Made by a program: the position numbers and the translations under genes
The notes under the pieces: model-generated
Told to the model about the DNA's origin: nothing
Databases searched by the model: none
What the model saw: only the letters and a program-made list of their open reading frames with translations
In this document: positions 1-64,000 of the stretch, one piece after another
Layout of the letters: each line of letters begins with the position of its first letter
Numbering within the stretch: position 1 is the first letter of the stretch
DNA from: Phanerodontia chrysosporium
Lineage: Eukaryota; Basidiomycota; Agaricomycetes; Polyporales; Phanerochaetaceae
DNA: 64,000 nt
Assembly: GCA_001910725.1 (NCBI GenBank)
Contig: MJGA01000007.1
Span: forward strand, 682,001 to 746,000
Reading direction: 5' to 3'

Positions 1-1
1 G

Positions 2-838
2 GCTCTGGCATCAATCAGCAAACACCCAGTTGCTCGGGCTGTCGCTACTTACCTTGCTGTGAATGGCGAAATCTCTGGCGCCGAGGTCGAGAATCTCGAG
101 GAGGTTACTAGCAAAGGTGTGCAAGGTACTCTTGCAGGCAAGCTGGTCCGGGGTGGTAACGCGAAGTGGCTTGACCTGGAAGCACACCCATCCGTCCAAC
201 CCCTATTGGAGGCTGGTTACACGACCTTCTGTGCCACCTACGACAACGAGCTCCTCGCCGTGTTCGGGCTCTCTGACAGCATCCGCCCAGAAGTCCCTGC
301 ACTGCTACACACTCTTGCCGCACACAACATCGCAGTCTCGATTCTGAGCGGCGACCACGCCGCAGCTGTCTCCCGTATCGCCTCCACCCTCGACGTCCCT
401 GCCGAGCGCGTGCGCGCGGGCTGCCTGCCCGCCGACAAGGCCGCGTACATCCGCACGCTCCAGGCGCACGGTGCGTGCGTGCTCTTCTGCGGCGACGGCA
501 CGAACGACAGCGTTGCGCTCGCACAGGCCGACGTCGGCGTGCACATGGCGGGCGAGGCGGGCGCGTCGGGTGCGGCGGCGTCTGCGGCGGCCGATGCGGT
601 GCTCATCCGCCCGTCGCTCGATGGTGTCGCGGCCCTTCTCGGCCTCAGCGACGCCGTGCGCCGCCGGATCCTGCTCAACTTCGCGTGGGCGGCCGTGTAC
701 AATACCGTTGCGGTCCTGTTCGCTGCGGGTGCGTTCGTCAATGTACGCGTCGCCCCTGCGTACGCGGGTCTTGGCGAGATTGTCAGCGTCTTGCCCGTGG
801 TGCTGATTGCGATGCAGCTGAAGTGGTACTCTGTTTGA
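2..838 (+). CDS. P1B-type heavy-metal ATPase, C-terminal part (Pca1-like), truncated by window edge
   Basis: The reading frame is open from base 2, so the gene begins before the window. The fragment starts inside the nucleotide-binding domain with the P1B hallmark His-Pro (SKHPVARAVA). It then has the hinge motif GDGTNDSVALAQADVG, and ends with two membrane segments (LLNFAWAAVYNTVAVLFAAG and the stretch around YAGLGEIVSVLPVVLI). The family pumps Cu or Cd ions across membranes using ATP. The closing YAGLGEIVS/LPV segment resembles the fungal Pca1/Crd1 branch more than the Ccc2 branch; that assignment is from memory of the family. The metal-binding CPC segment lies outside the window, so substrate cannot be judged. 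Stop codon TGA at 836-838. Confidence 0.85.
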   Translation, partial: ALASISKHPVARAVATYLAVNGEISGAEVENLEEVTSKGVQGTLAGKLVRGGNAKWLDLEAHPSVQPLLEAGYTTFCATYDNELLAVFGLSDSIRPEVPALLHTLAAHNIAVSILSGDHAAAVSRIASTLDVPAERVRAGCLPADKAAYIRTLQAHGACVLFCGDGTNDSVALAQADVGVHMAGEAGASGAAASAAADAVLIRPSLDGVAALLGLSDAVRRRILLNFAWAAVYNTVAVLFAAGAFVNVRVAPAYAGLGEIVSVLPVVLIAMQLKWYSV

Positions 839-1355
839 AGTCCTGGATGAGACGTGATTCCTTCTTCATAGATATCGAGATGTGTTCTTCGCTGCGTGTT
901 GGTCTATGCCCCCTCATACTTGCCTGGATAGTCTCTGATTTCGCCTCCCGTTGCCTTGGTTCTGTAAGTATTCTTCAGCCATTGCCTATCTTTGTGTTTG
1001 GATATTTGTCGATCGTGTAACTGTTCGACTGGTGGTGACAATGACAAAATGTTGGTAAGAACTGGCGGAACCAAGTTCAGATCTTGTCACTGTGTGTGGA
1101 CACCACCTTTCCGTAGTCTAGATGCAGACCAACTGTTGTCTGGTATAACGATATAGAGGTATAGGCAGCAGAACATTATTATATAATATCTATCACTGTG
1201 GGCCATAACCTGAACTAAATTCAACACTGATCTCCCGGGAAAATGATGAGTGACATACCCGAGGAATCCTATTAGAGTCTGAATCAATCCAAGAAAGAAC
1301 GGTATCCATCTGGGCATTCACGGTCAGCGTGGCTCCGCGGCGCGGCGAGAGCGGC
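839..1355. other. intergenic, convergent 3' ends
   Basis: This separates the 3' end of the metal ATPase gene (+) from the 3' end of the membrane-protein gene (-). It is AT-richer than the genes and holds only short chance ORFs. I see no RNA gene or repeat. Confidence 0.6.
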
Positions 1356-2088
1356 CTACGTGGACATGTTGAACTTAGCAGCCTTGAACAGGCCCGCCAT
1401 GACATAGCCGGTCACCGCCGAGCCAACGACTGCACCGCCGACCGCACACGACGCAAAGGCAAACGCGACGAGCAGCGAGAACGTCAGGCGCGAGCGCCGC
1501 TCGTTGTGCCGCGGGCGCGGCGGCCCTTGGTGCACGCCATCCAGCGGGTCAGAGCTGAGCGTCGCACGGTACGCCTTGAGGGGCACGTCTGCGGATGTCG
1601 GGACCGCGTGGTACTTGCGTGGCGCGAGGAAGAGGTACCGCCGGAGCCGCGACTGCTGTGTGAACGTGAGGTTGAGGAAGGCGTACAGCCCGCAGAAGAA
1701 GAAGGCGGGAGTGTAGAAAATCAGGTCCAGTAGAGGGTGAAGCGGTAGATGTCTAATGGAGCCTCAGCTTCGGAAGCAACGAGGATGCAGCGGGTGGCGT
1801 ACCATTCGGGTCGTAGAGATAGTGCCCTTCGGGCTGAATGGGGTCTCTACCCGCGATTGGCTCAATCTCTACGAGGAAGTTGTATAGCGAGGGCCACGGC
1901 GGTGCTGTTCTGCCGGCCTGCATACCCTCAGGACGCGGTGTGAGCGCGGAACGGAGGCCTCGCCTGGAGGCGACGGCGCGGTGATGGTCGTCGACGGCAA
2001 GACTTCTGATAGCGCTGCCCGAGCCGCTGTGGACAACTATGGGTGCAGTTTCCGGGGTCCCGACGACCTCTGCCGCCGGCTTTGTCAT
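1356..2088 (-). CDS. small conserved fungal integral membrane protein, apparent 1-base frame break
   Basis: Two exons on the minus strand, 2088-1803 and 1752-1356, separated by a 50-nt intron (GTACGC...ATTAG). The N-terminal half is Ser/Pro-rich. After the intron comes a hydrophobic stretch (IYRFTLYW, then [19 protein letters not shown]) and near the C-terminus a second one ([20 protein letters not shown]). The end, [17 protein letters not shown], resembles the tail of a conserved uncharacterised fungal two-membrane-segment protein. The spliced length is 683 nt, one short of a multiple of three. The frame must change near 1725, between TLYWT and LIFYTP, where ACCTG appears in place of an expected ACCCTG. 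This is either an assembly indel or a recent inactivating deletion. Start chosen at 2088 because it precedes the conserved block with no in-frame stop. Function unknown. Confidence 0.6.
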
Positions 2089-2829
2089 CCTGCTTTTCTC
2101 ATGCTCACAACGACACCGACAGCGCTGCTGCTGCCAGCTTGAGGCTGCAAGAGCTCGACATTGCATGCATGCGCTTCTGCCAATGGCTTGCATTGAGTCG
2201 AGCTCTCACAGAAAAGGCCTGGCGGATACCGAACGACAAATCGAATTATGGAGGACTCGAGCAATGTGAAGGCATGTAATGGGTATATGGCATAGACAAC
2301 ACGGATACTAAGCGTGTCCTATTGCAGAATACAACGAGGTCGCTGCACCTTGATTATATACCTGCAGTCGGCCCGACGCAGCGCTCTCGCGATGTTCCCT
2401 CGTAATGGTCGGCGTCGGGCCGACGACACTCGGGCGCTAAACTACAGCCGCAGTCGCTCCAGGCTTCTCATGTTTGCACTCTCCGCGCCCTCAGATGGAA
2501 AGTTTGCTAGCGAGTGCATCGCCTTCAGAGCTGCACACTGCGGCTTTGCGCAAAACTACGACGAGCGGAAGCGGGCCCGCAGCACGCGCAGCATAGCCCT
2601 CCTGACTCCAACTTGGTAGCATCGTTCGAAGTTGCACCATACACAGGCATATCCGCGTATCGTAGTCGGCATCATGCCACTGTATCTTGCCTCTTGGCTG
2701 CGGGGAAATGAACTTGACAAGCGCTCAGGTGGGGACTGGGGCTTTTAAGTATGGCCCACATGCCTCTCCCACCACTGACCTTTTTTCTCCCCTTCTCTTG
2801 CCATACTCCTTCCACCCTCGCTGAACACC
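2089..2829. other. intergenic, divergent promoter region
   Basis: This lies between the membrane-protein gene (-) and the RTA1-like gene (+). It holds only chance ORFs. A TTTTAAG stretch near 2740 and CT-rich DNA at 2760-2820 are plausible core promoter elements for the RTA1 gene. No RNA gene or repeat seen. Confidence 0.5.
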
Positions 2830-3757
2830 ATGACCTCTCCGAGTAAGCCCTTCTCCCTAGCCGCACTAGGGAAACGACTGACAGCATTGCCAGCCGAGTT
2901 TGTCACGATACCGCCGTCCACGAACCTTTACCATTACACGCCAACGCGAGGCATCTGCTACCTCTTCGTCATCCTGTTCTGCATCACCACTGGTACGTCG
3001 CCGCTCCCGCCACACACAGCGGAAGCTGATTGGCCTTCAGCCGCACATGTGTTCTTTGCAGCACGACATCGTCTATGGTGGATATTCCCATCGATTGTCC
3101 TCGCTGGCGCAGGAGAGATCGTCGGCTGGATAGCACGCACAGCTTCCAGCTACGACCCGACCATTCGAAATGACTACATCATACAGTGCGTTTGCTCGTG
3201 CAACTATTATGCCTACGCTCGCTGACAGCCCGGGTGCAGGTCGACCTGCCTCGTGCTCGCACCAACGCCGTTGCTCGCCTCGATCTTTGTCATCTTTGGC
3301 CGTCTAACACAGTGTATCGGGAGCTCGTACGGCCGTCTCACGCCGCGTCTTTGTGCGTACCACCGTGACCATCACCCCGGATCCCATCTCATCCTCTGGC
3401 TTTAGATTCGAGGATATTCCTGACTTGTGTACGTCCCTTCGCGGCTTGCAGGATGCCTCTTGCTGACCTTGATCTGTTGTACAGGACATTATTGCACTCC
3501 TCATTCAAGGCTCTGGTGGCGGCATTGCCGCGTCGGCGAACAACACGTCCAGCCAAAAGTTGGTGCGTTGGCCTCGCCGACCTGACACTTCGCCAGAATA
3601 TTTACTCGTGTCTAGGGCAGCAACATTATGCTCGTCGGCATTATCTTCCAGACGGGTAAGCTCTCGCTGCACTGTCTCCTCTTTCTCTACTCACAATACC
3701 ACAGTTGCGATGGTCGTCTTCATTTTTCTTGCCGCTGAATTCTTCTGGCGCTACTTC
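2830..3757 (+). pseudogene. RTA1-like membrane protein, 5' half, disrupted by a 17.3-kb insertion
   Basis: Seven exons: 2830-2992, 3041-3185, 3240-3352, 3406-3428, 3485-3562, 3616-3655 and 3705-3757. They encode most of a seven-membrane-segment RTA1/Rsb1/Rtm1-type protein (motifs YHYTPTR, RLWWIFPSIVLAGAGEIVGW, LAPTPLLASIF, DIIALLIQGSGGGIA). Five internal exons (145, 113, 23, 78 and 40 nt) are the same size as in the intact paralogue at 22221-23629. Coding stops matching the family at RYF (3757), exactly where the transposon begins. Beyond it the frame runs through Arg/Pro-rich element DNA to a stop at 3925, so a transcript would encode a protein lacking the last membrane segments. The matching 3' half is at 21072-21543. 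Members are linked to lipid or drug resistance, but the biochemical activity is uncertain. Confidence 0.88.
3750..3757. repeat. target-site duplication, left copy (GCTACTTC)
   Basis: The 8-mer GCTACTTC occurs here and at 21064-21071, at the two edges of the insertion in the RTA1 gene. A preceding C also matches, so the repeat could be read as 9 bp. An 8-bp duplication is the length known for Zisupton/KDZ-type elements. Confidence 0.85.
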
Positions 3758-3784
3758 CAGAGAGTACAGAAAGGGAGAAGATCC
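3758..3784 (+). repeat. left terminal inverted repeat of the KDZ element
   Basis: It begins CAGAGAGTACAG and ends GAAGATCC. Compared with the reverse complement of 21037-21063 it matches at 19 of 27 positions without gaps, and GAAGATCC is perfect in both. Confidence 0.7.
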
Positions 3785-3798
3785 GCACGTGCGCCGCG

Positions 3799-3911
3799 TG
3801 CCGATCCGGATCCGAGTCCGGTCCTGAGCCCGAGCCGGGTCCGGGGCGGCCCCAGAGCGGGTCCGCCCAGTCCGACGCCAAGTCCGATCAGACCGACGCC
3901 CGCCCCGACGT
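3799..3911 (+). repeat. left subterminal GTCC-rich motif cluster
   Basis: About five GTCCG motifs, one of them inside CCGGTCCTGAG, lie within 110 bp of the left end. The right end carries four GGACCGG copies, the same motif inverted (CCGGTCC). Such inverted subterminal clusters are usual transposase binding regions; that role is inferred. Confidence 0.55.
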
Positions 3912-4120
3912 CCCTAGTTAGGTAGCTGTCGATTAGCGCCCAAGATTTGAGCGTCGAAGGCATGTCTTCGACGTCCTTGTGGCGTCGATGCGTCCCCATG
4001 CGTCCTAATATAGAAACTTTGCGTCCCGAAAAGGAATGAACTGAGTGCTGTGACCGCCTGCTTCGTGCGTGCTTCGACGCACCTTCACCGGCCTTCGTAG
4101 CGAGCCATCGAACATCGCCC

Positions 4121-4127
4121 GTATAAA
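4121..4127 (+). promoter_or_regulatory. putative TATA box of passenger gene A
   Basis: GTATAAAT lies about 135 bp upstream of the proposed start at 4260, followed by a long C/CT-rich tract (4134-4205) typical of fungal core promoters. Confidence 0.45.
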
Positions 4128-4259
4128 TGTGCTGCCCCCCTACCCAGCTCACGGCGCGCGCCCCCCCACACACCCCCACCCTCCCCGTCATCGCGTTCCC
4201 CCTCCCTGTTCCCCGCATTTGTACGCACCGTCTTTTCTATCTCGACCAGCTTCTCTCTC

Positions 4260-5462
4260 ATGTGTCTGCAACGACAGCAGCGACAGCGACGCCGCAGCTG
4301 GCACGTCCTTCTCGATCTCAACGACGTCCGCCAGTGTGAGTTCCCGGGGTGCACAGTCTTGTTGATCATCCCTGTGTTTTGTGAGGGCAAGGTTCACGAG
4401 AGTCACCGCGGCCGGTGGTATTTAGTTGTACGTTGCATTCTCACTATCGTACATTTTGCACTGATAATCGCATGCAGTGCCTTCTGCACTTCCAGCACTC
4501 GATAACGTGGATACCAAACTACGACCCTGTTCGATCTCCCGCCCCCTCCATCTACACGCGTCCTGCCTGGAACCAAGTCCAAGCTTGGGCAATTCTCAAG
4601 GAGATGGACCCGGATGCCTACCACCTCGGTTTGCGCGACCATGCCGACAAGGTCCCCGCGGCAGTCCTCGTCGCTGAAGGGCTTGCGCCTTCGCCGCCAA
4701 AGAAAAAGGGCCGCAAGCGCAAGGGGAAAGACGACGAAGATCTCCAGCCAAGCACTGAGCCAGCTCAGAAGAGACACCGCACGCGTTCGCAAGCGCGAGT
4801 TGAGCAAGAGCAGGCTGGACTTGAGGCCGCCGGACATGAGGTCGCCGCTGCAGCTGTGCAGGTCGCAGGTGAGTTGTTTCACTTACCCTCTTCACCCTGT
4901 TTTACGAGTCCTCGACAGCTCCAGTGACTGCGCGTCAGCGTGCACCCACGAAAACGAAGAACGCTCCCGCTGCTGCCACTCGTGCGCGCAACCGAACTAC
5001 TTCACAGGGGCGGGCAAAACGCCGACAAGTGCCTGCCGGCGCAGGCGTTGAGGGAAACAGTATGAGTTTTCACCCCTTCACAGCCGGACAGCGTTGCTCA
5101 CCGTTTACTGAGTGCTCCCAGATCAACCCGGTGCACCACCGCCAGCTGCCAAGAAGGTGTACAAGACCCAAATGCGCGACGATGGAGCAGATGCCGTATT
5201 CCAGGCAGTGTTCCGTACCCACCAGGAGGCGAAGCAGGCTGCTGAGGTCTACAAAAGATTGCGCGAGCGTGCAGATAGCAAGATCCGCATCCACGTCTGG
5301 GACACTGTCGGAACTGATGTGAGTGCGAAACGTTCTTTTCCCCTCCCTCGAGCGAGCTCACATGCTACTTTTAAGGGGAAGCCATGCACGTATGCCGTAG
5401 AAGCCCACGGAGTGCAGGACGGACAACGGATTCTCATCCTTGATGGTCCCCTGCTCGACCTG
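4260..5462 (+). pseudogene. KDZ passenger gene A, 5' part, interrupted by copia
   Basis: Five exons (4260-4427, 4478-4868, 4919-5059, 5122-5318, 5376-5462) joined by GT-AG introns of 50, 50, 62 and 57 nt. With the 3' exons at 11633-13041 and copia plus one ACCTG copy removed, the coding length is 2286 nt (761 aa) with no internal stop. The N-terminus has a Cys/His pattern (CEFPGC...CEGKVHESHRGRWYLVC) reminiscent of a degenerate GRF-type zinc ribbon. A strongly basic nuclear-type segment follows (PKKKGRKRKGK, further KR clusters), then a folded-looking region ending LILDGPLLDL. The protein looks nuclear and nucleic-acid-binding, but I do not recognise the family. The start at 4260 is the first ATG in the frame after the TATA-like box; an upstream exon is possible. 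Confidence 0.65.
5458..5462. repeat. copia target-site duplication, left (ACCTG)
   Basis: ACCTG directly precedes the 5' LTR and is repeated at 11628-11632 directly after the 3' LTR. Five bp is the normal duplication for Ty1/copia elements. Confidence 0.95.
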
Positions 5463-5751
5463 TGTCAGATCTTGGGCGTTTACCGTCCTGATATGGTAGG
5501 GCGCATCAGCGCCACCAAGCCCAGCGTTCCGCATATAGACACCTCTCTCGTAGCACTGTAGTACATGTGTCAGCACCTCGAATATATGGCCATTATGCTC
5601 ACTAATATGCAGTAGAATTATTCATCATCTTGTAAAGACGATGACTGTGTATTCTGGTCCAGTAAACCCGCTTACATACAGTAGTCCTAGACATGTATAT
5701 ATACCGGCTCTGTAGCACCAGAATAAATCAGTTCAGAGTACATTCTTCACA
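5463..5751 (+). repeat. copia 5' LTR (289 bp)
   Basis: It starts TGTCAGATCT and ends CATTCTTCACA. It matches the 3' LTR throughout except for one fewer C in the run near 5519. A TATATATA tract around 5696 and AATAAA near 5722 are candidate transcription signals. Confidence 0.95.
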
Positions 5752-5763
5752 GGTTATGAGCCC
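5752..5763 (+). promoter_or_regulatory. copia primer-binding site, initiator-tRNA half-molecule type
   Basis: GGTTATGAGCCC directly follows the LTR. It is complementary to the anticodon stem-loop of eukaryotic initiator tRNA-Met (GGGCUCAUAACC), not to a tRNA 3' end. This is the half-tRNA priming arrangement known from Drosophila copia. Confidence 0.75.
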
Positions 5764-6667
5764 CGCCCTCTAAAGGGCACTCTACCTCACTCAACTCCAA
5801 CTCCTTTCCATCTGCACACCCAACCTCTAGCGTAATTTCTCGAGGTTATCCCCTGTATTAGTGTAGCTGCCCAACACAGCGATCAGCACTAACACACGTC
5901 GTTTACAGCAGCCCCGACATAGGGCAAACGCGTCAGACAGTCCCTCGTAAGGACAGGCGCGGTAGTACACGGGCACATCACTTTACGATCTGGTTCGACG
6001 CTGCACTTCAGTGGGCGCGTCGTAGGGGCCTACTCCCCTTGGTAGCAGAAGATAGTCGTCGAGCTCTTAAACTCGATCTAGACGTCCTACCAAACTTGCG
6101 CAATAGTGGTGTTTCTTGGCCCCCGTATATCTAGCTGTAGATTGTAGCGTGTACCTAGTACAGGCTTGTCACATCCCACCCAACTCTATCCGCCTCTCGG
6201 CTATTTCGGCTAGCTGGGATCAGCGGCGCACTGAACAGTGTACACCCGTGCAGACTGGATCGAATCATCGCACCACATCTCTGGACTCCCACCGATCAGC
6301 TCGCAGGCGAATCACCTCGTGCTCGTACAGCGATCACACGCTATAGAAATACTGCACCCGCACCTCCTTCATCCGTCCTTCAATTCCGAACCAAACCCCG
6401 AGTCGTTCCCGTCTATCCACTCTCGTCAAAACTTGACGATCACCCATACGTCTATTACTACGACCTATCCGAACTCAACGAATTCGTCACCTTCGACCCG
6501 ACATATTCCATCGGTGATCACGAGAAACCGGGCAAATACGACTTCTTCGAGGACTTCTCCAAATCCTTCTATCTCCTTTTCGGTGCAGCAGATTCCTACG
6601 AGTACAACGAGCTCTACGTTTATCTTCGCCTCATTTACCATCACGAGCTTCCATACTTCTTCTAGTC
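5764..6667 (+). other. copia 5' leader, about 900 bp
   Basis: Noncoding leader between the primer site and the Gag-Pol start, expected to contain packaging signals. It holds only chance ORFs, including a Ser/Thr-rich one (6238-6741) that overlaps the polyprotein start in another frame. Confidence 0.6.
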
Positions 6668-9600
6668 ATGTCATCATCATCCTCAGACCCCTTCAAGGCC
6701 TCGGCCTCCTCGATTCCCATGCTCGACGGCACCAACTATAAAAAGTGGGCCGCGGCGATCCGCGCTTTTCTCCGGTACTCCGGCTGCTGGGCCCTCATTG
6801 AGGGTTACACGGCTCCCACGGCTGACACGCCCGCACCGGGTGTAAGCCGTCCCGCTGACTCGGATGCCACCGGTCAGGCAGCCTGGGACGAAAAGAATCA
6901 GAAAGCGATGGGTGTAATCGAGATGTATACCAAAGAGAACCTAAAGCACCTCATCGAAGACAAGCGCACTGCCCTCGACATGTGGAACACGCTCAAGTCT
7001 GAGTACGAGAAGCCAGGTGCCGTCGGCGCATTCGTCGCCTTCCAGGCCCTGTTTAACGCTCAGCTTGTCGATACGTCTCCACTCGGGCCGCAGCTTGACG
7101 CTCTTCACGAGGCCGCTAGTCAGGTTACCCTCGCCGGTATCGAGATCAAGGACCAGCTCCTCGCTCTCCTCATGGTCAATTGCCTGCCGAAGTCTTATCA
7201 GACGCTCGCCTCTACCATTCTTGCGGTACACAAGGACGTCAAGGATCTCAAGCCTAGCGACGTCAAGCCCAAGATCGTCGAGGAAGAGTCTCGCCGAATT
7301 GCCAATCGTACCCAGATCTCACGCGTCTCATCGGCTCCAAAGAAGCAAACCAAGCCGTGTGAGAAGTGCGGTCGGAACAATCACACGACCGAGCAGCATT
7401 GGGACAAGAAGCCTTCTACGGGCACTGGCAATTCCGGCAACGGCAACGGCAACAACCAGCAGGGGCAGCAGCAGGGTCAAGGGGGGAAAAGACGTGGGAA
7501 AGGCAAAGGAAATAGTAACGGACAGAATACCGCTCAGATCACAGTCGCACCGCTCGAAATTGTAAATGTACCGGATATGGCTAAGAGTTCCGAGGAATCC
7601 ATCTCTGTTTCTCTTTATGCCAACGGTGTGATCGGCGCGTCGACTGACTGGATGGTTGATTCAGGCTGTACCGCACATGTCACCAATCAGAAATCGGATT
7701 TCATATCGTACACAGAGTTCCGTACTCCTGGCGCGGCACACACTGCCGGCAAACGCCAAACGATTCCGATTCTGGGTGCAGGCACGGTCATACTTCACCA
7801 CCGGACCGATGACGGTCATAAGCGGTATCTTCTTCTCACAGAAGTTCTGTACGTTCCTGACGCAAATATGCGCTTCTTTGCTCCACGCATTCCCGTTCTG
7901 AGGGGCCATCACTGGGTGATCAAAGGGTCACGCATGACATTGATGGGAGATAACGGTGGAAAAGAGACAGTCCTCGCTTCTGCGCATCTGCGCGAGCTTG
8001 AGGGTCTCTATTTCATACGCGCGAATATATTGCACTCTCCACCACTACCACGGAAAGACACTCCGTTTGTTGTGGCAGCTATCGAGCCTTTCGATCTCTG
8101 GCATGAACGCTTCGGCCATGCCGGCAAGAAAGCTATTGAGCACTTGCCCGGCAATGTGAAAGGTGTGCCTAAAAAGCTCAAGGCACCAGCCGACTCGTCA
8201 CCGTGCGAGGGCTGTGAACTCGGCAAATCTCGCCGAGATCCCTTTCCGCCATCTGACTCGCGCGCCGAGCATCCTTTGGACTTGGTGCACATGGACCTTG
8301 TCGAGTATCCGTCACTCTCCATTGATGGGTACAAGTACGCGATGACTACCCTCGACGATCATTCCTCTTTCGGTGTCGCCTGGTACCTTAAACGGAAATC
8401 AGACGCCCTCTCGTGCTTTAAGCGGTACAAAGCTTGGGCCGAGACTCAGACCGAACGGAAGCTCAAATGCATCCGATCGGACCGAGGGGGGGAGTTCTTC
8501 AGCCGCGACTTCGACGAGTTCCTTGCAGAGCATGGCATTGAGCGCCAACAAAGCGTCGCCAGATCACCACAGCAAAACGGACGAGCGGAACGATGGCAGC
8601 AGACAATTGCCAATAAGGCTGAGGCTATGCGACATCATGCCGGACTCTCATCAGGGTTCTGGAAGCTTGCCTCCGAAGCCGCCGTTCACATCTACAATCG
8701 GCAACCGCTCCGACGTCTCAAGTGGAAGCCGCCCATTACCGCATGGGATGGCACAGTGCCGGACGTTTCATATTTCCGCGTATTTGGCTGTAAAGCCTAC
8801 GTACACATACACAAGGACGCACGCCAGAATAAGCTGCAGCCTAAGGCTAAAGTAATGGTGTTTGTCGGCTACGAACCTGGTTCAAAGGGTTACAGGTTCT
8901 GGGATAAAAGTAGCCGTTCCATCGTCGTGTCCCGCGATGTGACCTTCGATGAGAAGTCCTTCCCTAATAAGGAACCACAGGCTAGTCAAGCAGACGAACC
9001 TGATGATGCCGCACCTCCTTTCCGTAACCCAACGCCGGAACCGGACATTGATCCGGAACAAGACCTCCCTGACGTCTTACCCGATAAGGCACCGCATCCG
9101 CGCCCTGACAATGCGCTAAGCGATAGCGATAGTGACCTCGAAGATCTGTACCAAGATCCACCACCTAAGCCACAACCTCAACAGCACCCACCAGAACCAG
9201 TCCCACGGGCAGAGCCACAGCCGCCGCCCGTACAACCTCGTTATCCTCGATATCCTTCACCTCCCCGCATGGCACGTAGACGACAGCGCTCTTCTCCTTC
9301 ACCAGAGAGAGCACAGCAACGTCGCGGACATTCATCCCCACGTCGCGAGTTACGTCGCCCTGATACTCCAGAGAACCGCGAAGAGCACAGACGTGCCCGC
9401 GAGTGGCTCAGAGATCACGGCCCGTTCCAGCCGCAAGCGCCCGCTCCACCGCCTCCGGAACCCGTTCCCGATCATCCATACCAAAGACCACGGCGCCAGA
9501 ACGCCGGTCAGCGGAGAGTTCCGGATAATTCATATGGCGATGTTCCACCTACGGAAGCATGGCGGCAGCAGGAACGAGACATCAGACGTGATCAACGCGA

Positions 9601-11326
9601 AGCTAGACAGCGCGCTGAGGAGTACCAACAATGGCGTGAGTCTATTCCCATCCCCAGCGATGACTCTTCATCGTCGCATGGTGGATCGGATGCAGATGTA
9701 GAGACAGATCCCGATCACCCCATGAGCGGCACGCTCTCGGGTTCTTATCGCGAACTGCTCATGCATGCCACGCAAGTTGACCCTCAGACCTACAAGGAAG
9801 CGATGTCTAGACCTGATGCGAAGCAGTGGGAGATTGCAATGCTTGAGGAATTGAAATCTCACGAGGAAAACAAGACTTGGATTCTGGTTACACGACCGCG
9901 TAATCGACGGATCGTGAAATGCAAATGGGTGTTTGTCATCAAGGCTGACGGCCGCTACAAAGCACGCCTCGTGGCCAAAGGATTCACTCAGGTACAGGGT
10001 ATAGACTTTCAGGAAACCTTCTCTCCCGTCGCACGATATGAAGCTATACGCTTCTTGCTCGCACATGCCGCACTCGAAAATTGGGAAATCGAGGCAATGG
10101 ATATAAAAACGGCCTTCCTGTATGGCGAGCTCGACGAGGAGATCTACATGGAACAACCAGAAGGTTTCGTGGAGAAGGGAAAGGAGCACATGGTGTGCAA
10201 GCTGCAGAAGGCAATCTACGGCCTGAAGCAAGCCTCTCGCACCTGGAATCAGAAGTTACACCAAACTCTGATAGGCATTGGTTTCGAACGTACCCGGTCA
10301 GATGCCGGGGTATACGTCTACGAGCAGAAGAAGGGCCACATGATCCTTATCGTCTACGTCGACGATCTGCTCCCAATGGGTCCGAGCAAATCTGAGATTG
10401 ATCGCGTCAAGAAGGTTCTCGCAGACAAATTCCAAATGCGGGACCTCGGCCCGGCGGACACCTTCCTGGGCATGCGCATCACTCGTGATCGCTCGAAGCG
10501 GCAACTGGAACTGGATCAGCAGAACTACATCGAGCAGGTCCTCACACGCTTCCAGATGCACAATGCAAAGCCGCAAAAAACCCCACTGCCTGAAGGGTTA
10601 CACCTCGAGAAGGCAGAAGATGGCTACAAGGCCAACGCGACGCTACTACATCAGTACCAGACCATGATCGGTAGCTTGATCTATTGCATGATCGGGTCAC
10701 GGCCCGACATAGCATACGCCGTCACTCGTCTCTCCCAGTACATGTCCAATCCCACACCCACGCACGTTGAGCATGCGAAACATGTCTTGCGATACCTCCG
10801 TGCGACAAATGACTTCCGCATCCGTTTCCAGGGTTCCGGTCAATCGGGCCTGATTGGTTATTCGGATGCAGACTGGGGTGAGAATCGAGATAACCGACGA
10901 TCGACTACTGGCTACACGTTCCTCATGGCTGATGCCGCTGTCACATGGGTTTCCCGGATGCAGCGGACCGTAGCACGCTCCTCGACTGAAGCCGAATACA
11001 TGGCGCTTTCTGACGCATGTTCGGAGGTTGCCTGGCTGACGTCACTCCAACGCGAGATCGGATTCCCACAGAAGGGTCCGGTGCCCATGGTTTCAGACAA
11101 CCAAGGCGGAATTTTCCTCGCTATCAATCCCGCGCATGATCGTCGCCTCAAGCATGTGGACATTCGATATCACTTCATCCGCGAGTTCGTAGAGGACAAA
11201 CGCGTCGAGATAGTGTACATCTCCACCGACGACATGATCGCCGACATTCTCACCAAGCCGCTAGGTGCGAAGAAGCACGAGAAGTTCCGAAAGGCTCTCG
11301 GCCTCGTATCTTCCAAGGACTTGTAA
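6668..11326 (+). CDS. copia Gag-Pol polyprotein (1552 aa)
   Basis: A single open frame. Gag begins with a UBN2/DUF4219-like region (MLDGTNYKKWAAAIRAFL). A zinc knuckle at about residue 230 reads CEKCGRNNHTTEQH, with His in place of the usual last Cys. The aspartic protease site is DSG (about 328). The integrase has an HHCC zinc site (WHERFGH...CEGCELGK) and a D-D-E triad in HMDLV (about 541), SDRGGEF (about 604) and GRAERW (about 640). A Pro/Arg-rich linker precedes reverse transcriptase with YVDDL (about 1229). RNase H follows (YSDADW, SSTEAEYMAL, then VSDNQGG). All catalytic motifs are present with no stops, so the element looks autonomous. The stop codon lies 11 bp before the 3' LTR. Confidence 0.97.
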   Translation: MSSSSSDPFKASASSIPMLDGTNYKKWAAAIRAFLRYSGCWALIEGYTAPTADTPAPGVSRPADSDATGQAAWDEKNQKAMGVIEMYTKENLKHLIEDKRTALDMWNTLKSEYEKPGAVGAFVAFQALFNAQLVDTSPLGPQLDALHEAASQVTLAGIEIKDQLLALLMVNCLPKSYQTLASTILAVHKDVKDLKPSDVKPKIVEEESRRIANRTQISRVSSAPKKQTKPCEKCGRNNHTTEQHWDKKPSTGTGNSGNGNGNNQQGQQQGQGGKRRGKGKGNSNGQNTAQITVAPLEIVNVPDMAKSSEESISVSLYANGVIGASTDWMVDSGCTAHVTNQKSDFISYTEFRTPGAAHTAGKRQTIPILGAGTVILHHRTDDGHKRYLLLTEVLYVPDANMRFFAPRIPVLRGHHWVIKGSRMTLMGDNGGKETVLASAHLRELEGLYFIRANILHSPPLPRKDTPFVVAAIEPFDLWHERFGHAGKKAIEHLPGNVKGVPKKLKAPADSSPCEGCELGKSRRDPFPPSDSRAEHPLDLVHMDLVEYPSLSIDGYKYAMTTLDDHSSFGVAWYLKRKSDALSCFKRYKAWAETQTERKLKCIRSDRGGEFFSRDFDEFLAEHGIERQQSVARSPQQNGRAERWQQTIANKAEAMRHHAGLSSGFWKLASEAAVHIYNRQPLRRLKWKPPITAWDGTVPDVSYFRVFGCKAYVHIHKDARQNKLQPKAKVMVFVGYEPGSKGYRFWDKSSRSIVVSRDVTFDEKSFPNKEPQASQADEPDDAAPPFRNPTPEPDIDPEQDLPDVLPDKAPHPRPDNALSDSDSDLEDLYQDPPPKPQPQQHPPEPVPRAEPQPPPVQPRYPRYPSPPRMARRRQRSSPSPERAQQRRGHSSPRRELRRPDTPENREEHRRAREWLRDHGPFQPQAPAPPPPEPVPDHPYQRPRRQNAGQRRVPDNSYGDVPPTEAWRQQERDIRRDQREARQRAEEYQQWRESIPIPSDDSSSSHGGSDADVETDPDHPMSGTLSGSYRELLMHATQVDPQTYKEAMSRPDAKQWEIAMLEELKSHEENKTWILVTRPRNRRIVKCKWVFVIKADGRYKARLVAKGFTQVQGIDFQETFSPVARYEAIRFLLAHAALENWEIEAMDIKTAFLYGELDEEIYMEQPEGFVEKGKEHMVCKLQKAIYGLKQASRTWNQKLHQTLIGIGFERTRSDAGVYVYEQKKGHMILIVYVDDLLPMGPSKSEIDRVKKVLADKFQMRDLGPADTFLGMRITRDRSKRQLELDQQNYIEQVLTRFQMHNAKPQKTPLPEGLHLEKAEDGYKANATLLHQYQTMIGSLIYCMIGSRPDIAYAVTRLSQYMSNPTPTHVEHAKHVLRYLRATNDFRIRFQGSGQSGLIGYSDADWGENRDNRRSTTGYTFLMADAAVTWVSRMQRTVARSSTEAEYMALSDACSEVAWLTSLQREIGFPQKGPVPMVSDNQGGIFLAINPAHDRRLKHVDIRYHFIREFVEDKRVEIVYISTDDMIADILTKPLGAKKHEKFRKALGLVSSKDL

Positions 11327-11337
11327 ACGAGTGGGAG
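11327..11337 (+). promoter_or_regulatory. copia polypurine tract
   Basis: The purine-rich segment CGAGTGGGAG abuts the 3' LTR and would prime plus-strand DNA synthesis. It is short and begins right after the Gag-Pol stop codon. Confidence 0.6.
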
Positions 11338-11627
11338 TGTCAGATCTTGGGCGTTTACCGTCCTGATATGGTAGGGCGCATCAGCGCCACCAAGCCCCAG
11401 CGTTCCGCATATAGACACCTCTCTCGTAGCACTGTAGTACATGTGTCAGCACCTCGAATATATGGCCATTATGCTCACTAATATGCAGTAGAATTATTCA
11501 TCATCTTGTAAAGACGATGACTGTGTATTCTGGTCCAGTAAACCCGCTTACATACAGTAGTCCTAGACATGTATATATACCGGCTCTGTAGCACCAGAAT
11601 AAATCAGTTCAGAGTACATTCTTCACA
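11338..11627 (+). repeat. copia 3' LTR (290 bp)
   Basis: Same sequence as the 5' LTR apart from one extra C (CCCC near 11394-11398). It is followed by the ACCTG target duplication at 11628-11632. Confidence 0.95.
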
Positions 11628-11632
11628 ACCTG

Positions 11633-13041
11633 GTGCGGATACAGCGAGACCCATATGGCGGCGTGCAGTGCTTCGACTGCGAGTACGACGGATGGGTCAC
11701 CCAGCGGGTCGATTCTGTCATCAAGCTCATGAAGGATGAGTCCACTGTTCACCTCCTATCCCCGGGGAAGCACGCACCCGAGGAGTTTGGCACAATGCGA
11801 CTTGCTCTTCCAGAACCCGGTCCATTTGGGTCCAAACGCTCCATAGCCCGAGCCAAGGAGCAGCGCGCTCTCGAGCGACAGGCTGCGATGGCCGGTCTAC
11901 CGAGCCCCCGGAGCTTCGCGTCTTCGTCCGCGACCGGCCCTCCGAGTTCACCTATGCCGTCCTCGTCCCTGCCGTCGTCTGCGTTGTCCACACCGATACT
12001 CGCATCCCAAACCTTCAATAAAGGTAAAGGTGAGTGTGACTGCCATCTGCCGCAAACAGGTAGCTGACCAGTTACACCACAGGCAAGGTGGTTGACTTCA
12101 GGTCCCGTATATTCGCAGCGCCACCTACTGCTGGAGACAAAGGTGAGCACACTATTCAGGGCGTGCATACCAGTGAATTGAACAATTGAGCTACAGGCAA
12201 AGGGGTCGCCTTCCGGCCCCAGGCGTTCGTACCTCCCCCAACTGACGTGCAGCACCAGGGTGAGTACACCGTTTCCTGCTCGCCACCCGCGGGCTCACCT
12301 GCGGTCCAAGCGAGCAATGCGACTGTCAAGCAGGAGCCGGTCGACGCTACTGCAACAATAGGTGACGCAGATCCCGCCGCACGAGCCAACGACGCCCTCG
12401 CTCTCGAGGTCGGCTTGATTCCGAGCTGGAGGGCCACAGGTCCGGGAGCACGCCAGCGAGCCGGATCCGGACTCGACGATTTCTACGAGAAATGTGCCAT
12501 GTTAGACATGGGCCTCGATCCGTTCGCCTCCTCACCCATCTCGATATCTACGAGCTCACCTGTACCGTCCGACCACTCGTCGGACATCGAGATCCTTGAC
12601 GGCCCTCCGACTCCAGTCATCCGAGCCAAGCGCGAGCCAGATCCTGCGCTGAGTGTCCCGGCCCCCAGTACTAGCATCAGTGACGGCTCGCACGTCGCCG
12701 CACGCGAGGGCTTCCCAGACAGCTTTCACGTCTATGACCACGCGGAGCTGTTCGACCGTTATTGGCTGCGAAAGCACTTCCAGCACGGCGTTCATTACGA
12801 GGCTTTCAAGCGCATCTTCGGCTTCGACTTCCCGCAGAAGGGTGGGCGCAATGGCTGGTCGAAGTTCTACGAGCACAAGCAGTTCTTTCACGCCATCCCG
12901 CGCGAGATTATCGATGAGTTCGCCGCCCACGGATGCTCGGACGAGGGACTCTGGTCCAACCTCATCTCGACGCTAATCGACCGCGACCTCTATGACGAGA
13001 TCTCGGCACAGGCAAAGACACGCAACCGCACTAAGCAATAG
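11633..13041 (+). pseudogene. KDZ passenger gene A, 3' part
   Basis: Exons 11633-12029, 12083-12142 and 12197-13041, continuing in phase from 5462 once copia is removed (DGPLLDL joined to VRIQRDPYGG). The first exon has a CFDC pair. A Ser/Pro-rich linker follows, and the 60-nt micro-exon encodes a unit like the start of the next exon (GKVVDFRSRIFAAPPT versus GKGVAFRPQAFVPPPT). The C-terminal 110 residues are compact and charged (LFDRYWLRKHFQHGVHYEAFKRIFGFDFPQ...GWSKFYEHKQFF) and look like a folded domain, perhaps DNA-binding. Family not recognised. Without its 5' exons this half is probably not expressed as a functional protein, although the LTR could drive read-through transcripts. Confidence 0.65.
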
Positions 13042-13218
13042 GTGAGCTCTCCTGGTATGATATCATGTCGTAGGTCACTCACCTTCTATTCCCTTGCCAG
13101 CTGCCAGCTTGTCCGTTCGTTACCATTCTACGTCCCTCGTTTACATTTGTCACGAAAGTCTTGATTTGTATCGTACAATGTGCAGAATATTTTGTGTTAT
13201 ACATAATCGCAATGTGAA

Positions 13219-16069
13219 TTATTCCAGCAGTTTCATGGACGCGCTCTCGAGATTCGTGAAGAAAACCCGCTGCGAGGTGACTTCTGAACGCAAGGCCTTA
13301 CGCCAGCCCGAAGCATTCTTGAGCTCGAGGTCCGCGATGTTGCCTTCACGGGCCGCTTTCTCGAGCTTGTCGCGACGATGAACATACCATTCTTCGTTCT
13401 GGCGTGTCCAGTAACCGACGTTCATGCCGCTGTCCTTCCAGGTAGAGTCCTTCGGCCACCACGAACTCTCTGACGCGTCTGAAAGGCCGGAGTCTGATAC
13501 TGGTCAACGGGAAATCATGATTGGCAGAACGATTTGATTACATACCGTTGTAGACGCGGTACACGCCGCAGATGCAGTTCATGTCGTCCTCGGACAACGA
13601 GCAGGCCTCGTACGCGACATTCCCTACCGTGTACGACTTAACCTGACCGCAATCCTTAGGGTCTAGCAGCACACGGCCGGGGTCCAGCTCCTCGTAAGCC
13701 AAGCGCCACACGATTCCACCTCTTGCCAGTGCCGCCACAGCGTGCGGAAGGGTCAGGGTTGCCCGACGCCGCGCAAGATAAATTTTGTAGTCCGCGGCAC
13801 GCGGTTTGTAACCGATCTCGCGGAAGCCGAGCCCACTCCATCCCCCGATCGGCACGAGAGGTAAGGTGGCGCTCGCTGAGGGCGCGGCACGGTGCCAGAG
13901 CACGAGGAAGGGGATGCCGCGCTGCACTAGCTCAGCAACAATGTCCTCACGGGCTGCACCCCACTGCCTCCGGACGATTTCGAGTGCGGATACCGGGCTC
14001 TCCACAGCCAGAGTCCAAGCTGGAGGGGCCACAGAGCCCTGAGGCGCGGTGCCTATGAAGTAAATAGGCCTGAGGACGCGAGGACGTTCGCTCTCGCTCA
14101 TGCCGCTCACTCGACAAACGATTGTCCTCGCTGCTTGTCCGAGGGCGGCATGTCGGGGATTACTTGCTGCAACGTCCCAAAAATGCGGAGGCGTCCAACC
14201 AGGGTCACCAGCCTTGAGAACCGACTTGACAAAATCGACGACGACGGGCAGCTCTTTGCCTGTAAACGATCCGGAGTGCCAAAACTCGGAGAGGACTCGC
14301 AGAGCAAACTTCCTGTCCTTCTCTGTCTGCTCTGTGAAGGAATTGTACGGGAACTGAGGCCACAACCCGTAGCGACACTGAAGAATGAGGAGGAAGTCGT
14401 CGACGATGACAGCCTGCGTCATGTTTCCGACGTCCTCCTCCTCATTGATGTCGCCGAGCAAGCGTTCCGTGACAGCACTGAGAGCCTCTTGTGCCTTCTC
14501 TCGTTGTTGGCGTCCTGGGCTGGGCCGATTACCCTGACGGCGCGTGGGGCTTTCTCCAGCTCTGGGGGACAAGGACCTGCTACGGGCGCGACCCGACCGC
14601 TCGGGAAGCCGGCCTCTCTCTGGGAGAGGAGAGGCCGAACGTCTGCGAGCACCCTCGAAATGCGCATCGTCATCGACGTAGTCCTCGTCGTCGTCCTCAC
14701 GGAAGATGGACTCTGGAGCGGCGATGTCCCATCCTTCGTAATCGTCGTCGACCTTCGTGCCCGGGTCGAGGAGCAATGAGACATCCCACTCATTGATGAC
14801 GCTGTTGTGATGTCGGTGCTCTGGCTTAGTGTCCTTCCAGAGATCCTTGTACTTCTTGGGCCCAACGAACTGTCGCAGCCAGTAGCCGTGAACCTTGACC
14901 CAGTGAAATACCACAGCGCCCTTCTTCGTAGGGTATGGCTTCGCCCGTTCGACCGCCTCCCTCTCGAGTCGCTTCTTCTTCGCCTCCGGAGTTTCCTGTG
15001 CGATGACGCGAGCGGCCAAATCATCAAAACGCTTGATGAACTCGTGTAGAGTCTCTCCCCGCCGCTGACGCGACCCATGGTAAGGTTGGGGAGCCTTGGG
15101 GTCAACAGGCCGATCCGCGAGCTGCTGCATTGGCGGATCCGATGTCCAGCCCTGCGCAGGACTTGGGGGCGAAAACCAGGCGGAAGCAGACTCCTTCAAC
15201 GCACTCTCGCGTTCCTTCCCTTTCGAAGCCACCGTTTTCTCTATTTCGACTCGGAGAGGGGCATACATCTCGCGCGCAAACTGATGTTGCCGACACCACG
15301 TCTCTGGGTTTGCCCCGAAGTAGAACCACATCGGCACATTAGCACCGCAGCGCTCTTGGATCTTGCGACACTCGTCCAGCCACTGAGGTAGCCGTGGCAC
15401 CGCAAGATCAACAAAGCAGCCGATGCGCCGCCTCTGGCCTACGTGGAGGCCGATCCAGGAGGTGCCCAAAGCATCGACAGAGGCTTGGTCCATGTGGCCC
15501 AGTTTTGGTAGCTCTCGGAACCACTGGCCATGCTGGCCTGCTGGGACGACGTGGTGCAGGACGCAGAGCTCGTAACTCAGCAGTGCCGCGAGTGGGAGGA
15601 ACGCCGCGCGCGCAAAACCAACCGCGCTCTTAGCAGCCTTGCGAGTGGCGTATTTCTCACTAAAACCGTACGAAGACGGTCTGCGAGGCTCAGTTATGCC
15701 GAGGGGATATGTCAGCCGCGACCACCGGGCGAGGACGCTGCGAGAACGGACGAGGAAGAACTCCAGCTCACTCCACGCGTGGCAGACCGATTCAGGCAGG
15801 CCGTAAAGCGTACGGTTGTCAACGGTCTGTGACACCACTTGGGACCGGTGAGGCTGGAGGCGTGACAGCACGCAGTCGTCATAGGGCTCAGTCTCCGGGA
15901 TGAACATCGTATAGAAATGACTGTCGGTTGCCCATCGCAGCCGTGAGGCATCGTAAGGGGTGCGAAGGTAGTCGACACGGTCAGGGAACGGGGGCAGGAA
16001 ATCCGCTGAGGGCGATATGACGACCTCGTACGGAGCCTCCTTGCCCGTCACCCAAAACTTTTGCGACAT
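13219..16069 (-). CDS. KDZ passenger gene B, large hypothetical protein (934 aa)
   Basis: Two exons, 16069-13546 and 13499-13219, with a 46-nt GT-AG intron; the spliced frame is exact (2805 nt). No signal peptide or membrane segment is evident. The N-terminal 260 residues look globular (KFWVTGKEAPYEVVISPSADF). The middle carries a Lys/Glu-rich stretch and a long acidic-to-basic disordered linker (DDDEDYVDDD, then RSASPLPERGRLPERSGRARSRS). The C-terminal region contains ALARGGIVWRLAYE, and the last exon has WWPKDSTWKDSGMNVGYWT. These last two motifs resemble an expanded, uncharacterised Agaricomycete protein family, recognised from memory. It is intact inside the transposon, so it may act in the element's life cycle or be a captured host gene. 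No catalytic motif identified. Confidence 0.75.
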
Positions 16070-16226
16070 ATCTCTTAATATCGCCAGTCGTCAGATGTAA
16101 GTAGAGCGAACGAGGCAAACGAGACTCACAATAGTGTGTTCGTCGGCTGCTAACCGAGCAATCCGTGGAAAGCTGCGAAGACTGAGCTAGGCAACAGTCG
16201 TCGAGGCCTTGAGCGTTGCTGAGAGC

Positions 16227-16775
16227 CTGTGATAGTCACAGATCCCAACGAGGGAGGCGGAACGAGAGGGAGCGAGGGCTTGAACGTCGCTGAGACCTGT
16301 GATAGTCACAGTCCTCGGCGAGCACGCGTCTGCAGGTCCGGGCGTTGCTGAGAGCCTGTGATAGTCACAGTTCCCAACGAGGAGGCGGCGCGAGAGAGAG
16401 CGAGGGCGTTGCTGAACAGATCCCAACGAGGAGGCGGTACGAGAGGGAGCGAGGACTTGAACGTCGCTGAGACCCGTGATAGTCACAGTCCCCAACGAGC
16501 ACGCGTCTGCAGGTCCGGGCGTTGCTGAGAGCCTGTGATAGTCACAGTTCCCAACGAGGAGGCGGAACGAGAGAGAGCGAGGGCTTGAACGTCGCTGAGA
16601 CCTGTGATAGTCACAGTCCTCGGCGAGAAACGTCTTCTGGGTTGGACGACCGAGCTAGGCAGCAGTCGTCGGAGGGTTGCTCTCTTGAGGGTCGCTGAGA
16701 GCCCGTGATAGTCACAGGTTCTCGGTGTAGCGTGAGGTCGAGGGAGGGTGGCCGAGTACCCGTGATAGTCACAGG
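16227..16775. repeat. palindrome array 1: CTGTGATAGTCACAG, about 8 copies
   Basis: The 15-bp perfect inverted repeat CTGTGA-TAG-TCACAG recurs near 16227, 16297, 16356, 16533 and 16602. CCGTGATAGTCACAG variants occur near 16473, 16703 and 16760. Spacing is mostly 57-70 bp within longer degenerate tandem units (GAGGCGG, GAGAGCGAGG, CGTTGCTGAGA). It lies about 160-700 bp upstream of passenger gene B and downstream of the transposase gene. ORFs predicted here are made of repeat and are not genes. Confidence 0.9.
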
Positions 16776-17059
16776 TCCACGGTGAGGGAGGGTGTTGAGG
16801 TGGCGGTGGAAGGAGGGAGGACGGCGCCGACGGTCGCGACAGAGCAACAGCGTGACAAAACGCGGGGAACTTGGCGTTACCGCAATGTTGTCACGCTCAC
16901 GAGGGCGGAGCGCTGAGCCTCGTGCGCTAAGGCAGTATTGCCACCGAGGGCGGGACGCCACAAGGGTCCTGTGATGGGCGCCGGCGGGATGTTCGCCTTC
17001 GCACTCCTCTCTCCTGCCCCCGTCTCCCGCTCTCCATCTCGACCCCACAGAACACTGCG

Positions 17060-17662
17060 AGTACGCTGCGAGACTATCTCGCAGGGTGCGCTGCGTTCTG
17101 AGCACTGCAGAGACTATCTCGCAGTGCTCATGTCGGGGCTCTGTGCAGACTATCTCGCAGGGCACCGCGTCGCGACGGCCGCTTCTCGCAACGTTCACCA
17201 CCCCGACGAAGCGCAACAAGGTGTCTCCTGCTGGTCCTCGACGGCTACACTCCTTCGCACTCCTCTCTCCTGCCCCCGTCTCCCGCCCTCCATCTCGACC
17301 CCAGCGTGCGCTGCGTTCTGAGCACTGCAGAGACTATCTCGCAGTGCTCATGCCGGGGCTCTGTGCAGACTATCTCGCAGGGCACCGCGTCGCGACGGCC
17401 GCTCCTCGCAACGTTCACCACCCCGACGAAGCGCAACAAGGTGTCTCCTGCTGGTCCTCGACGGCTACACCCTGCGTAGACTGTCTCGCAGGGTGCATCG
17501 CGTTGTGAACGCTGCAGAGACTATCTCGCAGCGCTCATGAATCGCGGCACCATATCCACCCACGTCTCCCGCGTGTTCGTTGGTCTGATCTCGGCCTCAC
17601 TCTGCGTAGACTGTCTCGCAGGATGTACTGCGTCGTGAATGCCGCAGAGACTATCTCGCAGC
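17060..17662. repeat. palindrome array 2: CTGCGAGACTATCTCGCAG, about 9 copies
   Basis: The best copy (about 17065-17084) is a perfect inverted repeat with 8-bp arms around CTA. Most others read CTGCAGAGACTATCTCGCAG or have GACTGTCTC at the centre. Read on the minus strand the core is GATAGTC, as in array 1, but with different arms (CTGCGA/TCGCAG instead of CTGT/ACAG). A unit of roughly 220-250 bp (about 16996-17246 and 17253-17470) is duplicated within it. Confidence 0.88.
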
Positions 17663-17750
17663 GTCCGTCACCACTATCCAATATCTTCACATTCGCTACA
17701 TCCCGACTCTATAAACATGGTGCGTACTGATATATATGTCAACAACGAGA

Positions 17751-20125
17751 CTATGCCCACGTGCCCACAAACAGACCCTCCTTCTGCAACTTCTCAAGCT
17801 GCGCGACATTCTTGAGGACAATCATCTCGTCGAGGAAGAAATTGTACCTATCCACGCGCATCTCCCGCAGCATAGAATGATAGTTGGCAAGCCAGACGTT
17901 CGTCTGCTCGGCAATAGAGGTGTTGAAGAACCACCCGCCTTCCTTCTGCAACTCCTCGAACTTTGCAGGGTTGCAATGCTCTTGACAATAAACGTCCGAC
18001 GCCTTGTGCTTACTGGTGAAGTGGAAGACATCCACCGTTAGACCAATGTCATCCCAGAAACTATCGCCAAGAGTGTCGACATGTCGCCGAAGGTGGCAAT
18101 TGTTGTCGAAGATGACGTGGTTCGGGCGATACGAGCAACCGGCGTACGTGCGACGAATAAACTCCTAAAGCTACCCAGTCAGCGCTGTTCGCGTAAGTTA
18201 CAATTCGAATTTCACTCACAGCAACGCTGCTGACCGATTCTGCATGATAGAACGTGGCCCGAGCGATGATTACGCCGCACGGCGCAACAATAACTTGCTC
18301 GTTGTGCGTGCGCTTTCGACCGAATTGAGCACGCAACTTGTTCGTGCGCGAGGGCGCAGGCTCCAAACCCTCAGTCTGTCGCGCTGTGAGGACGACTGGG
18401 GGTATGATATTCTGCGAAAAAACGCTACATGAGCAAGATTATATCGCTTTGAATAGGCCACTCACCATCGCCAGCCCACGCTCGTCGAGTTCGAAATCCT
18501 CCTCCGCGTACGCCTCATCGTCAATCGTAATCTGCTGTTCTTCCTCCCCCTCGTCCCCGTCTTCCTCCTCGTGCTCGCCGTTACTGTCTGTGGCAGCATC
18601 TTCCGGGGCGACAATAATGTTTGCTGCACCCTGCCGCGCATGGGCTAGCCGGGTCTGTTCTAGACTATTCACAATTTGAAAGCGGGCGGTCTTGCGCAGG
18701 TCATACAATTTCTCTGCGCTGATGTGGGAGGCCTGTGCGCAAACTCGACTGCCAGGTGCGACGCGCTCCGAACAACCGATAACGGCGCAGATACTCGTTC
18801 ATCCGATGTGGGCGGGACAATACCGGTCCTTTTGCTTGACGAGCTCGTTGAGGCAATTCGGCTCTGAACAACAGGGGTGTCCGAGCGTAACACCATCGAC
18901 GACGACGCAAGAAGTCCGCTCTACCAAGCCCTCCATCAGACCGAGCTGAGGTTCAGGCAATAATAACCCACCTATTGAGCCGTCTGGATTGGCGAAAATG
19001 CGCACACACCTCGAGCAGTAGTGTGAGTGGTTTGGAAGACCATTGACCCGGTAGAAAGCGTTGCGGAACCTGACTGCAGCGGAAAAACGATCCCTCTGGA
19101 GGCCGTCGTGTGGTACGCGAAGGGTTGAGCCTTGTTCCTCGTGAAAGCGTAGAAGGGACAAGAGAATGAACGCGTCCCACACATGCTCCACGCGAAGCTT
19201 GGCTTGGACGGTCCAAGAGTTGGGGAACGGGACTCCGCGCGGATGGTCGGCCAGACACTTGTTGTATACACTCGCACAGCTAGTCGCAGATTCCCTAGAA
19301 GAAATGGAATTAATATGAGGACAGAACCAGTGCGACGAGCACGTACCAGGCCGTCAACATATCATTAACCCACAAATTCGCGAGGCGGCGCTCGACGAAA
19401 TGATGCTCGCCGATTTGTATATACTCGCCTTGACGTTCGGGCTTGTAGAACGTGCGATAATATGTGCGAGCAGTCGGTATAGAGGGGTTCTCAACCTCTC
19501 CATGAATGGAGAAGTTGTAGTGATAGTTCGTGCGGCATCCTGGAAGGTGAGGGTCTCAAACACTTCCTAACTCTGATGAACACTTACTATAACAATTCAG
19601 ATGGACGGACGTCGCGGGGATTGCGCCGCGATCGAGTGTGAAAACGACGACCTCCCGCTTTTGAGCGTCAGTCAACCGAGTGTCCCTTGGACAATCGCGG
19701 TTCTGACACCAGTGGTGAGGAGGATAGAGGGACAGTCCCGCTTCGGATGGTGAGATAGGTTAGGAAAAAATAGTAATCGACATACGAATGCTAAAAGCTG
19801 GCCCTCTGGCCTGTAGTGCATCACGAGGATCCTGCCCCAGCGACTGCGTATACTCGCTGTTCCATGCGAGATCCTTGAAAATGCGCCAGGATAATACGAC
19901 GTCGTCGAGAGAAAGGTCAAGAGAGACTGACAACACCGTTACTACATACGAGGGCAATGATGCGGGTGCGCTGACAGCGGATTCATACGCCCCTAGGGAC
20001 AGTATGATGTCGTCCTTGACGAGGGCGGCCTGTCGAATGAATCGAAACATCTGCGACATAGTGACCCGTGCGAGGAAATCCGGGTAAGCCGCGACGCAGT
20101 TGAGAACGTCGATGAATTTATCCAT
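17751..20125 (-). CDS. KDZ transposase (CxC5/CxC6 type), one in-frame TGA
   Basis: Six exons: 20125-19786, 19740-19588, 19539-19347, 19294-18466, 18411-18220 and 18164-17751, with introns of 45-55 nt; total 2121 nt (706 aa). The N-terminus matches the CxC5 cysteine cluster (LYPPHHWCQNRDCPR, CRTNYHYNF, GEHHFVERRLANLW). A CxC6-type cluster follows (CSRCVRIF, GHPCCSEPNCLNELVKQKDRYCPAH, then SICAVIGCSERVAPGSRVC). The transposase region has VAPCGVIIARATFYHAES, VIFDNNCHLRRHV, VDVFHFTSKHKASD and the conserved FNTSIAEQTNVWLANYH. A TGA at 18799-18801 interrupts CPAHIG/TSIC between two conserved segments in one frame. CGA to TGA at a CpG would explain it. If real it would truncate the protein before the transposase core. 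Other copies or read-through could still act. Confidence 0.88.
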
Positions 20126-20267
20126 GATTGAGGGTGCGCCAGGGAATCAGGGTGTCGCAGGCTTGACACAAAGGACAAGTACTCACTCCGGAGGCCTTTT
20201 ATACCTCCTGTGCGCCTTACCGTTGCGCGACGCCTGCGATCCCGGTTCAGGCTCCTCGCACGTCGCC

Positions 20268-20690
20268 CAGCGTGAGTTGCGCACCCTCTCTCAGTTCACC
20301 CGCACGTCGAGTTACCCCCTACAGCGCATCCGCGCTGCCCCGTGGTGAGTTGCTCACCCTCTCTCAGTCCACCCGCACGTCGAGTTACTCCCTACAGCGC
20401 ATCCGCGCTCTCCCGTGGCGAGTTGCGCACCCTCTCTCAGTTCACCCGCACGTCGCGTTACCCCCTACAGCGCATCCGCGCTGCCCCGTGGTGAGTTGCT
20501 CACCCTCTCTCAGTCCACCCGCACGTCGAGTTACTCCCTACAGCGCATCCGCGCTCTCCCGTGGCGAGTTGCGCACTCTCTCTCAGTTCACCCGCACGTC
20601 GCGTTACCCCCTACAGCGCATCCGCGCTGCCCCGTGGTGAGTTGCTCACCCTCTCTCAGTCCACCCGCACGTCGCACACGTCCCTACGGA
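20268..20690. repeat. array 3: 73-bp tandem repeat, about 6 units in an alternating dimer
   Basis: Units begin GAGTTGCGCACCCTCTCTCA or GTGAGTTGCTCACCCTCTCT and alternate A-B-A-B-A-B, giving a 146-bp higher-order period. Type B units carry the short palindrome GTGAG-TTG-CTCAC. The array lies between the transposase start (20125) and the right end of the element, where promoter and subterminal binding sites would be expected. Confidence 0.88.
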
Positions 20691-20984
20691 GCATTCACAA
20701 TGACCCGTGGTTTATCCTCTCATTGGCCTGTGCCGGACATTCTACGACAACGACTCGGCATATCCGTACATACCCTCCGCACGTACATACCCTCCGCACC
20801 GACAACGCGCCGACGCCCGCCCCTCCTTCCCCATTGGGCCGCTCCCGCGTGCGCGATCACAGTCCTCGCGCCCAACTACCGGGCCATCCCGTTTGGGAGC
20901 TTGGGCGTCTGCCACATTCGTTCAATCACAGACGCTCCGATCTCAATTCCATTACTTTTTACGGTACATTGCGCCCCTATCTAG

Positions 20985-21030
20985 GACCGGTCTAGGACCG
21001 GCCCAGGACCGGCCCGGAACGGACCGGATT
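20985..21030. repeat. right subterminal GGACCGG cluster
   Basis: Four direct copies of GGACCGG/GGACCGGC occur in about 45 bp just inside the right terminal repeat. They are inverted relative to the CCGGTCC motif at the left end. Confidence 0.7.
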
Positions 21031-21036
21031 TTCACA

Positions 21037-21063
21037 GGATCTTCCCATTTCCTGGACGTTCTC
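21037..21063 (-). repeat. right terminal inverted repeat of the KDZ element
   Basis: The reverse complement begins GAGAACGTCCAG and ends GGGAAGATCC, aligning without gaps to 3758-3784 (19 of 27 positions). Confidence 0.7.
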
Positions 21064-21071
21064 GCTACTTC
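21064..21071. repeat. target-site duplication, right copy (GCTACTTC)
   Basis: Matches 3750-3757. The RTA1 reading frame resumes directly after it with AAG GAC CAG. Confidence 0.85.
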
Positions 21072-21543
21072 AAGGACCAGCCCGCGCGGCCGGACGACAG
21101 CTATTATAACCCCTCGCGGTTAGGACGCATACCGCTCAGCAAGAACCTGAAGATGATGGTCCTCGGGCTTTGCCTTGCCATGCTCTTTCTCCTTATCCGG
21201 TGAGTCCCTCCCGCGCCGATGTTCTCCTAGCCGTGCCCTGACGCTGCATACAGTGCCTTCTACCGTGTGTTCGAGCTGGCCGACGGGTGGAACGGCAGGA
21301 TCGTCTCGACGCAGTGGCTGTTCAGTAAGTTTGAGGCTCTAGTCTATGCTTCCGTACCCCTAGGTCTGACGGTGCCCCACAGACTTGTTTGACGGCGCGA
21401 TGATCGTCCTCACGATGTACACGTTGAACGTCTTCCACCCTGGCCGCCTGCTCCCCAGCGACTCGCAGGACGCTACGTCAGAGTCGGAGAAGCCGGTGGT
21501 AACGTATGGGAATGCGGAGGTGATTCCCATGAGGGATGTTTGA
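21072..21543 (+). pseudogene. RTA1-like membrane protein, 3' half, separated from its 5' exons
   Basis: Exons 21072-21199, 21254-21324 and 21383-21543. They encode the last membrane segments and tail (QPARPDDSYYNPSR; MMVLGLCLAMLFLLIR; FYRVFELADGWNGRIVSTQW; LFDGAMIVLTMYTLNVFHPG) and end at TGA 21541-21543. The 71-nt exon equals the corresponding exon of the intact paralogue. With 2830-3757 it forms one 975-nt, 324-aa frame. All splice sites are intact. On its own it has no promoter or start of its own, so it is a stranded gene end rather than a gene. Confidence 0.88.
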
Positions 21544-22220
21544 GTGTACACCCCGTTGTCTATAGACTGTATGATCAATATGCTCGCTTAGAAGCAGGAC
21601 GGTTGCATAGCGAAGGGTTTATGGTGTTTAACTTTAGGACATTTCAGCTACGTTCTCTTTATGGTACGCTACCAATACATACTAGGACGTATCGCAGCTT
21701 TGTACGAACCGCACCGCCATCCCATCGTCGTGATCTGAGCAAGCTTACCGCGGTCTAGACTCCCGGGGTCCTACCGGCGCTTATACACTGGATAGCGCTC
21801 GGGCCGACGGTCATCGAGTCAGGCACGGGCTCAACGCAGCGCCCTGTCCTTCTGCCCGTCGAGCAGACAACAAACCCGGTCGTTGCCATGGAACACCTCA
21901 GCGCTCAGCAGCCAGGGAGGCCGCGCAGCGAGCAGGGCTGTGCGCGTGCGCGTGTCGGCGCGGCAGCATGCGTCACCCGCCGGTCGCAGAAAATTCGACT
22001 GGCGGCCGTCTTATGCTATCGCTGCTGACTCCGTGTACGCGTCGCCAGCGTGCTGATCTCCAGCCATTTTCTATGCGGTCTGGACGATGCAACTGTGGGG
22101 AACGGGCCCCGGGCGCGCGCGGTGCATCCGTTATATAAGGCTCTGCCTGCCCCGGTCGCGGCGTGCATCCGGTTCTCTTCTCCTTGGCTTCCCTCCTCTG
22201 TTACATTACTGTCTTTTCTC
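21544..22220. other. intergenic; TATA box for the next RTA1 gene
   Basis: No gene seen. TATATAA at 22132-22138, 83 bp before the start at 22221, is a good core promoter. The rest holds only chance ORFs. Confidence 0.6.
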
Positions 22221-23629
22221 ATGAATTCGACGAGTGAGTGCTTGTTGAGGCTGGCGCGTGTCAGGTCCACTGACCCTCCGTCTCGTCGCAGCCCATCTCG
22301 AAAAGGCCGTCGCGCCGAACGCCAGTCCGTACCACTACACCCCGACGCGCGCAATATGTATCCTGTTCATCATCCTCTTTGCGGTATCGACCCGTACGTG
22401 CCTCCTCTTTTTGCGCAGCAGTATAACTGACCTTCCCTTGGCAGTGTGGCACGCGTTCAACGGGGTCCGCTACCGCCTGTGGTGGGTCATCCCGACGATC
22501 TTCCTCGCGGGCGGCGGCGAAACCGCCGGCTGGGTTGGACGCACAATGTCGAGCTACGACGTCACGAATCGGACGGGGTTTATGGTTCAGTGCGCTGTCT
22601 TTTGCAATCGCTGCTATAATTTGCACTGACGGTTGGGTCACCAGAATCGTGTGTCTCATCCTCGCACCGACGCCGCTGCTCGCCTCCATCTTCATTATCT
22701 TCTCGAACCTCGCCCAGAAGATCGGAACGTGCTACAGTCGCCTGACCCCTCGCCTCTGTAAGTTCTTCACGTAGCGGACGCGTCGTTGCTGACAGTACAA
22801 CCACCCTAGACTCAAGAGTTTTCTTGACATGCGTAAGTGCAGGCCTAGGCCAAACTTGCCACATCGCTGACGCACCACGCAGGATATCATCGCGCTTGTT
22901 ATCCAGGGCGGCGGCGGAGGCATCGCAGCGGGAGCGAACACGGCCTCGCAGCAAAAACTGGTACGCCTTGCTCTTACTCCGCCCACAAATACACACACTC
23001 ACCTCTCTCAGGGCAGCAACGTCATGCTCATCGGCATCATCTTTCAGACCGGTACGTCCCCATCCCCCTTCTCGTGCAGGCTCTCCTCACCCAGGCACAA
23101 TCAGTGGCGATGGCGATCTTCATCCTGCTCGCGACCGAGTTCTTCGTGCGGTATGCCGCGAACCGGCCCGCGCGGCCGCACGACGCCGTCGCGCGCAGCG
23201 GCGCACTGCACCCGAAGCTGAAGCGCATGGCGCTCGGCGCGGGGCTCGCGACGCTCTTCCTGTCCATCCGGTGCGTGCGCCCTCTTTTGCTCTGTAATAG
23301 GTCTTCGCGCTGACGGTGCGGCGCGGCTGCAGGGCGGTGTACCGTCTCTTTGAGCTCGCGGACGGCTGGAACGGCGCGATCAACTCGACGCAGTGGTACT
23401 TCAGTGCGTGTTCCCCGTCTCTATCCTGCCCTGTTCTTGTGCGGCTGATGTGCGTCCGCGTGCAGACCTGTTCGACGGCGCGATGGTCGTCCTCGCGATG
23501 TACACGCTTAACGTTTTCCACCCCGGTCCCCTCCTCTTCGCTGTCGCAGACGTGGACGCAGGTGCGAATGTTGGTGGCGAGAAGCGCGCGTACACCACAG
23601 TGGACTCTCTGCCCATGCAGCAGGTATGA
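22221..23629 (+). CDS. RTA1-like seven-membrane-segment protein, intact paralogue
   Basis: Ten exons: 22221-22233, 22292-22393, 22445-22589, 22645-22757, 22810-22832, 22883-22960, 23012-23051, 23105-23270, 23333-23403 and 23466-23629; total 915 nt (304 aa) in exact frame. Motifs typical of the family: YHYTPTR, YRLWWVIPTIFLAGGGETAGW, LAPTPLLAS, YSRVFLTC, DIIALVIQGGGGGIAAG, AIFILLATEFFVRY, YRLFELADGWNG, LFDGAMVVLAMYTLNVFHPG. The RTA1/Rsb1/Rtm1/Pug1 family sits in the plasma or other membranes and is tied to long-chain base export or drug and haem-precursor resistance in yeasts; the substrate here is unknown. It lies 0.7 kb from the stranded 3' half of its disrupted sister, suggesting an original tandem pair. 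Confidence 0.93.
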
Positions 23630-24185
23630 GTCGTGACGGCCTGCGTAGAGACACTTTGTGCTTTTGTTTGGACTAGGACAGTTTATTCTTCTCCCGAGCG
23701 GTGGCTTCGGGGCGCTTCCACTCGCTTGTCTTTCTCTCATCGGACTTGTAGACAATCGTACAATACATTTGCTAAAGTATAGTGTTGTTTGTTGTCTCTG
23801 ACCCTCACCATCTGCAGACTTTGTGCAGTGTCTTAACTAAAGAATTGAGGGGTGCATTTGCAACAGAGGACCTATCAGCAGCGCTGGGACCTTGTCTCTT
23901 TCTCACACGCATCGAGCGTATGCCAGCAGTCAAAAAACGGTGGCGAAGATCATGGCATTTCGATACAGTAGGCTTCCGCAGTCGGCAGGTACTATATCGC
24001 ACCAAGACCTGAGGCATCGATGTGTGGGAAGGGGCGGTACACTCGTGAACCTTGTGCAGCTGATCATGAGCTCAGTGCGCAGCCACGCATGAGATCTTTT
24101 GGCTTCCCTCGCTTACAGCATCCCTCGGCTTGTGCTCCTTGCCCTCGTCTCCATCCTCTGCAGCCAGTCAGCCTGAACCAGCACC
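23630..24185. other. intergenic
   Basis: This lies between the RTA1 gene and the F-box-like gene. No convincing gene or RNA; CT-rich DNA at 24125-24180 precedes the next start. Confidence 0.5.
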
Positions 24186-26528
24186 ATGCAACGTTCGGCA
24201 TCCCCCTCATCCGTCCCGCATGCCACAGGCTGGGACCTCCCGGAGGAGATCCTGCACGTCATCATGCGGTTCATCGAGTTTCCTGAGGAGGACGAATACC
24301 AAACATGGGACAAAACGGTGCGCTCCAGGCGCGCCCTCGTCGCGCCGAGCCTGGTGAACCGGTACTGGTCTGCTGCAATCCGCCCGCTCCTCTTCCGCTC
24401 GCTCGGGCTGCGCAACCTCGAGGACACGCTGTTCCTGCAGGACATCGTCCGCAGCCCTACGTTCGCGACCTCCGGTTTGGCGACGGCCATCGAGCGGATA
24501 TACGTGTACTATCCGCCTCCGCCCGCGGCGCACTGGGTGCACCACGTCCAGTGGCTCATGCCGCGCCTGCCGCAGACGTCGTTCTTCTGGTACCCCCGGA
24601 ACGCGTCGGGCGCTGCGGCGGCGGCGGCGCGCAGCGCCCTTGTGGACCCGTTTGCAGTCCTGCCCCGCGTCCCGTCGTCCTTCCTGCGGATCGCCGTCCT
24701 GGTCCTGCAGGACGTGCGCCTCGCAAGCTGCGCCAGGCTCGTGAGGCTCGTCGACGGCATCGCGAGCCTGCACACGTTCCTCGGCAGGAACCTCAGCTTC
24801 GCGACCCGGCGCCGTACGTGCAGCCCCCGTGGCGGCGGCGGCTGTCCGCACTCCAGAGGCCGCTCCGGCACTGTCGCATCGCGCTCGAGGGCATCGCGCT
24901 CGAGGGCATCGCGCTCGCCGCCCAGACGGCGCTCGCCGCGGACATCCTCAGGGTCCCTGGTCGGCTGGGTCTCGTCGACGGGGCGTGGGAATCTGTCCTC
25001 CGTGCGCTGGTGCCGCTCGTGTCTGACACGTCGAAGCAAGTCACTCTCGGCCTGTATCAGCGTGCTGGCTCACAGTGTGGTAGGCTCTCAGACTGCGCCG
25101 TGCATGGATTGGAATCTCACGTCTTACTCCAGATCACGCAGCCATCGGCTTTTCGGATACTGTCAAGTCACCTCTAGATGACCCCACCGTGACGGCGGAA
25201 GTACATATACTGGTTGGCCGGCGGGATGCTAGTCAACAGCCTACCGAACCCGCCGAGCCTGCGTACATCAGGAGGATAGTGCTTACCGGATCCTTTCCAG
25301 GCTTGTACACCACTGGGCCTACATCTCTGGATGCATTGCACTCAGAGAATGCTGCAGCAGTGCAAAGGCTGGAGGAACTCGTAGTTCGCGCTCGGGTTGG
25401 CAACTGGGACGATCAGGTCGGGATGAAGACAATTCTCTGCGCGGTGCTGCGCCGCAGCCAGCTGTCCTGGGCCCTCGACTCCCGCCGCCTCGTGTTCGTC
25501 GGGCACCTCGACAAGAAACCACGTGACTACCTGTTTAGCAAAGAGATTCTCTCCGTGCGAGCAGAGCATGTTATCGACGACAAGCACCTTACACTCGACA
25601 TTCCCGAGCAGGCCGAGTGGCTCCTGCGCTTCACCTTCGGGAGACGCAAGGCTTACCTGCGGCAACTGGTCGCTCAGCGCGCTATGGTGCCTGTGCTCGC
25701 CGACAACCTTGCGCCGGCGGCAAGTTCGTCTGCGGCTCGAAGGATATACGACGTGCTCTTCCCCGTGCTCCCTGAGCGGAACGATCAGGATTTTGGTGAG
25801 TCCATCGCAGCCCAGGATGCCAGTGGCCTCACGCCCTGAGACAGGCCACGCACCGATACGATTCAAACGCGGCAAGAGACATGTTGTGGACTTCCCATGG
25901 CTGCCCGCGCTGCCTGCAAACCCCGAGCCCACCGCAAAGCCCCCGCACGCACCAATTCGGGCAGTGGTCTTCACGGGCGCGTTCGCAGACACGGGTGACA
26001 CGGCGCCCGCCCTTCCAGGCAGCACGGTCGGGACGGACGGCGCGGGGAGGAGCCCGTGGACGAGTCCTGCATCGCGGAGCTCGTGCTGTGTGCGCGCCGC
26101 TGGGAGCCGGGCGAGTTCGCGGGGATGCAGCGCATCCTGTGCGCCGTGCTGCGGCGGACGCAGCTCGCGTGGGCGCTCGACGCCGGCGCGCTGCGCGTCG
26201 TCCTGCGCCACGCGCTCGGGGCGACCTCGTCGGCAGCGCGGGCCTCCGCGCGATGCCCGCCAGCTGGACGGTCGACGGGACGGCCCTCACGCTCGACGTC
26301 CCCGAGCAGGCCGAGCTGCTCCTGTGCCTCACGCCCGCGGAGGAGCAGGCCTGCCTGCGCCGGTTTGCGGCGCGGCGGCAATGGGCGCAGGCGCTGCAGA
26401 GTGCCGGTGCGCGTTCCGCGCGCCTTGACCGGCCTTGCTTTCGTGGTAGGTACCCTCGGAGCGGGCGCGCGCGAACAGAGCCCCTCCTACACAGGTCAGA
26501 CGCCGCTCTGCCTCCTCTGCCATGGTAA
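24186..26528 (+). CDS. F-box-like protein with two related C-terminal modules, several frame breaks
   Basis: Starts MQRSASPSS, followed by an F-box-like segment (WDLPEEILHVIMRFIEF ... SLVNRYWSAAIRPLLFRSL) that in fungi links substrates to SCF ubiquitin ligases. Exons approximately 24186-25079, 25133-25795 and 25845 onward. A module in exon 2 (LEELVVRARVGNWDDQVGMKTILCAVLRRSQLSWALD ... LDIPEQAEWLLRFTFGRRKAYLRQLV) recurs in exon 3 (IAELVLCARRWEPGEFAGMQRILCAVLRRTQLAWALD ... LDVPEQAELLLCLTPAEEQACLRRF), an internal duplication. The frame changes by one base near 24800, 26050 and 26215, each in G/C-rich sequence, so the gene is either recently decaying or mis-assembled. The 3' end is uncertain. Confidence 0.55.
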
Positions 26529-26829
26529 CGCGAGGTCCTTGTTTCTTCCATGCTTACCATGCTTTCCTGGCACTGGCGTGAGCGCTCCCACAGCCGGATC
26601 TTCTGAAGGGCTCGTTCCTGCGCTTACAGCTCCTGCACATAGTCCTCATGGCTCCAGTACGTTCTGCGTAAATACGTACTGTTCCGTGTTGGTGCGACTG
26701 TGGTTCAGACAAACGCGGCGATACTGTGGTGGATGATAGTTTTCGATTGATTGGGGTGCTATTGTACATGCTAGTTATACATTGTGCTTATTCCATCCGT
26801 TGTTAATGCCTCTTGTAAGGACCGCGAGC
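26529..26829. other. convergent 3' intergenic
   Basis: Lies between the F-box-like gene (+) and the Hsp20 gene (-). No gene seen. Confidence 0.5.
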
Positions 26830-27427
26830 TTAAGAGATGGTGATCTTCTTCGGAGCCTGCTCCGCAGAAGTCTTGGGGAACTGCACGGTCAGGACGCCGT
26901 TCTCAAACGAGGCCTTGATGTCGTCAGGCTGTGGGGGCACATTCGCGTCAGGACACCGCAACGACACGCTCTTGGAAGGGACAGGAACTCACCTTGACGC
27001 CCTGCGGGAGCGAGACGGCGCGCGAGAACTTGCCGAAGCGGCGCTCGCGGACGACGTAGCCGTTTTCGTCGTGCTCGGTGGACTGCTTGCTCTCGCCGGC
27101 GACGGTGAGCACGCCGTTGTGCACGTCGATGCTCACGTCCTCCTTCTTGAGGCCGGGCAGCTCGAACGTCGCGGTCACCGTGTTCGTCTTGTCGTCCTCG
27201 TGCACGTCCATCCTGTTGCGCGGTGTCAGCCCGGTGTGTTTGCGTTCGAGAGGGCAGGCGAAGGAGCGTTACCTTGGGCGGAGGGCGCGGTTCTCGGAGG
27301 TGCCCTGGCGCGCGACCTGCTGGCCGCCATTACTGCCGCCGGTGCGGGCGTTGAAGGCCTCGTCGAAGAGGCGGTCAAAGTCGGAGAGGGTGTAGAAGGG
27401 CTCGTAGAAGAAGCGGGAGAGCGACAT
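26830..27427 (-). CDS. small heat-shock protein, Hsp20/alpha-crystallin family (157 aa)
   Basis: Three exons, 27427-27273, 27212-26993 and 26928-26830, 474 nt in exact frame. The N-terminus is MSLSRFFYEPFYTLSDFDRLFDEAFN. The alpha-crystallin domain has the expected strands (ATFELPGLKKEDVSIDVHNGVLTVAGE, RERRFGKFSRAVSLPQGV, IKASFENGVLTVQFPK), and the C-terminal ITIS carries the I-x-I motif used in oligomerisation. It is an ATP-independent cytosolic holdase. A TATATAA box lies on the minus strand about 95 bp upstream; I saw no clear array of heat-shock elements. Length is typical for fungal Hsp16-type proteins. Confidence 0.95.
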
Positions 27428-27521
27428 GGCGTGGAAGAGAGAGAGTATGCGAGGAGTAGTAGTGTAGGACTGCTGCTTTTCGTAGACTGTTATGTGAGTC
27501 AGGGTGCGAGACGAGGCCATG

Positions 27522-27529
27522 GTTATATA
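27522..27529 (-). promoter_or_regulatory. TATA box of the Hsp20 gene
   Basis: GTATATAACC on the minus strand, about 95 bp upstream of the ATG at 27427. Confidence 0.6.
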
Positions 27530-27922
27530 CGTTGGAGAGCAGAAACGCCTGGAAGGACGAGTGACAGAGCGGCCTGTTCGAGCAGGAGCAGAAGCGTCGA
27601 GGCAGAGTCAGGAGTGCGATGAGATCATACGCGTGCCCCCTGACCGTGCGCGTGCGGAGGCTCCCTGCAAGCACAGGAGGCGCCAGAACGGTCGAGAAAA
27701 TGGCGCAGACGCCCGCGGCGGCTTTGTGGCGCGCGCTGTTTCCCGGCTGCCGCGGATCATCGGCCCCGCTGCCGCAAAAGTTCTCCTCCCGCCCGCCAAC
27801 GATGGCTGAGTCCGCCAGCAAGCAGTCCCGCACGGCGTCGTCTGTGCACGATGTCTCTGCAGAGAAGCCGCCCTTTGGGGCTCGGTTTGTATTGCAAGCC
27901 TCTGCCCTGACTGTCGCTGACA

Positions 27923-29426
27923 ATGTCCGATGCCAGCTTCCTGACGCCGGAGCAGGACGTCTGGAGCCAGAACGCCTGGGACCACGTCCCGCCGCCAGAC
28001 GACCAGGACGAGGTCATTGCCGCGGCGATTGCGAAACAGAAGGCCGCGCCTGTCCCCGAGGAGGAGAAACAAAAGTACAACGAGAAGCCGCGAAGCACTG
28101 GTATGCAACGCGCTCCGCGGTTTCATCCCCCAGACCTCCTGTCTGACTATCGCTGCCTCCACCCGCAGGGACAACTTCTACAAGGCCAACGCCGGCAACT
28201 TCTTCCGGAACCGCAAATGGTAGGCCCCGCCCGGCGTGCCACGGCGAATGTTGACGGCATGCACAGGTTGCACCTCGAGTTCCCCGAGCTCGTGCGCGCC
28301 GCCGAGCCGGATGTATGCCTCCTCTCCTACGCCTGCGCATCATCAATATCTCACCCGTAGCCTAGGCAGGCCCGATGACCATCGCAGAGATCGGCTGCGG
28401 CTCCGGCAACGCCGTCTTTCCCCTCCTCTCCGCCAACCGCAACCCTGATCTCAGCCTGCGCGCATACGACTACTCGTCGCACGCCGTGAAAGTCGTGCAG
28501 GTGCCTCCCCGCTCTCCCTTCCTGCGCTCGCGAACGCCACTGACGGACCTCGCTGTGCGTCACAGACGAACCCGCTGTACGAGGCGCCGCCTGCGGGCAA
28601 CATCCACGCCGCGGTGTGGGACCTCGCGTCACAGAGCCTCCCGCCGGGGCTCGCGCCGGGCAGCGTCGACATCGTGATCCTCATCTTCGTCCTCAGCGCG
28701 CTCCACCCGCGTGAGTGGCGCCAGGCCATCACGAACATCCACACGGTGCGCCCTCTCCCTTACTCCCATCTCCACGTTTCTATCGCCTCTGGGCGCGCGG
28801 GCGCTGACGGGCGTGAACGCTTGGTTTTGCAGCTGCTGAAGCCCGGCGGGCGCGTGCTCTTCCGCGACTACGGCCGGCACGACCTCACGCAGCTGCGCTT
28901 CAAGACCGGGCGCCTTCTCGAGGACAACTTCTACATCCGCGGCGACAAGACGCGCGTGTACTTTTTCGAGCTCGGTGCGTGCCCCGTCCCCGCCTCGCAC
29001 CTCCTGCGCAGGCAACAACGGAACTGACCGCCGCGCCGCGCACAACACAGACGAGCTCGCGCTGCTCTTCACAGGCGCACGCGTCCCCGCGAGCTTCCGC
29101 ACGACGGACACCGAGACCGTCGAGGACGAGGACGAGGGCGCCCACACGCCCTCTGCGCCGTCTACCCCGCGCCCAGCACCCCAGCACAGCCCTCGTCGCC
29201 CGCCCCGCCCTCCGTGTCGCGCCCGACCACCCCCTCCGCAGCCCCCGCAGCGCAGCCGCGCACGGGCGGCGCGGTGCACCCGCTGCTGCTCGAGCCCGCC
29301 GAGGGCGCGGAGGGCGCGCGCTTCGCGATCGAACAGCTCGGCGTCGACCGCCGGCTGCTCGTGAACCGCAAGCGCCAGCTGAAGATGTACCGTGTCTGGA
29401 TGCAGGGCAAGTTCCGCAAGTTGTAG
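27923..29426 (+). CDS. TRM140: tRNA N3-methylcytidine (m3C32) methyltransferase, Trm140/METTL2 type, two apparent frame breaks
   Basis: Exons approximately 27923-28100, 28169-28219, 28267-28312, 28366-28500, 28566-28745, 28833-28974 and 29051-29426. The class I methyltransferase fold shows the SAM motif IAEIGCGSGNAVFPLL, then YDYSSHAVKVVQ. The Trm140/METTL2-6-8 signatures follow (LSALHPREWRQAI, LLKPGGRVLFRDYGRHDLTQLRFK, DNFYIRGDKTRVYFFELG and the C-terminal GVDRRLLVNRKRQLKMYRVWMQ). It methylates C32 in the anticodon loop of Ser/Thr-type tRNAs, using SAM. The join AKHWDNFYK requires one more base near 28091 (CCGCG where CCGGCG is expected). A second one-base change of frame lies in the Pro-rich insert at about 29100-29250. 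Because the gene is conserved throughout, assembly indels are more likely than pseudogenisation. The Pro/Ala-rich insert before the C-terminus is unusual. Confidence 0.88.
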
Positions 29427-29878
29427 GGCCCGCAGTGGCAGGAGGCGAGGGGCTGTTAGGTGCTGCGCGAGTGTTCTTCTTCCCTGCCTGGGGTCACATA
29501 TATGCATGTTGTTGTCCGGATTTGTCTGCGGCGTATGTCTGCCTGGTGCGCACAACTGTGCCGGTTTTGGTCGAGACTGTCTTGCGCCATGTCACACGAC
29601 TGTCCAAGGCAAACGAATGACTGGCATGTACCACTGCCAAAACACACCAACCGGAAACGATCATTAACCCTCTGCAATGAAGCGTCCTTCGCATGAACAG
29701 TATAGAAAGCGTGTGAAAGCGGGCGGAATAGAAGACGAAGAGGTATGATACGTTAAATACATTGCGCGGATCCACGAAAAGGAAAGAGGCTATCAAAACA
29801 GATGATGCAATGCAACGGGAGGGTGATACAGAAAGACGGGAAGCGAAACGGGCGAGAGGAAGGAACGCACAGCGGCCG
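29427..29878. other. convergent 3' intergenic
   Basis: Lies between the methyltransferase gene (+) and the Rho GEF gene (-). No gene or repeat seen. Confidence 0.5.
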
Positions 29879-32800
29879 CTATGACCGCCACGACAGCGCG
29901 GGGTTCAGGCGCGGCGAGTGCGGCGGCGAGTTGCTCTGGTTGAAGTACGTCGACTGCGACGGCGACGAGAGCGAGCCGGGGAGGTACAGTGGGATCGTCG
30001 GGATGAGCTCGAAGACGTGCTGCGCGACGGGGCGCGGCCCGCCGCGGTTCGGGCCCATCGGCGCCGGCGCGGGCTCGCTCGCGTTCATCACGCCGTGCAC
30101 GCGCGGCTCCTGCGACATGCCCTCGCTCCACCCGTCCGGCCCCGGCGTCGCCGGCGCGTGCGCCGTCGTCCCGCGCCCGTCCCAGATGCACCGCATCTCG
30201 TTCCCCGGGATGATCTGCGCGAGCCGCCCCGTCTCGACGTGCCGGATCTCGATGAACCGCGAGTCGAAGAGCAGCACGTACGGCGGGTGCCACGCGACGT
30301 GCTCGGCGGTCCCCTCCCACTCGATCGTCTGCACGGTCCCGTTTGGCCCTGTCCGGCTCGGGTCGCCGTGCCTGTCGACGTAGAGGCCGAATTCTGCAGA
30401 AGATGTCAAAAACTGAATCGAGCAGAAACGATTGACTACGCTGACCATCGTAGCATAGCAAGAATTCGTCCTTGCTCGAACGGAACATGCCCATGGGCCT
30501 ACATGACTCGCAACGCTTGGCCAACTTCTCCAAGCGTGGGTCATCACGCTGAGGAATGGTGACGCTCTTGAAGCTGCAAAGGTATTAGCTTCAGTCGCCA
30601 CCTGGCAAACGTATCAACTTACTCAGTAAGATCCATAATCTCGAAGCCCTTCGTACACAAGATGACGATCTTGGCCTTCAAGAAGATCAAGTCGAACGAC
30701 TCGGATGGAAGGAAGAAGTCCTAGCATTCCCGTCAGCGAATGGCCGGTGGCATAGGCATATGCACACTTACTCGGTAGACTCGGAACCACTCGGACCGTT
30801 GCGACCGTAGACCAAGACGAGAGCCAAAGCTACGAGGGGCCTCAGTTCGCTCATTGATCTTGCCAATGACCGGTTCAAGGACACGGAATACACTGTCCAA
30901 CTATGAAAGAAGCGCTTAGCGAGCGGTACAAACTGGGGCTGCAAGAAGTACTCACACTCTTCTTCTTCATGTAAATAACCAATGTCCGGCCATTCAGGTT
31001 GCCGACACTGAAGAAGTGAACGTCCTTGTTACCGCTGAGCTTTTGCGGCGTTTGAGACATGTGAGCGCTCGTGGGCGATGAGGGCACAAGGGCCTCGATA
31101 TGATATGCAAAGAGTGACTGGGATGTGAATCAGCAGATAGTTCCATGCACTGTCTTTCATACTCACCTTGTCAGCGAGGACGAGGAAAATGCCAAAATCC
31201 TCGAGCATAGCACATTGTGTGACCATCTTGAGATGGAGGACACGGCGCATCGCTGCAAGTAGAGGGTCAGTCTTGAATCAGAAAGACCACGCTTCGCTAC
31301 GCACATCTTGAGTCGTGCCGGAATCCAATCCAGACGCCCTCCGCGCAGCCGATAGCAACCAGCGCACGCCCGTCAGAGGTATCTAGAATGTTCAGTTAGT
31401 TTCCGACCCAGTAACCCAGGAGCAAACGTACTGAAGGGGACCGAGCAAGTAACTTTGCCGGTATACGCGTTCTCATGGCTCCATGGTTGCGTAGACGCGC
31501 CAGGTAGAACAGAAGGCACAAGGAAAGTGTCGGCGCTGAGAGTCTCGACCTCAAACACCTTGTTGGACTCCTGCACCACCTTCTCAAGCCGATCGCCTCA
31601 TCCAGCTTCTGCTTCCATTCATTTCGAGCCTGGGCAGATTCTGCATAAAGAGTCCAGAGACCACCCAGCCGACCATTATGGTGGATGGTACATGGATACA
31701 CAGCCCGAGAGTCTGCCGCTGTCTCTGGACTTGTGGCGGGGTTGGGAGAGTTAGCGTCATGCTTGTCTCCGCGCAACCGCGGGCGCAGTATACCAGAGTT
31801 ACGAGTGGTTGGTGGGTCAGTGAAGTTGGCAAGCGTGAGGAGATCAAGAGGAATGGGCTGCGGTTGTCCTGTCAGCCTCTGCCTGAATATGAAACACGTG
31901 GGCACCTACCCTGCGATACACCTGGTATTTCGTAACACCATCCTTCTCTTTAGGCTTCGTCATGACGACTACAGGAATGTCAATCGGATGTCGTTGCAAT
32001 TGCGCAGATGGACGTACGGTAGTTATCGAACAGTAGGACGTACAGCTCCGTCCAGCCACTCCATTCGAAACCGCTATCGGGTTGCCGGAGCAGCCTGCCG
32101 CTGTGGATCAGCGACCGGTTCTCGTTAAGCAGGTCCATATCCTAGCCCACAGCGTAAGTCATCATATTCACGAAATAACACGTCCTTGAACTTACGATCG
32201 CTTCTCCTGGCTTGAATATCAAGTTAGAGTTGTATCGCCACACTTCGACCTTCTGTTTCGCCGACACGACACCAGGCTCCGTCTCCTTGCCAAGAGCCTT
32301 GATGAGCTCCAGTACCTGCGGTATCGCCTCGCGATCCTCGTGGCCCTCGGGCGTCTCCTCAAGAATACCCTTCAGGAGAAGTTCATACCGAAGCAGCCTA
32401 GGAATTGGCCGGTTGATGAATGCCTTCATGTCCAACTTCCTAGCGTCAGGCAGGCGCGTGCACTGCTCGACAAATGTCTTGAACGCAGGGTTGTTCGCCA
32501 TCTCCTCGTCGATACGGTAGGCAGCAATAGGATAGTTGGGATGTACTCCATGTAAGCCTCACGGAAGTTGAGTACGGCGTCATAGATGGCGGCGGTGATG
32601 CTGCGGATGCACGGGTGCTCCTCCCGCTGAATCTCGTGGAACGTGTTCAGCATCTTGCGGTGGTGCATGTGCAGCTCGCCGAAGTTGTGGAAGACGTCGG
32701 TGATGAACTGGGTCAAGCGCTCTCTGGAGATGATCGGAGGGTCCATCTCACGCAGGGGTTGCACGTACATCTACCCGAGGTGATTAGCCTGACTGCCAAC

Positions 32801-35800
32801 GAGCCAACAATGTTCGGACTCACCACCTCGATGTTCTCGAGATCCTTGACGTAGTCCATCTCACCCTTGATCAGTTCAAAGATGATCCTGTGTCAACAGT
32901 CAGACATTAGTCGCAAGAAAGCTCATTGACCTACGATTGACGCTTCGCCTCCTTCTTCGGCATGGCCTTGCGCACCTCCTCGGGAACGAGATTGTACCAC
33001 TCGAGTTTAGCACTTGGACCCTTGTTCATAGCCGACTGGAATGTCCACAGTTGGGCAACAGTCTGTAATTTCTTGATGGCCTCAATCGCTTCCTTCAAGA
33101 ACTCGATGTCCGGGTTACCCTCAGTCGTCTCCTTGCAGATAGCCTCCAGCGTCGGCGGATATTTCTGCAAATGTTCCGAAGGTCGGCTCAAGAAGTGCTT
33201 GAGATCCAGGCGGTGGGCATCAGGATGCCGTGCACATTGCTATAGGGAGAATGATATGAGAACCTGTCTGCGAATAGCTACATGACCGATCCACCCACCT
33301 CGAGGAAGCGACGGAACTCGGCATTATGCTCTACCTCGTCCTTGAGCCTCTTTTCTGCCAGCGGAGGTGTCCGACGTATTCCGGATACGCCAGACGGAAC
33401 TCTGTCGCAGCATCGAGGAAGATGTCACCGATACCATGGATGACTGGAGCTTCTTCTCGTTGGCGGACGTACATAACCTCCAAAAGCCTGCGGTTGCATT
33501 CCCTGAGATCGAGAATGTTGTGGAAGACCTCGTCGATGAACTCGTCTATCTCGGTCGGTCTGATGATTGGTGGCCGAGCGGCTCGGAGAGGACGAATAAA
33601 GAGCTGGTCATAGTGTCAACTGCATATAGAACGAATTACAGCACAGAGACTCACCGATTCCACCGTGTCGAGATCCCGCAAGTACTGCTTCTCCCTGCTA
33701 ATGACCTTGTAGATGATGCTGCGATGGGGTCAGTTTCTGATACCAATCGCTCTGAGGTTTTGCGTACTTTTGTCGATTGATTTCGCTCTCTGGTAATGTC
33801 CTCAGCAGTTCCGGTGGCACAGTCGAGGCCCAGTCATCCTAAGGAAGCGATGTCAGATCCTGATGAAGCCTTTTCGGGGCAGGACTTGCCTTCTCCTCTG
33901 CTTGGTCGCTGTCCGGAGCTGGTATAGCCGATAGCACGTTCCTCTGCTGCAAAGTTCATGGAATCACTACCCAAGTCCCAGTTGCGGGAGAAGTACATAC
34001 CTTCCGCGGACATGAAAACGAATAACAAGGGTTCTCGTCGTCACATGTGACAGAGTAACACTTCGTTAGCATCGTTATTACGGCCGTGGGGAGCTCTTCC
34101 TGCTCCATTCGGGAGTCCGAGCCGCCCTCCTGGTCGTCAAGGAACATGTAGACATCCTCTACGCCGTCTTGCAGAAGTTTCCCGCCCCATTCTACCTCGT
34201 AGAAGAAAAGCTGAGACTGCAAACTGCGTGCTACCTGCAGCGCGGCTCGCCTGTCGTTGGTCGAGATGCCATGTGTGATGAGAAGGTCGCGTTGGATCTG
34301 TGACTGGATCGTAGACTGGAGTCCTCTAAGCACGCGAGACACTACATTCAGAGACGAGAGACGTACCACAATATCCTTCCCTGTGAAGGCCCTCTCGTAC
34401 GGTATGCTCCCCTTCACGTGCGTCCCGCGCGGAACCTTGTCCCGCAGGCGAACCGCAATGTGGCTTAGCAGCGCCGGGTTGAAAAAGCGGTCGTCACCCT
34501 CTTCGCTCGGGTCCTCGTCATCATAGTATTCGTCTTCATCGTACCCCTCGTGTAGTTGCAATGGCCGCTTAATATCCTGCAGGGTGCGGATAATCTCGTT
34601 GTCCTTCCACGACCGGCTGGAAGAGGCCACTGCAGGTGCCTGCGACGGCCCGGGTTGCGGCTGCAGATAACTACTGTCCCCAGCAGATGTGCTCTTCGCT
34701 GGAGGAGGAGGGACCCAGTCATTGGTCATGGATCGCGAGGTGTACGAGCCCACGGAGTTCCCTCGGTCGACTGTCGTAGCGAACGACGAGGGCGTAGGCA
34801 GCATGGTGTCGTGATCACCGTACAGAGATGACGAGCGACCAGAGTTCACGGTCGAAGTAGTAGTCGTAGAGACATTGCGTACAACACTGGCTGGCTGCGA
34901 CGAGGCGTTGGAAGCAGATCTGCCAAGCGAATCTGGCGGGAATGTATTAAGCAACAGCTTCTCTGATCAGCTCGGGAGAGGTACAAACAGCTTGAGTCTT
35001 GGTGCATCTGGTTTGCTGTGAGGGCTTGGCTGGACGGCTGTCTTGGGAGAGAGGGAGAGTCGTACATTTCGCCGAGAGAAGATGGCGAGCGCGGGGGTTG
35101 ATCGTCGTGCCCATTCAGCTGGGAGCGACCAGACAGCTGTCTACTGACAGTACCATTGCTGTACACACTGGGCGAGCTCCAATCGCCTACTCCAAGCCCA
35201 CCAGTAACGTCCGGGATTGGCATTGAGATCTGGGGGACTTCGCTGTTGCCTGTGGTGGGACGACTTGTGCTTGGCAAAGGCCGTGATCGCGGCTCGGTAG
35301 GGAGAGGCTTGTGCACTGCATACGGTGAAGTACGGCCATTCATTCCGTTCGTGCCTTGCACTGGCGGGGCTGGCAGACGACGCGCCCTGCCTAACGATCA
35401 ATAATGTACTGCGGTTACAACTAGAGTTCGCTCACGACTCAGCACTAGGGCGCGGAGCAGCCTGCGTATCTCCATAGTACGTTTGATGAGTGTCGGAACT
35501 GGAAAGGCTGGCGGTGGAGGAGGCGGCGGTGGTGGCATGGAGCCGGGGATGGGTGGTAGCCGCCTGAATTGTCTGGCCGACGTCGGGGATGTCACGGCGG
35601 GTGTGGGCAAGCTTCTGGGTGACGAGGGAAGGCCGACGGGCGGCGAGGCTGCAGAGTCCGTTCAGAGTGTGAGCATCAGGTTTCATGTCGCATATAACGC
35701 TGCACGTACCGACGGGTTGCGGCGAGCGAACAGTCTTGGTTTGCATCGATCTTGATGCGTCGTTGCCGTCGTTTATGTACTGATTGTACGCCCTGTCGTA

Positions 35801-35950
35801 GTCGCGTTCACCGGGTGACGGGAGCTTGTGCGACGAGTGCTCGGAGGTGGGTGACTCTTCCGCGAAGCCGATGAGGACCTGATGGTAGAGGGCAGTGAGC
35901 TCCTCGTCGCCAGGAGGGGAGCCTTGCGGGTGAGCTGCAGCTGGCGACAT
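29879..35950 (-). CDS. Rho guanine-nucleotide exchange factor, Rom2-like, DEP-DH-DH-PH-CNH
   Basis: A large multi-exon gene running right to left. The N-terminus (35950-34450) is Ser/Pro-rich with a run of nine prolines near 35530. A DEP domain lies at about 34500-34080 (LSHIAVRLRDKVPRGTHVKGSIPYERAFTGKDIVVRL). Two DH-like segments follow, each preceded by a W..VP.E....P..E..RQ block. The first (about 33840-32960) has degenerate CR3 (SRPSEHLQKYPPTLEAI). The second (about 32940-32190) has a normal one (NRPIPRLLRYELLLKGIL). A PH region (about 32140-31850) and a C-terminal CNH domain (about 31400-29880; AWHPPYVLLFDSRFIEIRHVETG, IWDGRG) complete it. Proteins of this layout activate Rho1 at the plasma membrane in the cell-wall integrity pathway. 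Exon joins were not all verified. Confidence 0.85.
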
Positions 35951-37457
35951 GCCGCTGAGCCTCGCGTTTTGACGAAATATCAGCGATGGAATTAACGGGG
36001 CAAGCGGTACAGGTCGAAGCTGTGGATGGCGGTTGCATGCAGGCGTATCGCTTGATGCTCGCGGGTCCCAAAAAGGGTTACTTCAGTACAAAAACTATGA
36101 ATTAGGGTTTCCCCGCGTGACCACGCCCGTTATGGTCCAGATACAGAGCAAATCTATGATTGCGACGTTTCTCCTGGAAACCGCGCTTGCAACGGCACTC
36201 ACCGCTCACTAGTCAACATGCACCCTTAGCTATGTCCTATTTATTCTGGATCCATATCCTCAGCTTCTCTTCTGTCGTTCTGCTGCTCATTTGCATCCGG
36301 CAACGCAGTGAAGGAGCCCGCGTGGGTCTGTGCTAGCACCGCTCTGCACAGCTTCATATCTCCGGCCACGAGCACAATGCAGCGCACGGAAACACGCAAG
36401 GACGGCCAGAAAGCTCGTCGCGGATTTAGCTGCCATGTTTCTCACTTGCGCTGCATATGGCGTATTGTAATAAGCTCCGTCGCTCTCGGCGCAGCCAAGT
36501 TGACCGTTGAACTATCCTGACAACGCACCACCCTACTGCGTCACTTTCCACTGCTTTGCCTGCGCACTGAATGCCAACGTACACAGTCACCTTGTGCTTG
36601 CAGGCCAGACTTTGGACGATTCCTGGCCGCGTATGGGCCCGAATGCGTACCGTCCACATTGACCCGCAACACATGTACAAATTGTCGCATAGGCAAGCAT
36701 TGTCTTGGGAGATAGCGGGAAGGATTTGGAACCCAGCTCTACACCATCACTCTACCCGTCGTCTCGTGTTTGGGGCTCGTCTCATCAATAAGGTTGCCTG
36801 GCCCCTTGGTGATTCCATGGATCTAATCTAGCGTCCGCAAAATCCGATGAGGAGGCGCATTGTGCTGGCAGCGTCGCTGGGGGTGTTGATACTGTTGTTT
36901 CACGGCTCCAACCTCTGCAGATCCAAAAAGGTGCTACTCCTGGACGGCACAACAACTGCGAGTGGGCGAGTGGCTATCCTCACTGACATCGATACGGCCA
37001 GGTGCTCATCCGCGACGACTCTCTGAATAGCTTTGCAGAGGCCTGCGGCAATTCTTACTCAGAGGGTGTCGCTTCATCTGTTATTTTACTCATTTCCCCC
37101 AAGCTTGTTGTATCTTGCCCGGCGAAATCATGACAACTCAGAAATCATCCTTGGAGAACGGGGTGCGGTATTTTCTATATGACTCGGGATAGACTGGTGT
37201 TGCGTAGTCATGTCCAGACTCTTTACATAATAAGAGCGAATTTCGACAGAGTGCCACGCAATGCGCCGTTAAAAGGGAACGTCGGTATATTTACGTGGCA
37301 GTCCACGAGTTAAGCATGGACTATTAGCGCAAGATGTGGCTAGTCGTAGACATAAAATATGAAGAAGGTCCGTATCGTGCAGTCCGTGTTCGAGTCTATC
37401 GTGACTTTCATGTGGAAGAGAACCAGAAAAGTGGGAACACTAAGAGGCAGAAGGTTT
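35951..37457. other. intergenic, no gene recognised
   Basis: 1.5 kb between the Rho GEF start and the RTA1 paralogue's stop. It holds only short ORFs without family features. The TATTTATT-type AT-rich stretch near 36236 and sequence up to 36000 would include the Rho GEF promoter. Nothing else is supported. Confidence 0.5.
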
Positions 37458-38856
37458 TCATCGGGACAACGCAGGGGACATATCCGCCTCCTTGTCGGCA
37501 GCGTCATCCTCGAAGCCTGCGGAGGGCTGGTTGTAGAGGAAGCACGCAGGGTTGAAGAACGTCAGCGCGTACATCGCGAGAACGACCATCGCGCCGTCGA
37601 GAACGTCTGTGTTCTGTAAGCCTCCGTCTATACGTTGCATTGAACAGGCAACTCACTGAAATAGACCTGCGTCCCGATGATGCGGCCGTTCCAGCCGTTC
37701 GCGAGCTCAATGACACGGTAGATCGCTCTGAAGATCGGCAAGTCAATGCACGGAGGAGCGGTGAGCGGCGCAAGCGACGTACCGGATGAACAGGGTGAGC
37801 GTGCTGAAGCCCATAGCCGCGGAGAACAGCTTGAGTCGCAGCGTCCAGTGGCGCCGAGTGTAGAGAGTCGCAACGCTGTTGTTGTTCGGTGCGCTCCGGT
37901 AGGGGCGTTCGGTGATGAATCGGAAGAAGTACTCTCCGGCGAGGAACATGAAAGCCGTCAGTGCGACTAGGCACGACGGTCAGCAGTTTATGGGCGAGAT
38001 GGGAAGGACTACTCACCAAGCTGGAAGACGATTCCGGCCAGCATGACATGGCTACCCTACGACACGTTTAGCACATATAGAGTTGGGTGAGTCTCGCGGA
38101 CATACGAGATTCTGTGTCTTGGTATCGTCGTCCGCTGCAGAAGAAGCGATGCCACCGCCGGTTCCTTGGATAACCAGGGCGATTATGTCCTGAATGCTAT
38201 CAGTAAGCTTGCCGACTCGATGTGGCTGTAGGGAAGCGTGTTCTTACGCATGTCAAGAAAATTCTCGAGTCTGGAAGTGATGATGTGAATGAGAGCGCGA
38301 AACGGGACGCAATGAGCGACTTACACCAGGCAGGTGTGAGACGACCATAGTTAGCTCCCAGACGATTTGACAGGGCTGCGAAGAGAATGAATATCGCCGC
38401 TAGGAATGGCGTGGTGCAATGATAGTGCAGGTAATTCTGCACTCCAGACGGTTAGCACGTGTACGAACGTTGCACAGTGAGCGACGCACTGAGTCAAGAA
38501 GGCGTTGTTGTTATTGATGTTGCGATTGGACCACAAGCGACCCGCCCAACCGAGGATCTCGCCCGCACCGGCGAGGAACGCAGTCGGGAGGAGGAACCAT
38601 ATACGATACCAGAGAGCGGTGACAAAGTACGACGCTGTAACGCTCATCAGACATAGTGAAGGCGATGAGAAGGCACGAATCCGACCTGTAGTCACGGAGA
38701 AGAGCGCGATGAATACGATGCACACCCACTCCGTTGGAATATAATGGTAGGGCGAAAGGTCCCAGACATCCTCAGAAGTTACTAGGCCGTTGGGGTGAGT
38801 ACAACGACGCGTAGAGACGCAAAATTTGGCTCACTCGTGGAATTGCCTGAAGACAT
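37458..38856 (-). CDS. RTA1-like seven-membrane-segment protein, third paralogue
   Basis: About ten exons on the minus strand with the same intron pattern as the paralogue at 22221. The first exon is tiny (ATG TCT TCA GGC AAT TCC ACG A, then GTGAG) and the next starts after CCTAG. Motifs: YHYIPTEWVCIVFIALFSV, YRIWFLLPTAFLAGAGEILGWAGR, YSRIFLTC, DIIALVIQGTGGGIASS, GSHVMLAGIVFQL, MFLAGEYFFRF, YRVIELANGWNGRI, LDGAMVVLAMYALTFFNPAC. No frame break was seen. It is more diverged than the other two copies and on the opposite strand. Same family role and the same caution about substrate. Confidence 0.9.
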
Positions 38857-41703
38857 GCTTGCTCAAGGATGGAGAGGTGATGGCAGGTAGAATGAAGGTG
38901 CTGAAAGTAGACATGCCTCGACGATCATATTTATATACGAGGGGCCCCAACGTGCGCGGAGGACAGATGGCGTTTGTGCACAGGCCTCCGCAGACGAGAC
39001 GTAAATCGGCGCTCCAATACAAGGTGGAATAGATCTCACCTCTTGGGAGGTTCGGCAACCGCAGCATGAGGCAGGCATGGCGGCTGTACAGGTACGTGCC
39101 GTTCGCAGGGTCCAGATGTCGCTAGCTCTAAGCGTGATTGCGGCTGTCCCGACACTCACCTCTGTATCATATCACTCGCGATGAACGAGAACAAACCCAA
39201 CTGTACGACGATGCCGTAGAGTGCCGTGTAACCACCTTGATGGGCTCTGGCCAAATGAGCGTTTGCACATATTGCTTGTATGCCTGCCAATGATGCATGC
39301 AGGAGTGCGCTACCGAGGCCAGCGATTGCGACGACCACGGAGGCATACAGCCCTGTCCAGGCACAGGCGGCGTTTCCACGCCTTCTGCAGGCGAAGGCGC
39401 GCTGCGCGTTGTCATTACCGCGCATCCGCAGCCACCACGGTGCCGCATCGCGAGAGGGGCGTGGGGACTGGCGTCTCTGGAATACAAATTTCCGCGAGGG
39501 ATTGACAGAGAGTGTGGCATATGCCAAACCAGCAACGTCCTGCAGCTATAAGGATGAGGTCGTGTGCCAGCCTACCCACCCGATGCATGGTGCGTTTGCT
39601 GTAGCCAAGACATAGTCCCTGAGAAATGAAAGCGATCCAGGGGGCAATGTGCGGGTTGTACAATGTATGCACACTTACCCGCAGTACACTCCTAAAGGGT
39701 TGGAGGCGAGCCCGAATACACTTTGTCACGGTGATGACTCCCGAGGCCCGATAGCCTCTTGATGCGCCTAAAGTACGCTCGTGGCGGTCTTGGCCAGCCC
39801 TGCGCATGCCTGCGCCATCAGAGATGCGGCGAAGCGAGGGTACATTCGAATGGTGCTTTGATTTCTACGGACATGGTAGTCCAGGTCAATCAGCAGTCGT
39901 GGTTGCATTGAGCGTTGCAGATCTGCGGCAGGACCCCATCAGGACCCCGAGAACAGTGTAGGCGTCTACCTCGCTTCCGACCGGAGTTCAAGTTTCTGAG
40001 TGTGGCATCGACAATATCTCTCATGCAGCATTCAATTTACGGATCACTTGCACACTCGCGCATTACATCATTTCTAAGGCTATGAAACCTCGTTGCAGGA
40101 CATGGCGGGCAAGTCAAACTTGCAACAAGTTGTGGAGAAGAATTCCCATTGTGCAGAGTAGATATGGCAGTTTGGATCCTACGCCTGACGACGATACTTG
40201 TTGTGTTCTGGCATAGGTTATAATGTATATGTGAGTGCTTACTCTGTCGTAGAGACTTCTTCGACCCTCCAACTTACACTCAGCCTTGCGTCTCGATCGA
40301 ACTGCAGTACGCCACACACTAATTGTCTAATACACACTTAGGCGGTGTGCAGGGAGCCGGTCAATAGGATACAAGCATCGATCCCGTGCGCAGCGTCTAA
40401 CCAGCCAGGAAGTATAACGCTTGGGTGCACCGCCAGTTCGAAAGCAGGGGGAGGAGGGGCGCCACCGAGCGCGACCCACGCTCAGTGCACAGCTGCCCGG
40501 TCGGAGCGCGTACGGAAGTGCGTGTATATTGGCAACCGCATCATGATGCCAGTGTTCTGCCATAGCATGCAGCTGAATCATCGAGGTGCGCCCTGTCGCA
40601 CGCTAGCGTCCAGTCGTGCTGCGGTATGCACGCGGAGAGACAATCCGCAGTGTGCAATGATTCGCCGCAGCTATCTGCGGTGCACGTTTTTGTATGGCAG
40701 TTCTCATTCGCCTGCGAAGCCATATTGTCACCCGGCGTACCAGCCTCCGATATCAATGTCATTAGACACGAGGTGGTGGTTTCCTCACATGCGCTATCGT
40801 TTGTGAGAGTGCCTCTGCCGGTCTACAACAATGGTCAGTCATTACATTGCAATTGTAGGCGGTGAGAGCGGTATACCCACGACACTCATGTGAGAGAAAT
40901 AAACGCAGGACATGTTCATGCCGATGCTTCGCGTACCGAGCGGCAGTGGTCACCTAGGATCATTTGTGCTCACACCACTGCAAAAGTATCAAGAAGCTTC
41001 TGCTTGAACACAGGAGACGGTGTAAAGGGCTTGGTTTAGCGGCACGTAGGAGGATGGATACCCAGGGAGAGCATAATATATAAGGTCCTTGTGCTCTCTT
41101 TCTCGCGTTAAAAGTCCAGAAGGAAAGCGTTCCCCACATGGGGCGGGTCCTATCAACCACGCAGTTGTGATCAAGGGGGCAGAAGGTCCACAGAAGAGCA
41201 GTGGCAATGACAAGAGGCGTAACGCCACGGGTCAGTTTCAGAAGAGGGTACACAGTGCAGATGATAGCCTTCGCGTCTCAGCGAAAGGCTTCGCACTAGA
41301 CACGCTTTGCGATAGCTAACGCCCTTTGTCAACACGACAGCGCTCGTTTAACCTTAAGGCTAGGTCAGTCACTAGTCGCACACTATAAGAGCACCGATGT
41401 CATCGGAGGTGTAAGGATAAACGTACCCAGCTTGACAATTAGAGCGTGACAGCTCGCCGCGCACCAGCATCCCGAGCACACTCGCAATCGATGCGCGGGT
41501 ATGTGGACGCTGCAGAGGCATTTGGCCAAGCGTGACAACGCTCCAGATGGATGGAATCCAGGCACGTTGCACAATAGAGCTATTATGTAACAGCGACAAC
41601 GTTCAGCATACGGTTACACACTAAGACTGGCAGGGACTGGCGAGTAACCACTGGCAGACCAATAGATGGTAGTCTAAAACAATACAACAGCATCCTGCAT
41701 ATC
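38857..41703. other. long stretch without a recognised gene
   Basis: 2.8 kb. The only coding-like sequence is on the minus strand at about 39807-39000. It has hydrophobic segments (TGLYASVVVAIAGLGSALLHASLAG; GGYTALYGIVVQLGLFSFIAS) and plausible splice sites, and could be a degraded multi-pass membrane gene, perhaps RTA1-related. The match is too weak to call. The rest (39850-41700) has only chance ORFs. Confidence 0.4.
38930..38938 (-). promoter_or_regulatory. TATA box of the third RTA1 paralogue
   Basis: TATATAAATA on the minus strand, about 80 bp upstream of the ATG at 38856. Confidence 0.55.
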
Positions 41704-44700
41704 TCACATGAAATCGATAGCGCGTTTCCGCTCCCTCGCTGGTCCTGCAATTCCTCCGCTGGGCACCTCCTCGGGAGGCGCGCTCGGAGCATCGTCAAGG
41801 GGTAGACTTTGCACGACCTCCGGAGGCGGCTTCTCCACCCACACACTGTCGTCTCCCTCATCATCGTTCTGCTTCTCCCTCCGCTTCTTTTTCCTGCGCT
41901 CGTCTCCATCCTCTCGGTCCCTGTCCTTCTCCCGGTCTCTGTCCTTGCGCTTCTCCTTATCCTTGCTCTTCTGCTTGTCCTTGCGCTTCGCAGCGCTCAC
42001 GTCAATCTGCAGACCCTCGTCCTCGTCGTCAAAGGACACGAGCGGCGCGGCCTTCTTCTTCTTCCGGTCCTTTTCTTTCTCTTTGCTTTTCTCCTTGCGT
42101 GCCTCGCGCTCTCCGCGCGGGACAAACGTCGGCTTGAATGTCGCGAGGTCGACTTTCTCGGGCTCCGCTGGTGCTGCTGACGCCGCCCGTGGTTCGTACG
42201 CGGGCTGCGTCGACTCTGCCGCGAGAAGGTGCCGAGGTGCAGCTTCTGGGCCCGATGTCGATGCTGACGGAGCTGCTGACAGAGCGCGCTGGTCGTTCTC
42301 CGCGTCCTCTGCATCCGACTCTTCGTCGTCGCTCGCAAAAATCGCCTTGAAGACGTCCATCGCAGGCCGCTGATACGTGAGCGTATCGCGACCCTGGTCT
42401 TCGTCCTCGCCGAGGCCGACGTTCGCGAGGTTCCGCGGCCCTTTGTTCTCGGTTGGCGCACCCATAGAGCCTGTTCCAGGGCCCTCCGTGATAGCCAGCG
42501 GAGGTGGCGGTGTCACGCCAGATTGCGCCGAAGCAGGACCTGCAGCTGTAGGCTCTGGCGACGCCTCTGTCTCGACTTCTGGTGGCTTCACGCCGAACCG
42601 CTTGCAGAGCAGGCGCGCTGGCTCCCAAGGCGTCACATCACGCGTGAGGGGGCCGTACATGCCGTGGCGCACAGCAGCCATGCGTGGGTCCTCGTCCTTC
42701 TCCTCTTTGCTGTCCTCGGGTACTGTCTCGGACGCGGAGACATCAGGAGTGTGCAAGCCCTCGATGACCTTTGGCCCGGTCTCAACGATCGCTGCGCTCT
42801 TGAAGCGGCTTGCCATCGCGCCTGAGAGCGGCTTGAATACCGTAGCCGACTTGGCGTAGTCCGCAAGCTCCTTGTTGAAATCCTCGATACGCTGCCCGGG
42901 AAGCGGGCCCAGCCCGAGGGTGGCATTGCCCGACGCGTCGGCAGCGTAATTAAGGAAAGCGGTGTATCGTGAGTGCTTTAATGGGTCTGCAATAAATGGT
43001 TGAAAACCCTGCAGAGCTGCTTTCGCGACTGAAGGATGCACTTGAGGTATGTCGAGCTCCCCAGGCAGACGTGGGGCAGTGGTGGTGCTCAGTGTAGGCT
43101 CCGTTGATGGTGGCTTGCCCGAAGTAAGATTGCTTCGGATATTCTCGAGACGTTCACGATCTTTCTGCGACATATAGTCGAAGACAGACCGTTGTTGTGC
43201 AGGCAGCGGCGTCTCGCCCAGAACAGAGCCTCGCTGCATGGCGGAGTCAGTATACTAAGACACACATACGAAACAATCGTACCTCGTCAGCAGAGAGTAA
43301 GCTCCGTTTCCACTCTTCATGCGACCGCGGTGCTTCACGTTCTTTGCCCTTCTCCGATGGCCTGTTCTCCTTGTCTGCGCTAGCCTCCCAAACTCGTCGA
43401 GGGTTCGGCTTCCACCCTGGAGGCACGTCTGGCATCGGAAACCTACCGCGTACAATAAGTTCAACCACTATCAGGTTCGATATAGGCCTCGTACCATCTA
43501 TCCTCCTGCACGGGCTCCGCGGACAGCACAAAACCTTTCAAAACGGGTCTGCCGTCACGGAACGTCTGACTTGATTGCGTATTCGAAGCAGCTCTCTTGG
43601 GGAAAGCGTGTAAGGCAATGACGGTGACAGGAAATTATAAGCTGACTTACGGTATTCTTCCTACGACTTGACGAAGAACCTATGGCAATCTGATCGTCGT
43701 CTTCTAGTGCGTCGTATGCAAGTATCCTTGACTTGGGTCCAGCCGAACCCAAGGCACTATCATAGACGTCAAGGTCGTCTTCGTCAGCGTCGTTCAGAGC
43801 GCCCAGCCCGAAGCCGGCTGAATCGTACGAGGTCAAATGACGATACAGCACAGTGAAGGAAATACACGTACATGCGATTCGAGGACCTTTCTGCTCTCCC
43901 CCATGACGGCCTCCGAGGGAGTCGTTCAAGCTCAAGCCAGGCGTGTAGCCTAAACCATGAGCGTTGTCCTTCCGAGAGACCAGCAGTAACGGAGTGTCTC
44001 TTCGGGGAAACATGTGCTTCTTGGCTTCTTCATCTTCTTCATCGCTGGGCTGAGCAAGTCCTGCTTCGCGCTCCTGCTTCTTACGCTGTTCGTAGGTAAT
44101 CCGAGGCCCGATACCCTGCCCGGGACGCCAGCCCATCTTCTTCAAGATGCGCGCTCCAACTGAGTCCTGTGACGGAGGAGCTAGAGACGCGGCAATTGCT
44201 GAAGCCATGGAGCTGTGAGTCATGAGCCTCCATAGCTGTCAGGTATACGGGAGAGTACTCACTCGTCCTCGACATTAGCACCGGCTCGACGTCGGAGCTC
44301 AGCTTCAGTACCACCCAGATCCATTTCTTCATTCTCGTCAACAAGCTGCCTACTCTCTCGCAGCTCTGCTAGGTCTTCCTCATCCATGAAGTCCTCAGGC
44401 CGAGCCTGCTTGTTCTTGGCACGCTCGCTGCGCGACGACACGAATGTTGAAGGCGTCCATCCTGTCGACGGTTTGTCAGTCAACCCAAACCAATACTTCG
44501 GCGAGGTACTAACCTTCTTTGGAGCCAACGGTATTAAAGTAACCGGCAGAAAAACCGCCTGTGAACGCTCCGTGCAGCCGTCTCCGACCCTTCTCATCCC
44601 GAACCTCTTGCTTCCATAGCGGGACAAATTCGCCCGTATCTCTTGACTTTTCAAGAGGGGGAAGAGGAGTACCAATCTAAAACGTCTATTGGTACGCGTC

Positions 44701-44812
44701 GATATCAGCTATTCTAGAGCCGGAGACGTACCAGACAGAAGTTCTCATTGGCCTTAGAGCTCGAAGGATCGATGCCCAAGTCGTTGAGTTTGCGCTTCAG
44801 ACGGCTTGTCAT
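41704..44812 (-). CDS. G-patch domain protein, GPATCH1-like
   Basis: Begins [20 protein letters not shown], with the DUF1604-type motif IGTPLPPL and [26 protein letters not shown]-patch follows ([31 protein letters not shown], about 44190-44090). The long C-terminal exon (43239-41704, 511 aa) carries conserved blocks ([28 protein letters not shown]) and ends in Lys/Arg/Asp/Glu-rich RS-like repeats. About six exons with short introns. GPATCH1 relatives associate with spliceosomes, and G-patches activate DEAH helicases; the helicase partner here is unknown. No frame break seen. Confidence 0.88.
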
Positions 44813-45649
44813 AGCAGCTGTGTGTTACCTCTAGAGGAGTTATACTTGTCTCCAGAGTGTAAAGAGCTTCGAGATGTGCGCAAGCAAGGATATAGGAATG
44901 AAAGTGAACGCTTAGGCTTACGGGGAGCCTGTCTAAGCTCAGCGCTCAGACGCCACGCAAAGGTGTCCAGGGTCCTGTCCGCTGACATCACGTCGAGCCC
45001 CGGGCACTGTAGATCAACGTTGGCGCTGCGCAGGCTTGTGCATGTCCATACTTCGTGCCAAGGCCTTACCGATATGAATCGTTTGCTTGAATGAATATCG
45101 CAATATGGCATGTCCGAGGAGTGCTTCAAAAGGTGAGCTGTGTAATCTCTGCACAAGAAGGTCACTAAGGCAGCGTGATTCGTATCCGGACCATGTGCTC
45201 CTGAGGAATTTGTGGTCCACGCAGATGTACACCATCACCCCAGAATATTGCTGGGACTGAGCATCGGGTTGCACAACCTCGGTTTATCGACGAACTGTGC
45301 CCGTCCTCCGGCCGGCAGAGCGCCGGCGTCACCCGAGCAAGCATTCCGAAAGTAGAAGAGCAACAGCCATACAGGGCAAGTCTCCAGGGAAGCAGACGTC
45401 GAAGACGGCATTTCAGGCAGGTCAGCCTCTTCCGCTCCGTTGTTCGGTTCCTCTTCCGGCCGGCTGACCGCAGTGGTATATAACAGACGAGGGTGGTTCG
45501 CCTCCCCCTCACGCCCTTTCCTCTCCCCACCCACTATTCCCCGACCCCGGCGGTCCTATACCCCCGTTGCTTTCGTATTGCTTTCGCGCTTTCAACTCGT
45601 AGACACTCTCTTGCGACAGGTTCGCTGATAACACACAGTTATTCTCAAC
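44813..45649. other. divergent promoter region; TATA box at 45477
   Basis: Lies between the G-patch gene (-) and the secreted-protein gene (+). TATATAA at 45477-45483 and a CT-rich tract (45500-45560) serve the rightward gene. No other gene seen. Confidence 0.55.
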
Positions 45650-48412
45650 ATGGTCGTCCTATCTCCCAAGTTTGCCATTCTCGCTTCTCTTTCTGCCCTG
45701 GCGGTACTCTCTACGGTTCCAACCGCCGAAGCCGTCGCGATCCCGGACAACCGAGAAGGCACGCGAGGAGACCCGTTCGTTGCCCAAGGCTCTTCTGTCA
45801 ATGGTGCGAGTTCGTCGAGCCCCAGTGTACAGGGAGCAGACGCGCCGGGAGATGGCGTGCCGGTGCTTCCTCTGCCTGGACTGTCAAAGCGGCGCGTTGT
45901 GGTCGGTTCTCACGGAGAGGCTGAGGCGAAAGCTCATCGCTTGAACGAGGTCAGTTCATGATTAGCCCTTGGTCGATATCCTGTGTCTCACACAAATGCA
46001 GCGATGGGATCCCCTGAACCCTCTCCTTCAGCTCGGGAAGATCTGGATAGGGACAGGCTCACCTCCGGCTGCTCGCGCGTACCACGACAAGGTTGTGGTC
46101 AAAGGGGACAACGACCATGTTCATGTGAGCAAGCACCACCATGGGAACGATGACGTCGTTGTTAAAGGAGACGATCAGCATGTCCATGTCCACCGCCGTT
46201 CACCCTCACCTCGTCGGCACCACCACGGCTACCACACGAAGACCGTTGTCAAAGGCGACCATGACCGCGTAAACGTTCACGAGAAGCGGAGAAGCCACGG
46301 ACACCACCACTATCGGCATCACCATCATGGACACCACCGTCAGAGGGCGGACGACGAGTCGGATGTCTCCGTTCCATTGCTGGACAAGGGTCGCACTCTC
46401 CTAGTCCCGGCGTCCTCCACTCAGCAGCGCAGATCCGGACCTCTTGGGGATACCATCGTCCTCGACGGGCATGCAGGTGACCTGGTCATGGGTCTGAAGC
46501 GGCAATTGGGGGATACGTTGATACTAGACGGCGAAGGAGAAGACTTGGTGATGACTACTAAGCGTCAAGTAGCCACCGTATCGGCGTTCTCAGAGCCGGA
46601 GGGTGTACCGGGTACCATTGATATCGTGGTACGTGTTCACCCCGAGATCAGCGGAGTATACGCTCATCAATTGCAGAGCAACGTCGCCGGCTCGTCGGTC
46701 GGAGAGAGGGTCGCGTCGCTTGTCCTATCCTCTACTATGGGTGACAGTGTCATCGGGAACCCAGATCCCTTCGTGCTGAACGCATCAGGAACAAACAAGA
46801 CCGAGATCTACATGGTCGTCCTTCCTGATGGTGCCAGTCCGTCAAATTCGACGTCGCCGGACAACGGGCCCAACTCGACCTACCCGGAAACTCCGAGCAA
46901 TAACTCCACAACGCCGACAAATGCCACAGAACCATCTGATTCTTCGCAGACCTTTTCCCCGATGGATCTATCTGGTTCCGCGCCAGCCGCAGACCCCTCA
47001 GCGCCCTCCAACTCGTCGTCTAGTAATTCCACGGACTCTACGGCACCGGCGTTCAAGAGAGTCGCCTTGAAGATCCCCCTTTTCGACGCCGAGTCAGCGA
47101 CAATGAAGGCTTACTGCGCTACCTTCGATCCCCAACCAGCAGCGCCTTCCCCGTTGACTGTCGAGAATTGCTCGGACGGCCCGATGGTGGAAGAGCACAA
47201 GAGTCAGGTCTTCGCGTATGATCCTGCGACAGGTGCGATCCAACCAATGTGGTATGATGGAGAAGGCGACGGATCGCAAGAGGATGGAGGAGACGAAGAC
47301 GGCGAAGATGGCGATATCCCCGACGACGATGGAAGCCAGGATGACGGCGGCCTCCCTGACGACGACAGCGACACCGGCGGTGCCGGCGCCCCACCAGACA
47401 ATAGCTACCTTCATCCACAAGCGGAACGTCTGGGGCCGACGTTAACAACACGGTCGCTCGCATTGAGCGTCTCAGTAACGACTTGCTCAACAACGGGGCC
47501 CTGATCCAACCACCAGCGCCTTCGATGGCTGCAAAGGCCCATGCGTTCGTTGCTAACGCTTACGCTGCTGCTCAGAATGTCACCCTCATGTTCACACCGA
47601 CGCCTCCTGAACTTCCTTCAAAAGCGGCGGACGAGGAGCGACTGGCTATGCCGTCGTCACTCTCAACGGCTTCTGGGGTCCCTAGTGCTACGTCGACGTC
47701 GGACGTCAGTTCGACAAACACTGACTCGTACTCCAGCTACTCGTCTACGTCTACCATCTCTTCCGTCGCTACAGCCGCAGCTATTTCTTCTACTGCGAGT
47801 GCGAACTCCACGAACACGAGCTCTGGTTCCATCTCGACCACTGTGACATTTTCCCCTGTGTCCGCGGCCGTAGCTAGCACATCGGCGACCACTGCCTCCG
47901 ACGAGACAACTACCGACTCAAGCTACGGGTCGACAACAGTCTCGTTGACTCCCGCTTCGGCTACGCCATCCTCGTCCGCTTCGGCCACCTCTGCCGATGT
48001 CTCGAGCTCGGCATTCCCTTCTTCCGCTATGACGAGTGTCTCCTCGATGGATGCAATGGCTACTTCCTCTGCTTCAGCGACGTCAAGCGATGCTACTGCT
48101 ACCGCGATGTCTAGCGGACTCTCTACGACGGTGACGGCGAGCGGCACATCCGGCTCTGCGACACATACTCTTGGTGTAGAGGTGTTCGACCCCGACGCTA
48201 CTACCAACAGTGCTAGGTCCACTTCCGCCTCAGGTTCGATGGGCGCCCAGGCCGCCCAAACCTCCGCCGCGGAGTTGTCAGGCTCCTCCAGCATGTCGTC
48301 AACGGTCTCGTCCGGTGCGCCCTCGATGACACCCGTCAGCACTGCGCCGTACGAGTGGATGTTCAAGCAGGACGCGGAGAAGAGGAACTTCGCGGCAGCG
48401 AATGGTTGGTGA
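45650..48412 (+). CDS. secreted His-rich and Ser/Thr-rich repeat protein with Kex2-like sites
   Basis: Exon 1 is 45650-45949; exon 2 runs from 46002. A signal peptide is clear (MVVLSPKFAILASLSALAVL...AEA). Three units VVKGD-x3-V(H/N)V separated by His-rich stretches (one HHHYRHHHHGHHRQR) are followed by two copies of GDT-(IV/LI)-LDG-x4-DLVM-x2-KRQ. The dibasic KRR and KRQ sites fit Kex2 cleavage in the secretory pathway. A middle domain has many N-glycosylation sequons (NSTSPDNGPNSTYP). An acidic segment and a 270-residue Ser/Thr-rich tail follow, suggesting an O-glycosylated wall or extracellular protein. No GPI signal seen. The frame must change by one base near 47435 (a GGGG run) to join the two halves. 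Function unknown; metal binding by the His clusters is inference. Confidence 0.7.
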
Positions 48413-48663
48413 ACTGGGTTGAGTTATGTGTCCGAGCGTGTCTACGATGTACATCACTATACCCTACGTAATGTTTCGGTTTAAATGCATGGGATTGGGC
48501 GCACAACTACACGACGTTGGCTGTTGAGGCTTGAGCTATTGAGCGCAGCTCAGCAACGATCTCGAGAAACGAGCAACGATCGGGGCCAGTGGTCCAAAAT
48601 TCGATTTTTCCAGTTCCAACGGTACTGGTTGATAATGAAAAGAACGTTGGTCGGAACGAGTGG
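48413..48663. other. intergenic downstream of the secreted-protein gene and of U6
   Basis: No gene seen. It contains the TTTT stretch near 48640 that could terminate the U6 transcript. Confidence 0.5.
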
Positions 48664-48726
48664 CATAAATATTGAGACCCGTAGGTCTACCACTCCGGGA
48701 AAGCGTGTCATCCTTGTGCAGGGGCC

Positions 48727-48757
<31 letters not shown>

Positions 48758-48781
48758 TTCGTATGTCACCCCGAAGGGGAC
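48664..48781 (-). ncRNA. U6 spliceosomal snRNA
   Basis: The minus strand has a 5' hairpin (GTCCCCTTCGGGGTGAC), then the U6 core: AATTGGAACGATACAGAGAA, continuing GATTAGCATGGCCCCTGCAC and AAGGATGACACGC. The ACAGAGA box and AGC catalytic triad are exact. After GACACGC (48703) the sequence differs from a usual 3' end. It has AGACC-TACG-GGTCT as a small hairpin and no adjacent T run; the first TTTT is near 48642. The 3' boundary is therefore uncertain. U6 pairs with the 5' splice site and U2, and is transcribed by RNA polymerase III. Confidence 0.9.
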
Positions 48782-49024
48782 AACCAACAGAATTGGTTAG
48801 AGCGCGCATTCCTTGCGTTTTCGCATTTCGTTCAAGTCGCGGGTGTCAGGCGCTATCATCGGCGCTTATACTCGCCCCTTGCGAGTGGAAGCTTTAGTTT
48901 TGACTGCATCTCAAATTCCGTTGAGCTGAGGAGGACAGCTTCCCCCTGGTGTGCCCTTAACCTCACATTACTCCTAGTCTCTCTGCTCACTCATGTGCAA
49001 TTTGAATCTCCCAGAAAACAAAGG

Positions 49025-50859
49025 ATGGCGGAGGAAGTCATCACGAAGCGGCTGCACGTCTCAGGGCTCACGCCGGCCATTACGCCCGCGGACCTTTCGC
49101 AGAAGCTGGGCTCGTTCGGGGCGGTGAAGGCCCTCGATGGGTTTGGTGCGCTCGACGCACTAGGCCGTCCGCGGCCCTTCGGATACGTCACGCTCGAGAC
49201 GACGAAGCCGAAGCTCGCGCGGTGCATGAACCTCCTCAGCGGGGTCACCTGGAAGGGCACGAAACTAAGGATTGGGGAGGCGAAGCCGGACTTCCGGGAG
49301 CGGTGCGTGTTGTGTCTCCTATGCCTGTGGCCTGGGAGGCTGACCGGCGGTTGCGACTTCGTAGGCTTGCGAAGGAGCGTGAGGCGCAGGACGGCGAGCC
49401 CCCGCGCAAGCGGCGCCGCCTCCCGCGCGGTGTGCAGGGCGTGCATGCGCCGGACATGTCTCTCGTCACGCCTGAGAACGCCGCGCAGCGTGCCGGATGG
49501 AAGGTCACGCCCCTTGGACGGCTCATCCGTCCCGTCCGCATGCGCCCCGAGCGACCGCTACCTGAGCCGGTCACTAGCGTCATTCCGGCAAAGGGCAAGG
49601 GGAAGGAAAAAGTGAAGGAGAAGAAGCGCAAGAGGAGAGAGCCGCCTACGCGCGCACGCCGGCAGACGATCGACCCGCTCAAGTATGGCTCAGAGCATGT
49701 GAAGGGCATCTTCCTTGAGAATGTGGTGGTGGAGCCGAGGAGAGAGCTTCCGCAAAGGAAGGTTGAGGACAATGTTGGGGAGAGCGTTTCAGATAGCGAG
49801 GATGAGAGCACGAGCGGGAGTGAGGGAAGCGAGGACGCCATGCAAGTCGAAGAAGAGCCCTCGCCGGTACCCGCTTCATCCAACACACCACCACCGAAAG
49901 AGAGACCTCAGCCTCCACCTCCCGTAACAGCTGCCAAGCCCCAATCTGCACCAACAACAACGCTTCCCGTGAAAACCTCCTCTCCAGCGGATTTAGGAGG
50001 ACCGGACCTCGCACAAGAGAAGAACGCCGCCTTGGGCCTCCTGCAGTCGTTGTTCGGAGATGACGACAAAAACTGGGGTGGCGAGGAAAGCTTGTCAGAT
50101 GTAGACATGGACGAGCTATCTGGCAAGGGCAGGCTGGTCCATGACCGCGAATTCGAGGACGATATTGAGGTTGTACCGTTAGCCGCAAGTACCAAGGAGC
50201 AGGTCGATCCGCCACGTGAAGAAGAAGAAGAAGGAGGAGAAGAAGAGGAAGAGGAGGACGAGGAGGACGAGGAGGAGGTAGAAGAAGAGCTCGCGAAGCC
50301 CCCAACTCCCTCACCATCGCCTGCCACTGCTACTGAGGCTGCCAAACCGGCTAAGCTGAAAGATCTCTTTGCTCCGAGAGAAGAAGAAGGTATGCCATAT
50401 GTTGCTCTCGTAATACTCTGTATGTCCTGATGCTGACTTCGTCATAGCCGGATTCTCCTTGCTCGGGCACCTAGACCTAGATGACGAGCTTGTTGACGAC
50501 CTAGATCCTGCATTTGCGCCACAAGCAGCGGCGCCTGTCCCTGCGGCAGAGGTTGCGCCGGTCTCTCTTTCTTCAGCCACTACCCACAAATACGCTTTAC
50601 ACTTGACTCAACCACGCCGTTATTCTTCCCGATACCGGAGGGCGAACGGATTGGCTTCAGAGGGCGTATGAAGGATCCATTAGATATTGCCAAAGACAAG
50701 GGCTGGGACTGGCGCAAGTTTTGTCGCACAGAGACGTCCGACGAGATCAAGCAGAAGTGGGAGGCGCAGAAGGTTGAGCTCACACAGGACTGGAAGCGAA
50801 GACATAGGGAAGCCATCAAGAGCAGAAGGCGGAGAGGTGGCGGTGGGGATGGCGAATAA
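49025..50859 (+). CDS. RRM protein, NOL8-like nucleolar factor
   Basis: Exons 49025-49302, 49365-50389 and 50448-50859. The N-terminal RRM (LHVSGLTPAITPADLSQKLGSFGAVKALD ... FGYVTLETTKPKLARCMNLLSGVTWKGTKLRIGEAKPDF) is of the NOL8/fungal Nop6-like kind. Basic KR stretches and an acidic E/D-rich low-complexity segment follow. The C-terminus (KDKGWDWRKF ... IKQKWEAQKVELTQDWKRRHREA) is conserved in the family. The frame changes by one base between about 50540 and 50610, before FFPIPEGERIGFRGRM. NOL8 relatives act in pre-rRNA processing in the nucleolus; that role is inferred. The start at 49025 is preferred over 48995 because the conserved region begins just after it. Confidence 0.75.
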
Positions 50860-51179
50860 TATCTGTATATACTTTTCCTGCCTCTGGGTCTCCAGTTGCG
50901 TCTCTCGCTGTACATACTATTTTTTTCTGGCGTCCAGCACCTATATGCCCGTAAAGTCCGCGCGGATAGGTTTACGAAAGCGCGCGTACGTCACAGCGCA
51001 CGGTGTCCTCGCCGACGTCCCCTCCATCATCGGACGTGTTTGCCTTCCACTACCAACGTCGACGAGCCGGGATACTTGTTTGGGGACGTTGGGCTGTCGT
51101 ACACGCTCCGAAACGCCCTCTTGGTTGTGCTGTTGTCAACAAGCCAAAGCTAAGTCCTCGCGTGAGGCAATTGTGCGCG

Positions 51180-54100
51180 ATGGCACCTCCCAAGACTCGC
51201 GCTCGCTGGGGCCCCATACGTTCGCTGTTATGCCTTGCGCCGGTTCTAATTGGAGCGCCTTGGTACGCGTATAAAGAGCATCGAGGTGTGTGCCGCGCCG
51301 GCTCAGGTGTCTGAATTCTGATCTTATTCTAATGCGTGTATGCAGCACTTCCCGAACCTATTGTCGATTTGTACGTCACATACTCCGTCGAGCCCTGACG
51401 CACCTTTCTCATACGTGTCTTCTTGAAGGGTCAACCCAGTCACATCTCTACCACAAATATCAGAGGCGCAAATCCTCGCACACGCGAAGTATCTGTCGGA
51501 GGACATCGGGTACCGCACCGTCGGAACGCGTGAACATGCACTCGGCGACGCGTGGATGGTCGCACGCGCAGAGGAGCTGAAGGCGCAGTGCGACGAGATC
51601 GTGCGGGCGACGCCTGGTAGGAAGCTAGAGTGCGAGGTATGGAGGCAGGAAGGCAGTGGGCATCATCGGTGCGTGCAACATTCCATTTCGCCTCGGGATC
51701 ATGGAAGTGAACGTCAGGCTTTAGGTTCGATATCATGGCAAAGCGGTTGTACAAGACCTACGTGAACCTTTCCAACATCGTCGTACGCGTGTCGGACGGC
51801 ACTAATGCGGGCAAGGAGCATGCGGTGCTAGTGAACTCACATGTCGACAGTACGCTGCCTTCGCCTGGCGCTGCAGACGATGCTCTGTCCGTTGGGGTCA
51901 TGCTAGAGTGTATTCGGGTACTTATCAACACGCCTGGATGGGAGCCAAAGCATGCGATTATTTTCTGTAAGCACAAGCGGTACTACTCTCACTCTCTGAC
52001 GCTTAACGATGTGTTCGTAGTATTCAACAACGCTGAAGAATCTCTGCAAGATGGGTCGCACCTGTTCTCTACTCAACATCCCATAGCGAATACGTACGTG
52101 AACCCGTGCAAACCTCGGCTCCCTTGACTAATACAGGGCGTGCCCAGGGTGCGAGCTGCGATCAACCTTGAAGGTGTGCCCCGGACCCCACATTTGTAGG
52201 TTACGCTAGCTTACATGCCACGATGTAGCTGCGGGAACAACTGGTCCCGAGCTGCTCTTCCAGGTGAGTGTCTTCGCGTTGCCCAACCTGGCGATTTGTG
52301 TCCTGACCATCATATAGGCTACGTCCGAGCAAATGATACAGGCGTATTCACACGTACCGAGGTGCGAGGCTTCACTTGTGTGACGTTTTCCCCGTCAATG
52401 ACATCCGTCTTAGGCCATTTGGCACTGTTGTCGCAAGCGAGATCTTCAGCTCCGGTATCATGATGTCAGAGTGAGTGCTTCACCCAGTCAGTCCTCTGTC
52501 TGTCAGACGACATTAGCATAAACATGAATAACGCGACTACCAACTACTAGCACGGATTTTCGGCAATTTGAGCTCTACTTGAACGTCACCGGGTTGGATG
52601 TGGGTGTCACGGCCATCCTTGAGATGCACGCTTGCTGATGATCTGCAGATGGCGGTCGTCGGGAACAGCTATCTCTATCATATGCGAAAGGCGAGTTTTC
52701 CCTACACGGCCGTAAGCGAGCACCGCGCTGAGTTTATCATGCAGGATCTCGTTGAGAACATCGAACCCGGCGTTGCCCAAGTACGTACTGGTGTTTCCGG
52801 AGAGTGGCTCATACTCATGGTCATGCAGCACATGGGAGAGAACACGCTTGCGCTTCTCCAGTATCTCTCCTCTCCCGAGTCCCCTCTTCCTTCTCTGACA
52901 GCCGGGTACTCCAAGCCCACGACGGTCTACTTCCAGAGCTTCAAGTACTTCTTCGTATACTCGTTTGACACTGCGAAGGTCCTCTATGCTTTCGTCTTCG
53001 GCCTTTCCGTGTCATTCTCGGTTATCACTTACAACAGTCCACCTGGCCCTGCGCTCAAGGTGACCGGGCGCTTTATCGTCGACCATGCAAGAGGACTTCT
53101 TGCCGTCGGTAGTGCTGTCGTCGGCGCCGTCGTTGGCGCAAATGCCGTCGCCTTTGTCATGGCCCAAGTGCTAAAGAGGCCGCTCAGCTGGTTCTCGGTT
53201 GAGCTATCCTGTGCGCTACTCTATGGCCCGGCTGCCTTGGCAGGTTCGCTTAATGCTCGATCCGCTCCAAGGCTTCCGTCTGACGCATTGTTCTAGGTGC
53301 TCTGGTATCCCAGCTCTTCGTACCGGGTGTTCGCGAGAAAACTGTCTTCACCTCTTTGTTGCTGACGCAGGCTGCGCTTGCGTGGGGCATCCAGAGCATT
53401 GGCCTTGGTTCCGCTGCGGTCTTCTTTATTTCCAGCCTGCCGCTGTGTATCGCCCTGATACTCAACTCTGCCATCTCTTCCGGGCCTGAAGTCTCATTGC
53501 TCAGCTATGCTATCGGCCAGCTTGTCCCTCTGACGACTGGAGCTCAACTAGCTTGCGAGGTGCTGAACGTCTTCGTCCCTCTGGTCAGTTACAACTACAC
53601 CTTTCATACACATGCAGTTGCTGAGAAAACGCAGACAGGACGCATGGGTGCGGAGGCGCCGGCTGAGCACATTATTGCCACTATAGTTGCTGTGTTGAGC
53701 TCGTACCTATTCCCCCTCTTCGTTCCTTTCATCCGTCGCTACAACACTAGCGTCCTGAAGCGGGCAATCCTTCTTGTTTCCATGGCCACAGCCATCTCCA
53801 TTGCGGTGTTCTCGGCGCGCAATCCATTCGATACCATGCACCAGAAACGATTATTCGTTTTGCATATGGAAAATGTGAGTCAGGTTTACGCAAACGATCC
53901 TGGATGGTGCTCAGGTCAGCCCCGTAGATTACCAGCCAGGAACAGCATTTGCATGTTGCTGCGGCGGATAGTGCACCAGGTTTCGATACGCTTGCACATG
54001 ACATCGCAGAGCGCTTCGGTACACCCGGCCTTCCACCGACTCCAATCGTCATGAACGACTGGAACGCGGACTGGGACACGATCTACCCCTTCTCAGCGGT

Positions 54101-54652
54101 ACGTACACGTTTTGCTGAGACTATGTAAATTAACTTATCGTTATCTACAGTTTATCACTCCTTACAAGATGGAGCTTCCTCTCAAAGAAGAGTATATGGA
54201 TCCGCTAGACTACTCATTCACAGTCAGCGCTGTGAACGACTACGTCGATACCGTGGCTGGCACCAGACAAGTCACGCTCAAGGTCACGCACCCGGGGATC
54301 ATCTGGACCGCAGTCGCCTTCGACGCGCACGTGCTTAAATGGGACCTCGACGATAACCCGCCAGACGAGTATGCCCGGCACCATATCAAGGAGGGCTCCT
54401 TCTACGGGCACGATACCTGGACGGTCGACCTGCTCATGAAGCTTATGCCCGAGGCCCCGCAGACGGAAGCTCCGCGTTGATTTCGTGGGGATTCACGAGA
54501 AGGCGATGTGGCCAGGCAAGCGCGCCGAAAAGCACCTCGGTGGGCGTGCGATGAAGCTCTTTGAAGAACTAGATGGCTGGCTGGACGAGACGACTGGTGG
54601 CACCGTAGACGCGACGCTTTTGGGGTGCATTGGAGGGGTCGCTTGGGTATAG
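51180..54652 (+). CDS. vacuolar membrane M28 metalloprotease, Pff1/ERMP1-like
   Basis: Starts MAPPKTRARWGPIRSLLCLAPVLIGAPWYAYKEH, a membrane anchor. The peptidase M28 domain has the zinc ligands in LVNSHVDSTLPSPGAADDALSVGV and NNAEESLQDGSHLF, and downstream VVGNSYLYHMRKASFPYTAVSEHRAEFI. The C-terminal half has repeated hydrophobic helices (AKVLYAFVFGLSVSFSVI; GALVSQLF; IQSIGLGSAAVFFISSLPLCIALIL). Many short introns. Fungal Pff1 is a multi-pass vacuolar-membrane peptidase. The expected tail (VDFVGIHEKAMWPGKRAEKHLGGRAMKLFEE ... DATLLGCIGGVAWV, ending 54652) is out of frame by one base at about 54472. There the frame would otherwise stop at 54480, so an indel is likely. Confidence 0.85.
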
Positions 54653-55209
54653 ATTGCGATGCGGATGAGGCACAGAGTTTCTATGTGGTAGATCTAATTT
54701 CTTTGTTATTGATGCTGACGATCTCCTGCATGCGCTGCTCTACTCGAGAATCTACTCGTTATACGCGAAACAAGGTGCACGAGGGTCAACATCCACGCGT
54801 CACTCTAATTTCGCCGCAGCGGTGTTGTTCTCAGTCTCCCTCCAAAACACGACCGCTTCATGCAATAATATTTCTCTCGGCTCATGACTGCGTCATCCAG
54901 CTAACTCGTAGTGCTGCCGTTCTTTTTCAGCAAGATAAAGCGGACGCCACTTGAAGCATTCTCAGATACTACCGGGCGCCTCGGCTTTGACATGAAAGGA
55001 CAATAACGGATTTAGCCGGGTGGCGTGAGCTGTGGCAACATATTCTCACTGCTAAGCATACTGTCGTCTCTTGCTTCTCACCATAACCGCTGCCGGACAC
55101 CTCGCGGAATTCACTCGTCGCAATCAACAATCTACTCGCTTCTTCTCAGGGTGAGCCTCCAAGCTGTCCACTGCAAAGAGTTGATGAGGTAGCTGATAAG
55201 AATTGACAG
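54653..55209. other. intergenic
   Basis: Lies between the protease and MYND genes. No gene, RNA or repeat recognised. Confidence 0.5.
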
Positions 55210-57353
55210 ATGTCATCTGACTCGGAAAAGTATATACTACTCGAGCCGCACATTTCATCGCCAGAATTCATCGGACACACGCTTCGGGAACACCATGCCC
55301 TTCCTTTCGATGACCCTCGTCGCACTCTCGGCTTTGTGGCACTGAGCAGGTGCCTTACCTCAATGGCGTCTAGCGTAGAAGCATCAAGTAAATGGGCCGC
55401 ATTATTGAAGCCCGGCGAACTAGTTGAAGCGGTCCTCGACATCCTTTTCGACGAGCACCTATGCGGGTACACCCACGACGAATTTACAGAAGGGACTAGG
55501 AATACCGAACAGTACGAGAAGGGTGTTTTGGTGAGCCTGCACGAAGCTATATTGGTAGCGGGACGTGCTAACTTCCTTTGAGATGTACGTGCAGTGGTCA
55601 TTGACCGCGCTCATGGACGTCCTAGGCTTCTCGTGGTACTACTGCACGAAGCATTCAGACAGTCCTGAAGCTACAGTCTGGACGCTTTCGGCTGTCAATG
55701 AGATTATGCAGTGGGCCTATAGCCTTTGGCAAGCCATCTGGGAGGTCCGGACGCCTTTGCTCGACTCGCCACCGACCAGCACCAGAAACGACACCTCCAG
55801 CGAGGCTATCATAAGCCACACGATCGTCGTCAGCTCCACCATTCTCCTGGGTCTTGCACGGCGCTTTGGGTAGGTAAATTCTGTCTATGGTGGTGTCCAG
55901 AGCTGACTACCCAGAAGGACTTTCTTGCCGTCATGCCGTGGCACCCTCCTAATGCCCGAGCTGTCCTTCACTATCTGGGTCCATTGTCATCGGAAAGAGG
56001 ACAGACGGAAAGCTCTCGAGGTCTTTTGGAAATCGATGAAATGTTACGGGACGTCCGGCGGCGAGGCAGACTACATCCAGTTCTACAACGAGGTGATTGG
56101 GCAGAGCGAGTGCACCGGACAAAGACAGGTCGCCCGCGCCGTGCTGCGAGACCTGAAGGCGAGAGACGATGCTCCGAGGGTCCTGGATCTCGCCTTCCAG
56201 ACGTTCCTGAAGTTACGTCCCAGCCAACGTCATTTCTTTCTGATGACAGAGCCGTTTCAGCGCAAAGTGCTTGCAGGATTCATTGCGGGACGTCGCAGCG
56301 CAATATGCATGTCGCAGAACCCGGATTTTGTGACATGCGAGCCGATGTTCGTGATGACGTACTTCTTCCTGCAGTGAGTCCCAGTCTCGCAAACAGAAAA
56401 ACTGGCCTGCTGACCACCGCAGGTCATCCTTGTGCAACGAGACGCCATCTGAGAATTACCCTGGTCTATTTCCCGAGCACCTCGTACACGCTCTCATAAT
56501 ACTTCTTGCGAAGTTCCAAGCAGATGCAATGGGTAAGGAAAATCCATCATATATCAGTACGTCTTCCGCTCTCCAAAGCATCTTCATACACTAATCGATC
56601 TATTGAAAACATACAGCTGAGTCCCGCAACGTGGCATACTTCTGTATCGACATGCTTGGAAAGCATCGTCGCGCGAAAACCGAGGGATCCACGCGATACC
56701 CGCTTCCGCTACTCCGCAAGTACAGTCGATGGTCTTGGCGGGTAGCACGGGACGACGTGCGCGCTCGCGGCTTCGATCGTGTCCAATCTTGGAAAGAAAT
56801 GGTCCGTACGTGGACTCTGCTCGGACGCGCCTTGCAGGTAGATACACTCGGCACTGCCCAGCCAGACCCTGAAGAAGTCAGAAAATCGTTCGTGCCGCTC
56901 GAGAGGTGCGGCTGGGCGGGTTGCATGTGCAGTGTTCACGAGCCGATCCACAAACTCCAGCCATGCAAAGGGTGCTTCCGCGTGGCGTATTGCAATAAAA
57001 TGTGCCAGGCTAGGTAGGTCGAAGGTTGTTTAGTATGTCCCGCCTGGACTCTAGTGCTGATTCGTAACAAGGGACTGGAGAGACGGTGGCCACAAAAGTC
57101 GATGCACGAAAGTGCGGAAGCGTAGGTCCCGCAAGGAGCCTGCCGTCGATCTGGCTGGACCATGGCAAGCGGAGTCGGAGGATGCATGGTATTTCTCGAA
57201 TGTGTTCTAGACGACAATTGGCTCCCCTTACATGCAGGAGGATCGATGGCTTGACCCGAGCACGACTGTTGCGAGATGATTGTGGTAGATTTTTCCAAAG
57301 AAAGTTTCAAAAGGGGCATAGTGGCACAGGTATTCGATGCAGAGGACGGTTAG
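55210..57353 (+). CDS. MYND-type zinc-finger protein
   Basis: First exon 55210-55531 (MSSDSEKYILLEPHISSPEFIGHTLREHH). Helical, charged middle exons follow. Near the C-terminus a MYND finger reads CGWAGCMCSVHEPIHKLQPCKGCFRVAYCNKMCQAR, completed after an intron by DWRDGGHKSRCT, which supplies the final His and Cys ligands. MYND fingers mediate protein binding; Agaricomycetes have many such proteins of unknown function. The last part (RWLDPSTTVA / MIVVDFSKESFKRGIVAQVFDAEDG, stop 57351) needs one base more near 57273. The end is therefore provisional. Confidence 0.65.
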
Positions 57354-58393
57354 TGCTGTTGGATATCTCAGACGCCACGTTAGATTTTACGGCGCTAATC
57401 GAGACCTTCGTGGCGCGGGTATTGCCGAAGGCACGACTGACAAGCGGGAGCAGAGGAGCGAGAAGTGGGAACGCAGCATGCGCGGAGTTCAACACCAACT
57501 GCAGAACAAAGCGTAAGTAGACGAGAGAGAAAAAGACCGCCGGCGTACGATGCGGCAGCTTTTGCTGTCGACTTGAAGGTCATCCGACATCGGGGATATA
57601 GTCCTTGAGCCCGATACGTGCCCTACGCTTCACTGTGACATCTTCAAGCCTGAAACAAAACTTACTGTGCTTTTCGTGTGAAACGTGTAGTATAGCTCCA
57701 GGAGCGTTCTTGAAATGTAGAACCGAAATGACGTTCCCCGAAGTTGCACATCGGCCGAGGACTGTGTTCTTGCGAGTGAACTATTTGAAGTCGGATGCGT
57801 GCTCACTTCCCAGGCTACTAGCGCAAGTTGGGCAGAGTGTGACGAAGAGAAGTCACAACGTGATAAATGTAAATGGTGCATCTGTAGGCTTCATGAACGG
57901 CAGCGTAACTTCAGTGCGCATACTAAACCACACGTTCTGCGGTTCAGCGTGAGGAAGACTGCCTCGTAGAGAAACATGAGTCGTTGGAATTCTAAAAAAA
58001 AAAAGAATTGACAGCTTCAAGGGCGACGAGGAACACTGTACTTGTGCTTCGTAGTTATTCGGGTTGGTGGAGATGTCCGTCCATTCCAGTATGTTCTAAT
58101 GGCAGTATATTCACGAGATGCGTTTTACAACAGTTGAGTCTGTGCCCCAGAAACAGTGCAATGGCAGTGGGATGATTACGACCATCCGCCAGACATTGTG
58201 GACATGTCGGCGCTGGTGTCTGTTGGCTTGCCCGCCGATAGTCGTTTGCGAAGCTGTAAATCTTCATCGGGGCGAAGGTCACTCGGCACGGGTGTGCTTC
58301 CGGAAGAGGCCTGAGGCCTGAAAAAAGTCCTAGATCTGTTCAGGACGTGGTGAGTCCGGGCAGTATGGGAGCGGACGCACCGTGTGCCCTCAT
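57354..58393. other. intergenic, convergent 3' ends
   Basis: 1 kb with short ORFs lacking features. An A12 tract lies near 57994. Nothing else supported. Confidence 0.45.
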
Positions 58394-58600
58394 TTACTTT
58401 GCACGCTGCTCCTCACAAAGGGCGGCCGCCAACTTCGACAATTGTGCAGGCACGGTCGCGTCGCCGCCACTCAGAGGGGTGCTCCGCTGCTGGAACTCTT
58501 CGAGAAAGGTAGAGATGCGCGTATAGGCTTCCTGCGAGGATATTGGCACCGACTTGCTTGGCAAGATGCGGACTGGCGGGGTCGTTGCAGCGTCCGACAT
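58394..58600 (-). CDS. small hypothetical protein (68 aa)
   Basis: MSDAATTPPVRILPSKSVPISSQEAYTRIS and onward, ending AALCEEQRAK. It is amphipathic and helical, with no signal or membrane segment. It is head-to-head with squalene synthase, 283 bp apart, sharing a promoter region. Coding status rests on length and composition only. Family not recognised; it could be a chance ORF. Confidence 0.35.
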   Translation of the reverse strand: MSDAATTPPVRILPSKSVPISSQEAYTRISTFLEEFQQRSTPLSGGDATVPAQLSKLAAALCEEQRAK

Positions 58601-58882
58601 AGCTTCGTGTGAGACTGCGACGTCAAGGTGGTGTGATTCTGCGGTGTGTTGCCCTCCAAGGAGAGAGACCCGCTGCGAGGAGGTGGAGCAGAGAATAGTC
58701 AAAGTTGCTCAAGCTCGAGGACTAGTGCGGGGAAAACCAAAAATGATGGGACCTGGAGCGCCGGTCGGCGCGAGTGCAGCGCTGGCACGAAATCGTACGT
58801 TGCTCTCTACCATCTCGTCCCATAAAGTTCTCAACGTTAACTCGTTGAGACTTGCCGTTCTTCGGGCGTCGGATTGCTCAAC

Positions 58883-60587
58883 ATGGGTGCTCTATCATGG
58901 CTGGTTCTGCTCGTTACACATCCTCTGGAATTCCGTGTCCTCCTCCAGTACTGGCTTTGGCACGACCAACGCGACGTCTCGCACCCTAGCGACCACGCCA
59001 ACACGGGATGGGACAGAGAGACCATGCGCAAATGCTGGGGCTTCCTCGATCTCACCAGTCGCAGCTTCGCCGCGGTTATCAAACAGCTCGAGGGCGAGCT
59101 AGCGCGCGTGGTGCGTACCAACGCTTTGGCCTGTCCGTCTGTCCTTGACCGTAGCCCCAGGTGTGCCTGTACTACCTCGTTCTTCGTGGCTTGGATACCA
59201 TTGAGGATGACATGACACTTCCGGACGAGAAGAAGCAGCCGCTGCTGCGCAACTTCCACAAACTGACACTGACACCCGGTTGGACGTTCACGGAGAGCGG
59301 CCCTGATGAGGCCGACCGCCAACTGCTCGTGGAGTACAACAACGTCGTCGAGGAGTTGCGCTTGCTCAAACCCGAGTAAGCCTTCCGATCTGCGTCATGG
59401 TGTTAGCTCTCATCGTTATTTCAGGTACCTGGATGTCATCGTTGAGATCACGAAGAAGATGGAAGTCGGCATGGCAGACTACGCACACAAGGCCCAGACT
59501 ACAGGCTCGGTGTACCTCGAGAAGATCGAGGAATATGACCTCTACTGCCATTACGTCGCCGGACTCGTCGGCGAGGGTCTTTCCGGCCTCTTTGCTGCGT
59601 CTGGCAAGGAGGGTGCGTTTATGGCCGGCCAGCTCGAGCTCTCCAACTCTATGGGCCTCTTCCTGCAGAAAACCAACATCATCCGTGACTTCCGCGAGGA
59701 CGTAGACCAGAAACGCTTTTTCTGGCCGCGCGAGATCTGGGGCGACGAGAAGTATGGTGCTGCTGTTGGGAAGCCCGGATTCAAGGAGATGAAGGAGATG
59801 TACATGCCCGGCAACGAGAAGCAGGCCGAGTACGTCCAAAGCGCCATGATACTTAACGTCCTCTGCCATGCTACGGACTCCCTCGACTACCTCCGTCTAC
59901 TCAAGAACCAGAGCGTCTTCAACTTCTGCGCCATCCCCCAGACTATGGCCATCGCTACGCTGACTCTGTGCTTCAAGAACCCGGAGATGTTCCAGCGGAA
60001 CATCAAAATTCGCAAGGCCGAGGCCGCTTATGTGCGTCTTCTCTCGCCACGTTTATCACGCGCCTAACCTTCCTCAAAGTTAATCATGCGTTCCAAAAAC
60101 CCACGCGACGTCGCCTACATTTTCCGCGAATACGCACAACGGATTCACGCCAAGTGCACACCCGACGACCCGAGCTTCATCAAGATCGCTGCTGTCTGCG
60201 GACGGGTAAGTGACGCCTATTTATAGCCAGGGGAACACCGTTGCTGATCGCGACGCGGACCCGCAGATCGAGAAATGGTGCGAAGACCAGTACCCGTCGT
60301 TCGTGCAGATGGCGCCAGGCGGAAAGGGCCAGACGTTCGACCCGTACGACGCACGCGCGCCGGTGGCACAGGCCCTCGACGAGCGTCAGCGCAAGGCGTA
60401 CCTCGAGAAGCGCAAGCAGGAGCTGCTCGCGACGACGCGGACCGCTGTGGAGGGCGCCCGGGCCCTGCAGACACAGGAGGCGTCGAACAGCGAGACGATC
60501 AAGTTCGTCGCGGCGGCGTTTGGCATCGTTGCGATCGTCGCGCTCGGCTCGGTGTACGGCATCATGTGGGCCCTGGACAACCTCTAG
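58883..60587 (+). CDS. ERG9: squalene synthase (farnesyl-diphosphate farnesyltransferase)
   Basis: Five exons: 58883-59110, 59161-59375, 59425-60031, 60080-60205 and 60267-60587; 1497 nt, 498 aa, exact frame. It condenses two farnesyl diphosphates to squalene with NADPH at the ER, the first committed sterol and triterpenoid step. Evidence: the first Asp-rich motif DTIEDD (about residue 88), YCHYVAGLVGEGL, the second Asp-rich motif NIIRDFREDVDQKRFFWP (about 236), and a C-terminal membrane anchor (FVAAAFGIVAIVALGSVYG). The N-terminal LVLLVTHPLEFRVLLQYW is typical. The start at 58883 is in the family register. Length is usual for fungi. Confidence 0.97.
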
Positions 60588-61006
60588 ATATGTATGTGCG
60601 CTGGATATTCTTCATGCTCTCGATAATGTAGGCTGCGATAATCAATGGGCTCGGATACGGTGATATCTCTCTCTCTGCGCTTGGGCTTGTGCGTGTCTGA
60701 GACGGGCTGATCTAGCTGTGCTGATCTTGGTATGTGTGGTCCGGGTACTAGGCGGCGTGGCCGATGGGTGCTGGTGTGTCACTCGGGGTCTGCCCGCATC
60801 GGGGATGCCTTGGGGTTGATAACAAATGTACATTTAGGGCACATGGTTAAGCTAGGACCTCACAACCGGCGTAGGTGTATAACTGGAGTACAATATAAGC
60901 TCTAGGATCGTCCTGCACCAGGAGGCGAACAATGGCGGATGAGTGTAACCTCGAGCAAGTAAGCGCAAAGCGTCAATGAGCGGTGTGCATTCTAACAGTG
61001 AGATGC
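60588..61006. other. convergent 3' intergenic
   Basis: Lies between squalene synthase (+) and the Zn2Cys6 gene (-). No gene seen. Confidence 0.5.
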
Positions 61007-63067
61007 TCTAGATCATAACGTAAGCCTGGCTGTTCGCCACAACAGCCTGCAGCGTGGCAAGTTCCGCCGCTGTGCGGAGGGCGTGTCAGCGCGGCGTGCG
61101 GGCGTGCAGAGCGCGGCGGGGACGCACCTATCGCGGGGCTCGTGTCCCTGAGCGCCTCCATCGCGCCCAGGACGCGGTTCAGCGCGTTGATGACCACGAT
61201 CTCGCCCGCGGAGAACGCGACGCCCGGCGCCAGCGCGACGCGGACGCGCCGCGCAGCGCCGCGAGGGCCGTCGCGAACGTCTGGCCGACCATGCCCCACA
61301 GCATCTGCACGCAGGCCGTCAGCACGGGCGCACCGCCGCGGCGGAGGAAAGAAGCGGGACGCACCCCGAGCACCGGGTCGACGTGCGCGAGCTGCGCAAA
61401 GTCGAGGCCGTCGATCGCGTCCGCCGCGGCGAGCGCCGCGCGGAGCACCTTCGAGTCCTCGGCGTCCCAGTGCGGGCCCGCGCGCGCGTAGAGCTGGATC
61501 GTCGCGCAGCAGAGCAGCGTGCGCGCGAGCAGCAGCCCGCGCTCCCGCGTCGCCGTCGCCGCGCGCGGCACCGCGGCGTATGCCGCGACGACGCTCTTGA
61601 AGCCGTCGATGCGGCCGTCGAGCGCGTGGAACTGCGTCTGGAACGCGAGCGAGCCTGGCAGGGGCGGGGTCAGCGGGGGGCGGGCGCTGGTAGGAGGGGA
61701 GGGAAGCGGGGGCGCACCTGGGTTCCACCGCTCGGCGAGGCGGAAGGCCTGCTCGAAGAGCAGCGCGCACTTGGTGAGCAGCGCGAGCAGCGACTGATCA
61801 GGCAACTCCGTGCTGAGACCGTCGAGGAAATTTTGGACGGTCAGGGCGCTCGTGCTGCCTTGGGGCATCATCAAATGCTGTGGAAGAATTCGATAACCGT
61901 GAGCACACCACAGGCCTGCGCAGGGACGGGCACCACGTTCAGCCGCGCACCTGCTCGTACTCCCCCATCTCCAGCGGCCACGGCGTGTCGACCTGGGTCA
62001 TCGCGGTCGCCGGCGACGTGAAGACGGAGGACGACTGCGTCCAGGGCGCCCAGCACCGGTCGAGCGCGAACACCGTCCAGAAGCCGCGGATGCGCTCGCC
62101 CTCCTCGACGTCGTCGGCCGGCGGGAACAGCTGCACGTCCTGCCCGCCCGGCGAGCCCGGCGGCGCGACGAGCCAGGCGGCGCTGCGGATTCTGTGCAGG
62201 CCGCAGGCGACGGCGATCGACACCGCGGCGGCCGCGTGGTAGCTGCCCTCGAGCCGCCGGGCCTTGTGGAACAGATAGTGTGAAACGAGCACCTCGGCCT
62301 GCAGGGTGTAGACGATGCGCGCCGGATCCATGTCGGCGGACAGGCTCTGCAGCACCGCGGCGAGCTTGCGCGGCTCTTCCTGTTTGAGGGTCTCGTCGCC
62401 GCAGAAGAGGAGCCCGATGAGCTGCACGGCGTGCACGAGGGCCGCGGGCAGGGGGGACTGGTCGGTCGGCGGTATCGAGGAGCGCAGTTGGGTGAGGAAG
62501 CGGGGGAGGTGCAGGAAAAAACCAAAGTCGGGGGCAAAGTTGACGAAGGACTGGATGCTGAGAAACTAGGTAAGTAACGTTTCTGGTATCCGCTGAGACG
62601 AGCGACCTACATGCGCTGGGAGGGGCTGAGCTGCTGGGTTCTCGGGCCCGTGGCCTGACCGGCAGACTGATGGCGCGCCAGCTGGCCTGCGTGGGGGTTG
62701 TGCAAAGTGACGGACGCAGCGTCGCCCTCGAGGGCGCGTATGCGGGCCTCGAGATGCGACACGTTTTGCTCCAGCACCTGAGATACCGTCGGCCCCGCAT
62801 CGGTGTACTCGCAGTCGACAATCCCGGAACGTTCACACTGGTTGCACGTTGGCCGTGCGCCGTCGCATCTCTGTCAATGGCTCGATCAATGTCAAGAAGA
62901 CTCTTACCCTCGAGCGATCTGCATACCATCTTGCGTCTCCTGTGGGCCGACCGTGGTCAGCGGCGGCCGTCTAGCTGGGAGGCCCGCCAGCGTGCTCACC
63001 TACATCTGAGACAGGCTTTCCCGCGTTCGAGCTGAGGGGCGCGAGAGGAGCTACTGGACATGGTCAT
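61007..63067 (-). CDS. Zn2Cys6 transcription factor with fungal-specific domain
   Basis: Starts MTMSSSSSRAPQLERGKACLRCR. The binuclear cluster is assembled from three short exons: ACLRCR, RRKM and RCDGARPTCNQCERSGIVDCEY, keeping all six cysteines. A coiled-coil linker follows (SQVLEQNVSHLEARIRALEG). The fungal-specific domain includes EVLVSHYLFHKARRLEGSYHAAAAVSIAVACGLHRI and RIRGFWTVFALDRCW. The tail ends near ALNRVLGAMEALRDTSPAI and, after an intron, LATLQAVVANSQAYVMI with the stop at 61007. The frame changes by one base near 61268 in a CG-rich run. It should be a nuclear DNA-binding regulator; its targets, possibly including the nearby ERG9, are unknown. Confidence 0.82.
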
Positions 63068-64000
63068 CGGGTATACAAGCGGTGGTCAGGGAGTGAGCTG
63101 AAGGGCTGTGAAACCCAGTCGGGTGCGTTTACTGGCAAGGTCGCGTCACCCTGACCAAGACACTTCATATAGGGTCGGACTGAGAGCGTCAGATGCAGTT
63201 CTGCGGCCTGTGCGTGGGCGTCGCAGGTCACGGTTGGGCCCGCATGAACTCGGTTTAGACTCCAGAAACGATGAGCTAATGGGTTGCTGTGGAACTAGAC
63301 CATCGGGCACCGAGCTCTATTCCCAAGATGTCGCGCATGGAGGAGCGCGAATGGACTACGGAGCTGTAGCGCCGATGAGCCTGAAATGTCTCCGCCGATA
63401 GGTGCGTCTGCCGCGAGTCATGGACAGCGTAGGAAGCGCAGGCTGGCAGACGGGTTCCGGTGGGCGGCAGACTGTATTGCTCAGCGCGATGCAGGCGGTG
63501 CAGTCCGCTCTGTCAGGCGGGACGCTACGAGCCGGTGTGGGCAAGCCCTGTTGGACGCGATCGCTGTAGAACAAGGACCGCTAACGTCAGCTGGGCCGCA
63601 GGCGTAAGACGGACAGAGCATTCGGAATTGGTCTTCGTGGGTTGGGCGAGAGCCTCAGGCTGAACGACTGCTGCCGAACGACCGAGGGCTTCGTAGCATC
63701 CGCCTCCGCCGGCAAGGGGGGAGGGGTCCATTTAGACGCCCACTGCGGCCGCCTCCCGCGCGCGCTCCGACGTCAGTTCGAAGCGTCCACCGGTCACACC
63801 CGCAGCAGCACAAACGCTGCCCTTGCCCTGCTTTGTAAGACCGAGGCTGGTGTAAACAGCAGCAAGCCACGATCCTGGGTCATCGTCCTCTGAACCCTGA
63901 GGCACAGCTTATTTTTCTCAGAGGTGTAAGCATCGCGGTGGTCGATCAACTGCTAACACCGTCGCCCTCGCCGCGAGCGCCGTCAATCCCGTCGACGGCC
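63068..64000. other. upstream region, no gene recognised to window end
   Basis: About 930 bp upstream of the transcription-factor gene, with only short unsupported ORFs. No repeat or RNA seen. Confidence 0.45.

Follow-up and report, generated by a model that had tools for sequence, protein, structure and literature searches.

The interrupted RTA1-family gene and its insertion

The window, the whole 64,000-nucleotide stretch of Phanerodontia chrysosporium DNA that was analysed, contains an RTA1-family gene in two parts. The left part lies at 2830-3757 on the plus strand, with the last host codon ending at 3757. The right part, an open frame in exons of 128, 71 and 161 nt, lies at 21072-21543 on the same strand. 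The first-pass annotation placed the split between two copies of GCTACTTC, and the target-site duplication is indeed present at 3750-3757 and 21064-21071 (plus strand). Its family assignment also holds: PF04479 is matched with an E-value of 2.5e-42 in P0081, a database protein made up of the left part and a further 55 residues encoded by the inserted DNA. The reported exon sizes hold as well: 145, 113, 23, 78 and 40 nt on the left and 71 nt on the right, each as in the adjacent paralogue at 22221-23629. The exon hit by the insertion adds up to 53 + 128 = 181 nt versus 166 nt in the paralogue. Both halves, translated separately, are open and in phase, with 615 nt on the left and 128 + 71 + 161 = 360 nt on the right. 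The sum gives the 975-nt frame of the first reading, but this figure includes a putative intron. The 51-nt stretch 2843-2893 has splice signals, is missing from P0081 and coincides with an intron of the paralogue, which puts the likely coding length at 924 nt. The intact paralogue itself differs from the database sequence P0085 by two residues near the C-terminus, and a sequence from another strain or nucleus thus seems to exist.

The inserted DNA, a CxC5/CxC6 DNA transposon, occupies 3758-21063 (17,306 bp), and its end bases recur in other copies. The left terminal inverted repeat (3758-3784, plus strand) begins with CAGAGAGT and the right one (21037-21063) with GAGAACGT on the minus strand. 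The two match at 19 of 27 positions, the number given earlier; when 27-mers of the window were paired at random, 3 of 400,000 pairs matched as well or better. The earlier size of 17.3 kb is correct for the span, but the span includes a nested Ty1/copia retrotransposon of 6,165 bp (5463-11627, plus strand), and the element proper is about 11.1 kb. The copia LTRs are 99.65% identical, differing by one gap, and a 5-bp duplication, ACCTG, flanks it at 5458-5462 and 11628-11632. It sits within gene A, the 5' part of which (4260-5462, plus strand) codes for a cysteine-containing N-terminus and a basic middle, and the 3' part of which resumes beyond the copia at 11633-13041 (plus strand).

Gene B follows on the minus strand (13219-16066). 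It has a long first exon, an 842-residue frame the last few residues of which are probably intronic, and a short last exon; the splice site is approximate. Upstream of it are palindrome arrays (16227-17661) built on the 7-bp core GATAGTC, with eight cores on the plus strand having arms such as CTGT/ACAG and then seven on the minus strand having arms such as CTGCGA/TCGCAG. Many of the arms are imperfect beside the core. Gene C, read from 20125 to 17750 on the minus strand in six exons with GT..AG introns and 706 codons, encodes a protein with CxC5 and CxC6 domains and is a candidate DDE transposase. The right subterminal region has 73-bp tandem repeats (20199-20782, plus strand), of which an alignment suggests fewer copies in the related element C65.

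In the RTA1 frame the element DNA reads on from 3758 to 3925 (plus strand), adding 55 residues before a stop at 3923-3925. P0081 (270 aa), which comes from three contigs of a source labelled lgn, the longest 1,309 nt, matches this prediction exactly from the MTSP start onwards, through 188 RTA1 residues and 55 element residues to the stop. Because P0081 lacks introns, the interrupted allele appears to be transcribed and spliced. The RTA1 product would now end after 188 residues with a 55-residue tail from the element, and its function is presumably lost.

Among named species, Phanerochaete sordida (85%) and P. carnosa (77%) have the proteins closest to the interrupted one, as would fit a Phanerochaete-like white-rot fungus. 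These two proteins, P0082 and P0083, are full-length and uninterrupted across the insertion site; on their identity they are probably orthologues. Since these relatives are uninterrupted at the site, the insertion probably arose in this lineage. The first-pass annotation had suggested that an empty allele may still exist. None was seen in the assembly, where the 57-bp flanks of either junction match only the window, or among the proteins found; a second nucleus could still hold one.

Other copies, their duplications and empty sites

The genome searched is a single assembly of 39.0 Mb in 145 contigs. A DNA search with the two ends of the element found both ends at three further places. End patterns were drawn from these copies, and with up to three mismatches they gave five left and four right matches genome-wide; reversed control patterns gave none. 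Pairing, made without regard to duplication, yielded the window element, C65 (C65:397024-407525), an outer C83 copy (C83:57032-81256) and an outer C73 copy (C73:181716-201513). All four have perfect 8-bp duplications, which in the latter three are ATAATCTC, GCTGAAGC and GTTCGAGT, respectively. The fifth left-end match, C58:1516687, is a left end only, with no partner among the right-end matches.

A paired-end scan of eight stretches found one pair in C2 (C2:694705-709826, duplication GGTGAATT) and three in C83. It found no paired ends in C79, C135, C13, C90 or C64, of which C79 has a left end, and it missed C73, the right end of which, TGTTCTC, is outside the motif used. Perfect 8-bp duplications thus flank 7/7 two-ended copies, a count in which the first four copies are free of selection for a duplication and the other three were found partly by requiring identity.

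The left end starts with CAGARAG and the right end, read inwards, with GAGAAC in all seven copies. The two differ at the first and sixth base in every copy and match at 15 to 19 of 27 positions. Exact left-end 14-mers number 16 genome-wide (control, 2), five of them in the described copies and 11 elsewhere. Right-end matches with at most one mismatch number 33 (control, 22); the six exact ones are all in described copies. The claim that the boundaries are fixed to the base is borne out: further copies in the genome terminate at identical bases, each with its own 8-bp duplication, and so pass the refutation test set in the first-pass annotation.

Natural empty sites exist in this genome for two of the seven insertions. 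The outer C83 and C73 elements are about 99% identical where aligned. C83 has an extra 19,926 bp between two copies of GCGTTTCT where C73 has a single GCGTTTCT, and an extra 572 bp between two copies of GAGGAAAG where C73 has a single GAGGAAAG. The larger insert is an element with genes A, B and C in inverted orientation, itself containing a gypsy-like retrotransposon. The smaller is a miniature element (C83:78826-79397) with the same kind of ends. C73 had been considered as a deletion derivative of the C83 element; this was dropped, as the 8-bp duplication shows that the inner C83 element inserted. The outer C83 and C73 elements have the same ends and no genes A, B and C of their own. They carry a Pif1-like helicase frame (C83:79592-80740). 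Nested insertions number three in C83 and one, gypsy-like, in C73; a retrotransposon frame with chromo and dUTPase domains lies at L013:1352-2617 (C83:75352-76617).

Of 10,500 aligned positions in the window element and C65, 101 are different, leaving aside 634 gap columns. Ninety-two of the differences are transitions, 65 of them at CpG. Given this small divergence and the open frames of both RTA1 halves, the earlier suggestion of a recent insertion is plausible.

Genes of the element and its probable transposase

The window element, C65, C83 and C79 all have the full set of genes A, B and C, which C13 and C90 retain as relics. Gene A has homologues in C65, C83 and C79. In C83 these genes are ordered and oriented differently from the window, and have thus remained linked despite rearrangement. 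Along with gene C, the element includes genes A and B and the palindrome arrays. Gene B has no Pfam family. It has 24 matches in the genome, with identities from 100% to 24%, and a fold prediction was uninformative (pLDDT 37). Judging from dN/dS values of 0.40, 0.29, 0.16 (a pair with saturated silent sites) and 0.23 in four pairs, it is under purifying selection. Its relatives number two among the matches listed versus at least 78 for gene C, so gene B may not be needed by all family members. C135 has gene B with its upstream arrays; a protein search of 19 kb there found no A or C.

The arrays recur upstream of gene B at C83:64557-65287, C79:155278-156081 and C135:66950-67976. They have two opposite orientations and varied, partly complementary arms, and the core is family-specific: the C83/C79 family repeats this layout with GAGATTC as its core and with other arms. 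Counting both strands, the 17.3-kb element has 16 GATAGTC sites, 15 of which lie within the arrays, versus two in the 42.9 kb of the window to its right. The common layout with family-specific cores fits putative binding sites that evolve together with a protein encoded by the element.

Gene C matches PF18718 and PF18721 with E-values of 2e-35 and 4e-21, and CxC5 and CxC6 are the only families matched at E 0.5. At least 78 relatives were found, and CxC5/CxC6 proteins come from dozens of mushroom species. Three acidic residues, D337, D577 and E644 in the numbering of the homologue P0001, are invariant in 21/21 sequences; among 54 sequences E644 is invariant and both aspartates are conserved in at least 90%. 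The window copy keeps all three. A confident predicted model of P0001 resembles integrase cores, with an RNase H-like fold. A plain Foldseek search with this model gave nothing under E 0.001 (best, 0.41), and the VIA list re-examines candidates that Foldseek itself had proposed; a sequence search with the gene C family profile matched no solved structure up to E 1. Given the integrase-like model and the conserved D, D and E, CxC5/CxC6 elements themselves appear to be DNA transposons, with gene C as the putative transposase. We found nothing in the open-access literature that calls a CxC5/CxC6 protein a transposase or describes the ends of such an element.

The first-pass annotation had called this a KDZ element. 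Its insertion and boundaries stand, but the label is not supported as given: PF18758, the KDZ domain, has 17 matches genome-wide and none in the window element, C65, C83 or C73, and the candidate transposase is a CxC5/CxC6 protein. The element could still be an ordinary KDZ (Kyakuja, Dileera or Zisupton) transposon with the CxC5/CxC6 protein as a very diverged KDZ transposase. We consider this unlikely, though a serious contender. Pfam labels CxC5 and CxC6 as "associated with KDZ transposases", and by eye the motifs [YF]DxxC, FH...KH...C and E follow one another in gene C as they do in this genome's KDZ proteins. Duplications of 8 bp are likewise described for Zisupton and Dileera (PMC12730594), but other superfamilies such as hAT make them too, and the length is not diagnostic. 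Against kinship, PF18758 was detected in 0/54 gene C relatives at E 0.01. Comparison by hhalign with a profile of only five KDZ fragments was insignificant: the probability was 6.3 in the wrong region and 0.2 for the core alone, 30 column shuffles gave up to 3.5, and gene C did no better than these against the five-fragment profile. The element would work like a DDE transposon and is filed here as a CxC5/CxC6 element that may or may not be akin to KDZ, which it resembles in duplication length and, by eye, in motif order.

It is about equally doubtful, and again worth weighing, that the window element, lacking an active transposase, was mobilized in trans by a relative within the family. Gene C in the window has one in-frame stop, at codon 394, and the C65 gene C has one at a different place, so neither copy shows an intact transposase. 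Elements with the same ends and no A, B and C of their own (C73, outer C83 and the 572-bp element) did move and made duplications. However, the window stop may postdate the insertion, and the share of window-C65 transitions that fall at CpG (65 of 92) is as expected of post-insertion decay.

Far less probable is that the copia retrotransposon brought about or carried the insertion, an explanation put forward for a CxC5/CxC6 insert in Pleurotus MSH4. A copia is present inside, and Pleurotus CxC5/CxC6 regions are described as very often lying beside Copia (PMC7641404). Against this, the present copia is bounded by LTRs and a 5-bp duplication of its own within gene A, C65 lacks it but shows identical ends and an 8-bp duplication, and a length of 572 bp leaves no room for a copia in the miniature element. 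An assembly chimera, for which no supporting point was found beyond the use of a single assembly, is hardly credible given the perfect duplication at the junctions, the same structure in six other two-ended copies, and the intronless P0081, which derives from contigs of at most 1,309 nt in a different source and has the expected residues across the left junction.

Proposed mechanism and comparison with known systems

The explanation we favor, with considerable confidence, is the insertion of a DNA transposon from the CxC5/CxC6 lineage into an RTA1-family exon, with 8 bp of target duplicated and gene C as the likely transposase. The RNase H-like core predicted for the gene C protein, which has the conserved D, D and E, would cleave the element at both ends and link these to the target strands at an 8-bp stagger, leaving gaps for host repair to fill. 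Genes A and B would serve as helpers carried by the element, and the arrays before gene B would be binding sites for an element-coded protein that controls gene B. The copia broke gene A after the split from C65, either before or after the jump into RTA1.

A wider reading is plausible, though we lean slightly against it. CxC5/CxC6 elements may form a superfamily of their own that has spread through mushrooms, with an integrase-like DDE core into which a zinc cluster is inserted directly after the first aspartate, asymmetric ends (CAGARAG... left, GAGAAC... right) and 8-bp duplications. Some would carry two helper genes and palindrome arrays in which the 7-bp core changes by family in step with the proteins, and the commercial sporeless oyster-mushroom allele would be one such insertion. 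The CxC5/CxC6 proteins listed from mushrooms carry no annotation beyond "associated with KDZ". Now that ends, duplications, empty sites and a predicted fold are available, it becomes possible to annotate such copies as complete transposons and to test whether they move.

Among known systems, Zisupton and Dileera resemble the element in their 8-bp duplications, which hAT also makes (Kojima 2025, PMC12730594), but they are defined by KDZ transposases, the core of which was undetected here. Agaricomycete Kyakuja elements, like this one, begin with CA. Their TET-bearing families, however, are described with 7-bp duplications and CA..TG ends without inverted repeats, unlike the 8-bp duplication and 19/27 inverted ends seen here (PMC12730594), and no TET/JBP domain was found among ten frames scanned. 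In Cryptococcus, KDZ1-KDZ3 have been shown to move. They share with the element a size of about 9-11 kb and insertion in a gene, and KDZ1 also its 8-bp duplication (KDZ2 and KDZ3, 4-8 bp), but have inverted repeats of 139-241 bp and KDZ and CxC1 domains (PMC12810828).

The closest parallel is the insert in poMSH4 of sporeless Pleurotus ostreatus, for which the authors suggested Copia as the agent (PMC7641404). It has a CxC5/CxC6 gene of similar size (739 aa), is multicopy, breaks a host gene and has internal repeats, and its published description places no KDZ transposon nearby, as in the element. It is 6,792 bp long and is described with one CxC5/CxC6 gene, whereas the element has genes A and B too. 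The terms "inverted repeat" and "target site" are absent from the main text of that paper, whereas the element has defined ends and 8-bp duplications; the pertinent passages of PMC9674265 and PMC12568894 add nothing on the ends of CxC5/CxC6 elements. The DNA-transposon reading thus offers a new account of the oyster-mushroom insertion and makes the cause of this commercial sporeless mutation directly checkable.
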